Shown here piece after piece: positions 1 to 64,000 of a stretch of DNA of 64,000 nucleotides (position 1 is its first letter; every line of letters begins with the position of its first letter). Source of the DNA: Bacteroidales bacterium (GTDB lineage Bacteria; Bacteroidota; Bacteroidia; Bacteroidales; P3); NCBI GenBank assembly GCA_017469625.1, contig JAFUGA010000019.1, positions 1-64,000 of the forward strand, in the 5' to 3' direction. The notes under the pieces are model-generated. The model saw only the letters and a list, made by a program, of their open reading frames with translations. It ran no database searches and was not told the origin of the DNA. Both the position numbers and the translations under genes were made by a program.

Positions 1-2043
1 ATTTGTTTTATTTCTGACAGTAGCAAGAATATCGTTGATTACGGGATATTGAGAATTAATCTTATGTTCTTGCTCTTTTATAACTCCTCCGTCAATACCT
101 TTTTCACTAATCTTTATACCTGCTTTTGTTGTTTTTATATTTATTGTAGGTATATCTATGTTTTTTATTTTTTCGGCTGACTTTTCTATTAAATCATCGG
201 TGTCGTAATCAACACTGTATGTTGTTTTATATTTTATTTGTTCCCAAATCTCTTTGAACTTTTCATCTAATTCAAAACCTTTCCTGTATTTTATTTCTCT
301 TCTCTTTGCCTTATTCTTTATTTTATCGGAAAAATCAATACCACAATCTTCTTTTATTTCATTTTGCAAGTTCTTTGCAAAACTTTCGTATGATTCGTTT
401 GCAATGACAGTAAGTTTATTTATTTGTTTGTCATAAATTCTTTTTCCTGTACTATCCACTGCTAAACGTAAGCCTCTGCCGATTTCCTGCCGTTTTTTCA
501 TTTCTGAATTTGTTTCATTCAAAGTACAGATTTGAAAAACATTAGGATTATCCCATCCTTCCCTCAGTGCAGAGTGAGAGAATATGAATTGCAAAGGTTC
601 ATTTAAATCCAATAATTTCTCTTTGTCTTTCATTATCAGATTATATGTGTCATCATCAGCTTTTGTTTCTCCGTTAGTATCTTTCCAAACTCCTTTCTTG
701 TTTTTATCTTGTGAAAAATAACCGTTGTGCAATGTGCCAATATCTTCTGTACAAAATTGTTTATATTTTTCTTCTTTCGTTGTCAGTTCTTTGTATATTT
801 CTTCAAACCAAACAGCAAATTTTCCTTTTTCTCTGTCTAATGTTCTATAGTTTGCTACACGGTCTATAAAAAACAATGAAAGAATTTTAATGTCTTTGTT
901 TCTTCTTTTTTTATCAAGGTGTTCTATAATGGTTTCCCTTATCTGATACTTCATTATCTCGTCCGTTACTCCACCTAATGTTTGCCCTAACACTATTTCT
1001 TTTCCATTAGCAAATTCTACAACTCCGTTTCCTTTATCTACAGAGTTTATTCTATAACCTTCATATATTGGCAATCCATTAGATTTTTCAAAAAGACTAT
1101 CCCCATATTTTGCTGTTACCTCTTTTCTTTCTATACCTTTGGTAGTTTGTACATTCATTTCTATTTTAACGGAAATACTTTTTGAATTGGATTTAAAACT
1201 TTTTAATAAAATATAAGCATCCATATTGTTGTTATCCACAACACTATCCACTTCTATTTGTTTTACCAATCCTAAATCATAGGCTTTAACAGGATTAAGA
1301 CTATATATTAGATTGTAGGGATTTTTATGAGTTGCAGAATAACGCAAAGTACAAAGAGGATTAAGACTTTCAATAGCCTGAGTTCTTACCCCTGTTTCCA
1401 TGTTTTGAGGTTCGTCTATTATTACAATAGGATTAGTAGTCTTTATAAACTCTAAAGGAATAAGCCCATTTAGTTTGTCATTAGGACGGTTGATAATATT
1501 TGTGTCTTTTGTAAAAGAATCAATATTGATTACTAATATTTCTATATTATTATTGTCTGCAAAACCTCTTAGCATTGAAGGGCGTTTGCTATCATAAACA
1601 TGAAAATTCAAACATTCATTATTATACAAGGATTGAAAATGTTTGTGTGTTATTTGTAGATTTTTCAACACACCCTCTTTTATAGGAATACTCGGAACAA
1701 CTATAACAAACTTTTTGAAGTTATAATTTTTATTTAGTTCATATATAGTTCTTAGATAAACATACGTTTTACCTGTTCCTGTTTCCATTTCAACAGAAAA
1801 ATTCAAACCATTATTTGCAATTAAGGTTTGCTCAACTTCATTCCTTATTTGTATTTTATTAAGATTATCTTGCAATACATCATATGGTAAAGATAAAACA
1901 TTAGCTACACTACTAACAAGTGAATTATTGCTTGTAGTCTGCCACAAGTTATCAATATTCTTTTCCTGCCCTTTGAATATATCAACAACAGATTGTATTG
2001 CCTGTCTTTGATAATCCAAATTAGATTCAAAACTTAGTTCCAT
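1..2043 (-). CDS. res: Type III restriction enzyme, Res (helicase/endonuclease) subunit, C-terminus cut by window edge
   Basis: DEAD/DEAH-type translocase subunit of a type III restriction-modification enzyme. It cleaves DNA with the Mod subunit encoded just upstream. About 681 residues are visible. Walker A is METGTGKT (about residues 86-93) and motif II is IIDEPQN near residue 210. A later segment has FSHSALREGWDNPNVF, followed by the motif VI-like QEIGRGLR. The C-terminal PD-(D/E)XK nuclease domain would lie beyond position 1, so its integrity cannot be judged. The start ATG (2043-2041) lies 3 bases after the mod stop codon, as in a mod-res operon. No frameshift is seen in the visible part. 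Confidence 0.93.
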   Translation of the reverse strand, partial: MELSFESNLDYQRQAIQSVVDIFKGQEKNIDNLWQTTSNNSLVSSVANVLSLPYDVLQDNLNKIQIRNEVEQTLIANNGLNFSVEMETGTGKTYVYLRTIYELNKNYNFKKFVIVVPSIPIKEGVLKNLQITHKHFQSLYNNECLNFHVYDSKRPSMLRGFADNNNIEILVINIDSFTKDTNIINRPNDKLNGLIPLEFIKTTNPIVIIDEPQNMETGVRTQAIESLNPLCTLRYSATHKNPYNLIYSLNPVKAYDLGLVKQIEVDSVVDNNNMDAYILLKSFKSNSKSISVKIEMNVQTTKGIERKEVTAKYGDSLFEKSNGLPIYEGYRINSVDKGNGVVEFANGKEIVLGQTLGGVTDEIMKYQIRETIIEHLDKKRRNKDIKILSLFFIDRVANYRTLDREKGKFAVWFEEIYKELTTKEEKYKQFCTEDIGTLHNGYFSQDKNKKGVWKDTNGETKADDDTYNLIMKDKEKLLDLNEPLQFIFSHSALREGWDNPNVFQICTLNETNSEMKKRQEIGRGLRLAVDSTGKRIYDKQINKLTVIANESYESFAKNLQNEIKEDCGIDFSDKIKNKAKRREIKYRKGFELDEKFKEIWEQIKYKTTYSVDYDTDDLIEKSAEKIKNIDIPTINIKTTKAGIKISEKGIDGGVIKEQEHKINSQYPVINDILATVRNKTN

Positions 2044-2046
2044 ATT

Positions 2047-3933
2047 TTAGATACATTCAAAGTTAATATCATTATCTTTCATTTCTAAGTACATATTTGT
2101 TTTCAGACAATCGTTACCTTTGAACAGTCTGTCTAAAACAACTATGTTTTTTACTCCGCTTTGAGTTATCTGAGATATGAGTTCTTTGTTTATCTCTCCG
2201 TTTAAACAAGCTAACATCTGTTTATTATCGCTTTTATCCGAAACAAAATACAGATTCTCTCTTTTTTCTATAGTACTGTTCAGATTGTAACCGTGTTTTA
2301 TGATAATTTCATAAAGAATATTTATTTCGTTTATATTTTTATCCTTTATATCATCAACAAACATTTCCAATTGTTCGGATAAATCTTTTTCGTTATCCAC
2401 TTCTTTCCATTGTTTAAAATTACTTTCTTGTAATTCAAACACTTTAAAACCTGTATCAACATTTTGTGCAGTTATATCTTCTTTTATTTTTTTACCAGCA
2501 CGTCTTAATCTTTCCTTACATATTTCAGCAATAGTATTATAGCCGTTTTTCTTTGCTACTGAATCATCTTTGCATATTTCAGGTAACTGTACAAGTATGA
2601 ATTTTCTTGTTCCTTCGTCTTCACTGTTAAGTTTCATTAATGCGTGTCCTGTCGTTCCGCTACCTGCAAAGAAATCTAAAATAATGCAATTATCATTCAT
2701 AATAGACTTTATAATATTTGATATAAGTAATACTGGTTTAGGGTTATCAAATATACCCATTTCATTATCAATATCAAATATTAATTTCAATTCATTGGAA
2801 CCATCTTGATTATGCCCCCAATCTAATAATAAATTAGTTATGGATTTCTGTCCGTCTTTTTCTTCTTCTAATAAATCTCGTCTTAGTCCTAAATTTCTTG
2901 TAATAAATAAAACTCCTTTTGAACAAAATTTGTTTATTTCATCTTGCCCTGTTCTAAATTTTGCCATACACCTAAAATCATTCTGGACAATTCCATCTTT
3001 GATATAAACATCGTCTAAATAAGTTATAGACATTGTTCTATTTCTATAAGAACCTTTTGCTATGAAGTTTACATCTTTTTTACACCTAATACCTTTTAAT
3101 ATCGTTCTCTCTGTTTCATTATTACTTGCATTTATTATTGGTTTATTACTATCTTCTAATGTTTCTATAGATAACTTTTTTATATTTTCTGCATTTCTAC
3201 CATACACCAATATATATTCCACTACAGAAGCGACTGATGAAAGAAATGAGGGTTGTTTTTTCTTTTTCCAATTTAATTGCACTATAAAATTTTCTTCTCC
3301 AAATATTTCATTCATAAGAAGTTTTAGATTATGTACTTCATTATCATCTATGGAAACAAAAATAACTCCGTCATTTTTCAATAGATTTTTTGCAAGAAAT
3401 AATCTCGGCATCATCATATTCAGCCAATTGCTGTGATATTGCCCATTTTCTTTACTGTTAAGATTAAACTCACCTTCTTTAAGAAGTTTTCCTTCTTCGT
3501 CTTTTACTCCTATGCGTTGTTGATAATCTTTTTTTGTTTCAGAAAACTTATCTGGGTAAATAAAAGAGTCTTTGCCTGTATTGTAAGGAGGGTCTATGTA
3601 AATCATTTTTATTTTATTGAAGTAGCTTCTCTGTAAAATCTTCAACACTTCAAGATTTTCACCTTCAATAAATATATTATCTGTTTTATCAAAATCAACA
3701 GATTCTTCTTTTTGTGGAATTAAAGTAGCAAATGATGGTTGTTGTAGTATTCTATATGCATCACTCTTACCTGCCCACGAAAGATTATATCTCTCATCTT
3801 TGTCTTTCACATTATCCCCAAGAATATTTCTCAGTCTGTCAAAGTCAACTCTATTTTCACTAAACACCTCAGGAAAGATTTTCTTCAATTCCTTTATTCT
3901 CTCTTCTGTTATTGATAATGATTTTCCGTCCAT
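2047..3933 (-). CDS. mod: Type III DNA methyltransferase, Mod subunit (N6-adenine)
   Basis: Site-specific DNA adenine methyltransferase that modifies the recognition sequence and gives the Res subunit its specificity. It has 628 residues, a normal length for Mod. The catalytic motif IV is DPPYNTGKDSFIY in the N-terminal third and the AdoMet-binding motif I, FAGSGTTGHA, is in the C-terminal half. This order (IV before I) is that of beta-class methyltransferases. The central region between them is the usual target-recognition region. The first about 100 residues resemble the typical Mod N-terminus (GDNV...YNLSWAGKSDAYR). The gene leads res in a two-gene operon. I saw no long simple repeat in it of the kind that makes some mod genes phase variable. 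Confidence 0.93.
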   Translation of the reverse strand: MDGKSLSITEERIKELKKIFPEVFSENRVDFDRLRNILGDNVKDKDERYNLSWAGKSDAYRILQQPSFATLIPQKEESVDFDKTDNIFIEGENLEVLKILQRSYFNKIKMIYIDPPYNTGKDSFIYPDKFSETKKDYQQRIGVKDEEGKLLKEGEFNLNSKENGQYHSNWLNMMMPRLFLAKNLLKNDGVIFVSIDDNEVHNLKLLMNEIFGEENFIVQLNWKKKKQPSFLSSVASVVEYILVYGRNAENIKKLSIETLEDSNKPIINASNNETERTILKGIRCKKDVNFIAKGSYRNRTMSITYLDDVYIKDGIVQNDFRCMAKFRTGQDEINKFCSKGVLFITRNLGLRRDLLEEEKDGQKSITNLLLDWGHNQDGSNELKLIFDIDNEMGIFDNPKPVLLISNIIKSIMNDNCIILDFFAGSGTTGHALMKLNSEDEGTRKFILVQLPEICKDDSVAKKNGYNTIAEICKERLRRAGKKIKEDITAQNVDTGFKVFELQESNFKQWKEVDNEKDLSEQLEMFVDDIKDKNINEINILYEIIIKHGYNLNSTIEKRENLYFVSDKSDNKQMLACLNGEINKELISQITQSGVKNIVVLDRLFKGNDCLKTNMYLEMKDNDINFECI

Positions 3934-3974
3934 TGTTTTTAAACTTTTATAATATTTTATTTATTCTTTCACTA

Positions 3975-3982
3975 CAAAATTA
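3975..3982 (-). promoter_or_regulatory. Bacteroidota-type -7 box upstream of mod
   Basis: Read on the minus strand this is TAATTTTG, a match to the Bacteroidota -7 element TAnnTTTG, about 42 bases before the mod start codon. No clear TTG -33 element is seen at 19-20 bases. Confidence 0.5.
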
Positions 3983-4042
3983 CAAAAAACTTTAAGTTCT
4001 AACATTGTATAATATTATGTATTTTTTCTCAATAGATGTTTA

Positions 4043-4906
4043 TTATTTATACTTTTCTGCTTTGTTTTTATGAATATCTAACAAACGGTTGAAATCATAA
4101 TCTGCTTTTATCTTGTCCAATATTCTTTTTACGACTTTATAAATAGCCTTGTCTTTGGAATAGTCTGCCTTACAAGCAAAATTTACTCTTTCTTCTCTAA
4201 TCAATTTCATTGCAGTGGCTTTCTTTTTACTATCTCCATAAACAGCAATAGAGTGTCCGCCATGTACCTTTACCATCTTCATACAAGGTACGTCCGTTTC
4301 ACCATCTCCGAAATAAATCATATGTTCAAAAGGCACGGGACGGTCTTCTTCTTTCACATATTCATTGATTTTGGTATTGTCGCTCACCTCTGCAATTCCT
4401 TTATTTATCTTAAACAAAAACTGAGTCTTTGCCGTGTAATCTACTGCCACTGCTGGCCAATATGCAACATCATTAACATCATACAAGAAAGAACATGCGT
4501 AAATATTCTCAAACTCTTCTGCAATAGGAGTTCCCTCTATCATTTCCTTTAAACCAGAAGAATTTATGTAATGTTTAACTGTAAAACCTATACTTTTACC
4601 ATAAGAGTTTATAAGTTTAAACCATTCTTTGACACCATTATACAATTCTATCTCGTTACCAAACTTTCTAAAAGATTCTTTGGTCAAACGAATATTGTTG
4701 TAATTAGCCTCTTTTATCATATTGTACATATAACACAAAATACCGCTTGCGTCCTCTTTTATATACAATTCGTTGCTTGTCTTCCAAAACTTCTCGGTAT
4801 CTGTTCCAATGGCTTGAATAAAACCAAACTCCTGCATATTACCAGGAGATAATGTACCATCAAAATCATATATCAACGCAACTATAGGTTCTTTCGTCTT
4901 AGTCAT
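4043..4906 (-). CDS. HAD-superfamily phosphatase-like protein
   Basis: Haloacid dehalogenase-fold hydrolase of 287 residues, cytoplasmic. The nucleophile motif I is IYDFDGTLSPG (about residues 12-22, DxDGT), a lysine-containing region follows, and the acidic motif IV is YFGDGETDVPCM near residue 200. This arrangement fits a phosphoserine-phosphatase-like HAD enzyme with a C1 cap. The substrate cannot be told from the sequence. It starts 4 bases after the fic stop and so is probably cotranscribed with it. The next gene downstream is mod, which has its own promoter-like box. In this thiamine-related neighbourhood a phosphatase for a thiamine intermediate is possible, but no motif supports that. 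Confidence 0.75.
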   Translation of the reverse strand: MTKTKEPIVALIYDFDGTLSPGNMQEFGFIQAIGTDTEKFWKTSNELYIKEDASGILCYMYNMIKEANYNNIRLTKESFRKFGNEIELYNGVKEWFKLINSYGKSIGFTVKHYINSSGLKEMIEGTPIAEEFENIYACSFLYDVNDVAYWPAVAVDYTAKTQFLFKINKGIAEVSDNTKINEYVKEEDRPVPFEHMIYFGDGETDVPCMKMVKVHGGHSIAVYGDSKKKATAMKLIREERVNFACKADYSKDKAIYKVVKRILDKIKADYDFNRLLDIHKNKAEKYK

Positions 4907-4910
4907 AATG

Positions 4911-6200
4911 TTAGTTTGTATTTTGTTCTAAAAATTTTTGCAATTCTTTTCCTATGGAGTTTATAATACTGTTAGTATCTTTTTCAGATAGAGATTCATT
5001 GTAGAATAATTCTTTTTCATAAACATCAACATCATTGAAATCATTATCATTATGTATAGAATACTTGCGGGTAAATTGATTAAAGTCTATTTTAATTTGA
5101 ATAACCATACTTTTTTTATATCCTAACAAATCTTGTTTAAAATGAATAGATGTTATAAAAAGGTTGGTACCGATGTGTCTTCTTTCCGATAAAGAAGGAT
5201 ACCAATTAACAGAAGAAAATAAAGAGTAAAATTCTGATAGTTCTAAATCTATTTTTCCTAATAAAGAAGAGTATTCTTTATGTAATATTTCTTCTTTTCT
5301 ATCTTCGGTAAGTTCTGGTTTATTAAGATGATTATGATATTTTATTTTCAAGGATTTTCTCCAATCATCATCTTCTTCTATATTTTCCCCTTTTGCTGCC
5401 TTTATTGATAGTTGCAAAGAAGTTTCTAAACACCTTGTAAGATATTCTACAAGAGGAGTTATTTGTTCTATGTTTGCATTTGCTCCATTAAAAGGCAAAG
5501 AACCAACATTTACATCACATTGATGCAGGGCAGAAAGATAGCTGTGTTTATCCTCAGTCTTTACGACAATCATAGGATAGTTATGTTTTGAAAGAATGTA
5601 ATTCATTAAAAGACGTGCAATCCTACCGTTACCGTCTTCAAAAGGATGTATTCTTATATAACGGTAATGAAAAAGAGTTGCAAGTTCTATAATAGATAAT
5701 TTATCGTTTTGCTCTTCTTTGTTATACCAAGCAACTAAATCAGACATCAAAGAAGGTATTTCTTCTACACCAGCATATTCAAAAATTTCCCCTGTTATTG
5801 TTTGTACAAAATTAGGACGTGTCTTATATATTCCAGCATGTACGGTATAAGTTTCACCATTCTTTGTTTCATAATAATCCTCTCTAAGCATTGTATGATG
5901 AAGACTTCTTATGAAAGACTCGGTTAGAGGTCGCTCTTTGTCTTTTGCTTCTTCTTTAATCATTTTCAAACAAAGATTATGGGCTTTCATATCTTCCAAA
6001 TCTTTCATTTTGGCATTATTTACAACTTCTCCAAATTTCAACAATAATTCCGTTTGTCCATAGGTAAGAGTATTACCCTCTATATGATTGGAATTATAGT
6101 TAAACTCCAACATAAACTTCTCATCTAACCTTCTTTGATATTCTGCTTTCAAAGGCTGTAATGACTGCCATTCTTTATATAGTTGTTCTATGGTATTCAT
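4911..6200 (-). CDS. Fic-domain protein with N-terminal inhibitory helix (class II-like)
   Basis: Fic enzymes transfer AMP or another nucleotide moiety to hydroxyl groups of target proteins. This 429-residue protein carries the active-site motif HPFEDGNGR (residues about 185-193) with the catalytic His. A SxxxEG inhibitory motif (SNHIEG, residues about 37-42) lies ahead of the Fic core, which is the class II auto-inhibited arrangement. The C-terminal about 180 residues are not recognised. They contain no obvious winged-helix motif. The start codon is 6 bases after the thiG stop, so it appears to be the fourth or fifth gene of the thiamine-led operon. The natural target is unknown. Confidence 0.88.
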   Translation of the reverse strand: MNTIEQLYKEWQSLQPLKAEYQRRLDEKFMLEFNYNSNHIEGNTLTYGQTELLLKFGEVVNNAKMKDLEDMKAHNLCLKMIKEEAKDKERPLTESFIRSLHHTMLREDYYETKNGETYTVHAGIYKTRPNFVQTITGEIFEYAGVEEIPSLMSDLVAWYNKEEQNDKLSIIELATLFHYRYIRIHPFEDGNGRIARLLMNYILSKHNYPMIVVKTEDKHSYLSALHQCDVNVGSLPFNGANANIEQITPLVEYLTRCLETSLQLSIKAAKGENIEEDDDWRKSLKIKYHNHLNKPELTEDRKEEILHKEYSSLLGKIDLELSEFYSLFSSVNWYPSLSERRHIGTNLFITSIHFKQDLLGYKKSMVIQIKIDFNQFTRKYSIHNDNDFNDVDVYEKELFYNESLSEKDTNSIINSIGKELQKFLEQNTN

Positions 6201-6206
6201 ATTTTA

Positions 6207-7004
6207 TTACAGTTTATCTACATTGGCTTGTTCTTCGTCCAAAAAGGCTGTTAGTGGAGAGGTCGCTTTTGCAAAATGCGATGTTGATGCAATACCTGAA
6301 AGGTAAGCCATACGTCCTGCTTCTATTCCTAAAGCAAAAGCTTTAGCCATTGTTATAGGGTCATCTGCTATGGCAATAGCGGTGTTAATCATGCAAGCAT
6401 CGGCACCCATTTCCATTGCTTCAGCCGCGTGAGAAGGTGTTCCTAAACCTGCATCTATTATTACAGGAACATTACTTTGTTCTATAATGATTTTCAACAA
6501 ATCTTTACAACGTAAACCTTTATTTGTACCAATAGGAGAAGCCAAAGGCATGACGCAAACTGCACCCATTTGCTCCAATTGTTTGCAAGCCGTTGGGTCT
6601 GGTGTAATGTAAGGCATAACATTGAAACCTTCCTTAACCAAAATCTCCGTTGCCTCAAGTGTTTCCTTTACATCAGGCAGAAGATACTTTGCATCTGGGT
6701 GTATTTCCAACTTAATAAAATTGGTTTGATACAATTCTCTACTCATTTTGGCAGCAAAAACAGCCTCTTTCGCATTTCTAACACCAGAAGTGTTTGGTAA
6801 AAGCATACAGTCTTTAGGAATAAATTCCAAAATATTTTCACTTGCAGAATCTTCTGTACCCAAACGTTTTAAAGCCGTAGTTACCATAGAAGATTTACTT
6901 GCAATAATACTTTGTTTCATTACTTCGTTGCTTGGAAATTTTCCTGTACCTATAATAAGACGTGATGACAATTCCTTATCTGCTATCTTTAATGTATCGT
7001 TCAT
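6207..7004 (-). CDS. thiG: Thiazole synthase ThiG
   Basis: Forms the thiazole phosphate moiety of thiamine from deoxyxylulose phosphate, ThiS-thiocarboxylate and dehydroglycine or its equivalent. It is a 265-residue TIM barrel of near-standard length. Characteristic segments are LIIGTGKFPSNE at the N-terminus, KLEIHPDAKYLLPD, the phosphate-binding stretch PVIIDAGLGTPSHAAEAMEMGADACMIN (given here in full family order, no gaps seen) and the terminal SGIASTSHFAKATSPL. It lies in the TPP-riboswitch-led operon with thiS and thiE. A DUF1016 nuclease gene and a 140-base gap separate it from thiE. ThiC, ThiH/ThiO and ThiF are not in this window. Confidence 0.95.
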   Translation of the reverse strand: MNDTLKIADKELSSRLIIGTGKFPSNEVMKQSIIASKSSMVTTALKRLGTEDSASENILEFIPKDCMLLPNTSGVRNAKEAVFAAKMSRELYQTNFIKLEIHPDAKYLLPDVKETLEATEILVKEGFNVMPYITPDPTACKQLEQMGAVCVMPLASPIGTNKGLRCKDLLKIIIEQSNVPVIIDAGLGTPSHAAEAMEMGADACMINTAIAIADDPITMAKAFALGIEAGRMAYLSGIASTSHFAKATSPLTAFLDEEQANVDKL

Positions 7005-7144
7005 TGTTTATACTGTATTATTATTTTTCTTGTTTAAATATACTTTATTCTCTATTAAAAATTTATTAAGTTTCTATAATTTTTCACATTTTATCAATTT
7101 CTCTTCTCCTGTAAATTTATAATAAGTAGTATCATTTTTATAAA

Positions 7145-8317
7145 CTATTTATCATTTTCCAAGAAATTAACAAAATCATTAAAAGATTCTTGTAGAGTTT
7201 CCTTTGGAATCAATTTACTTTTGTACTCGGCTATCATAGTAGGGCTTAAACTTCTACTCATAGCGTATTCCACTACACTCTTATCTGCAGATTGACACAA
7301 AAGTATACCTATGCTCGGATTTTCATTACTACGCTTAACATCTCTATCTAAGGCTTCCAAATAAAATTCTAATTGTCCTATATATTCAGGTTTAAATTTT
7401 GTCGATTTTAATTCTATGGCTACCAAACATTGCAAACCTCTATGAAAAAACAATAAATCTATTTTGAAAGTAGAGGCACCAACTTGTAAAGGATATTCAC
7501 TATCTATGTAAAGAAAATCTTTACCCAATTCCAAAATAAATTTTTTCATATTTTCCAATATACCTTTATGTAACTGTTTTTCACTATGCTTTGTAGGTAA
7601 GTTTAGAAAATCAACAAAAGTAGTGTCTTTTAACATAACATTTGCTTGAGGATAAGTTTGTAACAAACCTTTGGATAAATTCTTTTTGTTTCCCAATAAA
7701 GAAGCGAATGTATTGGTATCTATACAGCGTTGAAGTTCATTATAATTTAAATTTTCTCTATATGCATACAATATATAGAATATTCTTTCCTCAATAGTTT
7801 TACAGTTATTTATTATTATAGTATGTTTAGAGAACGTTAACAATATTAGTATCGGTGGCATTTGTACAGTTTCTGTCTGCACAATATTATGTTCTGTTTT
7901 AAATTGTGCAGGTGAATTCTGCACAATTTCACTTTTACTATTCATTTGTGCAGTTTTTGGGTGCACAATTTCAGAAATTTCATTTGTTTGATTAAGATAT
8001 TTTGAAACAGGTAGCTTAGTAGAGTATTCTATGAATGCTTCATTTGAATAGGCTTCATAAAAAGCAACCATATTATAAATATTTCTACGAGAGAATCCTT
8101 TTAAAGAAGGGTCTTTTGTTCTTAAATATTCGGAAAGTTGAGTAACAACTTTACTTCCCCATTCATTACTGTTTATTCTTTCAGAAACTATGCGCCCTAT
8201 ATGCCAACTCATAAGTAAAGATTCCTCATTGACACTACGCAATGCTTTACTTCTATGATTGAGAATAATATCTCTAATCTGTTCAAACTGTTTTTCTGCC
8301 GGTTTTGTTTCTTTCAT
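7145..8317 (-). CDS. DUF1016 (YhcG-type) PD-(D/E)XK nuclease-like protein
   Basis: A 390-residue protein with the two-part YhcG/DUF1016 architecture. The N-terminal helical domain (about residues 10-95) has the family-typical SWHIGRIVSERI and GFSRRNIYNMVAFYEAY. The C-terminal PD-(D/E)XK nuclease-like domain (about 250-370) has FKIDLLFFHRGLQCLVAIELKSTKFKPE, with the acidic residue and E-x-K in the expected order. A polar linker of about 60 residues between them is Q/T/N-rich with repeated IVQ/AQM phrases. The family is often found in defence or accessory islands. Its start is 10 bases after the thiE stop, so it reads as part of the riboswitch-controlled thiamine operon, which is an unusual place for it. 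Confidence 0.85.
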   Translation of the reverse strand: MKETKPAEKQFEQIRDIILNHRSKALRSVNEESLLMSWHIGRIVSERINSNEWGSKVVTQLSEYLRTKDPSLKGFSRRNIYNMVAFYEAYSNEAFIEYSTKLPVSKYLNQTNEISEIVHPKTAQMNSKSEIVQNSPAQFKTEHNIVQTETVQMPPILILLTFSKHTIIINNCKTIEERIFYILYAYRENLNYNELQRCIDTNTFASLLGNKKNLSKGLLQTYPQANVMLKDTTFVDFLNLPTKHSEKQLHKGILENMKKFILELGKDFLYIDSEYPLQVGASTFKIDLLFFHRGLQCLVAIELKSTKFKPEYIGQLEFYLEALDRDVKRSNENPSIGILLCQSADKSVVEYAMSRSLSPTMIAEYKSKLIPKETLQESFNDFVNFLENDK

Positions 8318-8327
8318 TATAGTAAAA

Positions 8328-9488
8328 TTAAAATACGTTTAGTATTTCTTTTATTTCTTTTTTTGGATTTTGTGCATTGCAAATACTTCCACTTATTGCA
8401 ACACCATAGACACCCGTTTGTTTTAACTCTTTCAAATCCTCCACCGTTATACCGCCTATTGCATAAATAGGAAGTTTTGGTATTGTTTCCTCCATTCCTT
8501 TTATTATAGAGAGATAACCGTCTAAACCAAGTATATGTGCAAGATTTTTCTTTGTAGTTGTGTATCTAAATGGTCCTACTCCTAAATAATCCGCACCGTC
8601 ATTTGTTGCTTTTTTTACATCATCCAAAGTATTGCAAGTAGCACCTAATAAATATCTACTTTTAGTTATTTTTTTTGCTTGTTTTATTGGCATATCATTT
8701 TTACCTAAATGCACTCCGTCAAAAAGATTGGTATGCAAAAGTTCTATTCTGTCATCTACAGTTAGCAAAGCACAATGTTTATTACACAATGTTCGCAAAT
8801 ATTTTGCTACATTCACAACTTCCTCGTCCTTTGTTTCTTTCATTCTTAGTTGAATGAACTTTATACCACCCTCTAAGACTTTTTCACAATCCTGTATCAA
8901 AGCATCAGAATCTTTGTTCGGAGTAATAAACATCGTTTTGGGCAATTGCCATAATCTTCCCAACATTGCAAAAGAAGTAAAACCAATATTCGTCAATTCT
9001 TTTATATTTTCAAAATTCACTCCTCCTAAAGCAACAACTTTATTATTAAGAATTTTATTCTCAAAAAGAGTTTTCAAGTCCGATAAAGCAAATTTTGAAG
9101 TATAATTTTCCTTACTTATACTATCAAATATAGGAGAAAGAAAACAATAATCTGCAACAGAAGACCATTTCTCAAATTCCTCTATACTATGACAAGAAAC
9201 AGAGATTCTTTTCTGGTCATATTCTGGTTTTAATAAAGGATTGCGTTTGTTGATATGTATTCCGCCTATTCCAAATTCAAAAGCCAAATTATGATAATCG
9301 TGAAGAGAAAGTCTTTCTTTCACAATAGGATTATCAAAACAAGAAAGATAATCTCTCATTTCTTTTTCAGAAAACGATGGTTTACGTATATGAAAATACT
9401 CAACCTCACCTGCAAGTATGAGATTGGATATTCTACGATGTTCTGAAAAAACTTCTTTTTCAGGTGTTATACCTATCAACCTCCGCAT
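8328..9488 (-). CDS. thiE: Fused TenI-like and ThiE thiamine-phosphate synthase
   Basis: Couples hydroxymethylpyrimidine diphosphate with thiazole phosphate to give thiamine phosphate. The 386-residue protein is two ThiE-fold barrels in tandem. The C-terminal half (about 205-386) has the full ThiE signature: FIQLRMKETKDEE, TVDDRIELL, DGVHLGKNDM, LGATCN, YLGVGPFRYTTTK and YAIGGI. The N-terminal half (about 1-200) is a ThiE/TenI homologue of the Bacteroidota type (EYFHIRKPSF, GIGGIHINKRNP, YCFLSPIFDSISKENY, VVALGGV), lacks the TxTK loop and is more probably a TenI-like partner. In many Bacteroidota these two are separate genes. Its start overlaps the 3' end of thiS by 13 bases. Confidence 0.92.
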   Translation of the reverse strand: MRRLIGITPEKEVFSEHRRISNLILAGEVEYFHIRKPSFSEKEMRDYLSCFDNPIVKERLSLHDYHNLAFEFGIGGIHINKRNPLLKPEYDQKRISVSCHSIEEFEKWSSVADYCFLSPIFDSISKENYTSKFALSDLKTLFENKILNNKVVALGGVNFENIKELTNIGFTSFAMLGRLWQLPKTMFITPNKDSDALIQDCEKVLEGGIKFIQLRMKETKDEEVVNVAKYLRTLCNKHCALLTVDDRIELLHTNLFDGVHLGKNDMPIKQAKKITKSRYLLGATCNTLDDVKKATNDGADYLGVGPFRYTTTKKNLAHILGLDGYLSIIKGMEETIPKLPIYAIGGITVEDLKELKQTGVYGVAISGSICNAQNPKKEIKEILNVF

Positions 9489-9679
9489 GTGGCACGTATG
9501 ATTGTAAGTTTATCACCCTCTTTTAATACAGTGTTTTCCCACTGTATTTTTGGCAAAACCTCTTCTCCTAAAGCCAAAGCAATAGGTTCATTTTCCTTTA
9601 CCCCCATTATCTCCACAAGCATTTGTGCTGTGCAATCTACAGGTACAATTTTTTCTCTGTTATTTACTTTTACTTTCAT
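9476..9679 (-). CDS. thiS: Sulfur carrier protein ThiS
   Basis: Small beta-grasp (ubiquitin-like) protein that carries sulfur as a C-terminal thiocarboxylate to ThiG. It has 67 residues, a normal length, and ends in the required Gly-Gly (RATCGG). The N-terminal strand MKVKVNN and the LKEGDKLTIIRA strand before the tail are typical. It is the first gene after the TPP riboswitch and overlaps thiE by 13 bases, so the two are likely translationally coupled. Confidence 0.95.
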   Translation of the reverse strand: MKVKVNNREKIVPVDCTAQMLVEIMGVKENEPIALALGEEVLPKIQWENTVLKEGDKLTIIRATCGG

Positions 9680-9754
9680 AATAATATATCATTTTTATAT
9701 AAAGAAACACCTAACGAAAACCTTATAAAGAAAATAGAATGAGAAAATATTTTT

Positions 9755-9842
9755 CCGAAATTCGCATTACCGAACTTGTCAATGGGTATAATCTCAGCCT
9801 GTTTTCTCCTTTTGTTTTTTTTCATACAAGCACCCCTTTATA
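9755..9842 (-). promoter_or_regulatory. TPP (THI-box) riboswitch
   Basis: Read on the minus strand the region contains GGGGTGCT at the 5' side, then CTGAGATTATACCC, and then a shortened 3' element with GTTCGGTAATGCGAA. These match the conserved 5' strand, the CUGAGA core and the UAAUGC 3' part of the thiamine pyrophosphate riboswitch. It ends about 75 bases before thiS. No strong terminator hairpin lies between them, so control of translation initiation or of a weak hairpin is possible. Confidence 0.9.
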
Positions 9843-9908
9843 AATATTTCAAATAACAACTGCAAAGATAATAATTTTCTTTGAAAAGAAAGAAAATGGA
9901 ATAATAAA

Positions 9909-9941
9909 AATCTGCAATACTGTTTTATTGTATTGCAGATT
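9909..9941 (-). terminator. Intrinsic terminator after the small exported protein gene
   Basis: A perfect 12-bp inverted repeat (AATCTGCAATAC and its complement, 9-base loop) is followed on the minus strand by TTTATTATT. It lies between the stop codon at 9977 and the riboswitch. Confidence 0.75.
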
Positions 9942-9976
9942 ATTGAATATCATTCAATAAATAAACCTCTTAGATT

Positions 9977-10381
9977 TTAATAAATACCTTTTTCTTTTAT
10001 TCTCGCTATCCACTCTCCCGTCCAAGAAGACCTAAAAATAGTTACTTGTGTTAATATATTGCCTTTTCCTACTTGTATACTTTTATCTGAATATCCATAA
10101 AGATAAGATTTTGGAAAATGATATTGATATAATTTTTTTCCTGTTTTAATATTACTAACAACAATCTTTACTCCATTCCACGAATCACGGTAATCCGCCG
10201 CCGTCAATTCTATTAAAACATCATAAACAGTATCTCTTTCTATGTAGGCTATATCACACTCTCTATAAACAGTAACTCCCGTAGAAGGTCTTGCACTTTC
10301 AGGTTCTTCTGTTTGAGCAAAAACATTTATATTTACAATCATAACAATTGCAAAAGTCAAAGTTTGTATTATTTTTTTCAT
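9977..10381 (-). CDS. Small exported protein of unknown function
   Basis: A 134-residue protein with a clear Sec signal peptide (MKKIIQTLTFAIVMIVNINVFAQ, cleavage after AFA/Q-like site near residue 22). The mature part is about 110 residues, beta-rich by composition (ITVYRE..., VLIELTAADYRD, KIVVSNIKTGKKLYQYHF). No known family is recognised. It stands alone, with a terminator downstream and a 470-base non-coding region with a long inverted repeat upstream. Confidence 0.6.
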   Translation of the reverse strand: MKKIIQTLTFAIVMIVNINVFAQTEEPESARPSTGVTVYRECDIAYIERDTVYDVLIELTAADYRDSWNGVKIVVSNIKTGKKLYQYHFPKSYLYGYSDKSIQVGKGNILTQVTIFRSSWTGEWIARIKEKGIY

Positions 10382-10482
10382 TTTCTTTTTTGCTGTGTTA
10401 TTCCATTCAGCTCTTCGTTTTTAAAATTTTAACTTATTTGATAAAACAACGACACAAAAAACATCGTGGAACTTATCATCTT

Positions 10483-10604
10483 GCAACTTGAGGTCTTCCA
10501 TTCCTTTATCACCAAAATAAGTAAGCCCACGACTGATAATCGCGAGCGTTACAACCCACTTATTTTTGCGTGATAAAATTATGAATTTGGAAGATTCAAG
10601 TTGT
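10483..10604. repeat. Long imperfect inverted repeat in a 470-base non-coding gap
   Basis: The left arm GCAACTTGA..CTTCCA..TTC, then TTTATCACCAAAATAAG, is mirrored by the right arm CTTATTTTTGCGTGATAAA, then GAA..TGGAAG..TCAAGTTGTC. The arms pair over about 40 bases each around a loop of about 35 bases. It could be a miniature transposable element remnant or a structured RNA. The rest of 10382-10852 shows no coding frame. It holds a short palindrome (AAAGCGT A ACGCTTT, about 10612-10626) and a promoter-like box just before 10853. Confidence 0.65.
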
Positions 10605-10818
10605 CAAAAATAAAGCGTAACGCTTTTTATGTCAAAAGATAATCCTACGACTATCCAATGGCAAAAATACAAAATAAATCATTATTATCAATATAAACAA
10701 AGAAATAAAAGCAAAAATAATGTTTGAAAACACTAAATTTAGTCAAAAAACACTAATTTCTGCGGGTGTATTATACAAAAAATTATAATTTTTTGCTGGT
10801 TATATACGCAAAAGTTAG

Positions 10819-10826
10819 TATTTTTG
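10819..10826 (+). promoter_or_regulatory. Bacteroidota-type -7 box before the DUF4143 ATPase
   Basis: TATTTTTG matches TAnnTTTG and ends 26 bases before the start codon at 10853. A TTG lies about 22 bases upstream. Confidence 0.5.
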
Positions 10827-10852
10827 CAAAAATCATTTCAAAATAAAGGACT

Positions 10853-11974
10853 ATGATAGAGAGAAAAATTTTCAAATCTTTGCAAGAAAAAATGTTTTCA
10901 GGCAAAACAATTATACTAATAGGTGCAAGACAAGTCGGTAAAACAACCGTATTGAAAGAAATTCTTGCAAAAAATGATAGTGTTCTTTGGTTTGAAGGAG
11001 ATAATACAGAGGTAAGAAATCTTTTCAATGAAGTTTCTAAAGAAAAGATGGCTTCCTTGTTTGGAAAAAGTAATGTGGTGATAATAGATGAGGCTCAAAG
11101 AATACAAGACATTGGATTGAAAGCAAAAATTATCCACGACCAAATACCTAATATACAACTTATTCTTACAGGTAGTTCTTCGTTTGAATTGTCTAATAAT
11201 GTGAATGAACCTTTGACAGGTAGGAAGTGGGAGTTTAAAATGTACCCTCTTTCGTTTGAAGAGATGGTAAATCATACTAATGTTTTTGAGGAAATAAAGC
11301 ATCTTTCTCAAAGACTTATATATGGAATGTACCCAGAGGTTGTAACTCACCAAGAGTCTGCATACGAAATACTGAATATGTTAGCAGATAGTTATCTCTA
11401 CAAAGATGTATTGGAATGGGAAAGAATAAAAAAGCCAGATAAACTTTTAAAACTATTACAAGCTCTTGCTTACCAAATAGGTTCTGAAGTTTCTACAAAT
11501 GAACTAAGCAGGTTGGTAGGATTGGAAAGAGGTACAGTTGAAAACTATATAAGTATTTTAGAGAAAGCACAGATAATTTTCCGTCTTTCATCTTTTTCTC
11601 GAAACCTTAGAACAGAGTTGAAAAATTCTAAGAAGATATATTTTTATGACACAGGAATAAGAAACTCTTTGATAAATAACTTCTCTCAATTGGATATGCG
11701 AAACGATACAGGGGCATTGTGGGAAAATTTTATGATAAGTGAAAAAATAAAATACAATGCTTACAACAAAAATCGTTGCAACACATATTTTTGGCGTACT
11801 ACACAACAACAAGAGATAGATTTTTTAGAAGAAAAAGATGGACAATTATTTGCATACGAATTTAAATGGAATAAAAATAAGAAAGCGAAAATAAGTAAAA
11901 CTTTTACAAATAATTATGAAAATGTAGTTTTCAAGTGCATAACACCAGAAAACTACTATGAAATTTTACAATAA
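10853..11974 (+). CDS. AAA-type ATPase with DUF4143 domain
   Basis: A 373-residue predicted ATPase of the AAA_14/DUF4143 family. Walker A is GARQVGKTT (about residues 24-32), Walker B is VVIIDEAQRI (about 75-85), and ILTGSSSFEL is the sensor-like strand. The C-terminal DUF4143 part has YFYDTGIRNSLIN and the nuclease-like EIDFLEE...YEFKWNK, resembling a PD-(D/E)XK core with a D and an E-x-K. Members are common in Bacteroidota and their role is not established. A helix-turn-helix-like stretch (TNELSRLVGLERGTVENYISIL, about 205-226) lies between the two parts. It stands alone with its own promoter box. Confidence 0.88.
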   Translation: MIERKIFKSLQEKMFSGKTIILIGARQVGKTTVLKEILAKNDSVLWFEGDNTEVRNLFNEVSKEKMASLFGKSNVVIIDEAQRIQDIGLKAKIIHDQIPNIQLILTGSSSFELSNNVNEPLTGRKWEFKMYPLSFEEMVNHTNVFEEIKHLSQRLIYGMYPEVVTHQESAYEILNMLADSYLYKDVLEWERIKKPDKLLKLLQALAYQIGSEVSTNELSRLVGLERGTVENYISILEKAQIIFRLSSFSRNLRTELKNSKKIYFYDTGIRNSLINNFSQLDMRNDTGALWENFMISEKIKYNAYNKNRCNTYFWRTTQQQEIDFLEEKDGQLFAYEFKWNKNKKAKISKTFTNNYENVVFKCITPENYYEILQ

Positions 11975-12005
11975 GAGATATATTTGTCTTTTCTTTACTC
12001 TACTT

Positions 12006-13117
12006 TTATTTTCTCCACCAAGTGGAGAATGTTTGTTCGTGGTCTAATTGTACTTTTTCGCCTATTTTTGGCGTAAGTAGTTTGTAAGGTTTGCCTTGTG
12101 AGGCTTTGTAGATAAGTTCCAAAGGTTCGTACCAAGCATGTTTGCCAAGTGTAAATTTAGAATTATGATAGGTAAGCACTTTCTTAGGTTGTAGTGTTTC
12201 CAATTCTTTTACAAGTTCTTCTGGCATAGTGTGTATATCTTTCCAATCTTTATCATACTGACCATTTTCCATAATAGCAAGGTCTATTTCAGGGAACTGT
12301 TTTTTTTACTTCTTTATAGTGTTCATCGTATCCCCTATCGCCTGTTACGTAAATATTTTTCTCACCTGCTATCATGTAGGAAGCCCAGAAAGTTTTATTA
12401 TTTCCATACAATCTACCAGAAAAATGACGTGCTGGCAAACAGTAAAGTTTTGTCGTTTCATCTACTTGAATACTTTCACCCCAATCCAAATCGTGTATTT
12501 TCTTATCATATCCCCAATATTCAAAACTCTCTCCTATACCCAAAGCACAGACAACGTTTTTCACCTTATCTTTCATCTTTTTCACCGTTGGATAATCCAA
12601 ATGGTCAAAAATGGTTGTGCGTTATTATAAGATAATCTACTTCTGGTATATCTTCAGCGTGATAAGTGTTGCTACCCTTGTAAGCATTCATATAAAGACT
12701 TACAGGCAAACCGCTTTCTAACACAGAGTCAAACAGATAACGTTTGCCATTCGTTTGAATAAAAACAGAAGAATGACCAAGTCAAACAACAATTTCTTCT
12801 TCTCTACCTATGTTCTTCAAATCTATTTTCTCCGATGGAATAGGCGAAGATGGGTTAAGGTCTTTCACTCTCTTGAAAAGAAAATTCCACCAAGCCTTTA
12901 AAGTTCCGTCTTCTGCCGTTACTTCTCTTGTTTCTATGGTATTAACAAACTCTTTTCCATTGTAATGAGAAGATTGTTTCACTCTTTCCAATCTCTCCCC
13001 CGTTGGCAACTTGCCCACAGCAACCCAAGTTTTCGCACCTACATATATCAACAACAGTAGGATAACCCCAATAATGATTAGCATAATTCGTTTTGTCCTC
13101 TTTTTTAATTTCATCAA
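12006..13117 (-). pseudogene. Broken metallo-beta-lactamase-fold hydrolase (UlaG/RomA-like)
   Basis: The three reading frames join into one MBL-fold protein of about 370 residues with an N-terminal membrane anchor (IMLIIIGVILLLLIYVGA). Three lesions interrupt it. A TGA sits at 12784-12782 where the family has Trp (TGA-Leu-Gly-His-Ser-Ser versus WLGHSS). An extra T near 12608-12612 splits the metal-binding motif THNHFDH. An extra A lies in a run of eight at 12300-12307 between KK and QFPEID. Two lesions are in homopolymers and could be sequencing errors. The TGA is not. Other recognisable parts are LPARHFSGR, VTGDRGYD and NGQYDKDW. Intact homologues are predicted zinc-dependent hydrolases, for instance of the NAPE-PLD/UlaG type. 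Confidence 0.75.
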
Positions 13118-13305
13118 TAAAGTTTTTTTTATCTATGTTTTCTTTTGTCAAAAACTATATAACTTTTTATTTGTTAAATATTGTATTGTTAATCATTTTT
13201 CTCTCTATTTTTTTAATCAAAACATAGAGTTTGTTACTATAAAAACGTTCTCTCTATTTTTAATTCCCTATCTACCTAATAAAGAGTAACAAAAATAAAA
13301 TTTTA

Positions 13306-13412
13306 TCTCGCTTTCACGAAACTTTGTTTTAATTTTCTAAAACAAAGTTCTACAAAATTATTTCTTTGTTTTAGAAAATTAAAACAAAGAGATAGAAAAT
13401 TATTATCAAAAG
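13306..13412. repeat. 21-bp-period repeat array, locus A
   Basis: Five consecutive 21-base units in strict register. Unit ends at 13326, 13347, 13368 and 13389 are CTTTG, CAAAG, CTTTG and CAAAG. Cores include TTTTAATT-TTCTAAAA, TTCTACAA-AATTATTT, TTTTAGAA-AATTAAAA and AGATAGAA-AATTATTA. It lies downstream of the nine-gene operon and upstream of the broken hydrolase. The rest of 13118-13305 is AT-rich with nothing recognised. Confidence 0.85.
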
Positions 13413-13424
13413 AGGTGAAAACAG

Positions 13425-13475
13425 AAGCAAATTTGGTAAAGAATAATTATAAGATTTTCTTTCACCAAACTTGCT
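13425..13475 (-). terminator. Hairpin at the 3' end of the nine-gene operon
   Basis: An imperfect inverted repeat (AGCAAATTTGGTAAAGAA against TTCTTTCACCAAACTTGCT) lies about 40 bases after the stop codon at 13513. The following T-rich tract is interrupted (TTCTGTTTTC), so termination strength is uncertain. Confidence 0.5.
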
Positions 13476-13512
13476 TTAATATACGGTGTATTTTTATCGT
13501 AATAGATTATAC

Positions 13513-15006
13513 TCAGTCTAACGATATTACTTTTATACTTTCGTCTTTTAATTCTGACATCTGCACTCCTATAGGTGCACCTATATATGTTGGGTCTGCT
13601 ATATAATATTTCTTATCATTCACAAGTATGTAATCTCCTTTAACCTCTGGTGTGTCTAAACAGATAGCCGTTGCCAAATGGTTTGGATAGTAAATCAGCA
13701 CCGCTTTTATACCCAATAAATCTCTAACCAAACGAGAATACAATATAGCACGGTCTTCACAATCTGCATAAGGATAAAACAGGGTTTCCTCTGCAAAAAA
13801 TGCACGGTCTGTTCCCCAAACCGTATCATCATATTCATAAACCAAAGATGTTTGAACAAAATTCAACAGTATTTCTGCTTTTTCTTTCTTTGTTTTGCCC
13901 TGCAAGGATTTTTGCAAAGCAGGATACAGAGTTTCTTTTACCTCATCGCTCAAAGGAGCATTTGCATACATGGCCCAACGTGTTCCAAAGTCCCTATTTA
14001 TAGTAGAAGTCGGGTATTTATCGTAAAAATCTATCAAATTCTTATTCACCCTAACATTTGCCTTGACCTCAGGATAACGTTCCGATTTCAACTCTCTATA
14101 AGATGAAGTCTGTATGCTGAACAACGGTTGTTTTCTCAACTGAAAAGACATCTCTTTTTCCTGTGGAAAAGAAGCCTCGCATATTTTCACATATTCCAAT
14201 TTTTCTCCCTTATACAAATAGTACAAATCTGCATCTACTATAAAATAATCCACACCATAGACAATGCTTTTAGAGGAGTAAAGCATATAAAGTTTCTTAT
14301 CACTCTCAGCCAAACGCATCTTGTAACCACTTTGACAATAAAGATAAGCCATAAGCAAGGTGGCTTCATTGGATTGTCTGCCTATGATGTTTTCACTAAA
14401 CTTGTCCAACATCTGCAAATAAGCCCAATCGTTTAAAACATATTCTTCTCTCACTCTAAGACATTCATTGATAAGATGTTTATATTTAGACGAAGATAAG
14501 TTTTTCCAAGCCTCTGCTATATCTTTTGTCTCTACGCCTTGCAAAGAAAACTTATAATCATCAAAAAACGTTGTCCTTATATCCGTACCGTAAAACATAA
14601 AAGAAAAAGTCTGTTCTTTGTCATCGTCTTTCTTTTCTTCTTTTATAGGTTCTATAGGTTGAGGTTGTGGAGTTACGGGTTGTGGTTTTATAAACTCTTC
14701 TATAGGTTTTGCATTATCTTGTAAAGGAATGTTTTTCTCCTCTTCTGGCATGATAACAGGAGGAAGAGGTTTTTCTTCTTGCTGTACAAACGGTTCTTCA
14801 CCCTTATAGGTTTTCCAAGCACGCTCAACAAACTCCGCATAAGACTTATTAGCACTATCTCTAAAAGAATCATAATTCTCTTTTGCTTGTCTTTTAAATG
14901 CTTCATATTGTTCCCTTGCCTTTTTATTAAAAGGCTCTTTTTCCTGCTGTGCATTCACAGACCAAACCACAAAAGATATAAGTATAAATACTAAATGTTT
15001 TTTCAT
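13513..15006 (-). CDS. Exported transglutaminase-like (papain-fold) protein
   Basis: A 497-residue protein with a Sec signal peptide (residues 1-19, cleaved at VNA/QQ). A Glu/Lys-rich helical stretch (about 22-70) and a Pro/Glu-rich linker (about 75-130) follow. The C-terminal transglutaminase-like core has the catalytic triad candidates Cys416 (YADCEDRA), His443 (NHLATA) and Asp471 (ADPTY). The fold covers cysteine peptidases and transglutaminases, so the reaction is not certain. It is the last gene of the nine-gene operon, 10 bases after the WG-repeat/caspase gene. With the two caspase-like proteins it is the third exported cysteine hydrolase of the operon. Confidence 0.82.
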   Translation of the reverse strand: MKKHLVFILISFVVWSVNAQQEKEPFNKKAREQYEAFKRQAKENYDSFRDSANKSYAEFVERAWKTYKGEEPFVQQEEKPLPPVIMPEEEKNIPLQDNAKPIEEFIKPQPVTPQPQPIEPIKEEKKDDDKEQTFSFMFYGTDIRTTFFDDYKFSLQGVETKDIAEAWKNLSSSKYKHLINECLRVREEYVLNDWAYLQMLDKFSENIIGRQSNEATLLMAYLYCQSGYKMRLAESDKKLYMLYSSKSIVYGVDYFIVDADLYYLYKGEKLEYVKICEASFPQEKEMSFQLRKQPLFSIQTSSYRELKSERYPEVKANVRVNKNLIDFYDKYPTSTINRDFGTRWAMYANAPLSDEVKETLYPALQKSLQGKTKKEKAEILLNFVQTSLVYEYDDTVWGTDRAFFAEETLFYPYADCEDRAILYSRLVRDLLGIKAVLIYYPNHLATAICLDTPEVKGDYILVNDKKYYIADPTYIGAPIGVQMSELKDESIKVISLD

Positions 15007-15016
15007 GTTATTTATA

Positions 15017-16636
15017 TTATTTTATAAGTTTCAAATTTTTCCAAGATTGAGATAAAGATATGGACGGTATAACTGTAGGTGTTTGCAGTTTGTCATTTTC
15101 TGTTACTGATGTACGTTGAACTTGCTCTATTACATAATCAGAAAGGACACCTAAGGTTACGTCACCTTTTGTTTCCTTTAGTTTCTTTAAAAGAAAGTAA
15201 GTAAACATACCGTGTCCTTGTTCTTCGTATTGATGTGCCGTTTCGTCCCCTGAGGCAGAAGTAAAAACAACGACATTTCCTTTTGGTACTTCCTCTTTTA
15301 CTTTTATAGCAACACCTCGTCCTGTAAGCAAAATTTCATCTTCCCTTGTCGCACCTGAAAAACAAGCATCTATAAAACAAACGATGGATTTTATTTTTAC
15401 GCTACTTAATTCCTTATAAAGTTTATCTAAAGCATAACCTGTAGCCGTTATTTTGCTGTCTCCGTCAATAGGGAGCAGATAACCTGTGCTTCGTTGTTCA
15501 TCTGGGAAAGCATGTCCTGCATAATAGAAAATAATATTAGCATCACCGCCATACGCCTTGGCGACTTGTTTAATCTTTTCTACGCAAGCAACAATATTAT
15601 TTCCCGTTGCATTTTCGTAAAGATTGACTCTTTTTTCATTTATACCAAGTGTCTTTATGCAGTACTCTTTAAATATTCTACCATCATTCAAAGCATACGG
15701 TACTTTCTTCTGTGGATAATCCTCATTAGCGATGATAAACGCAAAGATATTATCATTAACTTTATTGACAAACGGTATTTGTTTATCTACATCAGACAAT
15801 AATTGTTGCCTTTTTCGTTGGTTATTTTGTGAAATAGATGAGATTATATTATTGTTATTAGGGTTGTTGTTATTAGAATCAATAGTGGAATTATTTACAG
15901 CAATATTCTCATCATTGCTATTTGGTCTTTTCAAAGGATTATCTATTGTTTGATAAAAACCATCTTTTTTTAGTTTTATTTTACCATTATCTTGAGTAAT
16001 ACCATCATATTCAAATTTTATAACAACATTACCTTCTGTATCGATACATCCCCATTTACCATCCTTTTTTATCTTGATAAGACCATCATTTATACTTGTA
16101 AAGAAAGCTGTTTTGGGAGAATCTTCAACCTCACGAAAATCAGTCAAAATACATACACCATGTCTATTGTAAAAATCATAATAACTTATTTTTACCATAA
16201 AGTATTCTGTATAACAAGTATAAATTACTACATTTGTATCCTCTGACAAATAATATGCTCTTTTTGATTCGATAGACGGTGGAAGTATCATATCTCCATT
16301 CGTGCTAATCAAACCATATTTTTTATTTTCTTTTATCAAAATGTAGTTTCCGCCATCCCAAAACACATCATCATATTTAGGAGGACATAATTCTCTACCG
16401 TCTTTATCGCATATACCATATTTTGATAATTTATTTCTAACTTTATAGTATTTTACACCGATTGAATAACTGTATTTTCCAGCTCTGGCATAGTTTTTCT
16501 GAAATTCTACTTTATGATATTTCTTTTTTAGTTCTTTTGTAACAGTTTTATTCTCTTTAAAGAAATAGTCTATCTGAGAATAAGATAAATTGCAAAAAAG
16601 TAATACGATAAATGTAATAATTATTTGTTTTTTCAT
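15017..16636 (-). CDS. Exported WG-repeat protein with C-terminal caspase-like (C14) protease domain
   Basis: A 539-residue protein. The signal peptide is residues 1-20 (LSYS/Q). WG-type beta repeats run about 60-235 (KYGICDKDGRELCPPKYDDV, KKYGLISTNGDMILPP, GKWGCIDTEGNVVIKFEYD). A low-complexity Asn/Ser linker follows (about 238-275, NNNNPNNNN), then a caspase-fold domain (about 285-539). The catalytic His375 is in YYAGHAFPD and Cys425 in FIDACFSG. Typical strands are FAFIIANEDY and NVVVFTSASGDETA. The C14 domain is a close paralogue of the one in the gene ending at 19228, even to the end (SWKNLKLIK versus KWRNLKLVK). The start overlaps the upstream stop (TAATG) with GGAG just before it. Confidence 0.9.
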   Translation of the reverse strand: MKKQIIITFIVLLFCNLSYSQIDYFFKENKTVTKELKKKYHKVEFQKNYARAGKYSYSIGVKYYKVRNKLSKYGICDKDGRELCPPKYDDVFWDGGNYILIKENKKYGLISTNGDMILPPSIESKRAYYLSEDTNVVIYTCYTEYFMVKISYYDFYNRHGVCILTDFREVEDSPKTAFFTSINDGLIKIKKDGKWGCIDTEGNVVIKFEYDGITQDNGKIKLKKDGFYQTIDNPLKRPNSNDENIAVNNSTIDSNNNNPNNNNIISSISQNNQRKRQQLLSDVDKQIPFVNKVNDNIFAFIIANEDYPQKKVPYALNDGRIFKEYCIKTLGINEKRVNLYENATGNNIVACVEKIKQVAKAYGGDANIIFYYAGHAFPDEQRSTGYLLPIDGDSKITATGYALDKLYKELSSVKIKSIVCFIDACFSGATREDEILLTGRGVAIKVKEEVPKGNVVVFTSASGDETAHQYEEQGHGMFTYFLLKKLKETKGDVTLGVLSDYVIEQVQRTSVTENDKLQTPTVIPSISLSQSWKNLKLIK

Positions 16637-18231
16637 TACTTCTCCTCCTCATTTTCTTGTCCATTTAATAGATTCACATCAACTTTGTTTTTTATATTAA
16701 CTGCCTGCCTCCAAAAGTCTTTTGTGGTAGAAATCTCATCAAATTTTGTATCAAGAATAACTTTATTTTTATCGTCATTATTTTCATCTTGAAGAATTTC
16801 ACACTCACATTGATATACCCTGCTGTTGTGGTCTGCTCCGAAAGAATTTTTCTCCAAATAAATCGTTAATTGTTTATTATCATCAAGCTCTCTTTGAGTG
16901 CATAACACATCATCAGATATAGATATAACAGTATTTACTAAAGAAAATCTTTTATTGCAAACAAGATGAAGGCTTACGTTTGGTTGATGTTCTGAATTTT
17001 GATTATTTTTACAAACAGAAGCCAATGCCGGTAAAAATAGAGTTTCGTTGCACAACATAGGAAAAGAATAATCCAGTTCTAATAAATCTAACATAAATAA
17101 TGAAACTCTATTATTGCAACAATTTTCTGTAAAACGCAAAACATATTCCTGCATCATATTTATAAACTCTGCCGGAGATACACAACCCATAGGGATTTCA
17201 AAAAACTGGAGATTAGGATTAGAAATCAAAGTATTATCAACATTATTTAAAACACTAATAAAACCACTTTTACTTTCATTGAATAAAACGACCAGACAAC
17301 GTTTTCCTTTCTCTAATGCTATAGATACGGAAAGGGCTGTTAAATATCTTTTAAAGGTATTTGATGCTCCAATTATACTGGTTACTTTACCAGATTTAGG
17401 ATATAAAACATTGTCTAAATTTATAACCTTAGATGTATTATTTTTCAAATTTTGGGGTTTGTAATTTTGTTCTCCGTCTAACAAAGTCTCAAACTGTGCT
17501 TTTATAGGTTTTATGTCTGAAAGTATTTTATGCACACTTGGATATACTTCTATTTTTCCATTATCCAAATGTTTGTATTTATGCCAACCGTGTGTTACAG
17601 ATTGAAAGATACTTTTTGAGATAGAAAGTTCATGGTAAGTATAATTGTGCGATTTATCAAAACTTCTTCTCATTTCAATGATAATATCTGCATTTGTGCT
17701 TTGATTTGTAAGTCTATCGTCAAATATTAGTATTGCTATTTTTGTTTTCTTTCTTAGGTTTTCTTCTAAAGCATTCAATGGTATAGTGTTAAACTCTTCT
17801 GTTGTCAGTCCTGCAAAACCATCTATAACAATACAAGCAAGTTTTTCTTTTAAATCTATATCGCTTATTTCTTGACTTATCTTTACAAATTGTACCAATT
17901 TGGATGACATATAAGTATTAGATTCGGTTTTGTCATTTCTAAATATCTCATCTAACACATTATTTGACAAACCTACTAATTTTTCATATTGTTCCTGTAT
18001 TTCGGTTCTATTCTTGTTTAGAGAATAAAAACGGCATGAATCTTCTTTATTTAAGGAACAGCAAACACCCTTCATTATATTCATAGCAAGATTAACCTTG
18101 CTTATCCCTCTCTGGCCTCTTATTACAATTAAAAGATTATCTGTATTTTTATTTATTTCAAAACCTTTTTTCTCTCCTAAAAGAGCATCAAAACCTGATA
18201 CTCCTGTTTTTATTGCTTCTCTTTTTTCCAT
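16636..18231 (-). CDS. Double KaiC/RecA-like ATPase with degenerate Walker A motifs
   Basis: A 531-residue cytoplasmic protein without a signal peptide. The opening (TGVSGFDALLGEKKGF then LLIVIRGQRGISKVNLAMNI) follows the KaiC pattern TGxxGLDxLLxGGxxxGxxxLxxGxxGxGKTTLA, but the P-loop reads GQRGISKVN, keeping Gly and Lys and losing the Thr. ACIVIDGFAGL is the Walker B strand and HGWHKYKHLDNGKIEVYPSVH resembles the end of a KaiC domain. A second domain (about 285-500) begins GKVTSIIGASNTFKRYLTALSVSIALEKG, again with an altered P-loop, and has SLFMLDLLELDY as its Walker B-like strand. It may bind nucleotide weakly or act as a scaffold. It sits between the SIR2-like and WG/caspase genes. Confidence 0.68.
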   Translation of the reverse strand: MEKREAIKTGVSGFDALLGEKKGFEINKNTDNLLIVIRGQRGISKVNLAMNIMKGVCCSLNKEDSCRFYSLNKNRTEIQEQYEKLVGLSNNVLDEIFRNDKTESNTYMSSKLVQFVKISQEISDIDLKEKLACIVIDGFAGLTTEEFNTIPLNALEENLRKKTKIAILIFDDRLTNQSTNADIIIEMRRSFDKSHNYTYHELSISKSIFQSVTHGWHKYKHLDNGKIEVYPSVHKILSDIKPIKAQFETLLDGEQNYKPQNLKNNTSKVINLDNVLYPKSGKVTSIIGASNTFKRYLTALSVSIALEKGKRCLVVLFNESKSGFISVLNNVDNTLISNPNLQFFEIPMGCVSPAEFINMMQEYVLRFTENCCNNRVSLFMLDLLELDYSFPMLCNETLFLPALASVCKNNQNSEHQPNVSLHLVCNKRFSLVNTVISISDDVLCTQRELDDNKQLTIYLEKNSFGADHNSRVYQCECEILQDENNDDKNKVILDTKFDEISTTKDFWRQAVNIKNKVDVNLLNGQENEEEK

Positions 18232-18238
18232 TGTGTTT

Positions 18239-19221
18239 TTATTTTTTATGGTTTATATCTTCAAAAAAATTCTTATATGTATCTATCTCTATTACCTTTA
18301 GATGATTTGCTGTGTGAAACATATTTTTTAGTTTTGTTAAAGTGTCTCCTTTCTTTGTAAGGTAATAGATATTTTCATTACTATCTTGTATATTTGCATG
18401 ATGAATAACTCTTTGCATAGTCATATCGGATAATGAGGCTCCTATATACAAGCAAGTATATTCTGAAAGATAAGATATTTGTTTGGTTTCGTGCCATGAA
18501 TATGGGTCTTTAGAGTTTTGATGAAATTCATCTAATGACATAACTACTTCATTCTTACCTATAGGTTTTAATTCGTATGGTGGTTGAATATATCCATGAA
18601 CATGATATATTCTAAACGATGAATCTGTATTTGGTTCCATCGTCCTTTGATTATACACATCTATAGGGGTAAATTCTTTGTTAATACATCTTTTACTATC
18701 TGCAATATAATCTTTATTACTCTGTAACAATTTTATTGCGGTAGAAAGAAAGTTGTCATAATTATAAGTAACTACCGCTTTAAAATTGTTATATCTAATT
18801 ATCATATCTGCAACAGAAAACAGTGAATAGAAATTACATTCTCCCCTTTCTACGTATATATTGCATTCATTTTTCAATTCATCTAAACTACACTGTGAAT
18901 ATATAATATCTTGCAATAATGGAATATAAGCAGTATTCAACAGTTGTTTCACTACAGATATTTTCATTTCAGAAGAAAATTCTGAATTGCCTCTTAGTAA
19001 TAATTCACGATTGGTACTATTTGGATTTAATGCTTGTTTTAGAAAATTTATTTCTTCTTCTGGCATATTTAGTAGATGTAGTGCGTTATTTAAAAATGCC
19101 TGCATAACATCGCTCCAAAGCAATTTTTTGGTTGGATTGTAATTTATTCCTGCACCTATAAATAAGATAATCTGTTTACCTTGTTCTAAATCTTTTTTAG
19201 ATTTTCTAAATTCTTATCCAT
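18239..19221 (-). CDS. SIR2-like (NAD-hydrolase-type) protein, open only through a -1 shift at A_AAA_AAG
   Basis: A SIR2-fold protein of about 327 residues if the two frames are joined. The NAD-binding opening IILFIGAGIN, the TYNYDNFL strand with the catalytic-type Asn, the HVHGYI His motif, VMSLDEFHQ and LYIGASLSDMTMQRVIHHA are all present, as in SIR2 effectors of bacterial defence systems. The frame holding IGAGIN has no ATG between its upstream stop and the motif. The in-frame ATG (19221), 6 bases after the previous stop, leads to MDKNLENLKK and then TAG at 19188-19186. The two frames meet at A_AAA_AAG (19198-19192), a classic -1 slippery heptamer in the correct phase. One missing A in the assembly would also explain it. 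A start at the internal ATG 19123 would lose the NAD-binding motif. Confidence 0.75.
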
Positions 19222-19227
19222 AACCTT

Positions 19228-21222
19228 TCATTTTACAAGTTTTAAATTACGCCATTTGTTTTGCATAATGGAAGACGAAGTAATAGATGGAGTTTGTCGT
19301 TTTTGTATTTTGTTTACAGAATGCAATTCTACTTGTTTAGTAACATAGTCCGATAATTGTCCAAGAGTACATTTACCCTTAGAATCTTTTAGTTTCTTTA
19401 AAAGAAAATATGTAAACAATCCATGCTCTTTTTCCATATAAGGCATAGCCGTTTGGTCTGCTGTAGAAGCAGAGAATACTATTATATTCCCTTCTAAATG
19501 ACTTTTTGTTGGAGCAATAGCCACACTCCTCGCCGATGCTATCATTCCTTCTCCTCTTTGAGAACCAGAGAAACAAGCATCAAGAAAAACAAAAACATTC
19601 TTTGCCCGTAAAGAAGATAGTTCTGAATAAAGTTTATTTACGTTGTATGATGTATTGGTATTGCCTACATAAGCATCTACAGGAACAAGATATGCTTCTT
19701 TTGTTTGTTCGTCAGGAATACCATGACCAGCATAATAGAAAATAACGTTATTTATCTCATTAACCTCATCAAGCTCTTTCAATCGTCCAATAGCATAGTT
19801 CATATCATTCAACGTTGCGTCCTTTATGAAGATAATATGATTTTCATCATTAGGAATACCCAATGTTTTAGTGCAATACTCCTTGAATGCTCTACCATCT
19901 TTTTCTGCCAAATAAACATTACTTTCTATTCTATTATAAACTTCGTTGGCTATGATAATAGCATAGGTTGTACCATTGATGATATTATTTATTGGTATAT
20001 CCTTATCTACATCTGAATTCAGAACAAGAGAACCATTCTTATTATTTATCCTCTTTTTCTCTTTCTCATTTATAACTATCTTATTGTTTGCAAAGTTTTG
20101 ATTTAGATTCAGCAAAATATCTTTATCTTGTGAATATTTTCCATATTTTTCTTTTACTCTAACTTTAAAAGGCACTGAATTTCCTTGATAATCCATTTTT
20201 ATAGCAAGAGTATAAACCAAAGATTTTATTTCTCCCGGTTCCATATAACCTATATTTCCTATAGTTTCACTTGAAGAAGAATAAACATCATCTGGTTTTA
20301 CCAAATCTACAACAACGTTTTCTGCTTTACCTACACCTGTATTTTGCAATACTATCTGCAAATCAAATTGTTCTTTTTTTCTTAAGGTTGTAGAACCTTT
20401 TATATCGCTTGTTATATTGTAGTCGGCTACTTGCACAAATGGATTTTCAAATCTTTTCGTTGTTACTTCTATAGTTCTTGGTTCTGTACCAAATCCTAAA
20501 GGCTCTTTTACATTTATAGTAAAAGCCACACTACCATCTACAGTGTTCATGCCTGAGAAAATGGGTACAGTTATTTTTTGTCTTTCACCAGATTTTATTA
20601 CAGAAACATTTGTTGATGAAATGTATATATCTTGAATATCTCCTTTTGTTTCAGTTATTACTTTGCAACCATATGCATTTCCTTTTCCTTTATTGATAAC
20701 CTCAAACGATATACTACACTGTTCGTCTGCATCTATAGCATCATTTCCTGTTTTGTCTTCAAATATAAAGGAATTCTCCACAAAATAAAGATTTGGTGGT
20801 TCTTTAGACCTCAACACATCTATATTATTTATCCTAAGGTCTCCTCCTATATAGGCTACTGTTTGCACATCGTAAGGTATGCGTTCAAAATAAAGACTAT
20901 ATTCTTTGCTTTCTCTTGGATTTAGAGGATATGAACGATTTGGCATAATTGCGTCTGTACCTATTATCTTTAGTATTTGTCCATTATCGCAAAGAAGTTT
21001 TATATCTTTATTCAAAGCTATAGACATTTTACGTGTAGACATATTTTCAAGTTCGCAATTAACTTTCGTTACTTCTTTCCCTTTGTTATTTTCTACATAA
21101 GAAATACTTTTTATAGTAAGTTTCAAAGGATATTTTTCTATGCTCTCATTTATATCTATCAACTGTGCATTGACCAACAATGAACATATAGAAAACAATA
21201 AAAATAATATTTTCTTTTTCAT
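19228..21222 (-). CDS. Exported CARDB-like/caspase (C14) protein
   Basis: A 664-residue protein. The signal peptide is residues 1-19 (VNA/Q). Two or three beta-sandwich domains of CARDB/NEW3 type follow (about 30-375; for example ISFEVINKGKGNAYGCKV and QIVLQNTGVGKAENVVVDL). The C-terminal caspase domain spans about 405-664, with His500 in YYAGHGIPD and Cys550 in FLDACFSGSQR. YAIIIANEVY and GNIIVFSASTADQTA are the usual core strands. The catalytic domain is paralogous to that of the gene at 15017-16636, but the N-terminal modules differ. It is the fifth gene of the operon, 6 bases after the barrel gene. Export suggests action in the periplasm or at the surface. Confidence 0.9.
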   Translation of the reverse strand: MKKKILFLLFSICSLLVNAQLIDINESIEKYPLKLTIKSISYVENNKGKEVTKVNCELENMSTRKMSIALNKDIKLLCDNGQILKIIGTDAIMPNRSYPLNPRESKEYSLYFERIPYDVQTVAYIGGDLRINNIDVLRSKEPPNLYFVENSFIFEDKTGNDAIDADEQCSISFEVINKGKGNAYGCKVITETKGDIQDIYISSTNVSVIKSGERQKITVPIFSGMNTVDGSVAFTINVKEPLGFGTEPRTIEVTTKRFENPFVQVADYNITSDIKGSTTLRKKEQFDLQIVLQNTGVGKAENVVVDLVKPDDVYSSSSETIGNIGYMEPGEIKSLVYTLAIKMDYQGNSVPFKVRVKEKYGKYSQDKDILLNLNQNFANNKIVINEKEKKRINNKNGSLVLNSDVDKDIPINNIINGTTYAIIIANEVYNRIESNVYLAEKDGRAFKEYCTKTLGIPNDENHIIFIKDATLNDMNYAIGRLKELDEVNEINNVIFYYAGHGIPDEQTKEAYLVPVDAYVGNTNTSYNVNKLYSELSSLRAKNVFVFLDACFSGSQRGEGMIASARSVAIAPTKSHLEGNIIVFSASTADQTAMPYMEKEHGLFTYFLLKKLKDSKGKCTLGQLSDYVTKQVELHSVNKIQKRQTPSITSSSIMQNKWRNLKLVK

Positions 21223-21228
21223 TATCTT

Positions 21229-21858
21229 TTATTTGTATATTTGTTTCTTAAACTGATTTTTCAATCCTTTAGTTATTCCCCAAGATGGTCTTCCTAATTC
21301 CCAAGAAAGAGTTATTTGTAAGGAATTATGCCCAGCATAATGATGACCATTTCTTTTAACATAAAGTTCTCTATCCATAAAATGATAAACATACCTTAGA
21401 CCCAAAACTATTCTATTTGCTGTTTTTCCTACATAGAAAGGATTTGATTTCCATTTTAAACCTATAGGTATCCCCACAGTAAAATCATATTCTGCTTCAA
21501 TAGGTATATCTAACATCAATCCTGTTTCTAAAGTAAAGTTTTTTGTATTTGCTTGTAATAGAAGTGGAATATGAAGTTCATAATTATCATTAGTATTAGT
21601 CCAGTCAAATAATGTTTCTATCTGTATACCAAACCAAGAATTAAATTTTTCTGTATAATAAATTCCATAAAGAACACTCTCTTTTACTTCGTTTAAAGGG
21701 TCTGTTCCGAAAGTAAATCCTAAATACCCTTTAGTTTCTTGTTTGTTATTTACAATTGTAGACTTCTCTTCTTCAAATATATATTCCTGTGCTACAAGTG
21801 TAGAATATACAAAAAAGAAGACTACTAAACATAATACATATTTTATTGTTTTTTTCAT
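21229..21858 (-). CDS. Outer-membrane beta-barrel-like protein, copy 2
   Basis: A 209-residue protein with a signal peptide (about residues 1-23, LVAQ). The rest is rich in alternating aromatic/polar strands typical of small outer-membrane barrels (YLGFTFGTD, IVLGLRYVYHF, HNSLQITLSWELGRPSW). It is a tandem paralogue of the next gene upstream. The two share NPFYVGKTANRI, GIPIGLKWKS and AGHNSLQ. It might assemble with the LPP20/DUF4384 proteins of the operon in the envelope. That is inference from position. Confidence 0.65.
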   Translation of the reverse strand: MKKTIKYVLCLVVFFFVYSTLVAQEYIFEEEKSTIVNNKQETKGYLGFTFGTDPLNEVKESVLYGIYYTEKFNSWFGIQIETLFDWTNTNDNYELHIPLLLQANTKNFTLETGLMLDIPIEAEYDFTVGIPIGLKWKSNPFYVGKTANRIVLGLRYVYHFMDRELYVKRNGHHYAGHNSLQITLSWELGRPSWGITKGLKNQFKKQIYK

Positions 21859-21870
21859 CGTTTTAATACT

Positions 21871-22485
21871 TTAAAGATTTTTTATTATATTTTTTAAATT
21901 CCATGATTTTCTGCCCAATTCCCAAGAAAGTGTTAATTGTAGAGAATTATGACCAGCATTCAATTGCCTGTTTAACGCACCAGAATAGAAATAATATCTC
22001 TCACTAAAATGAAAAACATACCTTAAACCTAAACCTATTCTGTTTGCGGTTTTACCTACATAAAAAGGATTTGATTTCCATTTTAATCCTATAGGTATCC
22101 CCATAGTAAAATCATATTCTGCCCTATAAATACCTCTATCTAATATCAATCCTGTTTCAAGTGTAAAATGTTTTCTACTAAATTGTAACAAAAAAGGAAC
22201 ATGAAGTTCTATTGGCTTATTCCATGCAAAACAATATTCAAATAAAGCCTCTATTTGTACACCAAACCAAGTGTTATATTTTCCTGCATAATACAGCCCC
22301 AAAAGGATGTCATCATCTTCTTCATTTGTAACATTACTTCCTACAGCAAGTCCAAAACTACCATAAATTTCATTATTTGTTGTTACAGTTTTCTCGTCTT
22401 CAAAAGTATATTCTTGTGCTGTAAGTGTATTTACACAAAAGAATAATACAATGCACAGTGTTATTTTTATTATAATGTTTTTCAT
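21871..22485 (-). CDS. Outer-membrane beta-barrel-like protein, copy 1
   Basis: A 204-residue protein with a signal peptide (LFFCVNTLTAQ, about residues 1-23) and the same strand pattern as the following gene (YGSFGLAVGSN, FTLETGLILD, IGLGLRYVFHF, LQLTLSWELGRKSW). Both start with a short acidic segment, EYTFEDEK or EYIFEEEK, right after the signal peptide. Its ATG overlaps the stop of the DUF4384 gene (ATGA). No specific family is assigned. Confidence 0.65.
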   Translation of the reverse strand: MKNIIIKITLCIVLFFCVNTLTAQEYTFEDEKTVTTNNEIYGSFGLAVGSNVTNEEDDDILLGLYYAGKYNTWFGVQIEALFEYCFAWNKPIELHVPFLLQFSRKHFTLETGLILDRGIYRAEYDFTMGIPIGLKWKSNPFYVGKTANRIGLGLRYVFHFSERYYFYSGALNRQLNAGHNSLQLTLSWELGRKSWNLKNIIKNL

Positions 22486-23363
22486 TTCTTATTTATTTCT
22501 ATTAGATGTTTATTTACTTTTATATCTCTATCTTTCGTTTGACACGAGATTAACCATTTTTGAAAATCTTTAAACGACAGTTGTCTTGGTAAATATTCTC
22601 CTTTGATTTTTGAACCGTTGGCTTTAGAAAAATTATTAGGAGAGAATATTACATAAACTTCATTATATTCTATCTCTTTTGTGCAAGTAATATAAAGATT
22701 GCCCTCTATGTAATCATAATCGGGTTGATTGCTATCCTGTGGGTCAAAAAACAGATAAAGTGTATCGTGTTTGATTTTTATAGTACCATTAGGTGAATTT
22801 CTATATGGTAATAAACAAAATACCTCTTGTGCCTCTCTATCTAAAAGATATACACAAAGCCAACCATCACTTGCTGAAAGGAAAGAAAGGTATAGATAAT
22901 CTCCTGCTCTAAACTTATTGCTTTCATATCTACCATCTGTTCCATTACACAACACCTTTGAAGTAAATTCTGTAGTGTTTGTTATTTTTTTCGCTTTACC
23001 ACAAACTTTGGCTATACATATAAACATATTGTCTTTTGTATAAAAAGAGACTTGAGGTTCTTTTGTATCTTCTATCCATTCACCTTGAACATTACTACCA
23101 CCTATAGAAATAAAATCAGAAGAAGATTCTCCGTTCTTATTACTTGTAATAACAGTAGTATTGGTTTGGTATACGGTTTGGTTAAACTCTTTTATAAGAC
23201 CCTCTATTCTCGCACGATTTATAGCCGTTTGTTTTGCTTGTTCTGGGCTTACAGTTGATGGATAATAATAAGTATATTCCCCGCATACATCAACTATTTT
23301 TTGTGCTGAGCATACGGAAAATATACCTATATATAATATGAATATAACAAAGATGTTTTTCAT
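22482..23363 (-). CDS. Exported DUF4384-domain protein with LPP20-like N-terminus
   Basis: A 293-residue protein. The signal peptide is residues 1-20 (CSAQ). An N-terminal segment of the LPP20/FlgT-type pattern follows (EYTYYYPSTVSPEQAKQTAI then NRARIEGL). A DUF4384 domain then runs from about 150 to 235 (FRAGDYLYLSFLSASDGWLC, VYLLDREAQEVFCLLPY). DUF4384 is repeatedly found beside, or fused to, bacterial caspase-like proteases, which fits this operon. The start overlaps the upstream stop (TAATG). The role is unknown, perhaps a sensor or scaffold in the periplasm. Confidence 0.78.
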   Translation of the reverse strand: MKNIFVIFILYIGIFSVCSAQKIVDVCGEYTYYYPSTVSPEQAKQTAINRARIEGLIKEFNQTVYQTNTTVITSNKNGESSSDFISIGGSNVQGEWIEDTKEPQVSFYTKDNMFICIAKVCGKAKKITNTTEFTSKVLCNGTDGRYESNKFRAGDYLYLSFLSASDGWLCVYLLDREAQEVFCLLPYRNSPNGTIKIKHDTLYLFFDPQDSNQPDYDYIEGNLYITCTKEIEYNEVYVIFSPNNFSKANGSKIKGEYLPRQLSFKDFQKWLISCQTKDRDIKVNKHLIEINKK

Positions 23364-24046
23364 TATTTTATACCCATAATTTTATCTAACTGTTCGTGTA
23401 AATCTTCACCTTTCTTTTCAAGTTCTTCTTTGATTATATTTTTTGTTACTTTCATTGCAGTGTCTGTATCATAGGCAAGTCTTACAAGAACTTCTTTGTT
23501 TTTATTTGGTTTTACTCTATACAGTTCTACTACAGGTATTGTTCTACCTAAACTTTGAGAAATAAGATTGGTACTTGCAGTAACAATTTCTGTTATAGAA
23601 GCAGCTTGTTCCTGCCCTAATTCATTATTTGCTAAAGTAGTTTTTATCAAAGCAGTTACCTCTGTTTGTATTTGACCAGCAAGATTTTGTTTTGCTATCT
23701 CTGATGCTTGAAGTTTTGCAGCGTCATACGTTTCACCTATACTCATACCCTCCGCCATTATGTATTTAGGCATCATATTTTTGTCTATCTCATATTGTAG
23801 ATTATAAGACCTATCCAATTGCTTATCTATTGGCAATCCTCCCGGAGAAACTAACCAACCTTCTTTTTTCAATCGTTTTGCTTCCTTTCTTGCAACTTTA
23901 GATGCTTTGGCGTTTAACTCACTTTTTGTCATCTTAGACATTTCTTTTCTTTCTTTTTCTTGTTCTTTCGTTAGTTGTGCAAAAGATGGCATACTAACTA
24001 AAGAAATAAACATACAAACAAGAATACTTTTTACTGTTTTATTCAT
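23363..24046 (-). CDS. Exported LPP20-like protein, first gene of the caspase/SIR2 operon
   Basis: A 227-residue protein with a signal peptide (about 1-23, SFAQ). A Lys/Glu-rich helical region follows (about 24-65), and then an LPP20-like domain (about 90-200; GMSIGETYDAAKLQASEIAKQNLAGQI, VVELYRVKPNKNKEVLVRLAYDTDTA). It begins the nine-gene operon. No TAnnTTTG promoter is seen in the 100 bases before it. The nearest one is at 24298-24305, beyond a terminator hairpin and a G-tract leader ORF. Confidence 0.7.
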   Translation of the reverse strand: MNKTVKSILVCMFISLVSMPSFAQLTKEQEKERKEMSKMTKSELNAKASKVARKEAKRLKKEGWLVSPGGLPIDKQLDRSYNLQYEIDKNMMPKYIMAEGMSIGETYDAAKLQASEIAKQNLAGQIQTEVTALIKTTLANNELGQEQAASITEIVTASTNLISQSLGRTIPVVELYRVKPNKNKEVLVRLAYDTDTAMKVTKNIIKEELEKKGEDLHEQLDKIMGIK

Positions 24047-24146
24047 AATAATTTGTGTCTTGTTATAAAGTCATCAGACATCATCGCTTTTAATTATTAC
24101 TATTTATTTTGTTATTAAATATTTAATTATTATTTTTCAAATAAAA

Positions 24147-24184
24147 AACGCATATAAAAGCCTGTTAAAGCCTTTATATGCGTT
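24147..24184 (-). terminator. Terminator hairpin inside the operon leader
   Basis: A perfect 12-bp stem (AACGCATATAAA at 24147-24158, complement at 24173-24184) with a 14-base loop is followed on the minus strand by TTTTTTAT. It lies 100 bases before the start codon at 24046 and after the leader ORF, so it can act as an attenuator. Confidence 0.8.
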
Positions 24185-24207
24185 AATAAATTGTTAAAAG
24201 GTTGTTA

Positions 24208-24270
24208 TTAAGTTGTACCCCCCCCCACCATATAATTTGCTAATAATAAAATACTTACACTTCTTTTCAT
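24208..24270 (-). CDS. Leader peptide ORF ending in a G9 tract
   Basis: A 20-codon ORF that begins MKRSVSILLLANYM and ends VGGGTT, closed by two TAA codons. AGGAG lies 8 bases before the ATG and a TAACTTTG promoter box is about 28 bases upstream. The Gly codons come from nine consecutive G (24226-24218). With nine G the stop is 24 bases before the terminator stem. With ten it is about 10 bases before. With eight or eleven it is TAA at 24185-24183, inside the stem. No homologue is recognised. The second leader near 60900 ends similarly (NYMGGG). Confidence 0.55.
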   Translation of the reverse strand: MKRSVSILLLANYMVGGGTT

Positions 24271-24297
24271 CTTTTTAACTCCTATTATAAAACTTTG

Positions 24298-24305
24298 CAA
24301 AGTTA
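24298..24305 (-). promoter_or_regulatory. Promoter -7 box of the nine-gene operon leader
   Basis: TAACTTTG on the minus strand matches TAnnTTTG exactly. The expected -33 position holds only a T-rich stretch. Transcription would begin near 24290, pass the leader ORF and meet the hairpin at 24184-24147. Confidence 0.65.
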
Positions 24306-24329
24306 AACAAAATTTTTGAAAGTATAAAA

Positions 24330-25211
24330 TTATATCTTTTCCATTTCTTCTTTACTTAGACCTGTTGCTTGCATAATTGCAGAAATATCTAAATTCATAG
24401 CCTTTAGATTTTTCGCAATCTCCAAGGATTTTCGTTTTTCTCCCTCTGCTCTACCTTTGATTTTGCCCTCTAAAATTCCTTCTAATCTACCTTTTAGTTC
24501 TGCATCTTCGGTTATGTTGTTTATATCTCTAAAGGCAGAAATATCTGCTTCAAATGCAAGAAGATTATCTTCTTTTAGTCGTTCTATTTCTGCATGTCTA
24601 AACAAGGTGGTAAATATTCTCTCTTGCAGTGCAGCAGGTTTTGAAAGTAGTTTTGACATATTATTTAAAACAAACAACCATTTATCATACATAGTTACAA
24701 GTTCGTTTTCTGTCTTTTTGAATTTTGGTAACTCTATTGTAATAAAGGTAAGTTTATCGTAAAAGACTTCGTATGTTGTAGCGTCCCTCAACTGTGCTGT
24801 ATGCTTTACCTGTTCATCTTCGTGGTTAAAGACAAAGTTAAGTATTCCTATTGTATATACATGATTTAGTTTGTAGTTCCAATCTGTGCCTTTCTTTGCC
24901 TGTTCTCTTATTGGAAAGGTAGAATAATATATCATTCTATCTTTAAAGAATGGTTGAAAGAAATTCTGCATTTCTACTATAAACCTTTCACCTGTATCTG
25001 TAACGCAATAAACGTCAAATATTGCCTTACGTGAAGGATAGGACGAAGATTGTTTCTCTGTATTCTTATAAGTAATATCTTCTATATTATGTGTTCCCTC
25101 AAACAATGCATTGAGAAAAGAAAGAAGATATTGCTTATTCATTTCATCTCCGAAGATATACTTAAACCCAAAATCTGTGTATGGGGTTATATATTTTTGG
25201 TCTATTTCCAT
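24330..25211 (-). CDS. PD-(D/E)XK nuclease family transposase-like protein (Rpn/PDDEXK_2 type)
   Basis: A 293-residue protein of the family often annotated as 'PD-(D/E)XK nuclease family transposase' or Rpn-like. The start YITPYTDFGFKYIFGDEMNK is family-typical. The catalytic pattern is IFDVYCVTDTGERFIVEMQ (D ... E-x-Q) at about residues 64-83. The C-terminus has a Lys/Glu-rich segment with repeated EGKIKGRAEGEKRKSLEIA and ends in a short helix pair (MNLDISAIMQATGLSKEEM). It carries its own promoter. No terminal repeats were seen around it. Confidence 0.88.
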   Translation of the reverse strand: MEIDQKYITPYTDFGFKYIFGDEMNKQYLLSFLNALFEGTHNIEDITYKNTEKQSSSYPSRKAIFDVYCVTDTGERFIVEMQNFFQPFFKDRMIYYSTFPIREQAKKGTDWNYKLNHVYTIGILNFVFNHEDEQVKHTAQLRDATTYEVFYDKLTFITIELPKFKKTENELVTMYDKWLFVLNNMSKLLSKPAALQERIFTTLFRHAEIERLKEDNLLAFEADISAFRDINNITEDAELKGRLEGILEGKIKGRAEGEKRKSLEIAKNLKAMNLDISAIMQATGLSKEEMEKI

Positions 25212-25231
25212 AATATTCTTTGTATTTTTTG

Positions 25232-25261
25232 CAAAAATAGAAAAGTTTTAACAATAAACAA
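25232..25261 (-). promoter_or_regulatory. Promoter of the PD-(D/E)XK protein gene
   Basis: On the minus strand TTG, 19 bases, then TATTTTTG, about 20 bases before the start codon. This is a good Bacteroidota promoter. Confidence 0.65.
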
Positions 25262-25304
25262 AATAATTTGCAATAAGTTTATTTGTCTATAAATAATAGA
25301 TATG

Positions 25305-26114
25305 TCATTTTATCTTATAAAAATGTTCTAAGGCTCCGTGTCCAGAAAACATTGTATTGTCTTTTGCGAAAAGTATGGCTTGATAAACATATTCTTTTGC
25401 TTGTTTTACACTATCCTTTAATGTATTTCCCATAGCAAGATAAGAGGCTATGGCTGAGGAAAGCGTACAACCTGTACCGTGAGTGTTTTTGCTAATAATT
25501 TTTTTTGCAGAAAAAGTATCATAAGTCATATTTTCATAAACAAGGACATCTGTCATATCTTCTGTATTTGAGTGTCCACCTTTTATAAGTACGTTTTTAA
25601 CATTATACTCCTTTATAATACTTTGCCCACATTTCACCATATCTTCTACAGTGTTTATTTTACAATTAGAAATCTTTTCAGCCTCATGTATATTTGGTGT
25701 AAGGAGACTACAAAGTGGGAAAAGTTCTTTTTTTAGTGTAGAAAGAAAATCTTCTTTTGCTAAACTATCCCCACTTGTTGCCACAAGGACGGGGTCTAAC
25801 ACAATATGACCATTATAATTATTAGAGAGCAAAGACTGTTTTATAGCCATAACGTTTTCTTTTGTGTAAATCATACCTATTTTCACAGCAGAAATTTTTA
25901 CATCTCCAAAAACTGCATCTATTTGTTGAGATACTATGTTGTTATCTATGGCTTGTATATTTTTTACTCCAAGTGTATTTTGTGCAGTAACAGAAGTTAT
26001 ACAACTACAAGCATATAACCCCAAAGCACTTATTGTTTTTATATCTGCTTGTATGCCTGCACCTGCTATGGAATCGCTACCTGCTATAGTCAGTACAGAA
26101 ATATCTTTTTTCAT
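25305..26114 (-). CDS. thiD: Hydroxymethylpyrimidine (phosphate) kinase ThiD
   Basis: Phosphorylates hydroxymethylpyrimidine and its phosphate in thiamine synthesis and salvage. A standalone 269-residue ribokinase-fold enzyme of normal length. It shows LTIAGSDSIAGAGIQADIKT at the N-terminus, KIGMIYTKENV, VLDPVLVATSGDSL, LTPNIHEAEKI and the anion-hole/catalytic motif THGTGCTLSSAIASYLA. It is about 16 kb from the thiS-E-G operon, has its own promoter and shows no TPP riboswitch. Confidence 0.95.
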   Translation of the reverse strand: MKKDISVLTIAGSDSIAGAGIQADIKTISALGLYACSCITSVTAQNTLGVKNIQAIDNNIVSQQIDAVFGDVKISAVKIGMIYTKENVMAIKQSLLSNNYNGHIVLDPVLVATSGDSLAKEDFLSTLKKELFPLCSLLTPNIHEAEKISNCKINTVEDMVKCGQSIIKEYNVKNVLIKGGHSNTEDMTDVLVYENMTYDTFSAKKIISKNTHGTGCTLSSAIASYLAMGNTLKDSVKQAKEYVYQAILFAKDNTMFSGHGALEHFYKIK

Positions 26115-26193
26115 ATTTTTATATGGTGGTTTATTTTTTCTTTATTTGTTGCATAAAATAAATTTCTACTTAAAACGTTATTATTGTAAAGTG

Positions 26194-26223
26194 CAAAGGT
26201 AATAAGATTTTTTTGCTAAACAA
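26194..26223 (-). promoter_or_regulatory. thiD promoter
   Basis: On the minus strand TTG, about 19 bases, then TACCTTTG, about 80 bases before the thiD start. Confidence 0.65.
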
Positions 26224-26247
26224 TGGATTTTAATTACAAAAGTTTAT

Positions 26248-26255
26248 TATCTTTG
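26248..26255 (+). promoter_or_regulatory. Promoter -7 box of the coiled-coil lipoprotein gene
   Basis: TATCTTTG matches TAnnTTTG and lies about 50 bases before the start codon at 26306, divergent from the thiD promoter. Confidence 0.6.
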
Positions 26256-26305
26256 CCAAGCATTTTTAGGAACATATTTATAAAAATAAAAAAGAAAGAA
26301 GAAAA

Positions 26306-27172
26306 ATGAAAAAGATTTTGTTAGTTTGCACACTTATGGCAACGGTGTTGTTCTTTTCTTGTGGAAAGAAAGAGATGGAACAAAAACTTGTTAATCAAAA
26401 AGCACTTCAAGATTCTGTACAAGCAGCTTTAGATGCAAAAAACAACGAGGTTGAGAGTCTGTTCGCACAACTTAACGAAATAGAAGAAAACCTTAATACT
26501 GTTACTTCTAAATACTCCAGCGTGGAAACGCTGAAGAACTCTACAGGTGAAATAAACCAAGACAGAAGGTCAAGAATTCAATCTCAGATACAAGATATAA
26601 ATGAAATTCTTAACCAAAACAAAGAAAAGATTGCGACTTTAACAGCACAATTGAAAAAATCTCAAACAAACAATCAAAACCTTACAGCGTTCATTGAGAA
26701 ACTTCAAGCAAGAATATCTGAACAAGAGGAAGAGATACAACTTCTTACTACAGAATTGCAGAAGAAAAACATCGTTATATCTTCTCTAAACAAAAACCTT
26801 GATGAACTTTCTCGTCAAAACCGTGAAAAAGACGAACATATAATAAAGGTTGAAGATGAAAGAAATACCGTTTATTATATAATAGGAACGAAAAGCGAAC
26901 TTAAATCTCGTGGTATAATCAATTCAAAAGGTGGTTTCTTGGGTATGGGTAAAAAAACTTCTGTTTCATCGGATTCAGACCTTGCAGATTACACCAAAAT
27001 AGACGCAAGAAGAGTGAAAGATATTGCTTTGCCAGGCAAGAAAATTCAAATACTTACTTCACACCCTTCTTCTTCTTATGAATTAGATTCAGACAAACCT
27101 ACACAACTTACTATAAATGATGCCAATTCTTTCTGGGCAAAGAGTAAGTTCCTTGTTATCCTTGTAAAATAA
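26306..27172 (+). CDS. Coiled-coil lipoprotein of unknown function
   Basis: A 288-residue protein with a lipoprotein signal (VLFFSCGKK, lipid-anchored Cys near residue 19). A long coiled coil follows (about 30-190), with heptads rich in Leu, Gln, Glu and Asn (NKEKIATLTAQLKKSQTNNQ; EEEIQLLTTELQKKN). A globular C-terminal domain of about 100 residues contains TVYYIIGTKSELKSRGIINS and ITSHPSSSYEL-like strands. Such proteins are frequent in Bacteroidota and are annotated only as hypothetical. It is a single gene between two terminators and promoters. Confidence 0.8.
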   Translation: MKKILLVCTLMATVLFFSCGKKEMEQKLVNQKALQDSVQAALDAKNNEVESLFAQLNEIEENLNTVTSKYSSVETLKNSTGEINQDRRSRIQSQIQDINEILNQNKEKIATLTAQLKKSQTNNQNLTAFIEKLQARISEQEEEIQLLTTELQKKNIVISSLNKNLDELSRQNREKDEHIIKVEDERNTVYYIIGTKSELKSRGIINSKGGFLGMGKKTSVSSDSDLADYTKIDARRVKDIALPGKKIQILTSHPSSSYELDSDKPTQLTINDANSFWAKSKFLVILVK

Positions 27173-27227
27173 GTTTTTACAAATCCGTCATATAGTTTTC
27201 ATTTTTTACAACAAAACTATAAAATGT

Positions 27228-27263
27228 AAAAGTGAAGTTTTCATTAAAAGAAAACTTCACTTT
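27228..27263 (+). terminator. Terminator after the coiled-coil lipoprotein gene
   Basis: A 14-bp stem (AAAGTGAAGTTTTC and its complement, 7-base loop) is followed by ATTTTCTTT. Confidence 0.8.
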
Positions 27264-27353
27264 ATTTTCTTTAATCCCTATTCTAAGGCTACTTATTATT
27301 ATCTTCTAAAAATAAGTTATAGCAAATTGATGAAGTATTTTTATTATTGATTA

Positions 27354-27385
27354 TTTGGTAGTTATAAAGAAATTATGTAATTTTG
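27354..27385 (+). promoter_or_regulatory. Promoter of the second DUF4143 ATPase
   Basis: TTTG, 20 bases, TAATTTTG. This near-perfect promoter places the transcript start after 27390, so the true start codon is the ATG at 27415 rather than the upstream in-frame ATG at 27355. Confidence 0.75.
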
Positions 27386-27414
27386 CAGTTGCATTTCAAA
27401 TTTACATAAAAACA

Positions 27415-28566
27415 ATGAAAGTAATTGAAAGAGAAATAAGTACAGCAATATTAAAAGCCATAGAGTATTATTCTGTAATTTGTGTTACAGGACCTCGTCA
27501 ATCTGGTAAAAGCACATTGATAAAACATCTGTTTAAAAGTTTTACAGTTTTTTCTTTAGAAGATATAGATGTAAGAAATTTTGCTGAAAATGACCCTATA
27601 GGATTTCTAAATCAAACAGAAGAAGGTATGATTTTAGATGAAGTGCAAAGGGTTCCTTCTTTATTTTCTTATATTCAAGGATTTGTTGATAACAATCCTA
27701 AACGAAAATTCATTCTTTCTGGGAGTTCAAACTTTCAAGTTATGAAAAGCATCACTCAGTCTTTGGCTGGGCGTGTGGCTTTATTTGAATTGTTACCTAT
27801 GTCTTACAATGAAGTAACTGATATATACAAAGATATGTCTTTAGACGAAATTCTTTTCAATGGTTTATATCCTGCCATTTGTGCAAAGAAGAATATACCC
27901 GAAATGTTATACCCTTTCTATGTTAAAACATATTTAGAGAAAGATGTTAGAGAACTTTTGCAAGTCAAAGATATAATGCAGTTTAACACATTCTTAAAGC
28001 TTTGTGCTGGAAGAATAGGTTCTGTTTTCAACGCTTCACAATTGGCCAACGAAGTAGGAGTATCTTCCAACACCATAACATCTTGGCTTTCTATATTGCA
28101 AGCCTCTTATATAGTTTATTTATTACAACCTTATTATGAAAACTTTGGTAAACGCCTAATAAAATCTCCAAAACTTTATTTTTGTGATACAGGTCTTGCT
28201 TGCTATTTGTTGAACATTGAATCCACAAAACAACTTTCCCGAGATAAGTTAAGAGGTGCATTGTTTGAAAATTTTGTCGTTTCTGAATTTATCAAACATC
28301 GCATAAATCAAGGAAAAGAACCTTTGCTTTATTTTTATAGGGATTCCAATCAAAACGAGATAGACCTATTATCTTTAAATGAAGGAGAATTATCTGCTTT
28401 TGAAATAAAATCTTCTATGACATATAATCCTGTGTTTGAGAAAACTCTGAAAAAATCTGCATCTTTGATAAAGAAACCTATATCCAATAAAACTATAATT
28501 TATGCTGGGGATATGGAAAACAATATTTCAGAGATAAAATTGGTAAATTACAAACATTTATTCTGA
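27415..28566 (+). CDS. AAA-type ATPase with DUF4143 domain
   Basis: A 383-residue ATPase of the AAA_14/DUF4143 family, the second in the window. Walker A is TGPRQSGKST (about 22-31), Walker B is GMILDEVQR (about 70-78) and FILSGSSNF is the following strand. The C-terminal DUF4143 has LYFCDTGLACYLL and a nuclease-like core NEIDLLSL...AFEIKSSM. The start was chosen at 27415 because the promoter overlaps the longer version. It ends in TGA and has a strong terminator. It shares the plan of the gene at 10853 but is clearly diverged from it. Confidence 0.88.
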   Translation: MKVIEREISTAILKAIEYYSVICVTGPRQSGKSTLIKHLFKSFTVFSLEDIDVRNFAENDPIGFLNQTEEGMILDEVQRVPSLFSYIQGFVDNNPKRKFILSGSSNFQVMKSITQSLAGRVALFELLPMSYNEVTDIYKDMSLDEILFNGLYPAICAKKNIPEMLYPFYVKTYLEKDVRELLQVKDIMQFNTFLKLCAGRIGSVFNASQLANEVGVSSNTITSWLSILQASYIVYLLQPYYENFGKRLIKSPKLYFCDTGLACYLLNIESTKQLSRDKLRGALFENFVVSEFIKHRINQGKEPLLYFYRDSNQNEIDLLSLNEGELSAFEIKSSMTYNPVFEKTLKKSASLIKKPISNKTIIYAGDMENNISEIKLVNYKHLF

Positions 28567-28576
28567 GTTGTTGAAA

Positions 28577-28612
28577 TAAATAAAGTGCAAGAAAAACTTG
28601 CACTTTATTTTT
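28577..28612 (+). terminator. Terminator after the second DUF4143 ATPase
   Basis: AATAAAGTGCAAG and its complement flank a 5-base loop, followed by TTTTTT. It lies 11 bases past the TGA stop. Confidence 0.85.
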
Positions 28613-28680
28613 TGAATAGTCCTTTTGTACTTTGAGGAGAATTTATCTTTTTTATTTGCTTTCTGTAATAAGATTAGCTT

Positions 28681-29196
28681 TTATTCACTAATATTATTTA
28701 CTTTTATATTCGTATCAACGGCTACTGTTACCATAGTAGAATAACCTGGTTTCATTTCTCCTCTTTGACCTGGCACTAATAAAATTGGCCATACTAACAA
28801 TAAACCTACAGGTAGCACCCAAGCAGTGTTACTATTTCCATCAAAATTTAATATTTTATTTGATAACGGTATTATTTCTCCTGATGGTAGTACAATACTA
28901 TTTATTTGAATAGATAGTTTTCCTTTTATTCCAAAAATAGCATTTTTCTTTGCCTCTGTTACAGTACCTTTTACCAAAGAGTTATAAGGTATAACTGTTA
29001 CATCATTAACATTCACTGCTGTAGCAACTCTAAATTCCACCTCATCTCCTGCAAGCACTTTTGAGGCTCTAAGTCCGTTTTCACTCATAATTTGTACAGG
29101 TGTTCCTGCTCTAAGTGTCAATGTTTTCGACTCTTGAGAATGAAGAGTTATAACACTCATAACAACAGATAGTAATAACACTAAACCTTTTTTCAT
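28681..29196 (-). CDS. Small exported protein of unknown function
   Basis: A 171-residue protein starting at the ATG 29196, where a signal peptide begins (MKKGLVLLLSVVMSVITLHS/Q). The longer upstream frame would put 28 non-signal residues first and overlaps a probable -7 box. The mature protein is beta-rich with VKGTVTEAKKNAIFGIKGKL and INSIVLPSGEIIPLSNKI. A hydrophobic stretch near the C-terminus (TAWVLPVGLLLVWPILLVPG) may span or touch a membrane. No family is named. Nearest in feel are Bacteroidota exported proteins that modulate surface exposure, but this is not supported. Confidence 0.6.
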   Translation of the reverse strand: MKKGLVLLLSVVMSVITLHSQESKTLTLRAGTPVQIMSENGLRASKVLAGDEVEFRVATAVNVNDVTVIPYNSLVKGTVTEAKKNAIFGIKGKLSIQINSIVLPSGEIIPLSNKILNFDGNSNTAWVLPVGLLLVWPILLVPGQRGEMKPGYSTMVTVAVDTNIKVNNISE

Positions 29197-29301
29197 TTTG
29201 TTTATTTTTACTTTGGTTTCGCAAGTAAAGGTATTCCTTATATACCCATAAAATACCAACAAAAGAAAGCGTGAAACCATCTATGTTTAATTATATCTTT
29301 T

Positions 29302-29426
29302 ATCTTGGTGCGTGAGAAATAAAACCATGTGAGAAGATATAACATAGTAGAATTCACGCCTAAAAAGGCTATGATGTTACTATGCTTAAACTTGCTCACA
29401 TCAAAAGTTTCTCACGCTTTAGATAA
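29302..29426. ncRNA. Long multi-segment hairpin element, possibly a structured RNA or miniature mobile element
   Basis: The sequence folds almost end to end. TTATCT pairs with AGATAA. GCGTGAGAAA pairs with TTTCTCACGC (10 bp perfect). ATGTGAGAAG pairs with CTT-G-CTCACAT. CATAGTA pairs with TACTATG. A GCC-TAAAA-GGC hairpin sits at the tip. The segments are separated by small symmetric loops, like a long interrupted helix. It lies in the 798-base gap between divergent genes. No coding frame runs through it. Confidence 0.5.
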
Positions 29427-29537
29427 CAAGTCTATACAAGCATAACGCTTCCATATTTTTCAGACACACAAAAGAACAAATATTCTTTTGTCAATTGTCC
29501 TGCGACAATCATCTGCAAAGGTATTAAAATATTTCCA

Positions 29538-29760
29538 TTTATTAGAAATAAAACAAAGAAATAATTTTCTATCTCTTTATTTTAATTTTGTAGAACTTGA
29601 TTCTAATTTTCTAAAACAAAGTTTCAGAAACGTAGAACTTTGTTTTAATTTTCTATCTCTTTGTTTTAATTTTCTAAAACTTTGTTTCGTGAAAATAGAA
29701 TAAAGAGATAGAAAAATAGTTCTTTGTTTGGCAAAATTCTTTCTTTATTTGGTGAAAAGG
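29538..29760. repeat. 21-bp-period repeat array, locus B
   Basis: About ten units in strict 21-base register from 29538, each ending CAAAG, CTTTG, TAAAG or a one-base variant (CTTTA, CTTGA). Half-sites seen are AAATAATT, TTTTAATT, TTCTAATT, TTTCAGAA, TTTCGTGA and AGATAGAA. It lies between the hairpin element and the glmS promoter. The remaining parts of 29197-29994 are AT-rich and show nothing else. Confidence 0.85.
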
Positions 29761-29899
29761 GAATGAAAAAAAGCAAAAATTTCTTCTTGTATAGAAATTA
29801 TGTTATCATAAATAATTTTTACACTATGTAGTACAGTAGAAATATCTTTATATTTCAGTATAAAAATGCTTTATATTGTATTAAAATTCTTAAAAATAG

Positions 29900-29928
29900 T
29901 TGTTTTTTAATTTTTTTTTATAACTTTG
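29900..29928 (+). promoter_or_regulatory. glmS promoter
   Basis: TTG, 18 bases, TAACTTTG, about 66 bases before the glmS start codon. No glmS ribozyme core was recognised. Confidence 0.65.
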
Positions 29929-29994
29929 CACACAATAATCATAAAATTATAATTTCAAAAAAATAAGATTTTTTAAGATAAATACTGAATAATT

Positions 29995-31842
29995 ATGTGT
30001 GGAATAGTTGGTTATTTAGGAACAAAAGAAGCGTTTCCTATCTTAATAAAAGGTTTACATCGTTTGGAATATAGAGGATATGACTCAGCAGGTGTAGCAC
30101 TTGTAGATAAAAATGGTAATCTTAATGTTTATAAAACCAAAGGAAAAGTTGCAAATTTAGAAGATTATTGCAGGGATAAAGATATAAGTGGTACTGTAGG
30201 TATAGCACACACACGTTGGGCTACACACGGAGAACCATCTGATAAAAACGCACATCCTCATTTTTCTCAAAGCAAACATATTGCTTTAATTCATAATGGT
30301 ATAATAGAAAACTACCTTACAATAAAATCATTCTTAATAGAAAAAGGTTATAAGTTCCAGTCCGAAACCGATACTGAGGTTTTAGTTCAGTTGATAGAGT
30401 ATGTAATGCAAGAACATAAACTTCCACTTTACGAAGCCGTTTATCAAGCATTAACACAAGTAATAGGTGCTTATGCAATAGGAGTTATAGAGAAAGACAA
30501 TCCTAATATCCTTGTTACAGCACGAACAGCCTCTCCTCTTATTGTGGGAATAGGTGATGGTGAATTCTTCCTTGGTTCAGATGCTTCACCGATTGTTGAA
30601 TACACAAAGAACGTTATATACCCAGAAGATAGGCAAGTAATAAAAATAGAACGAGGTAAAGAAATAGAGATACGTTCATTGGATAAAGAAGAATTGATAA
30701 AACCAGAGATAAAGCAAATACAACTAAGTTTAGATGATATAGAAAAAGGTGGTTTTCCTCATTTTATGTTAAAGGAAATCTTTGAACAGCCAAAGAGTCT
30801 TTCACTTTGTATGAATGGAAGATTGCAAAGAGAACAAAAAGAGATTATCCTATCAGGCGTAAGAGAGAATATAGACAAATTTGCCAAAGCAAAAAGAATA
30901 CTTATTACTGCTTGTGGAACATCATGGCACGCTGGACTTATAGGAAAGTATTTGTTTGAAACTCTATGTCGTATTCCTGTGGAAGTAGAAGTTGCATCTG
31001 AATTTAGATATAGAAATCCTGTTGTATTCAAAGAAGATGTTCTTATTGCTATATCTCAATCTGGAGAAACAGCAGATACTTTGGCTGCTATGGAATTGGC
31101 AAAGAAACAAGGTGCTTTCATATATGGTATTTGCAATGTTGTAGGTTCTTCTGTTGCAAGATTGACAGATAGTGGTACATATACACATGCTGGTCCTGAA
31201 ATAGGAGTTGCTTCTACAAAAGCCTTTACTACACAGGTTTGTGTTTTGGCTATGACAGCCTTAGCTGTTGCAAAAGAATTGCATACTATAAAAGAAGAAG
31301 ACTATAAACGCATTGTTACAGAATTATGTAACATAGAAGAAAAGATAAGCACTATATTAAAGAAGACAAAAGAGATAGAAGATATTTCAAAGATATTTAC
31401 ATACGCAAGAAACTTCTTATACCTTGGTAGAGGTTTCAACTATCCGGTAGCAATGGAAGGGGCGTTGAAATTAAAAGAAATATCCTACATACACGCTGAA
31501 GGTTACCCAGCAGCAGAAATGAAACATGGTCCTATCGCTCTTATAGATGAAGAAATGCCTATAGTAGTTGTGGCTCCACATTATGATATGTACAACAAGA
31601 TACTAAGCAACGTACAAGAGGTAAAAGCAAGAAAAGGACGTATAATTGCTATCGTTACCGAAGGTGATGTAGATATAAAGAAACAAGCAGATTATACTAT
31701 AGAAATTCCTCAAACAGAAGAGTGTCTTTCACCACTTCTTACTGTTATTCCTTTACAATTGCTTTCTTATTATGTGGCTATAGCCAAGGGAAGAAATGTA
31801 GACCAACCACGTAATCTTGCTAAATCTGTTACTGTAGAATAA
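29995..31842 (+). CDS. glmS: Glutamine-fructose-6-phosphate aminotransferase GlmS
   Basis: Makes glucosamine 6-phosphate from fructose 6-phosphate and glutamine, the entry to peptidoglycan and LPS amino sugars. It has 615 residues, standard length. The N-terminal Ntn glutaminase starts MCGIVGYLG with the catalytic Cys2 and has RLEYRGYDSAGVA and HTRWATHGEP. Two SIS isomerase domains follow (ITACGTSWHAGL, SQSGETADTLAA, EGYPAAEMKHGPIALI) and the end KSVTVE is conserved. The next gene starts 12 bases downstream, so the two are probably cotranscribed. Confidence 0.98.
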   Translation: MCGIVGYLGTKEAFPILIKGLHRLEYRGYDSAGVALVDKNGNLNVYKTKGKVANLEDYCRDKDISGTVGIAHTRWATHGEPSDKNAHPHFSQSKHIALIHNGIIENYLTIKSFLIEKGYKFQSETDTEVLVQLIEYVMQEHKLPLYEAVYQALTQVIGAYAIGVIEKDNPNILVTARTASPLIVGIGDGEFFLGSDASPIVEYTKNVIYPEDRQVIKIERGKEIEIRSLDKEELIKPEIKQIQLSLDDIEKGGFPHFMLKEIFEQPKSLSLCMNGRLQREQKEIILSGVRENIDKFAKAKRILITACGTSWHAGLIGKYLFETLCRIPVEVEVASEFRYRNPVVFKEDVLIAISQSGETADTLAAMELAKKQGAFIYGICNVVGSSVARLTDSGTYTHAGPEIGVASTKAFTTQVCVLAMTALAVAKELHTIKEEDYKRIVTELCNIEEKISTILKKTKEIEDISKIFTYARNFLYLGRGFNYPVAMEGALKLKEISYIHAEGYPAAEMKHGPIALIDEEMPIVVVAPHYDMYNKILSNVQEVKARKGRIIAIVTEGDVDIKKQADYTIEIPQTEECLSPLLTVIPLQLLSYYVAIAKGRNVDQPRNLAKSVTVE

Positions 31843-31854
31843 ACACTATACTAT

Positions 31855-33375
31855 ATGAACTTTTCACAAAAGGAAAAAGAACAAATAAACCGTCAAGGTT
31901 TGACAGAATCTGATGTTTTGCAACAGATAGACTGTTTTGTTAATGGTTTTGATTTTCTTAACCTACAAAGAGTTGCCACAATCAATGATGGCATACAACA
32001 ATACACCAAAGAGGAAACAGAAAACTTTGCACGAATATACCAGGATAAAATAAAGGATTTATCTGTTGTAAAATTCGTGCCAGCATCTGGTGCTGCAACA
32101 CGTATGATGAAAGATTTGTACACCTTTTTGGAAGAATATAAAGACGAAAATACTACTCCACTACACTCTTTTCCTAAAGTGGAACAGGTAATAAATGAGA
32201 TAGAACATTTTGCTTTCTACACACTTTTGCAACAGAAAATGAAACAAGACGGTATAGATATTTCAAAATGTTTATCTGAAAAAAACTACAAAATAATTGT
32301 AGAGTATATTCTTACGGAAAAAGGATTGAACTATGGAAAATCTCCTAAAGCGTGGATATTATTTCATAAGTACAAAGACAAATACATAACAGCGTTTGAG
32401 GAACACTTGATAGAGACTGCCAATTTGGGAATAGAGAATGTTGAGTTCTCTATTTTAAAAGAGCATAAAGAGGGTTTTCAAAATTTGGTTGAAACTATAG
32501 TTCCTCAATACGAAAAACTATTCAAAGTAAAGTACAATATAACATTCTCTTACCAAGAACACTCTACAGATACTATAGCAGTAGATTTGCAAAACAATCC
32601 TGTGCATGATAAAAATGGCGACCTTATCTTTCGTCCATCTGGTCATGGTGCGTTATTGACTAATATCAACCGTTTAGATTCTGATATTATCTTTATAAAA
32701 AACATAGACAATCTAAGTTCTCTTTATCGCAAGGAAACAATTTTGTACAAACAGTTTTTAGGAGGAATACTTATAGATACGAAAGAAAAGATAGCCAACA
32801 CATTGCAAAAACTACAAAAACCAAGACTATCAAAACAAGAATTAGTTTCTATAAGTAACACCATAAAACGTCAATTAAAACTTTCGCATATAAGAAACTT
32901 TATGGAGTTTCCAACTCTTGCGTATTATAAAAGGTATCTTATAGAATTACTTAATAGACCTGTCAGAGTATGTGGAATGGTTAAAAACGAGGGAGAACCA
33001 GGTGGAGGACCGTTTTTTGTAAAGAAAGATGGAGAAGAAACGTTGCAAATAGTGGAAAAGGCACAAGTAAATCTTAGAAACGAAAATCAGAACAAGATTT
33101 TCTTAGAATCCACTCACTTTAACCCTGTTGATTTGGTTGTTTCCATAAAATCTTATGATGGAAAGAAATTTAGATTGAGTAGATTTGTAGATAATCAAAC
33201 AGGATTTATATCTGAAAAATCTTTTGAAGGTAAAACAATCAAAGCACTTGAAAAACCAGGACTGTGGAATGGTAGTATGAGTAAATGGATTACTATATTT
33301 GTAGAAGTTCCTTCTCAAACATTTTCACCTGTCAAAACAATAAACGATTTGCTTAAAGCCCCACATCAATCATAG
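31855..33375 (+). CDS. DUF4301 family protein
   Basis: A 506-residue cytoplasmic protein of the Bacteroidota family DUF4301. Family-typical segments are KFVPASGAATRMMKDLYTFL near residue 75, IFRPSGHGALLTNINRLDSDIIFIKNIDN near 260, and RVCGMVKNEGEPGGGPFFVK near 370. The GxxTRM and GHGAL motifs recall nucleotide-sugar pyrophosphorylases, which would suit its place behind glmS. The reaction is not established. Confidence 0.9.
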   Translation: MNFSQKEKEQINRQGLTESDVLQQIDCFVNGFDFLNLQRVATINDGIQQYTKEETENFARIYQDKIKDLSVVKFVPASGAATRMMKDLYTFLEEYKDENTTPLHSFPKVEQVINEIEHFAFYTLLQQKMKQDGIDISKCLSEKNYKIIVEYILTEKGLNYGKSPKAWILFHKYKDKYITAFEEHLIETANLGIENVEFSILKEHKEGFQNLVETIVPQYEKLFKVKYNITFSYQEHSTDTIAVDLQNNPVHDKNGDLIFRPSGHGALLTNINRLDSDIIFIKNIDNLSSLYRKETILYKQFLGGILIDTKEKIANTLQKLQKPRLSKQELVSISNTIKRQLKLSHIRNFMEFPTLAYYKRYLIELLNRPVRVCGMVKNEGEPGGGPFFVKKDGEETLQIVEKAQVNLRNENQNKIFLESTHFNPVDLVVSIKSYDGKKFRLSRFVDNQTGFISEKSFEGKTIKALEKPGLWNGSMSKWITIFVEVPSQTFSPVKTINDLLKAPHQS

Positions 33376-33394
33376 TAGGAAAATACTTTTCAGA

Positions 33395-34666
33395 TTATAA
33401 CTTTTTTATGAACGAAACAATATCTTCTAATACCTGTTGAGATATTGTTTCGTTTATTATGCTATAATCTGTTGGGTTGTCCTTATTTACGTGTTGGAAT
33501 AAATGATTTAAGTTTGGATATACTTTTATTTCAGATTTTTTTGCTTTAAGATATTTTTTCATATACGGGATATTCTCTCGTGCAACTACCTGAAAATCTG
33601 CTTCTCCTTGCAATACCAAAATAGGACGTTTTATTTTCTTTAGATAGGTTTTAGGTTCTGTTTCGTAAAAATATTTAAGCCAATAGTCATTTACTTTTGT
33701 AGTATCAAATTGCATGTTATCAAGGGCTTTCAAATTCTTGTCCAATTCCTCACTCTTGGTTTTGTCCCAACCTTTCAATATATAATATTCTTTGTTTTGT
33801 GTTTTCAAAATATCTTTTCCACTTATAGCAGGTGCAGCCATAAGAATGGCAAAAGCAAAATCTTGTTTTTCAGCCATAAGCATTTGTGCTATAAGTCCTC
33901 CTTCACTATGTCCGCAAATACCTATCTTATTCGTGTCTATCATATCCAAGTCTTTCAACACCTTAACAGCAGAATATGTATCTTTTGCAAAATCTAAAGT
34001 TGTTCCTTTGTAAGCCAACTCGGATTTTTCACCCCAACCTCTATCGTCATAACGAAAAACGGCTATACCATTCTTTGTCAAATAATCTGCAATAACGAGA
34101 AAGGTCTTGTGTCCATATATTTCAGAATCTCTATTCTGTGCTCCACTACCAGAAACCAAAACTACAAGAGGATATTTGCCCTTTTGTTTAGGATAGGTAA
34201 GTGTTCCATGAAAAAGATATTCACATTCTTCATTTTTAAACGAAAGTTCTTTCTCATTATAATCAAAAGGTGGTAATGGTGTTTGAGGTCTTAAAAGTCT
34301 GTATTCTTCTTTAACTCTTTCAAAATGAATATTCTTTCTCAGAAGACGTTGTGTAAAAGTTCCATCAAAAGAAGATTTATCTTGGCTTTCTTTTAGGTGC
34401 ATAACTATAGCAACGTTTTTGAAACCCAAAGACAGAGAATCTTCTATGTATTTTACCTTTGAGGGTATCATTTCTACATCACTCTGCATAGGAGATTTAA
34501 GAAAATATAACACAGTATCTTTTTCGTAACACACTTTTAAACTCAGAGGCAAAGTGTTGTTGTCTGATATATTTAGGGCTGCTTTGTAATACAATGTATC
34601 TTGCCCATGCACACCTATTGCAAAGAAAATTACAAGAGAGAGAAATATTTTATAAACCACTTTCAT
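33395..34666 (-). CDS. Exported alpha/beta hydrolase (dienelactone-hydrolase/aminopeptidase-like)
   Basis: A 423-residue protein if it begins at the ATG 34666, which directly starts a signal peptide (MKVVYKIFLSLVIFFAIGVHG). The longer form from 34690 adds eight residues and touches repeat locus C. A beta-rich domain of about 120 residues precedes the hydrolase core. The core has PLVVLVSGSGAQNRDSE (oxyanion region), FRYDDRGWGEKS, the nucleophile elbow GICGHSEGGLIAQ, RPILVLQGEADFQV (acid) and LNHLFQH (His). It is probably a periplasmic esterase or peptidase. It converges on the DUF4301 gene with 19 bases between stops. Confidence 0.87.
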   Translation of the reverse strand: MKVVYKIFLSLVIFFAIGVHGQDTLYYKAALNISDNNTLPLSLKVCYEKDTVLYFLKSPMQSDVEMIPSKVKYIEDSLSLGFKNVAIVMHLKESQDKSSFDGTFTQRLLRKNIHFERVKEEYRLLRPQTPLPPFDYNEKELSFKNEECEYLFHGTLTYPKQKGKYPLVVLVSGSGAQNRDSEIYGHKTFLVIADYLTKNGIAVFRYDDRGWGEKSELAYKGTTLDFAKDTYSAVKVLKDLDMIDTNKIGICGHSEGGLIAQMLMAEKQDFAFAILMAAPAISGKDILKTQNKEYYILKGWDKTKSEELDKNLKALDNMQFDTTKVNDYWLKYFYETEPKTYLKKIKRPILVLQGEADFQVVARENIPYMKKYLKAKKSEIKVYPNLNHLFQHVNKDNPTDYSIINETISQQVLEDIVSFIKKL

Positions 34667-34689
34667 ACTATTAAAATATCTTTTTTTCA

Positions 34690-34831
34690 TAATAACGAAA
34701 TAAGTCTTTGTTTTATTTTTACGAAACTTTGTTTTAATTTTCTATCTCTTTGTTTTAATTTCGTAGAACTTTGTTTTAGAAAATTAAAACAAAGTTTCGT
34801 GAGAATGAAATAAAGTTTTAATTTTAACAGT
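34690..34831. repeat. 21-bp-period repeat array, locus C
   Basis: Units end at 34710, 34731, 34752, 34773, 34794 and 34815 with CTTTG, CTTTG, CTTTG, CTTTG, CAAAG and TAAAG. Cores include TTTTAATT-TTCTATCT, TTTTAATT-TCGTAGAA, TTTTAGAA-AATTAAAA and TTTCGTGA-GAATGAAA. It separates two divergent genes. Confidence 0.85.
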
Positions 34832-34892
34832 GGAAATATTAGTGAATATGCAATACGTTTTCATTTCTCTTTTATGTTATTGTAACTTTTTA

Positions 34893-34923
34893 TTGTACAT
34901 TTTGAAAAATTGTATTACCTTTG
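34893..34923 (+). promoter_or_regulatory. trpS promoter
   Basis: TTG, 20 bases, TACCTTTG, 34 bases before the trpS start codon. Confidence 0.7.
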
Positions 34924-34957
34924 CACGTCAAAATAAAATCAACTAATTTTTAAACCG

Positions 34958-35953
34958 ATGGAAGTAATACTTAGCGGAATGCGTCCGACAGGAAATCTAC
35001 ATTTAGGTAACTATTTCGGAGCCTTGAAAAATTATATTTCTCTGCAAGAGTTGTATAATTGCTACTTTTTCATAGCAGATTATCACCTACTTACAACTCA
35101 CCCCAATCCTGAGGACTTGCAACAAAACGTTAAAACCATACTTTGCCAATACATTGCTTGCGGATTAAACCCTGAAAAAGCCACCATTTATGTTCAAAGC
35201 AGTGTGCCAGAAGTAGCAGAACTATATATGTATTTAAATATGTTAACGTATGTAGGAGAACTACAAAGAGTGGCTGCTTTCAAAGAAAAAGTAAGACAAA
35301 ACCCTAACAATGTAAATGCAGGACTGCTTACTTATCCTACTCTTATGGCTGCCGATATTCTTATACATAAGGCTACAAAAGTACCTGTGGGCAAAGACCA
35401 ACAACAACACCTTGAAATGACAAGAGATTTTGCCGAAAGGTTTAACAAGATGTACAAAACTGATTACTTCCCTTTGCCTGTTGGGTTTAATTTTGGCGAT
35501 GACCTTATAAAGATACCTTCTTTAGATGGCAACGGTAAGATGAGTAAATCTTATGGCGAGCAGGCTACTATCTATCTTACAGACGAACCTTCTGTACTTA
35601 AAAAGAAGATAATGAGAGCCAAAACAGATAGTGGTCCAACAGAAAAAAATCAAACCAAACCTCAAGAGATAGAAAACCTATTTACACTTATGCGTTCTGT
35701 TTCTAAACCAGAAGTAGTTCAGCAGTTTGAAGATTCTTATAATGATTGCACCATACGTTATGGCGATATGAAAAAACAACTTGCAGAAGATATGGAAATA
35801 TTTATTGCTCCTATAAGAGAGAAGATAAAAGAAATATCTGCTAATGAAGAATATTTGAAAAAAGTTGTAAATTTGGGTAGTGAAAAAGCAAGAGAAAGTG
35901 CTTCTAAAACCATAAAAGAAGTTAGAGAAATAATAGGTTTTAAAAACTTTTAA
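34958..35953 (+). CDS. trpS: Tryptophan-tRNA ligase TrpS
   Basis: Charges tRNA-Trp. A class I synthetase of 331 residues, the usual bacterial size. ILSGMRPTGNLHLGNYFGAL contains the HIGH-equivalent (HLGN), and GNGKMSKSYGE is the KMSKS loop. VPVGKDQQQHLEMTRDFAERFN and MAADILIHKATKVPVG are typical TrpS segments. It is followed by yebC after 57 bases with no clear terminator. Confidence 0.97.
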   Translation: MEVILSGMRPTGNLHLGNYFGALKNYISLQELYNCYFFIADYHLLTTHPNPEDLQQNVKTILCQYIACGLNPEKATIYVQSSVPEVAELYMYLNMLTYVGELQRVAAFKEKVRQNPNNVNAGLLTYPTLMAADILIHKATKVPVGKDQQQHLEMTRDFAERFNKMYKTDYFPLPVGFNFGDDLIKIPSLDGNGKMSKSYGEQATIYLTDEPSVLKKKIMRAKTDSGPTEKNQTKPQEIENLFTLMRSVSKPEVVQQFEDSYNDCTIRYGDMKKQLAEDMEIFIAPIREKIKEISANEEYLKKVVNLGSEKARESASKTIKEVREIIGFKNF

Positions 35954-36010
35954 AGGAATAAGAATAGAGAAAATAAAATATATAATAAACAAATAAAAAA
36001 ATAATTAGAT

Positions 36011-36754
36011 ATGTCAGGACATAATAAATGGAGCACCATTAAGAGAAAAAAAGGTGCTTTAGATGCAAAACGTTCAAAGGTATTTTCAAAAATAATAAAA
36101 GATATTACGGTAGCCGTTAAAGAAGGTGGTCCAGACCCAGAATCAAATGCACGTTTGCGTTTGGCTGTTCAAAATGCTAAGGGTGCAAATATGCCAAAAG
36201 ATACTCTTCAACGTGCTATATCAAAAGCAAATGATAAAGGTACTGCTTCTTTGCAAGAAGTTACTTTTGAGGGATATGCTCCTCACGGAATAGCAATATT
36301 CGTTGAATGTTTGACAGATAACAACAACCGTACTGTGGCTTCAGTTCGTTCTTTATTCACAAAATACGGTGGAAACCTTGGAAACAATGGTTCTCTTGGC
36401 TTTTTATTTGAAAGAAAAGGTGTTTTCCAAATAAAGATAGACGGAAGAGATGCTGAAGAGTTGGAAATGACTCTTATAGAAGCAGGAGCCGATGATATAG
36501 AACAAGATGAGGAATACTTCACTGTTTATACCAAGATGGAAGATTTTGCAAATATGCAAAGAGGACTTGAAGCAGCAGGTATAGAAGCAGAAAGTGCAGA
36601 ACTACAAAGAATACCTAATGATACTGTTACTTTACCTTTGGAACAAGGATTAAAGGTATTGAAACTTATAAATATGATAGAAGATGATGATGACGTACAA
36701 AACGTTTATCATAATATGGAAATGACAGAAGAACTGTTGAATGCAGAAGAATAA
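36011..36754 (+). CDS. YebC/PmpR family protein (TACO1-like)
   Basis: A 247-residue member of the YebC/PmpR family, which in different bacteria binds DNA as a regulator or assists translation of proline-rich stretches. It is of standard length, with the conserved start MSGHNKWSTIKRKKGALDAK, KGANMPKDTLQRAISKA, EGYAPHGIAIFVECLTDNNNRT and EAGADDIEQDEE. A strong terminator follows. Confidence 0.95.
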   Translation: MSGHNKWSTIKRKKGALDAKRSKVFSKIIKDITVAVKEGGPDPESNARLRLAVQNAKGANMPKDTLQRAISKANDKGTASLQEVTFEGYAPHGIAIFVECLTDNNNRTVASVRSLFTKYGGNLGNNGSLGFLFERKGVFQIKIDGRDAEELEMTLIEAGADDIEQDEEYFTVYTKMEDFANMQRGLEAAGIEAESAELQRIPNDTVTLPLEQGLKVLKLINMIEDDDDVQNVYHNMEMTEELLNAEE

Positions 36755-36773
36755 AATAAATTAGTATTTATTC

Positions 36774-36829
36774 AAGGTTTTTTAAAGTTTTGATAGTTTT
36801 AGACTATAGACTTTAAAAAACCTTTTTAA
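36774..36829 (+). terminator. Terminator between yebC and rsmI
   Basis: AAGGTTTTTTAAAGT and its complement ACTTTAAAAAACCTT flank a loop of about 25 bases, followed by TTTTAATTTTT. Confidence 0.75.
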
Positions 36830-36841
36830 TTTTTAAAGATT

Positions 36842-37546
36842 ATGCTTTATCTTGTTCCAACACCTGTAGGAAATTTAGAAGATTTTACTTTCAGAGCCGT
36901 AAGGGTATTAAAAGAAGTGTCTTTAATTCTTGCCGAAGACACAAGGACGTCTTTCCCTCTATTGAAACACTATGATATTACCACACCTTTACAATCTCAT
37001 CATTTGTTCAATGAACACGACTCTGTAAAATCCATAGTCCAAAGACTGAAAGCAGGAGAAGATATAGCACTTATAACAGATGCTGGCACACCTGGAATAT
37101 CCGACCCTGGATTTCTTTTAGTGAGAGAGTGTGTAAAAGAAGATATAAAAGTAGAATGTTTGCCCGGAGCAACGGCTTTTGTTCCAGCATTGGTAGATTC
37201 TGGTTTTCCTTGCGAAAAATTTTGTTTTGAAGGATTTCTTCCTCACAAAAAAGGAAGACAATCTCGTTTGGAGGAACTAAAAGAGGAAAAACGCACCATA
37301 ATTTTTTATGAATCACCTTTCAGAGTTGGCAAACTACTTGCAGAACTTAAAGAATATTTTGGAGAAGAAAGAAAAGTCTGTGTAAGTAGAGAGATAAGCA
37401 AAAAATTTGAAGAACATAGACGAGGAACTCTTGGAGATATTTCAAAAGAATATGATAATAAAACTCTAAAAGGAGAATTTGTAGTTATTCTTTCTGCTAT
37501 AGAAAAGGAAGAGAAAACACATAAGGGTAACAAATACAAAGAATAA
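36842..37546 (+). CDS. rsmI: 16S rRNA 2'-O-methyltransferase RsmI
   Basis: Methylates the ribose of C1402 in 16S rRNA. It has 234 residues, slightly short because the C-terminal helical extension of some homologues is missing. The tetrapyrrole-methylase fold is clear from LYLVPTPVGNLEDFTFRAV, ILAEDTRTS, ITDAGTPGISDPGF, CLPGATAFVPALVDSGF and FEGFLPHKKGRQ. It lies directly behind the yebC terminator. Confidence 0.95.
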   Translation: MLYLVPTPVGNLEDFTFRAVRVLKEVSLILAEDTRTSFPLLKHYDITTPLQSHHLFNEHDSVKSIVQRLKAGEDIALITDAGTPGISDPGFLLVRECVKEDIKVECLPGATAFVPALVDSGFPCEKFCFEGFLPHKKGRQSRLEELKEEKRTIIFYESPFRVGKLLAELKEYFGEERKVCVSREISKKFEEHRRGTLGDISKEYDNKTLKGEFVVILSAIEKEEKTHKGNKYKE

Positions 37547-37649
37547 ACTTCTATTTTCTTATATAATATAAATTTATTTTCATTCTATTTTTATGTTTCA
37601 CAGAAAAGGATTTTCGTTTTATGGTTTTGTCATTTTTATAGTTTATTTC

Positions 37650-37680
37650 TTGGTAGATTGAAAAAAAAAACGTAATTTTG
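37650..37680 (+). promoter_or_regulatory. Promoter of the M23/LysM peptidase gene
   Basis: TTG, 20 bases, TAATTTTG, 31 bases before the start codon. Confidence 0.7.
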
Positions 37681-37711
37681 CCACTTCAAAATAAAAAAAT
37701 AAGGATAAATT

Positions 37712-38710
37712 ATGAAACTTTTTAAAATTAACATCACTATATTTTCTATGTTATTATTGCCTGCTTTGTCTTTTGCTCAGATACACGAAAGAAGTCAAAT
37801 GGCAAACAGAATGAACCCTGAAAATGAAAGTTCAAAATACACTTTAGGTATATTCTCAGACACTACTCAGTATCAAAGTTTAATAGAATACGGAAAAAAC
37901 ACAGATGAGGGGGAAGAAAGCGAGGATGCAATCCTTACTGCAACAGAATACAAAAACTTTGAAACAAAGATAATCCATTATTTGAATAAATTTGATTATT
38001 CTTCTTTAACAGGAAGCATGCCTATGAAACTTACAGACGAAAAGAACGGTAAGTATTTCTCATGTCCTGTTGAGGGAATAGTAACTTCTCATTTTGGTCC
38101 AAGACGTACTCGTTTCCATTATGGAACTGATATAGGTATGAAAACAGGAACACCTGTTAAAAGTATGTTTGATGGAGTTGTACGTTACGCTGGTTGGTGT
38201 AGTGGTTATGGAAACATAGTTGTAGTTCGCCACGACAATGGATTGGAAACATATTATGGCCACTTGTCAAAGATAAACGTAAAAGCAAATCAAAAAGCCA
38301 AAGCAGGAGATATTGTTGGTCTTGTTGGCTCAACAGGAAGAAGTACAGGACCACATCTTCACCTTGAAATACGTTACCTTGGCTCTGCTATGAACCCAGA
38401 ACACTTTATAGACTTTTCTACTTTCACTCTAAAATCCGATGATAATGGTGTTTATAATGTAACACGTTCAGATTTCAAACCTACATATTCAAAAGGTACA
38501 TCATCAAGACAACTTGCTAAATCATCAGTAAAAAAATCTAATTCAAAGAACAGACGTTCTTCTTCTGCAGTTGCAACACATAAAGTAAAGAAAGGTGAAA
38601 CCTTGGGTGCTATTGCAAAGAAAAACGGTACTACTGTAGCGAAACTACAAAAACTTAACGGAATAAAAGGCACTAATATAAAGGCTGGACAAAAGATAAA
38701 GGTAAAATAG
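37712..38710 (+). CDS. Exported M23 metallopeptidase with LysM domain
   Basis: A 332-residue cell-wall hydrolase-type protein with a signal peptide (about 1-22, SFAQ). The LytM/M23 domain (about 115-230) has SHFGPRRTRFHYGTDIGM (zinc His and Asp) and GRSTGPHLHLEIRY (HxH). A Ser/Lys-rich linker (about 255-285) leads to a C-terminal LysM repeat (HKVKKGETLGAIAKKNGTTV...NIKAGQKIKVK). It probably acts on or binds peptidoglycan during growth or division. It is a single-gene unit with its own promoter and terminator. Confidence 0.93.
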   Translation: MKLFKINITIFSMLLLPALSFAQIHERSQMANRMNPENESSKYTLGIFSDTTQYQSLIEYGKNTDEGEESEDAILTATEYKNFETKIIHYLNKFDYSSLTGSMPMKLTDEKNGKYFSCPVEGIVTSHFGPRRTRFHYGTDIGMKTGTPVKSMFDGVVRYAGWCSGYGNIVVVRHDNGLETYYGHLSKINVKANQKAKAGDIVGLVGSTGRSTGPHLHLEIRYLGSAMNPEHFIDFSTFTLKSDDNGVYNVTRSDFKPTYSKGTSSRQLAKSSVKKSNSKNRRSSSAVATHKVKKGETLGAIAKKNGTTVAKLQKLNGIKGTNIKAGQKIKVK

Positions 38711-38739
38711 TAGAATAAATATTTTTCATAGTACATTCC

Positions 38740-38772
38740 TTTTAGGCACTCGTTTTTCGGGTGCCTTTTTCT
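38740..38772. terminator. Bidirectional terminator between the M23 gene and ruvC
   Basis: AGGCACTCG-TTTTT-CGGGTGCCT is followed by TTTTTCTTTT on the plus strand and preceded by an A-rich stretch, so it can serve both converging genes. Confidence 0.8.
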
Positions 38773-38773
38773 T

Positions 38774-39367
38774 TTATTGTATTATTCTGTTTTGATGTTC
38801 TGAAACGTATGCTGCCCAAGATAAAGTTTTTTTCTTGGATTTCTTTTCCACAAGTTGAGCATTTACTCCTGTATCTAATTTCTGACTTTGAGTACAATAA
38901 CACATTGCAACCGCCAAAGAGTCCGATGCATCTAAAAACTTAGGTGTTTCTTCTATAAGATTCATCATTACAAGCATTTTTGCAACCTGTTCTTTTGAAG
39001 CATTACCGTTACCTGTCAAAGATTGCTTTACTTTTTTCGGTGGAAACTCTGTAAAAGGTATGCTTTTAGACAATCCCGCTGCAATACAGATTCCTTGCAC
39101 TCTTCCAAGTTTAAGCATACTTTGAACATTCTTACCATAGAAAGGAGCTTCCAATGCTATCATATCTGGTTTACAATCTTCTATCTTTGAAATAATGAAA
39201 TCAAAAATAGTTTTCATTCTTGTTCCCATCTCTATTTTGGTGGATAATCTCAGAATATCCATTTCCAAAACTTCTATCTTTTTGCCATATTTTCTTACAA
39301 TAGAATAACCCATAACAGTTGTACCAGGGTCTATTCCTAAAACAATCTCTTCTTTTATTGGTTGCAT
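38774..39367 (-). CDS. ruvC: Holliday junction resolvase RuvC
   Basis: Endonuclease that resolves Holliday junctions with RuvAB. It has 197 residues, a little longer than the usual 170-190. Catalytic acids are seen in VLGIDPGTTVMGYS (first Asp), ALEAPFYGKNVQS (Glu) and DASDSLAVAMCY (C-terminal Asps). Its start overlaps nnrD by 13 bases, and the order LRR protein-nnrD-ruvC suggests one transcript. Confidence 0.95.
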   Translation of the reverse strand: MQPIKEEIVLGIDPGTTVMGYSIVRKYGKKIEVLEMDILRLSTKIEMGTRMKTIFDFIISKIEDCKPDMIALEAPFYGKNVQSMLKLGRVQGICIAAGLSKSIPFTEFPPKKVKQSLTGNGNASKEQVAKMLVMMNLIEETPKFLDASDSLAVAMCYCTQSQKLDTGVNAQLVEKKSKKKTLSWAAYVSEHQNRIIQ

Positions 39368-40242
39368 ATTGCTTTATGTAAAAAAGTTATCAAATCTCCT
39401 GCTATCAGACTTTTTTCTCCGTAATTCTCCTTTGCTATATCTCCACTTACAGCATGAAGATAAACACCTATTTTTGCACTTTCTATAGGAGAATAACCCT
39501 GTGCAAGTACTCCGAGTATTATTCCTGTCAAAACATCACCACTACCAGCAGTTGCCATACCAGGATTTCCTTTTATATTAAAGAAAGCATCTCCTTTTGG
39601 ATTAGAAATAGCAGTTACTCCACCTTTCAAAACAATTATTACTCCTTTTTGTTTAGATAGGTTTTGTATAAAGTCTATTCTTTCTTTGTAATCCATCTTT
39701 CCAAAAAGCCTTTCAAATTCTTTTGGGTGTGGAGTAAGGATAGTATTTTCGTTAAGCAAATCTTGAAAATTATTTATCTTACTTAACAAATTCAAACCAT
39801 CTGCATCTATGACTATAGGTTTATTGTTGTTTTTTAATAAATGTTCCAACGCCAACAAACTCTCCTTTTGTGTTCCTAAACCAGGACCAACACCTATTGC
39901 ATCGTACCTTGATGTATCTATATCAAGGGAAGAAAAGACCTGTTCGTTATCATCTATCTCCACCATTGCTTCTGGTACGGATATTTGAAATATCTCGTAA
40001 AGTTTTTTTGGAATATGTACCGTTATAAGACCACAACCTGAACGCAATGCTGCCTTCGATGACAATATACCTGCACCAGCCTTTCCATAAGAACCACTTA
40101 CAAGCAAGCAATGACCAAAACAGCCTTTGTGAGCAAACCTTTCTCTTTCTTTAAAAAAGTTCTCGTCCAAATTTTCTTTGCATAAAATCAAAGGATTCTC
40201 TATACCATTTTCTGAAAAAAAGTTTGCAACAACACTTTCCAT
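39355..40242 (-). CDS. nnrD: ADP-dependent NAD(P)H-hydrate dehydratase, dehydratase domain only
   Basis: Repairs hydrated NAD(P)H. The 295-residue protein covers only the YjeF C-terminal (NnrD) domain. It shows HCLLVSGSYGKAGAGILSSKAA, AIGVGPGLGTQ, VIDADGLNLLSK, ILTPHPKEFERLFG, VVLKGGVTAI and NPGMATAGSGDVLTG with the catalytic Asp. Most Bacteroidota enzymes are about 500-residue fusions with an N-terminal epimerase (NnrE). Here only about 45 unrelated residues precede the dehydratase. The epimerase may be encoded elsewhere. Confidence 0.92.
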   Translation of the reverse strand: MESVVANFFSENGIENPLILCKENLDENFFKERERFAHKGCFGHCLLVSGSYGKAGAGILSSKAALRSGCGLITVHIPKKLYEIFQISVPEAMVEIDDNEQVFSSLDIDTSRYDAIGVGPGLGTQKESLLALEHLLKNNNKPIVIDADGLNLLSKINNFQDLLNENTILTPHPKEFERLFGKMDYKERIDFIQNLSKQKGVIIVLKGGVTAISNPKGDAFFNIKGNPGMATAGSGDVLTGIILGVLAQGYSPIESAKIGVYLHAVSGDIAKENYGEKSLIAGDLITFLHKAICNQ

Positions 40243-40247
40243 AAGTC

Positions 40248-42566
40248 TTATTTTCTTGGGGAGGATTTCATTCCTTGATACTTAAGATTAGGGTAATCTT
40301 TCCAATTGTTTGAATTTTTATACTTTGTATAAGAGTTGCGAGGAACAACTATAGTAAGATTATCATTAGAATTAAAAACATTTTCTCCTATATTTGGAGG
40401 AGTAATAGCAAGAACATTCACCGTAGAAAGATTTTCCCAATTTCTGAAAGCACCACTTACTATAGTTTTTATACTCTTTGTTATGGTGAATTCATTATTC
40501 ATAAAATAAGCAGGGCAAACGGCTATTATACATGTTTTTTTCTTGTCATAAAGTACTCCATTCTCTACCATATATGCATTATTCTGAACGTCTATGTTTA
40601 TATCTTTCAGTCCAACACAAGCAGAAAAAGCATTATCTCCTATAGATATTACTCCAGCAGGAATACGTATGCTTTTAAGGTTTGCATCTCTTGCAACACC
40701 AAAAGCATTGCTTTCTATACTTACAACAGTACTTGGAACATTGAAAACAGCCGAAGAAGAGGTTGGGTGGCATAGAAGGATACTTTTATCTTTGTTGTAA
40801 AGCACTCCATTTTCTGAACAATAGGCTTTATTATTCTCATCTATGTTTATATATTTCAAAGATTTTATTCCTAAAAATGCATCTATACTTATATTAGTTA
40901 CACTTGCAGGAATATCTATTATATCTGTATAAACATCTTCAAATACTTTGTTTCCACTTATGGAGGTTACAGAATAAGTTCCCCCTTCCCAAGCAACAGA
41001 AGTTGGCACAAGGATTTCATCTATTGTACCGTCTGAAAAATACTTTACCAACGATATAGTACGGCGAGATTTACTTGATATTTTATAGTAAAAAATCTCT
41101 CCATTCTTTTGGCTCACTATATCATAATCTCCGCTTTCACTTTTGGTAGCAACGGCTACTGTTGTATCACATTCAAATCTCTGTTCTTTCCAAAAATCTG
41201 CACTATTGTAATAATATATGTATGAACAAGGGATATATATCTTTACATTATCATTCCAACCCAAACTTCCATTAACCTGAGGAGCTTTTGTGGTTTTACA
41301 AGTAACACTTTCCAAACTTAGACAACCTTCAAAAGCATTTCTACCTATGTATTCTATATTTTCTCTTAGTGTTATAGTTTTTAAATTTTTGCAATCCTTG
41401 AAAGCCAACTCTCCTACTCTAATTACATTATCGGGGATATTTATTTCCGTTAGATTTAAACAACCTCTAACAAAACCATCTGGCAATTGCTTAACATTCT
41501 TTCCTATTACAACGTTTGTTAATGCACTATCATTTACAAAAGAGTTTGCTCCGTTATACTCACATGCTTTTGCATTAAAATAAAGGTTCGTAAGGTTGGA
41601 ACAATATGCAAAAGCCTCTTTGCCTATCTTTCTCACACTCTCGGGGATAGTTATTTCAGACAAACCATTGCATTGTTTGGCAAAATAATTTGGTATTTCT
41701 TCTACACCATTACCTATACTTATAGTAGTAAGTTTAGGACACTCTTCAAAGATAGAAGAATTACCAAGATAGGAACATTTTTCACTCAACCATTCTACTT
41801 CAGATAAATCTGTATTATAAGAAAATGCACCGTCCGAAATAGAATTTACTGAGGGTAGAACGTGTATCTTTTTTATGCTATTGCGATGAGAAAAATTATT
41901 TGTAAGATTGCAGTTCTTGGCTTCTATAAATACTTCTTGCAAATTCTCGCACCCATAGAAAGCATTCTCACCCAAAAGTTCCAAATTCAATGGAATAGTT
42001 AGACTATATACCTTTTCACAATTATAAAACGCACTTACACCTATTTCCCTCACGTTTTTAGGTATAACAAGGTTTCTAATGTTGCTACAAAATATAAAAG
42101 CCCCCTTACCTATTCTTTCTAATGTATTTGGAAGATTTATTTCCTGTATTTGAGAACATTGCCTAAAAGCAAAATCTTCTATAGTTTTCAGTCCCTCTGA
42201 AAGTTCTACATTCCTTAAACGGCTTGCATCAAAAGCACTTTCACCTATCCTTTCCACAGTGGGAGGAATACGTACTCCGTTTAATTCATAACAATTATAA
42301 AAAGCACTATCTCCTATAGATACTACAGTATATGACACATCTTTATATACGACTGTATCGGGTATATCTATAAATCCCTCGTAAGAAGATGGCTTTCTAT
42401 TGTTGAAACTCACCTCTACTGTTTTATTTAGTATAGATAGTATCTTGTAATATATATAACTACCTGTTGGAGTTTTTACCCTAAAATCAAACCCCTTTGC
42501 TGAAATATCAAAACATATAAAAGTAATGCAGACTACTATAGTTATAAACTTAGCAACTGTTCTCAT
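40248..42566 (-). CDS. Exported BspA-like leucine-rich-repeat (LRR_5) protein
   Basis: A 772-residue surface-type protein with a signal peptide (about 1-23, ISAKG). Two LRR_5 arrays, about 80-430 and 505-690, have repeated phrases such as ITIPESVRKIGKEAFAYCSNLT and NIPDNVIRVGELAFKDCKNL. A beta-rich insert separates them (about 440-520). The C-terminus repeats the motif of the insert (NLTIVVPRNSYTKYKNSNNW versus NVKIYIPCSYIYYYNSADFW). BspA-like proteins bind host or bacterial surfaces. No T9SS sorting domain is seen at the end. It heads the nnrD-ruvC transcript. Confidence 0.9.
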   Translation of the reverse strand: MRTVAKFITIVVCITFICFDISAKGFDFRVKTPTGSYIYYKILSILNKTVEVSFNNRKPSSYEGFIDIPDTVVYKDVSYTVVSIGDSAFYNCYELNGVRIPPTVERIGESAFDASRLRNVELSEGLKTIEDFAFRQCSQIQEINLPNTLERIGKGAFIFCSNIRNLVIPKNVREIGVSAFYNCEKVYSLTIPLNLELLGENAFYGCENLQEVFIEAKNCNLTNNFSHRNSIKKIHVLPSVNSISDGAFSYNTDLSEVEWLSEKCSYLGNSSIFEECPKLTTISIGNGVEEIPNYFAKQCNGLSEITIPESVRKIGKEAFAYCSNLTNLYFNAKACEYNGANSFVNDSALTNVVIGKNVKQLPDGFVRGCLNLTEINIPDNVIRVGELAFKDCKNLKTITLRENIEYIGRNAFEGCLSLESVTCKTTKAPQVNGSLGWNDNVKIYIPCSYIYYYNSADFWKEQRFECDTTVAVATKSESGDYDIVSQKNGEIFYYKISSKSRRTISLVKYFSDGTIDEILVPTSVAWEGGTYSVTSISGNKVFEDVYTDIIDIPASVTNISIDAFLGIKSLKYINIDENNKAYCSENGVLYNKDKSILLCHPTSSSAVFNVPSTVVSIESNAFGVARDANLKSIRIPAGVISIGDNAFSACVGLKDINIDVQNNAYMVENGVLYDKKKTCIIAVCPAYFMNNEFTITKSIKTIVSGAFRNWENLSTVNVLAITPPNIGENVFNSNDNLTIVVPRNSYTKYKNSNNWKDYPNLKYQGMKSSPRK

Positions 42567-42604
42567 ATTTATTCAGGTTCTTTTTCTATCTTTCAAAATT
42601 TTTG

Positions 42605-42612
42605 CAAAAGTA
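42605..42612 (-). promoter_or_regulatory. Promoter -7 box of the LRR protein operon
   Basis: TACTTTTG on the minus strand, 38 bases before the start codon. Confidence 0.5.
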
Positions 42613-42643
42613 ATAAAATTTTAAGAAAAACCATAATTATGTT

Positions 42644-42672
42644 TTGGGTTTTAAAAAAAATAATTAACTTTG
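42644..42672 (+). promoter_or_regulatory. Promoter of the POT transporter gene
   Basis: TTG, 18 bases, TAACTTTG, about 63 bases before the start codon. Confidence 0.65.
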
Positions 42673-42735
42673 CACAACTAAAATTTTTAAGATATAACGA
42701 AAAAATAAAATAATAATTATAAAAAATCAAAAACT

Positions 42736-44271
42736 ATGTTTAAAAGTCATCCAAAAGGGCTTATTGCGGCAGCCTTAAGTAATATGGGAGAGCGTTTTGG
42801 CTACTATATTATGAACGCCGTATTGTTGTTGTTCTTATGTTCTAAGTTTGGTCTTAGCGATGGAACATCAGGATTGATTTATTCTATATTCTATGCTGCA
42901 ATTTACGTTCTTTCTCTTGTAGGAGGAATTATTGCAGACCGTGCCCAAAACTACAAAGGTACTATTCAAAAAGGTTTGATAGTAATGGCGTTGGGTTATG
43001 TCTTACTTGCAATACCTATTACTTCAACTTCTAACAACATGTCTTGGCTTTTACCTTTTACATGTCTTGCTTTAGCTTTGATTGCTTTTGGAAATGGTTT
43101 ATTCAAAGGCAACTTACAAGCTATCGTTGGTCAGATGTACGACAACTTTGAAGCAGAAGCAGCAAAAGAAGGTGAAGAAGCACTTAGAGTTGCAAAGAGT
43201 AAAAGAGATTCTGGTTTCCAAATCTTCTATGTTTTCATCAACATAGGCGGACTTATCGCACCTTTCATCGCTCCTACTCTTAGAAGTTGGTGGTTAAAAA
43301 CCAATAACTTTATCTACAACGCAAACCTTCCAGAACTTTGCCACAAAGCAATAAACGGAAACTTAGGAGAAAATGCAGACAAATACAACGAACTTTCTCA
43401 ATCTGTTGTTTTGAACGGTACTACTTTTGACCCACAATCATATTTGGAAGTTTTCAACCAAGGAGTTCATTTCTCATTCTGGGCTTCTGTAGCAGCAATG
43501 CTTATATCTTTGGTTATATTCCTTTACAACAAGAAAATATTCCCAACTCCTGCAAAGAAAGAAGCACAAGAAGTTGTTAATTATACAGCAGAAGAAAAAC
43601 AAGCAATGGCAAAAGAAATCAAACAAAGAATGTACGCTTTGTTTGCAGTGCTTGGTATAGCAATATTCTTCTGGTTCTCTTTCCACCAAAACGGACAATC
43701 TCTTTCTGTTTTCGCAAGAGACTTTGTGAAAACCGACACTATAGCACCTGAAATCTGGCAAGCAGTTAACCCATTCTTTGTCATAGTTCTTACACCTATA
43801 ATTATGGCTATATTTGGTAGTCTTGCAAGAAAAGGAAAAGATATTTCTACTCCAAGAAAGATAGCATACGGTATGGCAATAGCAGGTTGTGCATACTTGT
43901 TCCTAACTATCTTCTCTGCTGTTCAAGGTTATCCTTCTGGAACAGAATTCAGAGCAACAGGAGCAGAAGCCGACAAAGCAGGCTGGTGGGTTTTGATTGT
44001 TACATATTTCTTCTTAACAGTAGCCGAACTATTTATTTCTCCTTTGGGTCTATCATTTGTTTCCAAAGTAGCACCTAAACATCTTTTGGGACTGTGTCAA
44101 GGTTTGTGGCTTGGTGCAACAGCAGTTGGTAACCTTCTTATTTGGATAGGACCTGTTATGTACAACGCTTGGCCAATACAATATTGCTGGTTAGTATTCC
44201 TAATAGTATGTTTGATTTCTATGGGAGTAATGCTTGGAATGGTAAAATGGCTTGAAAGAGTTACAAAATAA
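42736..44271 (+). CDS. POT/PTR-family proton-coupled peptide transporter
   Basis: An inner-membrane major-facilitator protein of 511 residues with about 12 or more hydrophobic segments, importing di- or tripeptides with protons. The family motif ExxER is present as NMGERFGYYIMNAV near residue 18. Other family features are GGIIADR, GNGLFKGNLQAIVGQMY and the late FFLTVAELFISPLGLSFVSKVAP (E in TM10). It is monocistronic. Confidence 0.93.
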   Translation: MFKSHPKGLIAAALSNMGERFGYYIMNAVLLLFLCSKFGLSDGTSGLIYSIFYAAIYVLSLVGGIIADRAQNYKGTIQKGLIVMALGYVLLAIPITSTSNNMSWLLPFTCLALALIAFGNGLFKGNLQAIVGQMYDNFEAEAAKEGEEALRVAKSKRDSGFQIFYVFINIGGLIAPFIAPTLRSWWLKTNNFIYNANLPELCHKAINGNLGENADKYNELSQSVVLNGTTFDPQSYLEVFNQGVHFSFWASVAAMLISLVIFLYNKKIFPTPAKKEAQEVVNYTAEEKQAMAKEIKQRMYALFAVLGIAIFFWFSFHQNGQSLSVFARDFVKTDTIAPEIWQAVNPFFVIVLTPIIMAIFGSLARKGKDISTPRKIAYGMAIAGCAYLFLTIFSAVQGYPSGTEFRATGAEADKAGWWVLIVTYFFLTVAELFISPLGLSFVSKVAPKHLLGLCQGLWLGATAVGNLLIWIGPVMYNAWPIQYCWLVFLIVCLISMGVMLGMVKWLERVTK

Positions 44272-44272
44272 A

Positions 44273-44300
44273 ACGCCCTTTTCTTAGGGTTTTATTAGAT
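44273..44300 (+). terminator. Weak terminator after the POT gene
   Basis: CCCTTTTCTTAGGG followed by TTTTATT. The stem is only 4-5 bp, so support is modest. Confidence 0.4.
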
Positions 44301-44369
44301 AAAAATACCGATGAATTATGTTTGTCGGTATTTTTTTATTATCTTTGCAAACTCAAAAAAACGGAGATT

Positions 44370-44591
44370 ATGACAGAAGTTATTGAATTTGAAATAAAAA
44401 AAGAAGAAGAATTTATAGAACTTATAAAACTATTGAAAGCAACCAATGTTGCAGAAAGTGGTGCTATGGCACAGATTTTGGTAACAGAGGGTGAGGTTAA
44501 ACGAAACGGACAAACAGAATTGAGAAAAAGAGCAAAGATACTTAGAGGTGAAGAAATAGAAACTTTGGGTAAAAAGATAAAAGTGAAATAA
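44370..44591 (+). CDS. S4-domain RNA-binding protein (YbcJ/YaaA-like)
   Basis: A 73-residue S4 domain starting at the ATG 44370. The in-frame upstream ATG at 44322 is excluded because a TATCTTTG promoter box lies between the two. EEFIELIKLLKATNVAESGAMAQ and LVTEGEVKRNGQTELRKRAKILRGEEI follow the S4 fold (helix-turn-helix and VxxG-VxVNGxxxxRKxxxL). It probably binds structured RNA. Followed 49 bases later by the DUF5606 gene. Confidence 0.88.
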   Translation: MTEVIEFEIKKEEEFIELIKLLKATNVAESGAMAQILVTEGEVKRNGQTELRKRAKILRGEEIETLGKKIKVK

Positions 44592-44640
44592 CATATATAG
44601 AAAGAAATAAAAATAACTTATAATTCTAAGAAAAAAGATT

Positions 44641-45051
44641 ATGGATTTAAATGGAATTTTAGCTATAACAGGAAAACCGGGGTTATACAAGCTAATTACA
44701 CAAACAAAATCAGGTGCTTTGGTAGAATCTCTTGTAGATAAAAGACGTATGCCTGCTTTTAGTAACGAAAGAATATCTTCTTTGAAAGATATAACAATGT
44801 TTACCGAACAAGATGATATACCTTTGCAGAAAGTTTTTCAAGCAATATACAAATTGGAAAACGGAGGGGAGTGCATAAACCACAAATCCGCAGATGCTGA
44901 ACTAAAAGCATATATGGAAAAAGTACTTCCAAATTATGACAAAGATAGAGTACATACTTCAGATATGAAAAAATTATTTTCTTGGTATAATATTCTAAAT
45001 GCAAACAAGTTAATAGATTTAGAAGAAGAGAAAGAAGAAAAGAGCAAATAA
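44641..45051 (+). CDS. DUF5606 family protein
   Basis: A 136-residue cytoplasmic protein of the Bacteroidota family DUF5606. The start MDLNGILAITGKPGLYKLITQT, with SLVDKRRMPAFSNERISSLKDI and DRVHTSDMKKLFSWYNIL, is characteristic. The C-terminus is Glu/Lys-rich. Function is not known. Confidence 0.9.
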   Translation: MDLNGILAITGKPGLYKLITQTKSGALVESLVDKRRMPAFSNERISSLKDITMFTEQDDIPLQKVFQAIYKLENGGECINHKSADAELKAYMEKVLPNYDKDRVHTSDMKKLFSWYNILNANKLIDLEEEKEEKSK

Positions 45052-45081
45052 GAAAAAGTACTCTTTTATCATAAAAAATAA

Positions 45082-45120
45082 CAGTCGTTTCTTTATAGAA
45101 CGACTGTTTTTTTTTAACTT
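45082..45120 (+). terminator. Terminator after the DUF5606 gene
   Basis: ACAGTCGTT and AACGACTGT flank an 8-base loop, followed by a run of T. Confidence 0.9.
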
Positions 45121-45201
45121 ATTTTTTCTAAAACCCAACAAAATTTTTCTATTTTCCCACTTTTTACCTACAAAACCACCATTTCAATCCTTAAAAGAAA
45201 G

Positions 45202-45470
45202 TTTTAGAGTAGCAAAACGAAGGTTTTTGAATGTGAAACAAGATTTTATATGAGCGAAACAAAGTTCTGTGAAAATGAAACAAAGAAAGAATTTCGTAAC
45301 TCTTTGTTTTACGATTCTGAAACTTCGTTTTAGAAAATTAAAACGAAGTTCTACAAAATTAAAACGAAGAGATAGAATTCTAAAACTTTGTTTCGTGAGA
45401 GCAAAATCAAGTTTTAGAAAATTAAAACGAAGTTATATTTTTATAAAACAAAGGATAGAAAGTAGGAAAA
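45202..45470. repeat. 21-bp-period repeat array, locus D (largest)
   Basis: Twelve consecutive 21-base units from 45202, ending in CGAAG, CAAGA, CAAAG, CTTTG, CTTCG, TCAAG or the like. Cores include TTTTAGAA-AATTAAAA, TTCTACAA-AATTAAAA, AGATAGAA-TTCTAAAA and TTTCGTGA-GAGCAAAA. Because 21 is a multiple of three, the plus strand shows a spurious open frame with a seven-residue period. The array fills the convergent gap and stops at the gldD stop codon. Confidence 0.88.
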
Positions 45471-45471
45471 A

Positions 45472-46077
45472 TTATTTTTTCCACTCAAAAGTATTTATCA
45501 TAGTTTGCATATCTGTTTTCAATCTTGCAACTATAGGAGCAATAGAGTCATTATTTGGTAACTGTCTATTGTTCAAAGCAAAACGAACGAAATATTTTGC
45601 ACTGTCGGTCAAATAGAATTGATAAGGTGAAACAACATCTCTACCCTGAATTTCAAAAGTTGTGCCATAGATATGTTTTTCATCGTTTTTGTACTCTTGT
45701 TGAATAATACCACCAGATAGTTTTTCGTGTCTGCTTAGAAAAGTATAACAATCATTTACTGCATATTGAAGCATAGTATCGTTGGTAAGTTTTAGACAAC
45801 TTACATTTATATCAAAATTATAGTCATCAAAAGATATATTGAACCAAGTCATATTTTTCTCCCTGCTTTGTATTTCTACAATTTTTCCGTCCTTTGGTAT
45901 AGAAAAAGAAAAAGGCAAATCCTCTTTTTGAAGTTTCACATACTCTGAAGGTTTTATATCTATACGCATATACGTAGATGGTTTAGGCATCTGAGGTGCT
46001 TTTTCACAAGCATAAAACAGTGAAACTATAGCCAATAGAAAAAGAAAACTTTTCAGTATTTTGCAAATAATTTTCAT
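45472..46077 (-). CDS. gldD: GldD-family gliding motility/T9SS-associated lipoprotein
   Basis: A 201-residue lipoprotein (lipobox LFYACEK, Cys near residue 24). GldD is needed for gliding and type IX secretion in Flavobacterium. Support is the PKPSTYMRIDIKPSEYVKL opening after the Cys, PFSFSIPKDGKI, and the strongly conserved end (SPYQFYLTDSAKYFVRFALN, PNNDSIAPIVARLKTDM, FEWKK). Its role in a species with no other gld gene in this window cannot be judged. It is divergent from the T9SS cargo gene. Confidence 0.88.
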   Translation of the reverse strand: MKIICKILKSFLFLLAIVSLFYACEKAPQMPKPSTYMRIDIKPSEYVKLQKEDLPFSFSIPKDGKIVEIQSREKNMTWFNISFDDYNFDINVSCLKLTNDTMLQYAVNDCYTFLSRHEKLSGGIIQQEYKNDEKHIYGTTFEIQGRDVVSPYQFYLTDSAKYFVRFALNNRQLPNNDSIAPIVARLKTDMQTMINTFEWKK

Positions 46078-46095
46078 ACATTGATAATTTTTTAT

Positions 46096-46111
46096 TACTT
46101 TTGCAAAATTA
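46096..46111. promoter_or_regulatory. Two divergent -7 boxes placed back to back
   Basis: The plus strand has TACTTTTG (46096-46103) and the minus strand TAATTTTG (46111-46104), touching without a gap between gldD and the T9SS cargo gene. Polymerases on the two promoters would exclude one another. Confidence 0.5.
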
Positions 46112-46188
46112 AGTCAAATTTTGTAAAAAACACAGATTTTTGAACTTTTTTATTGATTGATACTAATTTTATTGGTTAAAATAAAAAC

Positions 46189-48597
46189 ATGAGAAAAATT
46201 AGATTATTTTTGTTGATAGTAGCAGTTTCTTTTGCTATAAACAACAATGTTAAAGGTCAGGTAACTGTAAACTCTGCAGCGGGAATGTCTGTTGCTACAG
46301 TGGTACAGAACAACTTCATTGCAGACGGTGTGGAATTGGTAACCACAGCAGGATTGGAGCCTAAGTTCAACGGACAAACTACTGTAGGTAGCACAATGTC
46401 TAACGGAGCAAGTGGTTGTCAAATGGGAATATTTACTAATGCAGATACAACAGGTACAAATATGCCTATAAACGCCGGTATCGTTTTAGTAACAGGCAAT
46501 TATACAAGTGCAGCAGCAGGAAATCATTCTGGAATAGAGAGCAACGGTACTACAAGTTTGAGTAACAACTGTTACGACTATTCTCCTGCCCTTTATACAA
46601 CATATCATAGCCAAGGAGGTACAAAAGATATGAATGACGTGGCTTGTCTTACTTTTTACGTTATACCAAAGAGTAACACATTGTCTTTCAAATACTCCTT
46701 TGCTTCAGAAGAATATGCAAATGAAAATAATGGTGCAAACTTCGTTTGTTCAAATTATAATGATGTGTTCGGATTGTTTATCACAGGTCCTTTAGATGAA
46801 AGTGGTAATATCATAGCGGGAGGGGATGACAAAAGAAATATTGCCCTTATACCACCAGATTATACCACTCCCGTTACTATAAATACTATAAATGGTGGTA
46901 CTTCAAGCGGTAGTGTTACACCGTGTATTCTTACCAACTCCAATTATCATAGAACAAACACCAATGATAACTGCAAAATGGACGGATACACAGTGGAACT
47001 TTCTACTCTTCCTATAGACGTTTGGGCTTGTTATATGTACAAGTTGGAGTTAGCAGTTTGCAATATAAGTGACCATGCTTACAATTCAGCAGTTTATTTG
47101 AAAGCAAACTCTCTACAAAGTCAGGTGGTAGAAATAAACAACATACCTACAAAAAATAATGGTGCTGAAAGTATTTCAGAAGAGGGATACAAAAAATTTA
47201 TAAAGGGTTGTGCAAGCGACACTCTTAAAGTTTCGTTGGCTTTTGCTGAAAGTAACTCATTTACTTACAACATAAACATACAACCTTCTGAAGGTAGTAC
47301 TCTTACTCAGGGAGTGGACTATACAATAAGCGATGAACAAGGAAATACTACAGGTACAACGTTTTATATTCCTGCTGGAGAAACTGAAAGCAAGGTTATT
47401 TTCAAATTTTTACATAACGAAGAAAAAGCACCTGGCACAGTAGATACTCTTTATATGATACCTGAATTTATAAATGACTGTACTCCGGTAGATACTATAA
47501 GAATACTATTGGAAGAACCTGTGGATTTTGTTCCTACTATTACAGGTGGAAAAACATATTGTGCAAACGACCTCCCAGCACGTGAATTTATAAACATAAG
47601 CGGACAAAATGCGAAAACATATTTGTCTGTGTCTTGGGAAAATTCTCTTGGCGAGAGTGGAACAGATACTATAAGATTTACAGACCCACAGACTACAATA
47701 GGAGATTTAACTCATACTTTGGAAGTTATGGTAAGAGAACCTGTTGAATATGTGGTTACGGTTTCAGATTCTTGTGGCAGGAGTTATGAACAAACTATAG
47801 TGTATAAAATACAGGCTGCCACAACTCAAGCAAGTGTTGATAGAGCATATATTTGCGAGGGAGAATCTGTACAACTTTCTTGCCCAGAAACAGAAATTTA
47901 CAATTGGACTTCTTTCCCAGCCGATGCATCTCTTGCAAGTGTTGCAACTCAAAGAGAACCTGTTGTTTCTCCTACACAATCTACTCTTTACACTGTAACT
48001 ATTACGGACGAGAATGAATGTGTTGCATCTGACACAGTAAGAGTTATAGTTGTGCCTGCTGTTGTACCACGTCTAACTCTTACACCTCATATTACAACAC
48101 TTTCAAGTTCAAACGTAACTTATACAGATATTACAGTAGGAGTAGCAAGACGTGAATGGGATTTTGGAGACGGAACAACATCTACAGCAGAAAGTGGTAT
48201 ACATACTTATCCTACATCTGACACAGGTACGTATGTAGTTACCCTTGTAGCATACAATGCTGCCGACTGTGCAGAATCTATAACTGATACTATAATTATA
48301 AAACCAGATTTCACAATCTATTTCCCTAATGCTATAGAATCTGGCACCGATGATATAACCTTAAGCGTTTTTCAGCCAAGAGGAACTATGGAATGGTTTA
48401 GATTGGATATTTATAACCGTTGGGGAACGAAAATTTTTGAAGGAAAAGACAACGAAGGTTGGGATGGAAGACTATCAAGTGGCGAACTTGCTCCACAAGG
48501 TACATACGTATATGACTGTTATTATACAGACGGTAGTGGACTGTTGCAAAGAAAGACCGGTTCTGTAGCAACCTTGCCTAAATCCAAAAAGAAATAA
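46189..48597 (+). CDS. T9SS type B cargo: choice-of-anchor L / PKD-like surface protein
   Basis: An 802-residue secreted protein. The signal peptide is about 1-24 (NVKGQ). The choice-of-anchor L domain (about 25-310) has SMSNGASGCQMGIFTN, NAGIVLVTGNYTSAA, FKYSFASEEYANE and NYNDVFGLFITGP. Ig/PKD-like domains follow, including a PKD stretch WDFGDGTTSTAESGIHTY near 660. The C-terminal CHU_C/type B sorting domain has FRLDIYNRWGTKIFEG and GWDGRLSSGELAPQGTYVY and ends in basic residues. It is exported through the type IX secretion system and probably anchored to the surface or released. Confidence 0.93.
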   Translation: MRKIRLFLLIVAVSFAINNNVKGQVTVNSAAGMSVATVVQNNFIADGVELVTTAGLEPKFNGQTTVGSTMSNGASGCQMGIFTNADTTGTNMPINAGIVLVTGNYTSAAAGNHSGIESNGTTSLSNNCYDYSPALYTTYHSQGGTKDMNDVACLTFYVIPKSNTLSFKYSFASEEYANENNGANFVCSNYNDVFGLFITGPLDESGNIIAGGDDKRNIALIPPDYTTPVTINTINGGTSSGSVTPCILTNSNYHRTNTNDNCKMDGYTVELSTLPIDVWACYMYKLELAVCNISDHAYNSAVYLKANSLQSQVVEINNIPTKNNGAESISEEGYKKFIKGCASDTLKVSLAFAESNSFTYNINIQPSEGSTLTQGVDYTISDEQGNTTGTTFYIPAGETESKVIFKFLHNEEKAPGTVDTLYMIPEFINDCTPVDTIRILLEEPVDFVPTITGGKTYCANDLPAREFINISGQNAKTYLSVSWENSLGESGTDTIRFTDPQTTIGDLTHTLEVMVREPVEYVVTVSDSCGRSYEQTIVYKIQAATTQASVDRAYICEGESVQLSCPETEIYNWTSFPADASLASVATQREPVVSPTQSTLYTVTITDENECVASDTVRVIVVPAVVPRLTLTPHITTLSSSNVTYTDITVGVARREWDFGDGTTSTAESGIHTYPTSDTGTYVVTLVAYNAADCAESITDTIIIKPDFTIYFPNAIESGTDDITLSVFQPRGTMEWFRLDIYNRWGTKIFEGKDNEGWDGRLSSGELAPQGTYVYDCYYTDGSGLLQRKTGSVATLPKSKKK

Positions 48598-48613
48598 AAA
48601 TTTTATAAAACCA

Positions 48614-48650
48614 TAGGGCGTTTTCTATATACAAGGAAGACGCCTTTTTT
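48614..48650 (+). terminator. Terminator after the type B cargo gene
   Basis: AGGGCGTTTTC pairs imperfectly with GAAGACGCC and is followed by TTTTTTC. Confidence 0.65.
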
Positions 48651-48690
48651 CATTTTTACGACTTATTAACTTATTTAATTGTATTATTGT

Positions 48691-49419
48691 ATGAATTTGA
48701 TAACTTTAGATAAGATTTCTTCCACACAAACATTTCTTTTAGAAGAAGATAAAGAACTTTCTTTACCAGAATTTACTGTTGCATATACAGAAAATCAAAC
48801 TCAAGGCAAAGGACAAGGTACTCACGTTTGGGAAAGCGAAGAGGGAAAAAACATAAGTTTTTCTTTGCTTTTGCGTCCTTTTTTTCTTGACCCGAGTATG
48901 CAGTATTTGATTACTCAGATAGTTTCTTTGGCTATAGTAGATACTTTAAAAGAATACATAAAACAAGGTGTAAAAATAAAGTGGCCTAATGATATTTATG
49001 TGAATGATAATAAAATATGCGGTATGCTTATTCAGAATAAACTATTGGGAAGTAGTTTTGCTGGGGTTTATTGTGGTATAGGTATAAACATAAATCAGAA
49101 AAACTTTCTTCTTGCCCCCAATCCTACATCTATTTATATAGAAACAGGGAAACAAGTGGATAAAAAAGAGGTGTTTAACCTTGCTATGAAGAATATAGAA
49201 AAGAGATATACACAATTAAAACAAGAGGATATAAAATCCATACAAGAAGAGTATCTTTCTTTTCTTTTGTACCGCAATGAATGGAGATTATATGAGTACA
49301 AAGGCGAGAAAATAAGGGCTAAGATTATTTGCGTAAATGAATTTGGTCATCTTATATTTGAAAAAGAAGATGGAGAGGTATCATCTTGCGAATTAAGGGA
49401 GTGGAGATTTCTTTTCTAA
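48691..49419 (+). CDS. birA: Biotin-[acetyl-CoA-carboxylase] ligase BirA
   Basis: Attaches biotin to carboxylase carrier proteins. A 242-residue ligase without the N-terminal DNA-binding domain, so not a repressor. The start is taken as ATG 48691 (MNLITLDKISSTQTF), four codons inside the longest frame. NQTQGKGQGTHVWESEEGKN is the biotinyl-AMP loop, KWPNDIYVNDNKICGMLIQN the core with the catalytic Lys, and GVYCGIGININQ the following strand. Confidence 0.93.
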   Translation: MNLITLDKISSTQTFLLEEDKELSLPEFTVAYTENQTQGKGQGTHVWESEEGKNISFSLLLRPFFLDPSMQYLITQIVSLAIVDTLKEYIKQGVKIKWPNDIYVNDNKICGMLIQNKLLGSSFAGVYCGIGININQKNFLLAPNPTSIYIETGKQVDKKEVFNLAMKNIEKRYTQLKQEDIKSIQEEYLSFLLYRNEWRLYEYKGEKIRAKIICVNEFGHLIFEKEDGEVSSCELREWRFLF

Positions 49420-49494
49420 TTTCTAAGATTTTTCCATATTTCGTTAGGTTTATAATTTATTGTATAAAAATTCTGTGAAATAACAAAAAATCAT

Positions 49495-49502
49495 TATCTT
49501 TG
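49495..49502 (+). promoter_or_regulatory. sdhCAB promoter -7 box
   Basis: TATCTTTG, about 62 bases before the sdhC start codon. The -33 element is not clear. Confidence 0.6.
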
Positions 49503-49564
49503 CACTTTATTTTGCGAAAAGTAAAAATTATAATAACATAATAATAAACAAACACAATTAAAAA

Positions 49565-50434
49565 ATGAAACTTATTAAATTAGCGTCTATCTCAAAGAAG
49601 TTGTGCATGGGTGCACTTGGTGCATTTCTTTTGATTTTCCTCCCTTTCCATATGGGAATGAACTTGTGCATACTTAGAGATGATGGAGGAGAATGGTACA
49701 GAAATGTTTGTCATTTCATGGGTACTAATTACATCGTTAAAGTTTTTGAAGTCGTCCTATTGGCTTGTGTTTTGTTCCATATTGTTTTGGGTATTATCCT
49801 TGCAATAGAAAACAAAATGTCCCGTCCTGTAGGTTACGCAGTCGCAAACAAATCAAAAACACATCAAGGTAGCAAGTTTATGATATGGACTGGTGGTATA
49901 CTTTTGGTGTTCCTTGTTATTCACTTTGTAGATTTCTACTTCGCAAAGACAGGTCTTGTAACAGGAAAATATGTTGTTAAGACAGAGAAAGTAGAAAAAG
50001 CATTCCAAGAAAAGGCTATGAAAATGCAACAAGGTCAATTGAAAGAAGCAGACCTTAAAGAATTGCAAGCACAATACATGGCTATACAATCTCTTTCAGG
50101 AGAAAAAGTTGCAAAGAACGGAAAATACTTTATCAACCTTACTAAAGAGGAATTGCAACAGACTTGCGGAAAAGATTTCAAAGATTACGAGCCAGATTTC
50201 TACAATATGGCAAAAGAAAAATTCCATAACAATCTATTTGTTGTTATCTATTTGCTTGCATTTATCGCATTAGGTATTCACCTTTATCATGGTGTAGGTT
50301 CTGTATTTCAAACCTATGGTCTAAATATAGAAAAATACGCAAAAACTATAGATATTTTAGCAGTTATATATGCTATAGTGATTCCATTGGGATTTGCAAT
50401 AGTTCCACTAAAAGTCCTATTGACTGCTATGTAA
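49565..50434 (+). CDS. sdhC: Succinate dehydrogenase/fumarate reductase cytochrome b subunit, with a long loop insertion
   Basis: Membrane anchor carrying haem and the quinone site. It has about five hydrophobic helices (for example [76 protein letters not shown]). Histidines for haem are in [17 protein letters not shown] and GIHLYHG. At 289 residues it is longer than the roughly 225-230 usual for Bacteroidales. The extra length is a charged, helical insert (about 140-215, rich in Lys, Glu and Gln, e.g. [20 protein letters not shown]) between helices three and four. First gene of sdhCAB. Confidence 0.92.
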
Positions 50435-50477
50435 TCAAATTTTAATTTCTAAGAATAATAACAAAATATATAATAAT

Positions 50478-52415
50478 ATGGCAACACTTAATTCCAAAAT
50501 ACCTGAAGGACCTTTAGCTGAAAAATGGACTAAATACAAGGCCTCTCAGAAATTGGTAAATCCTGCAAATAAGAGGAAATTGGATGTTATAATAGTAGGA
50601 ACAGGTCTTGCAGGAGCATCGGCTGCAGCTTCATTAGGAGCCTTAGGTTTCAATGTCAAAGTTTTTTGCATACAAGACTCTCCTCGTAGAGCTCACTCTA
50701 TAGCTGCTCAAGGTGGTATAAACGCAGCCAAAAACTATCCAAACGATGGCGATAGTATAGGTCGTCTGTTTTATGATACTATAAAAGGTGGCGACTATCG
50801 TGCAAGAGAAGCCAATGTTTATCGTTTGGCAGAAGTTTCCAATAATATTATAGACCAATGTGTAGCACAAGGAGTACCTTTTGCAAGAGAATATTCTGGT
50901 TATCTTGCAAACCGTTCTTTCGGTGGAGCTCAAGTTAGTCGTACTTTTTATGCCAAAGGACAAACAGGACAACAACTACTTTTAGGAGCATATTCTGCAC
51001 TTAGTCAACAGATAAAGGCTGGCACCGTTAAACTTTACACAAGAAAAGAAATGGAAAATCTTGTAGTAATAGACGGTAAAGCCAGAGGAATAATAACTCG
51101 TGATGTAAAAACAGGAGAAATTGAACGTTGGTTTGGTCATTGCGTAGTACTTGCAACAGGAGGTTATGGTAATGTTTATTACCTTTCTACCAATGCAATG
51201 AACTCTAATGGTTCTGCTGCTTGGCAATGTTACAAGAAAGGTGCATATTTTGCAAATCCTTGTTACGTTCAAATTCACCCTACTTGTATTCCTGTTCACG
51301 GAGATTATCAAAGCAAACTTACTCTTATGAGTGAATCTTTGCGCAACGATGGAAGAATTTGGGTTCCTAAGAAAAAAGAAGACGCAGAGGCTATTCGTAA
51401 CGGACAAAAGACTGCAAACGATATAGCAGAAGAAGATAGGGATTACTATCTTGAAAGACGTTATCCTGCTTTTGGTAACCTTGTTCCAAGAGATATTGCA
51501 TCTCGTGCAGCAAAAGAAAGATGCGATGCTGGTTATGGTGTAGGTACAGGAAAGGCTGTTTATTTGGATTTCAAAGAAGCAATAAACCGTTTAGGCAAAG
51601 AAAAAGTTGCAGAACGTTATGGCAATCTTTTCCAAATGTATCAAAAGATTACAGACGATAATCCTTATGAAACACCTATGATGATTTACCCTGCTGTTCA
51701 TTATACTATGGGAGGAATTTGGGTAGATTACGAATTGCAAACCACAATCCCTGGATTGTTCGCTGCAGGTGAAGCAAACTTCTCTGACCACGGTGCAAAC
51801 CGTTTGGGAGCAAGTGCTTTGATGCAAGGTTTAGCAGATGGTTATTTCGTTTTACCTTATACTGTACAAAATTATCTTTCTGCTGAGATTTACAACTCTC
51901 CTATCCCTACATCAAATCCTGAATTTGATAAAGCAGAAGCAGAGGTTAAACAAAAGATTGAAAGAATTTTGAACGTAAAAGGAAACAAGACAGTAGATTC
52001 TTTCCAAAAAGAACTGGGTCATATTATGTGGGATTATGTTGGAATGGGAAGGACAAAAGAAGGTCTTGAGAAAGCAATACCTATGATTCAAAATCTAAGA
52101 GCCGACTTCTGGAAAAACGTAAGAGTAGATGAAGACAACGATTGTATGAATCCTGAATTGGAGAAAGCACTTCGTTTGGCTGACCATTTGGAATTGGCAG
52201 AACTTATAGCAAGAGATGCACTTCAAAGAGAAGAAAGTTGTGGTGGTCATTTCAGAGAAGAACATCAGACAGAAGAAGGTGAAGCAAAACGTGATGATGA
52301 GAACTTTATGTTTGTAGGTGCTTGGCAATACACAGGCGAAAACGAAGTTCCTCAAATGCACAAGGAAGACCTAAATTATGAGTTTATAAAAGTACAACAA
52401 AGAAATTATAAATAA
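50478..52415 (+). CDS. sdhA: Succinate dehydrogenase/fumarate reductase flavoprotein subunit
   Basis: Catalytic subunit that interconverts succinate and fumarate; in Bacteroidales it generally works as fumarate reductase in anaerobic respiration. It has 645 residues. [18 protein letters not shown] is the FAD dinucleotide fold, [15 protein letters not shown] the flavin-linking His region, [20 protein letters not shown] and [11 protein letters not shown] the active-site segments, and [21 protein letters not shown] the C-terminal FAD contact. The gap to sdhB is 5 bases. Confidence 0.97.
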
Positions 52416-52420
52416 TAGAT

Positions 52421-53176
52421 ATGGATTTCACATTAAAAATATGGCGACAAGCAAATGCTAAAGCCAAAGGAAAATTTGAAACATATAAAATAACAGGTAT
52501 ATCTCCAGATTGTTCTTTTTTGGAAATGCTTGATATTTTGAACGAGCAACTTATCAACGATAACATTGCTCACCCTGTAGTTTTTGATAACGATTGCCGT
52601 GAAGGTATATGTGGAATGTGCGGTCTGTATATCAACGGTCGTCCTCACGGACCAGATGATGGCGTTACAACTTGCCAACTTCACATGCGTAAATTCCACG
52701 ATGGCGAAACCATTACCATAGAACCTTGGAGAGCAAAAGCATTTCCTGTAATAAAAGACTTGGTTGTAGATAGAAGTGCTTTTGATAAAATTATACAAGA
52801 AGGTGGTTATATTTCTGCTACAACAGGTGGTGTTCCAGATGCAAACGCTATTCCTATCCCTAAACCAAAAGCAGATGAGGCTATGGACGCTGCTTCTTGT
52901 ATAGGTTGTGGTGCTTGTGTTGCAGCCTGCAAGAATGCAAGTGCTATGCTATTTGTTGGTGCAAAAGTTAGCCAATTTGCTCTTCTACCTCAAGGACAAC
53001 CAGAGGCAAAAAGGAGAGTTGTTCGTATGATAAAGAAAATGGACGAACTTGGATTTGGAAACTGTACTAATACTTACGCTTGCGAAGCTGAATGTCCAAA
53101 ATCTATCAAAAAGACAAATATAGCAAGAATGAACCGTGAGTTTATTTGCTCTAAAACATCTTATACAGATAAATAA
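52421..53176 (+). CDS. sdhB: Succinate dehydrogenase/fumarate reductase iron-sulfur subunit
   Basis: Passes electrons between the flavin and the quinone site. It has 251 residues. The [2Fe-2S] ligands are in [20 protein letters not shown]...TTC. The [4Fe-4S] and [3Fe-4S] motifs are [11 protein letters not shown], and [15 protein letters not shown]. Last gene of the sdhCAB operon, followed by a strong terminator. Confidence 0.96.
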
Positions 53177-53206
53177 TATTTGTTAATAAATTTAATGATA
53201 ATCAAC

Positions 53207-53256
53207 TTAAGACCTGAATAATAGCAAAAACATTCTCTTTATTCAGGTCTTTTGCA
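53207..53256 (+). terminator. Terminator after sdhB
   Basis: AAGACCTGAATAA and TTATTCAGGTCTT flank a 17-base loop, followed by TTGC. Confidence 0.75.
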
Positions 53257-53271
53257 TTTTGTGTTAAAATA

Positions 53272-55041
53272 ATGAAAATGAAAAATATATTAAAACATCT
53301 TTCCGTTCCTATTATAAACCAAATATCGTTTTTCTTAATCTGTTTCACCCTTTTGGTTTTTCCAGCCATTGCAAGAAAAGAACTCTTTGATATAAGTTTC
53401 TTTTCTACTATATTTTTAGAAGTTTCCACTGTCCTATTTATCTCATACATACTTACTTGTATTGTATATGTTTTCAAAAACAAGATAGTGAAAATACTTC
53501 TCTACAGTTTGACTATAGCCATTTTTATTTTTTGGTTGTTTTTGAAAGTAGTAATGAATCTGACTATTACTCCTATGATTTTAATAGTTCTTTTGGAAAC
53601 CAACTCCAAAGAATCCTCTGAATTTATTCATAATGTTCTACTTAGCAAACAATCTATATTTGTCTTATTATCTTTTCTTGGTATAATTACTGCAACATAT
53701 TTTTTAGAGAAATATAGAAGTCGTATATCCACATATATTTTGCGTTTTATACCCTCTAAAATACGTTATACTTCTCTTTATTTGCTATTTATAACAATTT
53801 TATGGGGGGGGGGATTTTTAGCAAATACAACCCACAAACTTTATCATGCCGATGATAAAAGAATAGATAAATTAGATATTAAATATTTTCATTGGAGAAA
53901 TCCCATAGTAAAACTGCTTTTTGCTTTCAAAGGTCTTAATATTATAGAACAACAGATACAGACTTCTTTTCAAACAAATATCAGGGTTTCAAAAGAAAAA
54001 ACCAAAGTGCTTTCACAGGAAGATATAAACATAATTGTAGTTATAGGTGAGTCGTTTATAAAGCATCATTCTTCTTTGTATGGTTATTACTTGCAGACAA
54101 ATCCTTTTTTAGAAAAAGAAAAACTTAATGGTAATTTGTTCGTTTTCAACGATGTTATAACTACTGCTTCCAGAACTTCAGAATCCCTAAAAAATCTTTT
54201 CTCCTGCAATTCTTATTCTTTAGGAGAATCTTTTTCAAACTTTCCTTTATTTACAGTTGTTTTTAAATCAGCAAATTATAATGTGTATATGTGGGACAAT
54301 CAAACAGATTTCGCTTCTACACAATTTGCAACTGCCACACTAAACTCTTTCCTTTACAACAAGGATATTTACTCTATTTCTTACACTCAAACCAACAATA
54401 AAACCTTTGCTTATGATAAAGATTTGATAAAAGATTTCAAACATCAACAACTTGCAAATCAAGGAAATAATCTTCTCATCTTTCATCTTATGGGACAACA
54501 TAATGAAGCCCAAGAAAGATTTCCAAAGTCGTTTGCCAAATTTTCTTACAAGGATATAAAACATTTTGCCAACTATCTAAACCAAGAGAAAATGCAAATG
54601 ATAGCCGACTATGACAATGCTACACTTTATAACGATTATGTCTTAGAACAAATCATTGATTTATACAGGGATAAAAATACTGTAATCATTTATTTTTCAG
54701 ACCACGGAGAAGAAATGTTTGATTATAGAGATGCACATTTCAGACCTGGCTGTTTGGGGGATTGGTACAACTTTTTGAAATATCAATACGAAGTTCCATT
54801 TTTCATTTGGTGTTCAGATAAATACAAAGAACTTCACTCTGAAACCATCAAACAAATAAACGATGCGGTGAATAAACCTTTTGCTATTGATAATCTTTGC
54901 CATATTTTGTTCTATTTTGCAAATATAGATACAAAATATTATAAACAAGAACGTAATATATTGACTGATAAGTATAAACCTGTAGATAGAATGACCGATA
55001 ACAAAATAAATTACGACTCCGTTATGAGAACGAAACACTAA
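53272..55041 (+). CDS. EptA-like phosphoethanolamine transferase (sulfatase fold) with an in-frame G10 tract
   Basis: A 589-residue inner-membrane protein with about five N-terminal hydrophobic helices (residues 1-185) and a periplasmic alkaline-phosphatase/sulfatase-type domain (about 255-560). The nucleophile region is IIVVIGESFIKHHSSLYGY, metal-site segments are MGQHNEAQ, YFSDHGEEMFD and HFRPGC, and ITTASRTSESL matches the EptA family. It would add phosphoethanolamine to lipid A or another glycolipid. Codons for Leu-Trp-Gly-Gly-Gly-Phe near residue 178 contain ten consecutive G (53804-53813). A gain or loss of one G would truncate the protein before the catalytic domain. Confidence 0.87.
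   Translation: MKMKNILKHLSVPIINQISFFLICFTLLVFPAIARKELFDISFFSTIFLEVSTVLFISYILTCIVYVFKNKIVKILLYSLTIAIFIFWLFLKVVMNLTITPMILIVLLETNSKESSEFIHNVLLSKQSIFVLLSFLGIITATYFLEKYRSRISTYILRFIPSKIRYTSLYLLFITILWGGGFLANTTHKLYHADDKRIDKLDIKYFHWRNPIVKLLFAFKGLNIIEQQIQTSFQTNIRVSKEKTKVLSQEDINIIVVIGESFIKHHSSLYGYYLQTNPFLEKEKLNGNLFVFNDVITTASRTSESLKNLFSCNSYSLGESFSNFPLFTVVFKSANYNVYMWDNQTDFASTQFATATLNSFLYNKDIYSISYTQTNNKTFAYDKDLIKDFKHQQLANQGNNLLIFHLMGQHNEAQERFPKSFAKFSYKDIKHFANYLNQEKMQMIADYDNATLYNDYVLEQIIDLYRDKNTVIIYFSDHGEEMFDYRDAHFRPGCLGDWYNFLKYQYEVPFFIWCSDKYKELHSETIKQINDAVNKPFAIDNLCHILFYFANIDTKYYKQERNILTDKYKPVDRMTDNKINYDSVMRTKH
53804..53813 (+). repeat. G10 tract inside the EptA-like gene
   Basis: Ten G in a row within an AT-rich gene, preceded by ATTTTAT. 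The frame is open in the assembled length. Long G tracts are classic slippage sites for on/off phase variation. Confidence 0.8.
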
Positions 55042-55048
55042 AACATTA

Positions 55049-55210
55049 TTCCCTTCTCACGAAACAAAGAAAGAGAATTTTAAAACAAAGAAATAATTTT
55101 CTATCTCTTTGTTTTAATTTCGTAGAACTTGATTCTAATTTTCTAAAACTTCGTTTTAGAATTCTATCTCTTCGTTTTAGAAAATTAAAACAAAGTTTCG
55201 TGGAGAAGGA
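55049..55210. repeat. 21-bp-period repeat array, locus E
   Basis: Units from 55070 in strict 21-base steps. Cores include AAAGAGAA-TTTTAAAA, AAATAATT-TTCTATCT, TTTTAATT-TCGTAGAA, TTCTAATT-TTCTAAAA, TTTTAGAA-TTCTATCT and TTTTAGAA-AATTAAAA, with CAAAG/CTTTG/CTTCG spacers. It fills the gap between convergent genes. Confidence 0.87.
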
Positions 55211-55258
55211 GGGTAAGAGAAAGTATTATAATGGTTTATTAAAGGGTAAAAAAGAAAA

Positions 55259-55288
55259 ACGGTCGTTCCAAAAGAACGACCGTTTGAG
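55259..55288 (-). terminator. Terminator of the giant adhesin gene
   Basis: CGGTCGTTC and GAACGACCG flank a 5-base loop and are followed on the minus strand by TTTTTCTTTTTT, 23 bases after the stop codon at 55311. Confidence 0.9.
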
Positions 55289-55310
55289 TTATGTTTTGTG
55301 TTTTGAAAAA

Positions 55311-58300
55311 CTATTTTTTGATAAGTTTTTCGGTGCGGTTGATTGTATCGGTTACTATTCTTATGTAATATACTCCACTTGCAAGAGTTGATGTTTCTAT
55401 CTTAATAGTGTTTTCTCCTTGTGCAAGTCTTGTTTCTTTGATTGTTCTGCCTTGAACATCTGTTACATAGATTGTAGCATCTGAATTTATTCCTTCAACT
55501 CTTAACATAGCATCTTCTGTTGTAGGATTTGGATAAAGCATTACTCTTATTCCGTTTTCTACATCGTTTATGCCACTGTTGATTGTCAAGTTCAATGTTA
55601 CTGTACTGTCGCAACCGTTTATGTCTGTGAATACCTCAGTATATGTTCCTTCTGTTTCCAAAACTTGTGTTCCGAATTGGTAAGGAAGTTCGTCTGGGTT
55701 GATTGTTACATTTACAGTGTTATTGTTTTCTGGTCTTACAACTAATGTTACTGTGTAAAGAGTATCACATTCATTTCCTTGACCAGCAACAGTTACTGTA
55801 TTTTCACCCTCTGTTAATGTTTGACCATTGAACTCTGCTGTTTCTCCATAGCATACTGTTATTGTTTCTGTTGCAGTGTTCTGTGCATTAACTGTTAGGT
55901 TTATAGTGTAATTTGTATCGCATTCGCCATTAACTCCTGATACAGTTGTTTGATATGTTCCTGTTGCGTTGTAAGTATTTCCGTTGAATGTAAATGTTTC
56001 ACCATAGCAAACAGTTTCATTAAGAGTTGCTGTTGCAGGAGTGCAAGGTTCTTCGCCTTGTTCAAGAGTTGTGAATGTTACTTCTTCACCATATTGAGTA
56101 CCATTACCTGTTGTAGCAAAGGCTCTATATGTGTAAGATGTATTTGCTGTCAATCCTGTTAGGTTGGCTGTCATTGTTGTTCCTGTTGCTGAAACTGTTG
56201 TATATGTGCCACCTACTGTTGCTTTCCATTCAAATCCTCTTGCTGTTATTGTTTGGTTGCCTACTTCTGTTATTGCACCGTTAAGTGTTGCTGTTGTTTG
56301 GGTAATTCCTGTTGCAACATTTGTTACTACTGTTGGTTCTATTGGTGTAGGAGGGTTATCTGTATTATCAAAGATACTTATATCATCTATTCCTATACCG
56401 TGTCCATAGTGTAAAGCTGCAAGGAATGATATTTGAATAGGTTCACTTTCTGTTGGTAAATCAACCGTGTAGTATGTCCATTCTTCTGAATTATTTACTC
56501 CTGTTAGATAATTCCAAGTGTCATCTGTCGTTGTTCTATAATAAACAGCCAATGTATCTTGGTCTGGTGACCAATACTTGTTTATACAAGCAAATTTTAA
56601 CTGTGGTTCAGAAAGTCCGCTTATATCAAACATCGGAGAAATCAAACGATTATAATGCCAATCGTCATTATCATCGTATCCTATGAATGCAAAAGCATTT
56701 CCTTCTGGATTATCCATATAATCTAAGTCTGAATCAAATTCTCCATCTCGGTAGTTTTCATAATCTGTTGTCCAAACGTAAGAAACATCTGAATTTTCTT
56801 CTGACCAACAACCGAAACCATATTCAAATCCTTCCGTATAAGTAAAGTTTGAGATAGTTCCACAAGCCGTAGTAAATGCTCTTGTCGTTTCTATAGAATT
56901 TTCATCTTCACAAACTCTTGCAATTTTTATCGTATAGATAGTACTTGCCTCAAGGTTTTCTAATAAATATGTTTCTCCATTTATTGTACCTTCATCTGTC
57001 CAATCTTCATCGCTTGACTGTTTGTACTTTAATGTATATTCTCCTTCATCTGGTAGATTGATAATTGCAGAATTATCCAAAATATTTGTAACTGTTACAT
57101 CAGGTATAGAACAAGGACCACCACCTATTGCTACATTGGTAACTACAAGGGCTGGAGCACCATCTGTAACTGAACCATCATTGTTCCATAAAAAGACAAG
57201 TTTTGCATAACCATTGGTTGAAGGATTTTCTACATCAAATGACATGTGTACAATATTGTTGTTTGTAAGTGAATATGTATAAGGATAATCGCTTATCTCA
57301 GCATTACTAAATGAATCATATGCTAAAAAATTCAATGCGTTGGTTGAATAACTATTATTTGCATAAGAAGGTTGTGAAGTCGATGCTGGAAAATCTGAAG
57401 TTGCAGGTGCAAAGAATACTTTCATATAATCAAATTGGTCTTCTCCTCCAACTACAACATCAAATTCTATGTGTATTTGTTCTGCATCGCCTACATTGAA
57501 CAATTTTTCTGCTGTAACGTATGAAGGAGTCTCTTCATTATATCCTGCTGTTGTTCCATCATTTGTTACGTACATAGCAGTGTAGCCTGAAGTTGTTCCC
57601 ATTACCCAATAATTCTGACAAGTACTATTGTTTAATAACCAACCTCTATCTCCGGTTTCTTCATCACCAGAAAAATCTGTAGAATAAGGTATATCTACTG
57701 GTAGCATAATAGTAGAAAACTGCAATACCCCCCATCCTGACATTCCGTCTTCATCTCCACAATTTGCTTGTAATTCCACCTGATAGTTATGAGTGGATAA
57801 CAAATCTTCTATAGTGTAAGTATTTTCACCTGATACTTCTATATCTTCTTCTATGTATTCAGTACTTCCTTGTAGTTTGTATCTTAGATTATAACTTTCT
57901 GCAAATCCTGTCCAAGAAATTGTTGCACTTTCTGCTGTAACGTCTTCTATGGTTACAACAGGTATAGGACAGGTAACAGGTGTTGTAAAGGATAAAACAC
58001 TCGATTGTGGTGTCGTCTCTCCGCATATTGCTTGTATATAATAACTGTATGTCGTTTCTGAAAGAAGGTCCTCTAATGCAACATTCCAAGTGTTTTCTTC
58101 TTCTCCTGCTTCAAATGTTACATCTGCTTCTATATATTCTGTATCTGTAGGTGTCTTGTAATAAAGAGCAAATTCTTCTCCTGTGGATGCAAAACTTATA
58201 TTTACACTTCTGCTACTTGTGAATGTAGTTGATACATTAGCAGGACGAGAACACTCCGGTATAACTTCCAATGTAACATCATCTACTAACCATCCCCAGC

Positions 58301-60665
58301 CGTTTATTTCTCTCAGCACAGGGTAATATACTTCTGCTTCTTCTATTTCAACACCAGAGAAAGGTATTTCAAAATAAGTATAGAACGTTGTACCTTCATC
58401 ACCAGGATTTACCAACAAGTCTGAAGGCACTATTGTGTAAACAGGAACAAAAGCATCTTGGTTGCTTGGGTCTGTTGTCACTCCTACTTGAAATGTTCCT
58501 ACAATATGATCAAGTCTTAAATAGAAATCAAGTTGCAATGCTGTTATATCACCTTGATATCCCGGTAAAACTGCATCACGAGTTTCTATAGTACCAGCAC
58601 TGCTTGAACCACAGAATAAATATCCTGTACCTGAATGAGAGAAGTTTGTGTTATTTACTATGCGTGGGTATGTATTATCAGGGAATCTCTGCCAACAATC
58701 CATAATTTCAAAATTAACATAACCTTCTACATTATCACTATATGGCAAAGATTCTTGTGTTAAATATCCACAGGCTGTCTTAAAGGTTGCACTTCCCCAT
58801 TGTGAAAGACCATCTTCTTCTCCGCAGTTTGCTTGTACTTCTACCTGATATGTAGTAGAAGCAGATAAACCTGTAATATCATAAGTATTTCCACTTACTT
58901 CTATATCCTCTTCTACGTATTCATCATGTCCAGAAGCTCTATAACGTAATGTATATGTAGATTCTTCATCTCCTGTCCAAGAAACTGTTGCAGATTCTGG
59001 TGTAATACCTGTAAAACTAATTGTTGGTGCAGGGCATGCTACCAAGGTTGTAAAACTTTTTACCTCGGAAGTATATACTTGGCTATTTTCTTCACAATAA
59101 AGAGAAACTCTTACTTGATAATTTGTTTCTGGGTCAAGTCCTGTAAGTGTGAAAGGAGATTCTGTATTTTCTTCTTCTGACCATTCTGTTTCATTGCTTG
59201 GTTTGTATTGCACGTTGTATGTTTGGTCTTCGTTTGAAGTCCAAGTTACTGTTACAGCGTGTCCTGTTATGTTGCTAAGAGAAATAGTTGGTATCAAACA
59301 AGCAGGAGTATAATCCAAAGATATATCATCTAACATTACCAAGTTTCCACTACCTGCATCTGTTCTTCTTATAGCAATATAGTTACCCATACTTTCTTCC
59401 CAGCCTGTAAATGGTATTTGATAAAGTTCTGTTGCTTGAGAACCATTCATAGGGTAAAAGTTTGCAAAAACTGTAAAGGTTGTAGAGTCCATAGGGTTTG
59501 TACAAGTACCTACTTCTATAGCGTGGTCGTTTGCATTGGCAACAGCATATAGAGAAAGTGTTAATTCACTTATATCCAAAACCTCTGTATCTATACCAGG
59601 CAATGACAACATATTATTGTCCCAATAATAAATAGTATGTGTTCCTGTATGAGCCCAACTTGAACCATTATAAACCTGAGGATAAGTAGCGTTGTAAGCA
59701 CGTGTCCAACATTCAGGAGGAGTACCTGTAGGCATATTATCAAAATCTACACTGTATGGCATAGTAGAAATTTCTCCACAAGCAGTAGTAAAGTTTACAA
59801 CTCTCCAATTGCTTTGCAAATCACCGCAGTCTGTCATAACTCTTACGTTGTAGGTTGTCATAGGGTCCAAATCTGAAAAGTCTATAGAAAAACCTGTAGT
59901 CGTTTCATAATCATCTTCTTCTGGCCATTCTTCAATAGATTTCTTTATTTGATAATAGAATGTGGGAGAGTCTTCTCTTTCCTGCCAAGAGATAGTAGTT
60001 GTAGTTGAAGTTATATTGCTTGATGTCACTCCTCTTACTCCCACACAATAATCTCCATTTTCATTAACCGTTAGTTTCACAATAGGACGATTAGTTATAC
60101 TAGCACTAGCAAGAGCTACAGACGTTAATGGTGTTGTATAACTTGGATTGTCACTGTAATAGCATATACAGGTATTTGTAACATTTTCAGAAACATAATA
60201 AGGCCTGTTATTTACATAAGAACCTGTGTAATCACTTACCATTATTACCAAGTTACCTGAACCCGTGTAAATAAATGGTTCATTTAATTCTACAGTTGTC
60301 CAACCTCCGACTGTAATAGTTACCGTTCCTTCAAACACTTCTGTAAATTCATCATCTGGAATGTAAGTGGAAGTAGTAATGGAAGTATTATCAACTTCTG
60401 CCAAATAGATTTTCCATGAACGAGTAGTTTCATAACTGCTTGTAGTTGTCTTGTAAGATATAGCAGTAATAGTACCCACAGGAACTTCCTCTAAGTCAGA
60501 ATCCAAATACAATGATTGACTTATAGAATAATTGTAATACGCCGTCGAAGGGGCATACTGTGTAGAACCTGTAGCATTTACATTTCCTACTACATAGTCC
60601 TCTTGTGAAAATCCGCTGAGACTTAAAACTATAGCCATCAGCATAAACATAAACGTTTTTTTCAT
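55311..60665 (-). CDS. Giant T9SS type A surface protein with repeated fibronectin III-like and jelly-roll domains
   Basis: A 1784-residue secreted protein. The signal peptide is about 1-20 (SGFSQ). Several fibronectin type III-like units (motif TxxxVxWxxxEexxYxLRYK, then Y-x-V-x-V-x-A-x-C-G) alternate with 'choice-of-anchor J'-like segments that begin after a Cys-Gly (PYSVDFDNMP, PYSDNVEGYV, SYTEGFEYGF type). Near the C-terminus three short units with CYGETFTFNG, CDTNYTINLTV and CDSTVTLNLTI recur. The end is a type A T9SS sorting domain (VMLYPNPTTEDAMLRVEG ... LASGVYYIRIVTD ... EKLIKK). Likely an adhesin. Its only visible promoter is 300 bases upstream, beyond a terminator and G-tract leader like that of the nine-gene operon. 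Confidence 0.93.
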   Translation of the reverse strand: MKKTFMFMLMAIVLSLSGFSQEDYVVGNVNATGSTQYAPSTAYYNYSISQSLYLDSDLEEVPVGTITAISYKTTTSSYETTRSWKIYLAEVDNTSITTSTYIPDDEFTEVFEGTVTITVGGWTTVELNEPFIYTGSGNLVIMVSDYTGSYVNNRPYYVSENVTNTCICYYSDNPSYTTPLTSVALASASITNRPIVKLTVNENGDYCVGVRGVTSSNITSTTTTISWQEREDSPTFYYQIKKSIEEWPEEDDYETTTGFSIDFSDLDPMTTYNVRVMTDCGDLQSNWRVVNFTTACGEISTMPYSVDFDNMPTGTPPECWTRAYNATYPQVYNGSSWAHTGTHTIYYWDNNMLSLPGIDTEVLDISELTLSLYAVANANDHAIEVGTCTNPMDSTTFTVFANFYPMNGSQATELYQIPFTGWEESMGNYIAIRRTDAGSGNLVMLDDISLDYTPACLIPTISLSNITGHAVTVTWTSNEDQTYNVQYKPSNETEWSEEENTESPFTLTGLDPETNYQVRVSLYCEENSQVYTSEVKSFTTLVACPAPTISFTGITPESATVSWTGDEESTYTLRYRASGHDEYVEEDIEVSGNTYDITGLSASTTYQVEVQANCGEEDGLSQWGSATFKTACGYLTQESLPYSDNVEGYVNFEIMDCWQRFPDNTYPRIVNNTNFSHSGTGYLFCGSSSAGTIETRDAVLPGYQGDITALQLDFYLRLDHIVGTFQVGVTTDPSNQDAFVPVYTIVPSDLLVNPGDEGTTFYTYFEIPFSGVEIEEAEVYYPVLREINGWGWLVDDVTLEVIPECSRPANVSTTFTSSRSVNISFASTGEEFALYYKTPTDTEYIEADVTFEAGEEENTWNVALEDLLSETTYSYYIQAICGETTPQSSVLSFTTPVTCPIPVVTIEDVTAESATISWTGFAESYNLRYKLQGSTEYIEEDIEVSGENTYTIEDLLSTHNYQVELQANCGDEDGMSGWGVLQFSTIMLPVDIPYSTDFSGDEETGDRGWLLNNSTCQNYWVMGTTSGYTAMYVTNDGTTAGYNEETPSYVTAEKLFNVGDAEQIHIEFDVVVGGEDQFDYMKVFFAPATSDFPASTSQPSYANNSYSTNALNFLAYDSFSNAEISDYPYTYSLTNNNIVHMSFDVENPSTNGYAKLVFLWNNDGSVTDGAPALVVTNVAIGGGPCSIPDVTVTNILDNSAIINLPDEGEYTLKYKQSSDEDWTDEGTINGETYLLENLEASTIYTIKIARVCEDENSIETTRAFTTACGTISNFTYTEGFEYGFGCWSEENSDVSYVWTTDYENYRDGEFDSDLDYMDNPEGNAFAFIGYDDNDDWHYNRLISPMFDISGLSEPQLKFACINKYWSPDQDTLAVYYRTTTDDTWNYLTGVNNSEEWTYYTVDLPTESEPIQISFLAALHYGHGIGIDDISIFDNTDNPPTPIEPTVVTNVATGITQTTATLNGAITEVGNQTITARGFEWKATVGGTYTTVSATGTTMTANLTGLTANTSYTYRAFATTGNGTQYGEEVTFTTLEQGEEPCTPATATLNETVCYGETFTFNGNTYNATGTYQTTVSGVNGECDTNYTINLTVNAQNTATETITVCYGETAEFNGQTLTEGENTVTVAGQGNECDTLYTVTLVVRPENNNTVNVTINPDELPYQFGTQVLETEGTYTEVFTDINGCDSTVTLNLTINSGINDVENGIRVMLYPNPTTEDAMLRVEGINSDATIYVTDVQGRTIKETRLAQGENTIKIETSTLASGVYYIRIVTDTINRTEKLIKK

Positions 60666-60792
60666 TTTACTTTAAGTTTTTAATTTAAAATTAAGTTTTT
60701 TTTTATTTATTATAATTCTCTATTGTTTTAATATTCTTATGTTAAATAATATCTTAAGAAATGTTAAAAATTTGAGAAAAGTTTATACAAAA

Positions 60793-60834
60793 ATCCCTGT
60801 CATTCAGCATTTAATGATGTTGAAAAACAGGGAT
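60793..60834 (-). terminator. Terminator hairpin in the adhesin leader
   Basis: ATCCCTGT (60793-60800) pairs with ACAGGGAT (60827-60834), with further imperfect pairing inside. On the minus strand TTTTTG follows. It lies 128 bases before the adhesin start codon and after the leader ORF. Confidence 0.75.
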
Positions 60835-60875
60835 ATCATATTTACAGATTATTTCTGAAAGGTAAGTTATAGACT

Positions 60876-60932
60876 TTACCCCCCCCCCATATAATTGTAT
60901 ATCAACGTATTATGATAGTAATTGTCTTCCAT
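60876..60932 (-). CDS. Short leader ORF ending in a G10 tract
   Basis: An 18-codon frame, MEDNYYHNTLIYNYM then GGG and TAA, where the glycines come from ten consecutive G (60888-60879). No AGGAG precedes the ATG, so translation is less certain than for the leader at 24208-24270, but the ending Asn-Tyr-Met-Gly-Gly-Gly and the surrounding ATTATATGG are shared. With nine or twelve G the frame stops at 60844-60842, just before the hairpin. With eight or eleven it stays open through the 5' arm of the hairpin to TAA at 60813-60811. Confidence 0.4.
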   Translation of the reverse strand: MEDNYYHNTLIYNYMGGG

Positions 60933-60962
60933 ATACAGACATTTAATTTGTAATAAACGTGG

Positions 60963-60994
60963 CAAAGATAGAGTTTTTTCATAAATCTACCAAA
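60963..60994 (-). promoter_or_regulatory. Promoter of the adhesin leader
   Basis: On the minus strand TTTG, 20 bases, TATCTTTG. This is a near-perfect Bacteroidota promoter. Transcription should start near 60956, upstream of the leader ORF and hairpin. The rest of the 858-base gap 60666-61524 holds repeat locus F and AT-rich sequence in which nothing else is recognised. Confidence 0.75.
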
Positions 60995-61172
60995 TAAATT
61001 TAATACTTTTTTAACTACTTTTTTCTTAAAATTAACTTATTTTACGAAAAATCAATTTTTTACAAAAGTATTTTTTTTTGCTTTATTCTTTCAAATTTTT
61101 ACTAAATCGTAAGAATTTCGACCCTCTTTTCAAAAATTTTACCACTTTTGTTCTCTTTTTTACTACTTTTCA

Positions 61173-61397
61173 CCTCCTTTTTGTAAAACTTCGTTTCAGT
61201 TTCATAGAACTTTGTTTTAGAATTCTAAAACTTTATTCTACACTCACGAAACAAAGAAAGAGAATTCTAAAACAAAGAAGTAATTTTCTATCTCTTTGTT
61301 TTAATTTCGTAGAACTTTGTTTTAAAATTCTATCTCTTTGTTTTAGAAAATTAGAATAAAGTTCTACAAAACTAAAACAAAGTTTTATTTTGGCAGA
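61173..61397. repeat. 21-bp-period repeat array, locus F
   Basis: About ten units in strict 21-base steps (unit starts 61194, 61215, 61236 and so on). Cores include TTTCAGTT-TCATAGAA, TTTTAGAA-TTCTAAAA (palindromic), TTCTACAC-TCACGAAA, AAAGAGAA-TTCTAAAA, TTTTAATT-TCGTAGAA and TTCTACAA-AACTAAAA, with CTTTG/CAAAG spacers. Confidence 0.87.
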
Positions 61398-61459
61398 TTT
61401 TTATAAAATATTAGAAATATTTTGGTGTTTGAAGTGGTTTTTATAAAACAAAAAAAATA

Positions 61460-61490
61460 GACAGAACCGTATGGTAAGGAAAGTTCTGTC
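61460..61490 (-). terminator. Terminator after the FtsE-like gene
   Basis: GACAGAAC and GTTCTGTC with a 15-base loop, followed on the minus strand by TATTTTTTTTG, 35 bases after the stop codon at 61525. Confidence 0.85.
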
Positions 61491-61524
61491 CGAGAAATAA
61501 GAATTTAATTTATTTAGAACAAAA

Positions 61525-62205
61525 TCATTCTACTATTTTTCCATTTTCACAAGATATCACTCTGGAACGGAAATCCTTTATTATCAAATAGTCATGTGTT
61601 GCCATAAGTATAGTAGTGTTGTTTTCTTTGTTTAGTTTCAAAAGTAGTTTAACTATTTCCTCACTTGTAATAGGGTCTAAGTTTCCTGTAGGTTCATCGG
61701 CTATTATCATTTCTGGTATATTGACAGTTGCACGAGCCAATACTATTCTTTGCATTTCGCCTTCGGAAAGATTGTAAGGAAAAACTTGTGCCTTATCTGC
61801 CAAACCTACAGAATCCAAACATTGCACAACTCTTTCTCTTATGAAGTTTTTATCCCTTGTACCTGTGGCTTTTAGAATAAAAGAAAGATTGTCAAAAACT
61901 GTTCTATCGTTTAACAGTTGCATATCTTGAAAAACTATTCCCAATTTTCTTCTAAGCAAAGGGACGTTCTTCTTCATAATGTTCTTCAAATCAAAACCGC
62001 AAACTGTAGCCTCTCCACTCTGCACAGGAACATCTGCATACAAGGAACGCAAAAGAGTACTCTTGCCCGCTCCTGTTTTACCTATAAGGTACACAAACTC
62101 ACCTTTTTTTATCTCAAGATTAACATCTGTTAGTACTGTCTTTTCGTATGACAGTACAACGTTTTTCATATAAACCGATAATTCATTGTTGTTTTCCGAA
62201 GCCAT
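61525..62205 (-). CDS. ftsE: FtsE-type ABC transporter ATPase
   Basis: A 226-residue cytoplasmic ATPase. With membrane partner FtsX it activates peptidoglycan hydrolases at division. YLIGKTGAGKSTLLRSLY is Walker A, GIVFQDMQLL the Q-loop, LSEGEMQRIVLARA the signature (LSEGE instead of LSGGQ), MIIADEPTGNLDP Walker B and MATHDY the switch His. The protein resembles FtsE most, but FtsX is not adjacent; the neighbour is a MraY/WecA-like transferase 4 bases upstream. A LolD-type assignment is possible but less likely. Confidence 0.85.
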   Translation of the reverse strand: MASENNNELSVYMKNVVLSYEKTVLTDVNLEIKKGEFVYLIGKTGAGKSTLLRSLYADVPVQSGEATVCGFDLKNIMKKNVPLLRRKLGIVFQDMQLLNDRTVFDNLSFILKATGTRDKNFIRERVVQCLDSVGLADKAQVFPYNLSEGEMQRIVLARATVNIPEMIIADEPTGNLDPITSEEIVKLLLKLNKENNTTILMATHDYLIIKDFRSRVISCENGKIVE

Positions 62206-62209
62206 TATA

Positions 62210-63334
62210 TTATAATTTTTTATGCAATAATTTTCTTGCTACACTATAAATAACATAAACATATACAAACCATGATAGTACAAGAACAATAGCAAATTCT
62301 ACATCATTTAACACAAAAGCCAAAGCCACACTTATTACAGAAATAAGGAAAGAAATAGTGAAAGTAGTAAGTGTTATCCTTTGATGAGAATAACCTAAAT
62401 GCAAAAGAATATGATGTATATGTGTTTTATCTGCTGAAAAAGGACTTTTCTTTTTTAATACCCTACCAACGAAAACCCTAAGAGTATCTGCCAAAGGCAA
62501 GTAAAAGAAACATACAAACGGCACAACGGTGGATTTTAATCTTATAATATAACCGTTATCCACTAAGAAAGTACATGCGAAAGCGTATTTTGTAGCCATA
62601 ATAAGAACGATAGTTATCATAGTACCTATAAACAGCGAGCCTGTATCTCCCATAAAAACTCTGGCTTTTTGCCAATTGAATTTCAAAAAGCCTAATAGAC
62701 TACCAATGATTGCAACGCACATCATAGACATAAAATCTGAGGTAAGCATAGTAAATGGTGAAGAATCTTCTGCATAGATAAAAAAGAAAAGGAATATAAA
62801 CAAAAAAGTATTTATTGCTTGCATACCTGCTTGTCCGTCTATACCGTCTATAAGGTTGTAAGAATTGCAAATTACTATAAAGAAAAAGATAGTCAAAGCA
62901 TAACTAAGGAACTCTGGAATATGAACGACCGTATTGTTAAAAGTGGTAAAATCTGTTATTTTCAAACCAGCATAAGCCATAGCAAAGCCTACCATTATTT
63001 CAAAGCAAAGTTTAGCCATAGGAGATAAGTTATTCATATCGTCCCTTATACCTACAAAAAGCATAATCAACATAAGAATAGCAAAATATAACATTCTTAG
63101 CAATGCAACTTCTTGTCTGTAAGTAAACAAAGTAGATACTATAGCCACAGAAAAAGATAAGGCTATAATAACTCCTCCAAGGTGTGCAGTATATCCACTG
63201 TGTATCTTTCTACCTCCCGATTTATCCAATATACGATACTTCTCCATTATATTTATAAAAGGAGGCATAAGCACCCAACAAACAATAAAGGCGACTAAAA
63301 AAGTAACAAATATAGGCAATACGTTCATATCCAT
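62210..63334 (-). CDS. MraY/WecA-family undecaprenyl-phosphate glycosyl-1-phosphate transferase
   Basis: A 374-residue integral membrane enzyme with about ten hydrophobic helices. It transfers a sugar 1-phosphate, probably GlcNAc-1-P, from a UDP-sugar to undecaprenyl phosphate, starting O-antigen or capsule-type glycans. Family acid motifs are GIRDDMNNLSP, NSYNLIDGIDGQAG, RVFMGDTGSLFIG and the cytosolic loop KTHIHHILLHLGYSHQR (HxHH). This pattern matches WecA/TagO more than MraY. It is cotranscribed with the FtsE-type gene. Confidence 0.92.
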   Translation of the reverse strand: MDMNVLPIFVTFLVAFIVCWVLMPPFINIMEKYRILDKSGGRKIHSGYTAHLGGVIIALSFSVAIVSTLFTYRQEVALLRMLYFAILMLIMLFVGIRDDMNNLSPMAKLCFEIMVGFAMAYAGLKITDFTTFNNTVVHIPEFLSYALTIFFFIVICNSYNLIDGIDGQAGMQAINTFLFIFLFFFIYAEDSSPFTMLTSDFMSMMCVAIIGSLLGFLKFNWQKARVFMGDTGSLFIGTMITIVLIMATKYAFACTFLVDNGYIIRLKSTVVPFVCFFYLPLADTLRVFVGRVLKKKSPFSADKTHIHHILLHLGYSHQRITLTTFTISFLISVISVALAFVLNDVEFAIVLVLSWFVYVYVIYSVARKLLHKKL

Positions 63335-63364
63335 CTACAATATTTCTTTTTACAAAAATTTTTG

Positions 63365-63372
63365 CAAAGGTA
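63365..63372 (-). promoter_or_regulatory. Promoter -7 box of the WecA-like gene
   Basis: TACCTTTG on the minus strand, 30 bases before the start codon. The -33 element is weak. Confidence 0.5.
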
Positions 63373-63456
63373 ACTATTTTTTTGCAAAATAAAGAAAATA
63401 TTTTGCTTTTTCATAGCAAAGTAAATATTTATTAAAAATATTCGCCTCTTTATTAT

Positions 63457-63487
63457 TTTGCTGTTTTATAAAAAAGTTGTAATTTTG
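63457..63487 (+). promoter_or_regulatory. guaA promoter
   Basis: TTTG, 19 bases, TAATTTTG, about 92 bases before the guaA start codon. Confidence 0.65.
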
Positions 63488-63579
63488 GAAATTTAAAATT
63501 GGGCTATTTTATAGCAAAAAGTTTAACTTATTGTTTTGATATTTAGTTGAATAACATATAATTAAAAATATAGAAATAT

Positions 63580-64000
63580 ATGCAAACAATACTTATATTA
63601 GACCATGGCAGTCAATATACGCAACTCATAGCAAGGAAAATAAGAGAGGCAAACGTATATTGTGAAATACACCCCTTTAATAAAATACCTAAAATAACAG
63701 ATGAGATAAAAGGAGTAGTGCTTTCGGGTAGTCCTTATTCTGTAATAGACCCTGAGGCTCCTAAAACAGATTTATCTGCTTTCAAAGGCAAATTGCCTGT
63801 ACTTGGTATTTGCTATGGTTCTCAGTATATGGTGCATATTTCTGGTGGAAAGGTTGAAAAAAGTACTATAAGAGAGTATGGTAGAGCAAAATTGGAGAAA
63901 GTAAATAACGATTGTCTTTTGATGCGTGGAGTAAAAGAAGACTCGCAAGTATGGATGTCGCATGGTGATACTATATTATCTATGCCTGAGGATTTTGAAA
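63580..64000 (+). CDS. guaA: GMP synthase (glutamine-hydrolysing), N-terminal part
   Basis: Converts XMP to GMP with glutamine as nitrogen donor. Only the first 140 codons are in the window. They cover most of the class I glutamine amidotransferase domain. The start is TILILDHGSQYTQLIARKIRE, with GVVLSGSPYSV, the nucleophile Cys in LGICYGSQYMVH and MSHGDTI before the cut. The frame is open to the window edge. Confidence 0.96.
   Translation, partial: MQTILILDHGSQYTQLIARKIREANVYCEIHPFNKIPKITDEIKGVVLSGSPYSVIDPEAPKTDLSAFKGKLPVLGICYGSQYMVHISGGKVEKSTIREYGRAKLEKVNNDCLLMRGVKEDSQVWMSHGDTILSMPEDFE

Follow-up and report, generated by a model that had tools for sequence, protein, structure and literature searches.

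Predicted slippery-tract leader switches in front of surface-protein and defence-like genes throughout a Bacteroidales genome

A nine-gene operon in a Bacteroidales bacterium (assembly GCA_017469625.1, contig JAFUGA010000019.1) is preceded by a promoter box, a very short open reading frame that runs into a tract of nine G, and an intrinsic terminator that stands between this reading frame and the first gene. This arrangement raises the question of whether gain or loss of a G could decide where a ribosome stops, and thereby whether transcription passes the terminator. In order to answer this, we examined the leader in the window (the whole stretch of DNA that was analyzed, 64,000 nucleotides), searched the rest of the genome and related genomes for leaders of the same build, and compared the arrangement with described systems. 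The results are most consistent with phase variation by translation-coupled attenuation, which we consider likely, although tract-length mixing within a population, translation of the mini-ORF, and ribosome-blocked termination are inferred.

Anatomy of the leader

All parts of the leader are present on the minus strand (Table 1), with AGGAG lying just upstream of the mini-ORF. The original prediction that the three tract frames stop well before the stem, closer to it, or inside it is exact. However, the stem scored by the terminator scan, with 17 pairs when GU is allowed, 5 GC pairs, and a loop of 4, is longer than the 12 bp first proposed. The hairpin has a predicted energy of -20.4 kcal/mol and a T-rich tail, and no TAnnTTTG box, the consensus for Bacteroidota promoters (PMC7366714), lies between the terminator and the first gene. 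A search for known structured RNA families gave no Rfam match in the window at gathering score.

A second leader is present in the same window (60970-60793) and precedes a large surface protein. The window also contains a conventional in-gene phase switch, a G10 tract inside the coding frame of a sulfatase-family protein, which is in frame as assembled.

Table 1. Coordinates of the leaders and associated features in the window
Position	Strand	Feature	Remarks
24298..24305	-	Bacteroidota -7 promoter box of the leader	TAACTTTG
24208..24270	-	Leader mini-ORF, 20 codons plus stop with G9	MKRSVSILLLANYMVGGGTT; ATG at 24270; tandem TAA at 24210-24205
24218..24226	-	Slippery tract of nine G	
24208..24210	-	Stop codon used with G9	23 nt before the stem; predicted OFF
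24194..24196	-	Stop codon used with G7 or G10	9 nt before the stem; predicted intermediate
24183..24185	-	Stop codon used with G8 or G11	TAA; reaches 2 nt into the stem; predicted ON
24147..24184	-	Intrinsic terminator hairpin, followed by a T-rich tail	Predicted attenuator
23363..24046	-	First gene of the controlled operon	No family match
13513..24046	-	Nine-gene operon	Two proteins without Pfam or NCBIfam match, two similar secreted-type proteins, caspase-domain protein, SIR2-like protein, unassigned protein, WG-repeat plus caspase protein, unassigned protein
24330..25211	-	Rpn-type PD-(D/E)XK putative transposase	Directly upstream of the leader
60963..60970	-	Promoter box of the second leader	TATCTTTG
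60879..60888	-	G10 tract of the second leader	ORF MEDNYYHNTLIYNYMGGG from 60932; predicted OFF, ON with G9
60793..60834	-	Terminator hairpin of the second leader	
55311..60665	-	Gene controlled by the second leader	1784-aa fibronectin type III / MAM surface protein with a Por secretion tail
53272..55041	+	Sulfatase-family protein, 589 aa (Pfam PF00884)	Looks like a membrane phosphoethanolamine transferase
53804..53813		G10 tract inside the sulfatase-family gene	In frame as assembled

A genome-wide family of leaders

A search of the 2.37-Mb genome (65 contigs) with the leader sequence identified an 89% identical copy on contig 19 (C19:18158) and several shorter matches. The genome holds 53 tracts of seven or more G, and reading these in the G direction showed about 30 leaders of the same build, with a promoter box, a short ORF that ends in the tract, a hairpin with a T run, and then a gene on the same strand. 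The sequences fall into at least 12 families with unrelated peptides. The original prediction was made without knowledge of this family.

To determine whether this layout could arise by chance, we applied four tests. The first examined the association of the parts with the strand of the tract. A TAnnTTTG box lies 60-112 nt upstream of 30 of 53 tracts on the G strand, with a sharp peak at 60-100 nt, compared to 4 of 53 on the C strand, and a hairpin followed by a T run lies downstream of 30 compared to 2. The box and hairpin go together (Fisher p = 1.4e-5), although five boxed tracts lack a hairpin in the scan. Second, a mini-ORF of at least eight codons runs open into the tract in 28 of 29 boxed leaders, whereas dinucleotide shuffles give 4.8. 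Third, in all 25 leaders with a measured stem, and in all 12 family representatives, at least one tract frame stops 19 nt or more before the stem and at least one reaches it (null means 17.5 and 7.6, respectively). None of 200 shuffles reached these values (p < 0.005), and stops between -10 and +5 of the stem number 24 against 10.6 expected. By chance about one of three frames would be open anyway, and the excess is in having both classes in every leader. Finally, a TAnnTTTG box between terminator and gene was found in only 3 of 31 leaders (one could not be evaluated), whereas 27 of 34 divergent gene starts in the same DNA have such a box upstream, so the leader promoter is most likely the operon promoter.

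These tests bear on the possibility that the leaders are independent phase-variable small genes, each encoding a functional short peptide followed by its own terminator, with a separate promoter for the downstream operon. In support of this, the mini-ORFs form recurring families (VNIILLENYMGG, NLPF), terminators follow them directly, and the C19 copy and two other leaders do have a box after the terminator. In the C19 copy this box is TACCTTTG, and that copy may therefore not control the next gene. However, most leaders have no second box, the peptide sequences differ completely between families while the geometry is kept, and the next gene follows on the same strand about 100-240 nt after the tract in nearly all cases. 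We consider this explanation unlikely. It is even less likely that the leaders are decayed or repetitive copies of a mobile element without a regulatory role. Although the window leader has its copy at C19 with unrelated flanks and one family has about ten copies, at least 12 unrelated sequence families share one anatomy with open frames, terminators, and same-strand genes, which decay would break. Two near-identical G8/G9 elements without mini-ORF or hairpin (C11:42670 and C30:54643) lie within 300 bases of contig ends and perhaps mark the border of a collapsed repeat.

The range of the design was examined with one strict pattern. The genome G000 gave 20 hits and its reversed control none, while other species of the genus gave 0-3, the rest of the family rarely one, and 395 genomes spread over the phylum only background. 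Tracts of the genomes G009, G177, and G006 include further leaders with hairpins, so the system belongs to this genus and is most developed here. The related species G009 also carries another family of tract elements (CCTATAA.ATATTAA...CCCGCCCGCATA then G9-G11 then ATTTTT; five loci, L307, L310, L313, L315, and L321) without a box in the searched range. A G15 tract with a similar promoter and mini-ORF (MNTTLLKLNNIKPPCDILWGGGG) in G156, from another genus of the family, suggests rare use outside the genus. No similar leader was found in a plasmid collection.

Tract length, cassette boundaries, and targets

Tract lengths were compared between copies and between species. Eight paralogous leaders with upstream flanks 90-99% identical have tracts of 7, 8, 8, 9, 9, 9, 10, and 11 G. 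Between the two related species G006 and G002, four of four orthologous tracts differ in length (9/12, 16/11, 8/9, 9/10), although the flanks are 77-99% identical. These differences are consistent with slippage, but in the absence of read data, mutability within one population is inferred. The assembled lengths put 7 of 24 assignable leaders in a stem-reaching frame, close to one third.

The window leader and its C19 copy are 84% and 96% identical upstream and downstream of the tract, and identity falls to about 55% beyond the promoter and beyond the terminator, indicating that the cassette of promoter, mini-ORF, tract, and terminator is the unit that is shared. In G010, a species of the same genus, the operon is present in essentially the same order. 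The first two genes, the SIR2-like gene, the large unassigned gene, the caspases, and the last gene are about 38-70% identical, with the orthologue of the first gene at 70%, while the two small secreted-type genes were not found in the stretch. Here TAACTTTG lies 40 nt before the start codon, with neither tract nor terminator. The leader was therefore added to, or lost from, an operon that can run from an ordinary promoter.

Genes directly behind leaders include several surface proteins of about 1000-2100 aa (the two tested showed fibronectin type III repeats and a Por secretion tail), BspA-type LRR proteins, small putative lipoproteins, a DarT-domain protein followed by a macro-domain protein, a SIR2-like protein followed by an nSTAND1 protein, a ResIII helicase (PADLOC type IV restriction model, 3.5e-43), and M48 and VWA proteins, in addition to the caspase operon of the window. 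This operon, with two caspase-domain proteins, a SIR2-like protein, and a large unassigned protein that looks KaiC/RecA-like, may be a conflict or defence system. Elsewhere in the genome, G11, G11, and G9 tracts (L119 on C58, L053 on C1, and L037 on C5) lie at or in the start of capsule-type and AMP-binding-type genes, named by inspection, indicating in-gene phase variation.

Proposed mechanism and comparison with known systems

On the basis of these results, the leader is best explained as a phase-variable transcription attenuator. RNA polymerase would start at the TAACTTTG promoter and a ribosome would translate the mini-ORF, with the frame after the G tract, set by tract length modulo 3, deciding where the ribosome stops. 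With the assembled G9 the ribosome releases before the terminator, the hairpin forms, and transcription is predicted to end near 24143, leaving the operon OFF. With G8 or G11 the ribosome stops inside the stem base, the hairpin cannot form, and the operon is predicted to be ON, while G10 or G7 is probably partial. Gain or loss of a G by slipped-strand mispairing would flip the state heritably and reversibly. The original prediction of G-tract slippage, translation-coupled antitermination, and an assembled OFF state is supported. However, translation of the mini-ORF rests on open frames only, as a synonymous-change test in the NLPF group did not settle it (p = 0.09), and tight coupling of translation and transcription is not established for this organism.

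An effect of tract length directly on RNA or DNA, through RNA folding, polymerase slippage, or promoter spacing, was also considered, as G tracts can affect polymerase and homopolymers in promoters switch genes in other bacteria. This appears improbable, as the tract lies 60-100 nt downstream of the box and not between promoter elements, and such an effect would not explain the mini-ORFs or the frame geometry. Additionally, folding showed the same predicted terminator for G8, G9, and G10, so the effect, if real, must come through the reading frame.

About 30 leaders in at least 12 sequence families would switch many operons independently, so that single cells carry different combinations of surface and defence-like genes. 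It is more likely than not that these form a whole-genome set of independent, modular attenuators in one Bacteroidota lineage, whose cassettes have been placed in front of unrelated operons, including anti-phage-like ones, and that a clone diversifies into a very large number of expression states by ribosome-controlled transcription termination. Such use would make this a general strategy in Bacteroidota, would allow predicted ON/OFF states of many genes to be read from tract lengths in sequencing reads, and would imply that translation stays close enough to transcription in these bacteria to control termination. In the papers found, phase variation through a leader peptide and attenuation is documented for pilus loci of one Streptococcus species and a close relative, and a 2025 review of phase variation does not mention attenuation, leader peptides, or terminators. 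The principle is known, whereas the G homopolymer, the phylum, the number of loci, the modular cassette, and the defence-like targets were not found in the open-access literature searched, which is not proof of novelty.

The closest described systems are the pil1 and pil3 leader peptides of Streptococcus gallolyticus (PMC3894217), in which a promoter, a leader ORF with a repeat inside, and a premature intrinsic terminator precede a surface operon. In these the OFF frame stops well upstream of the hairpin and the ON frame stops within 4 bp of it or inside it, and for pil1 mutants in the start codon and terminator confirmed the mechanism. The repeat there is a GCAGA pentanucleotide in two pilus loci of a Gram-positive, and OFF isolates stop at least 28 nt before the hairpin, compared to 23 nt here. 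The present leaders use a G homopolymer and a Bacteroidota promoter type, are dispersed in many sequence families, and have targets that include defence-like operons. In amino-acid operon attenuators of the trp leader type, the position of a ribosome on a leader peptide likewise decides whether a terminator forms, but the signal is charged tRNA, whereas here no regulatory codon run is seen and the signal would be a heritable tract length. Homopolymer contingency loci of Neisseria, Campylobacter, and Helicobacter also use mononucleotide tracts as on/off switches by frameshift, although the tract usually lies in the gene itself or in the promoter, while here it lies in a separate leader ORF and is proposed to act on transcription. 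Finally, the invertible promoters of Bacteroides provide phase variation of surface genes in the same class of bacteria, but by DNA inversion through a recombinase, with no repeat tract or attenuator.
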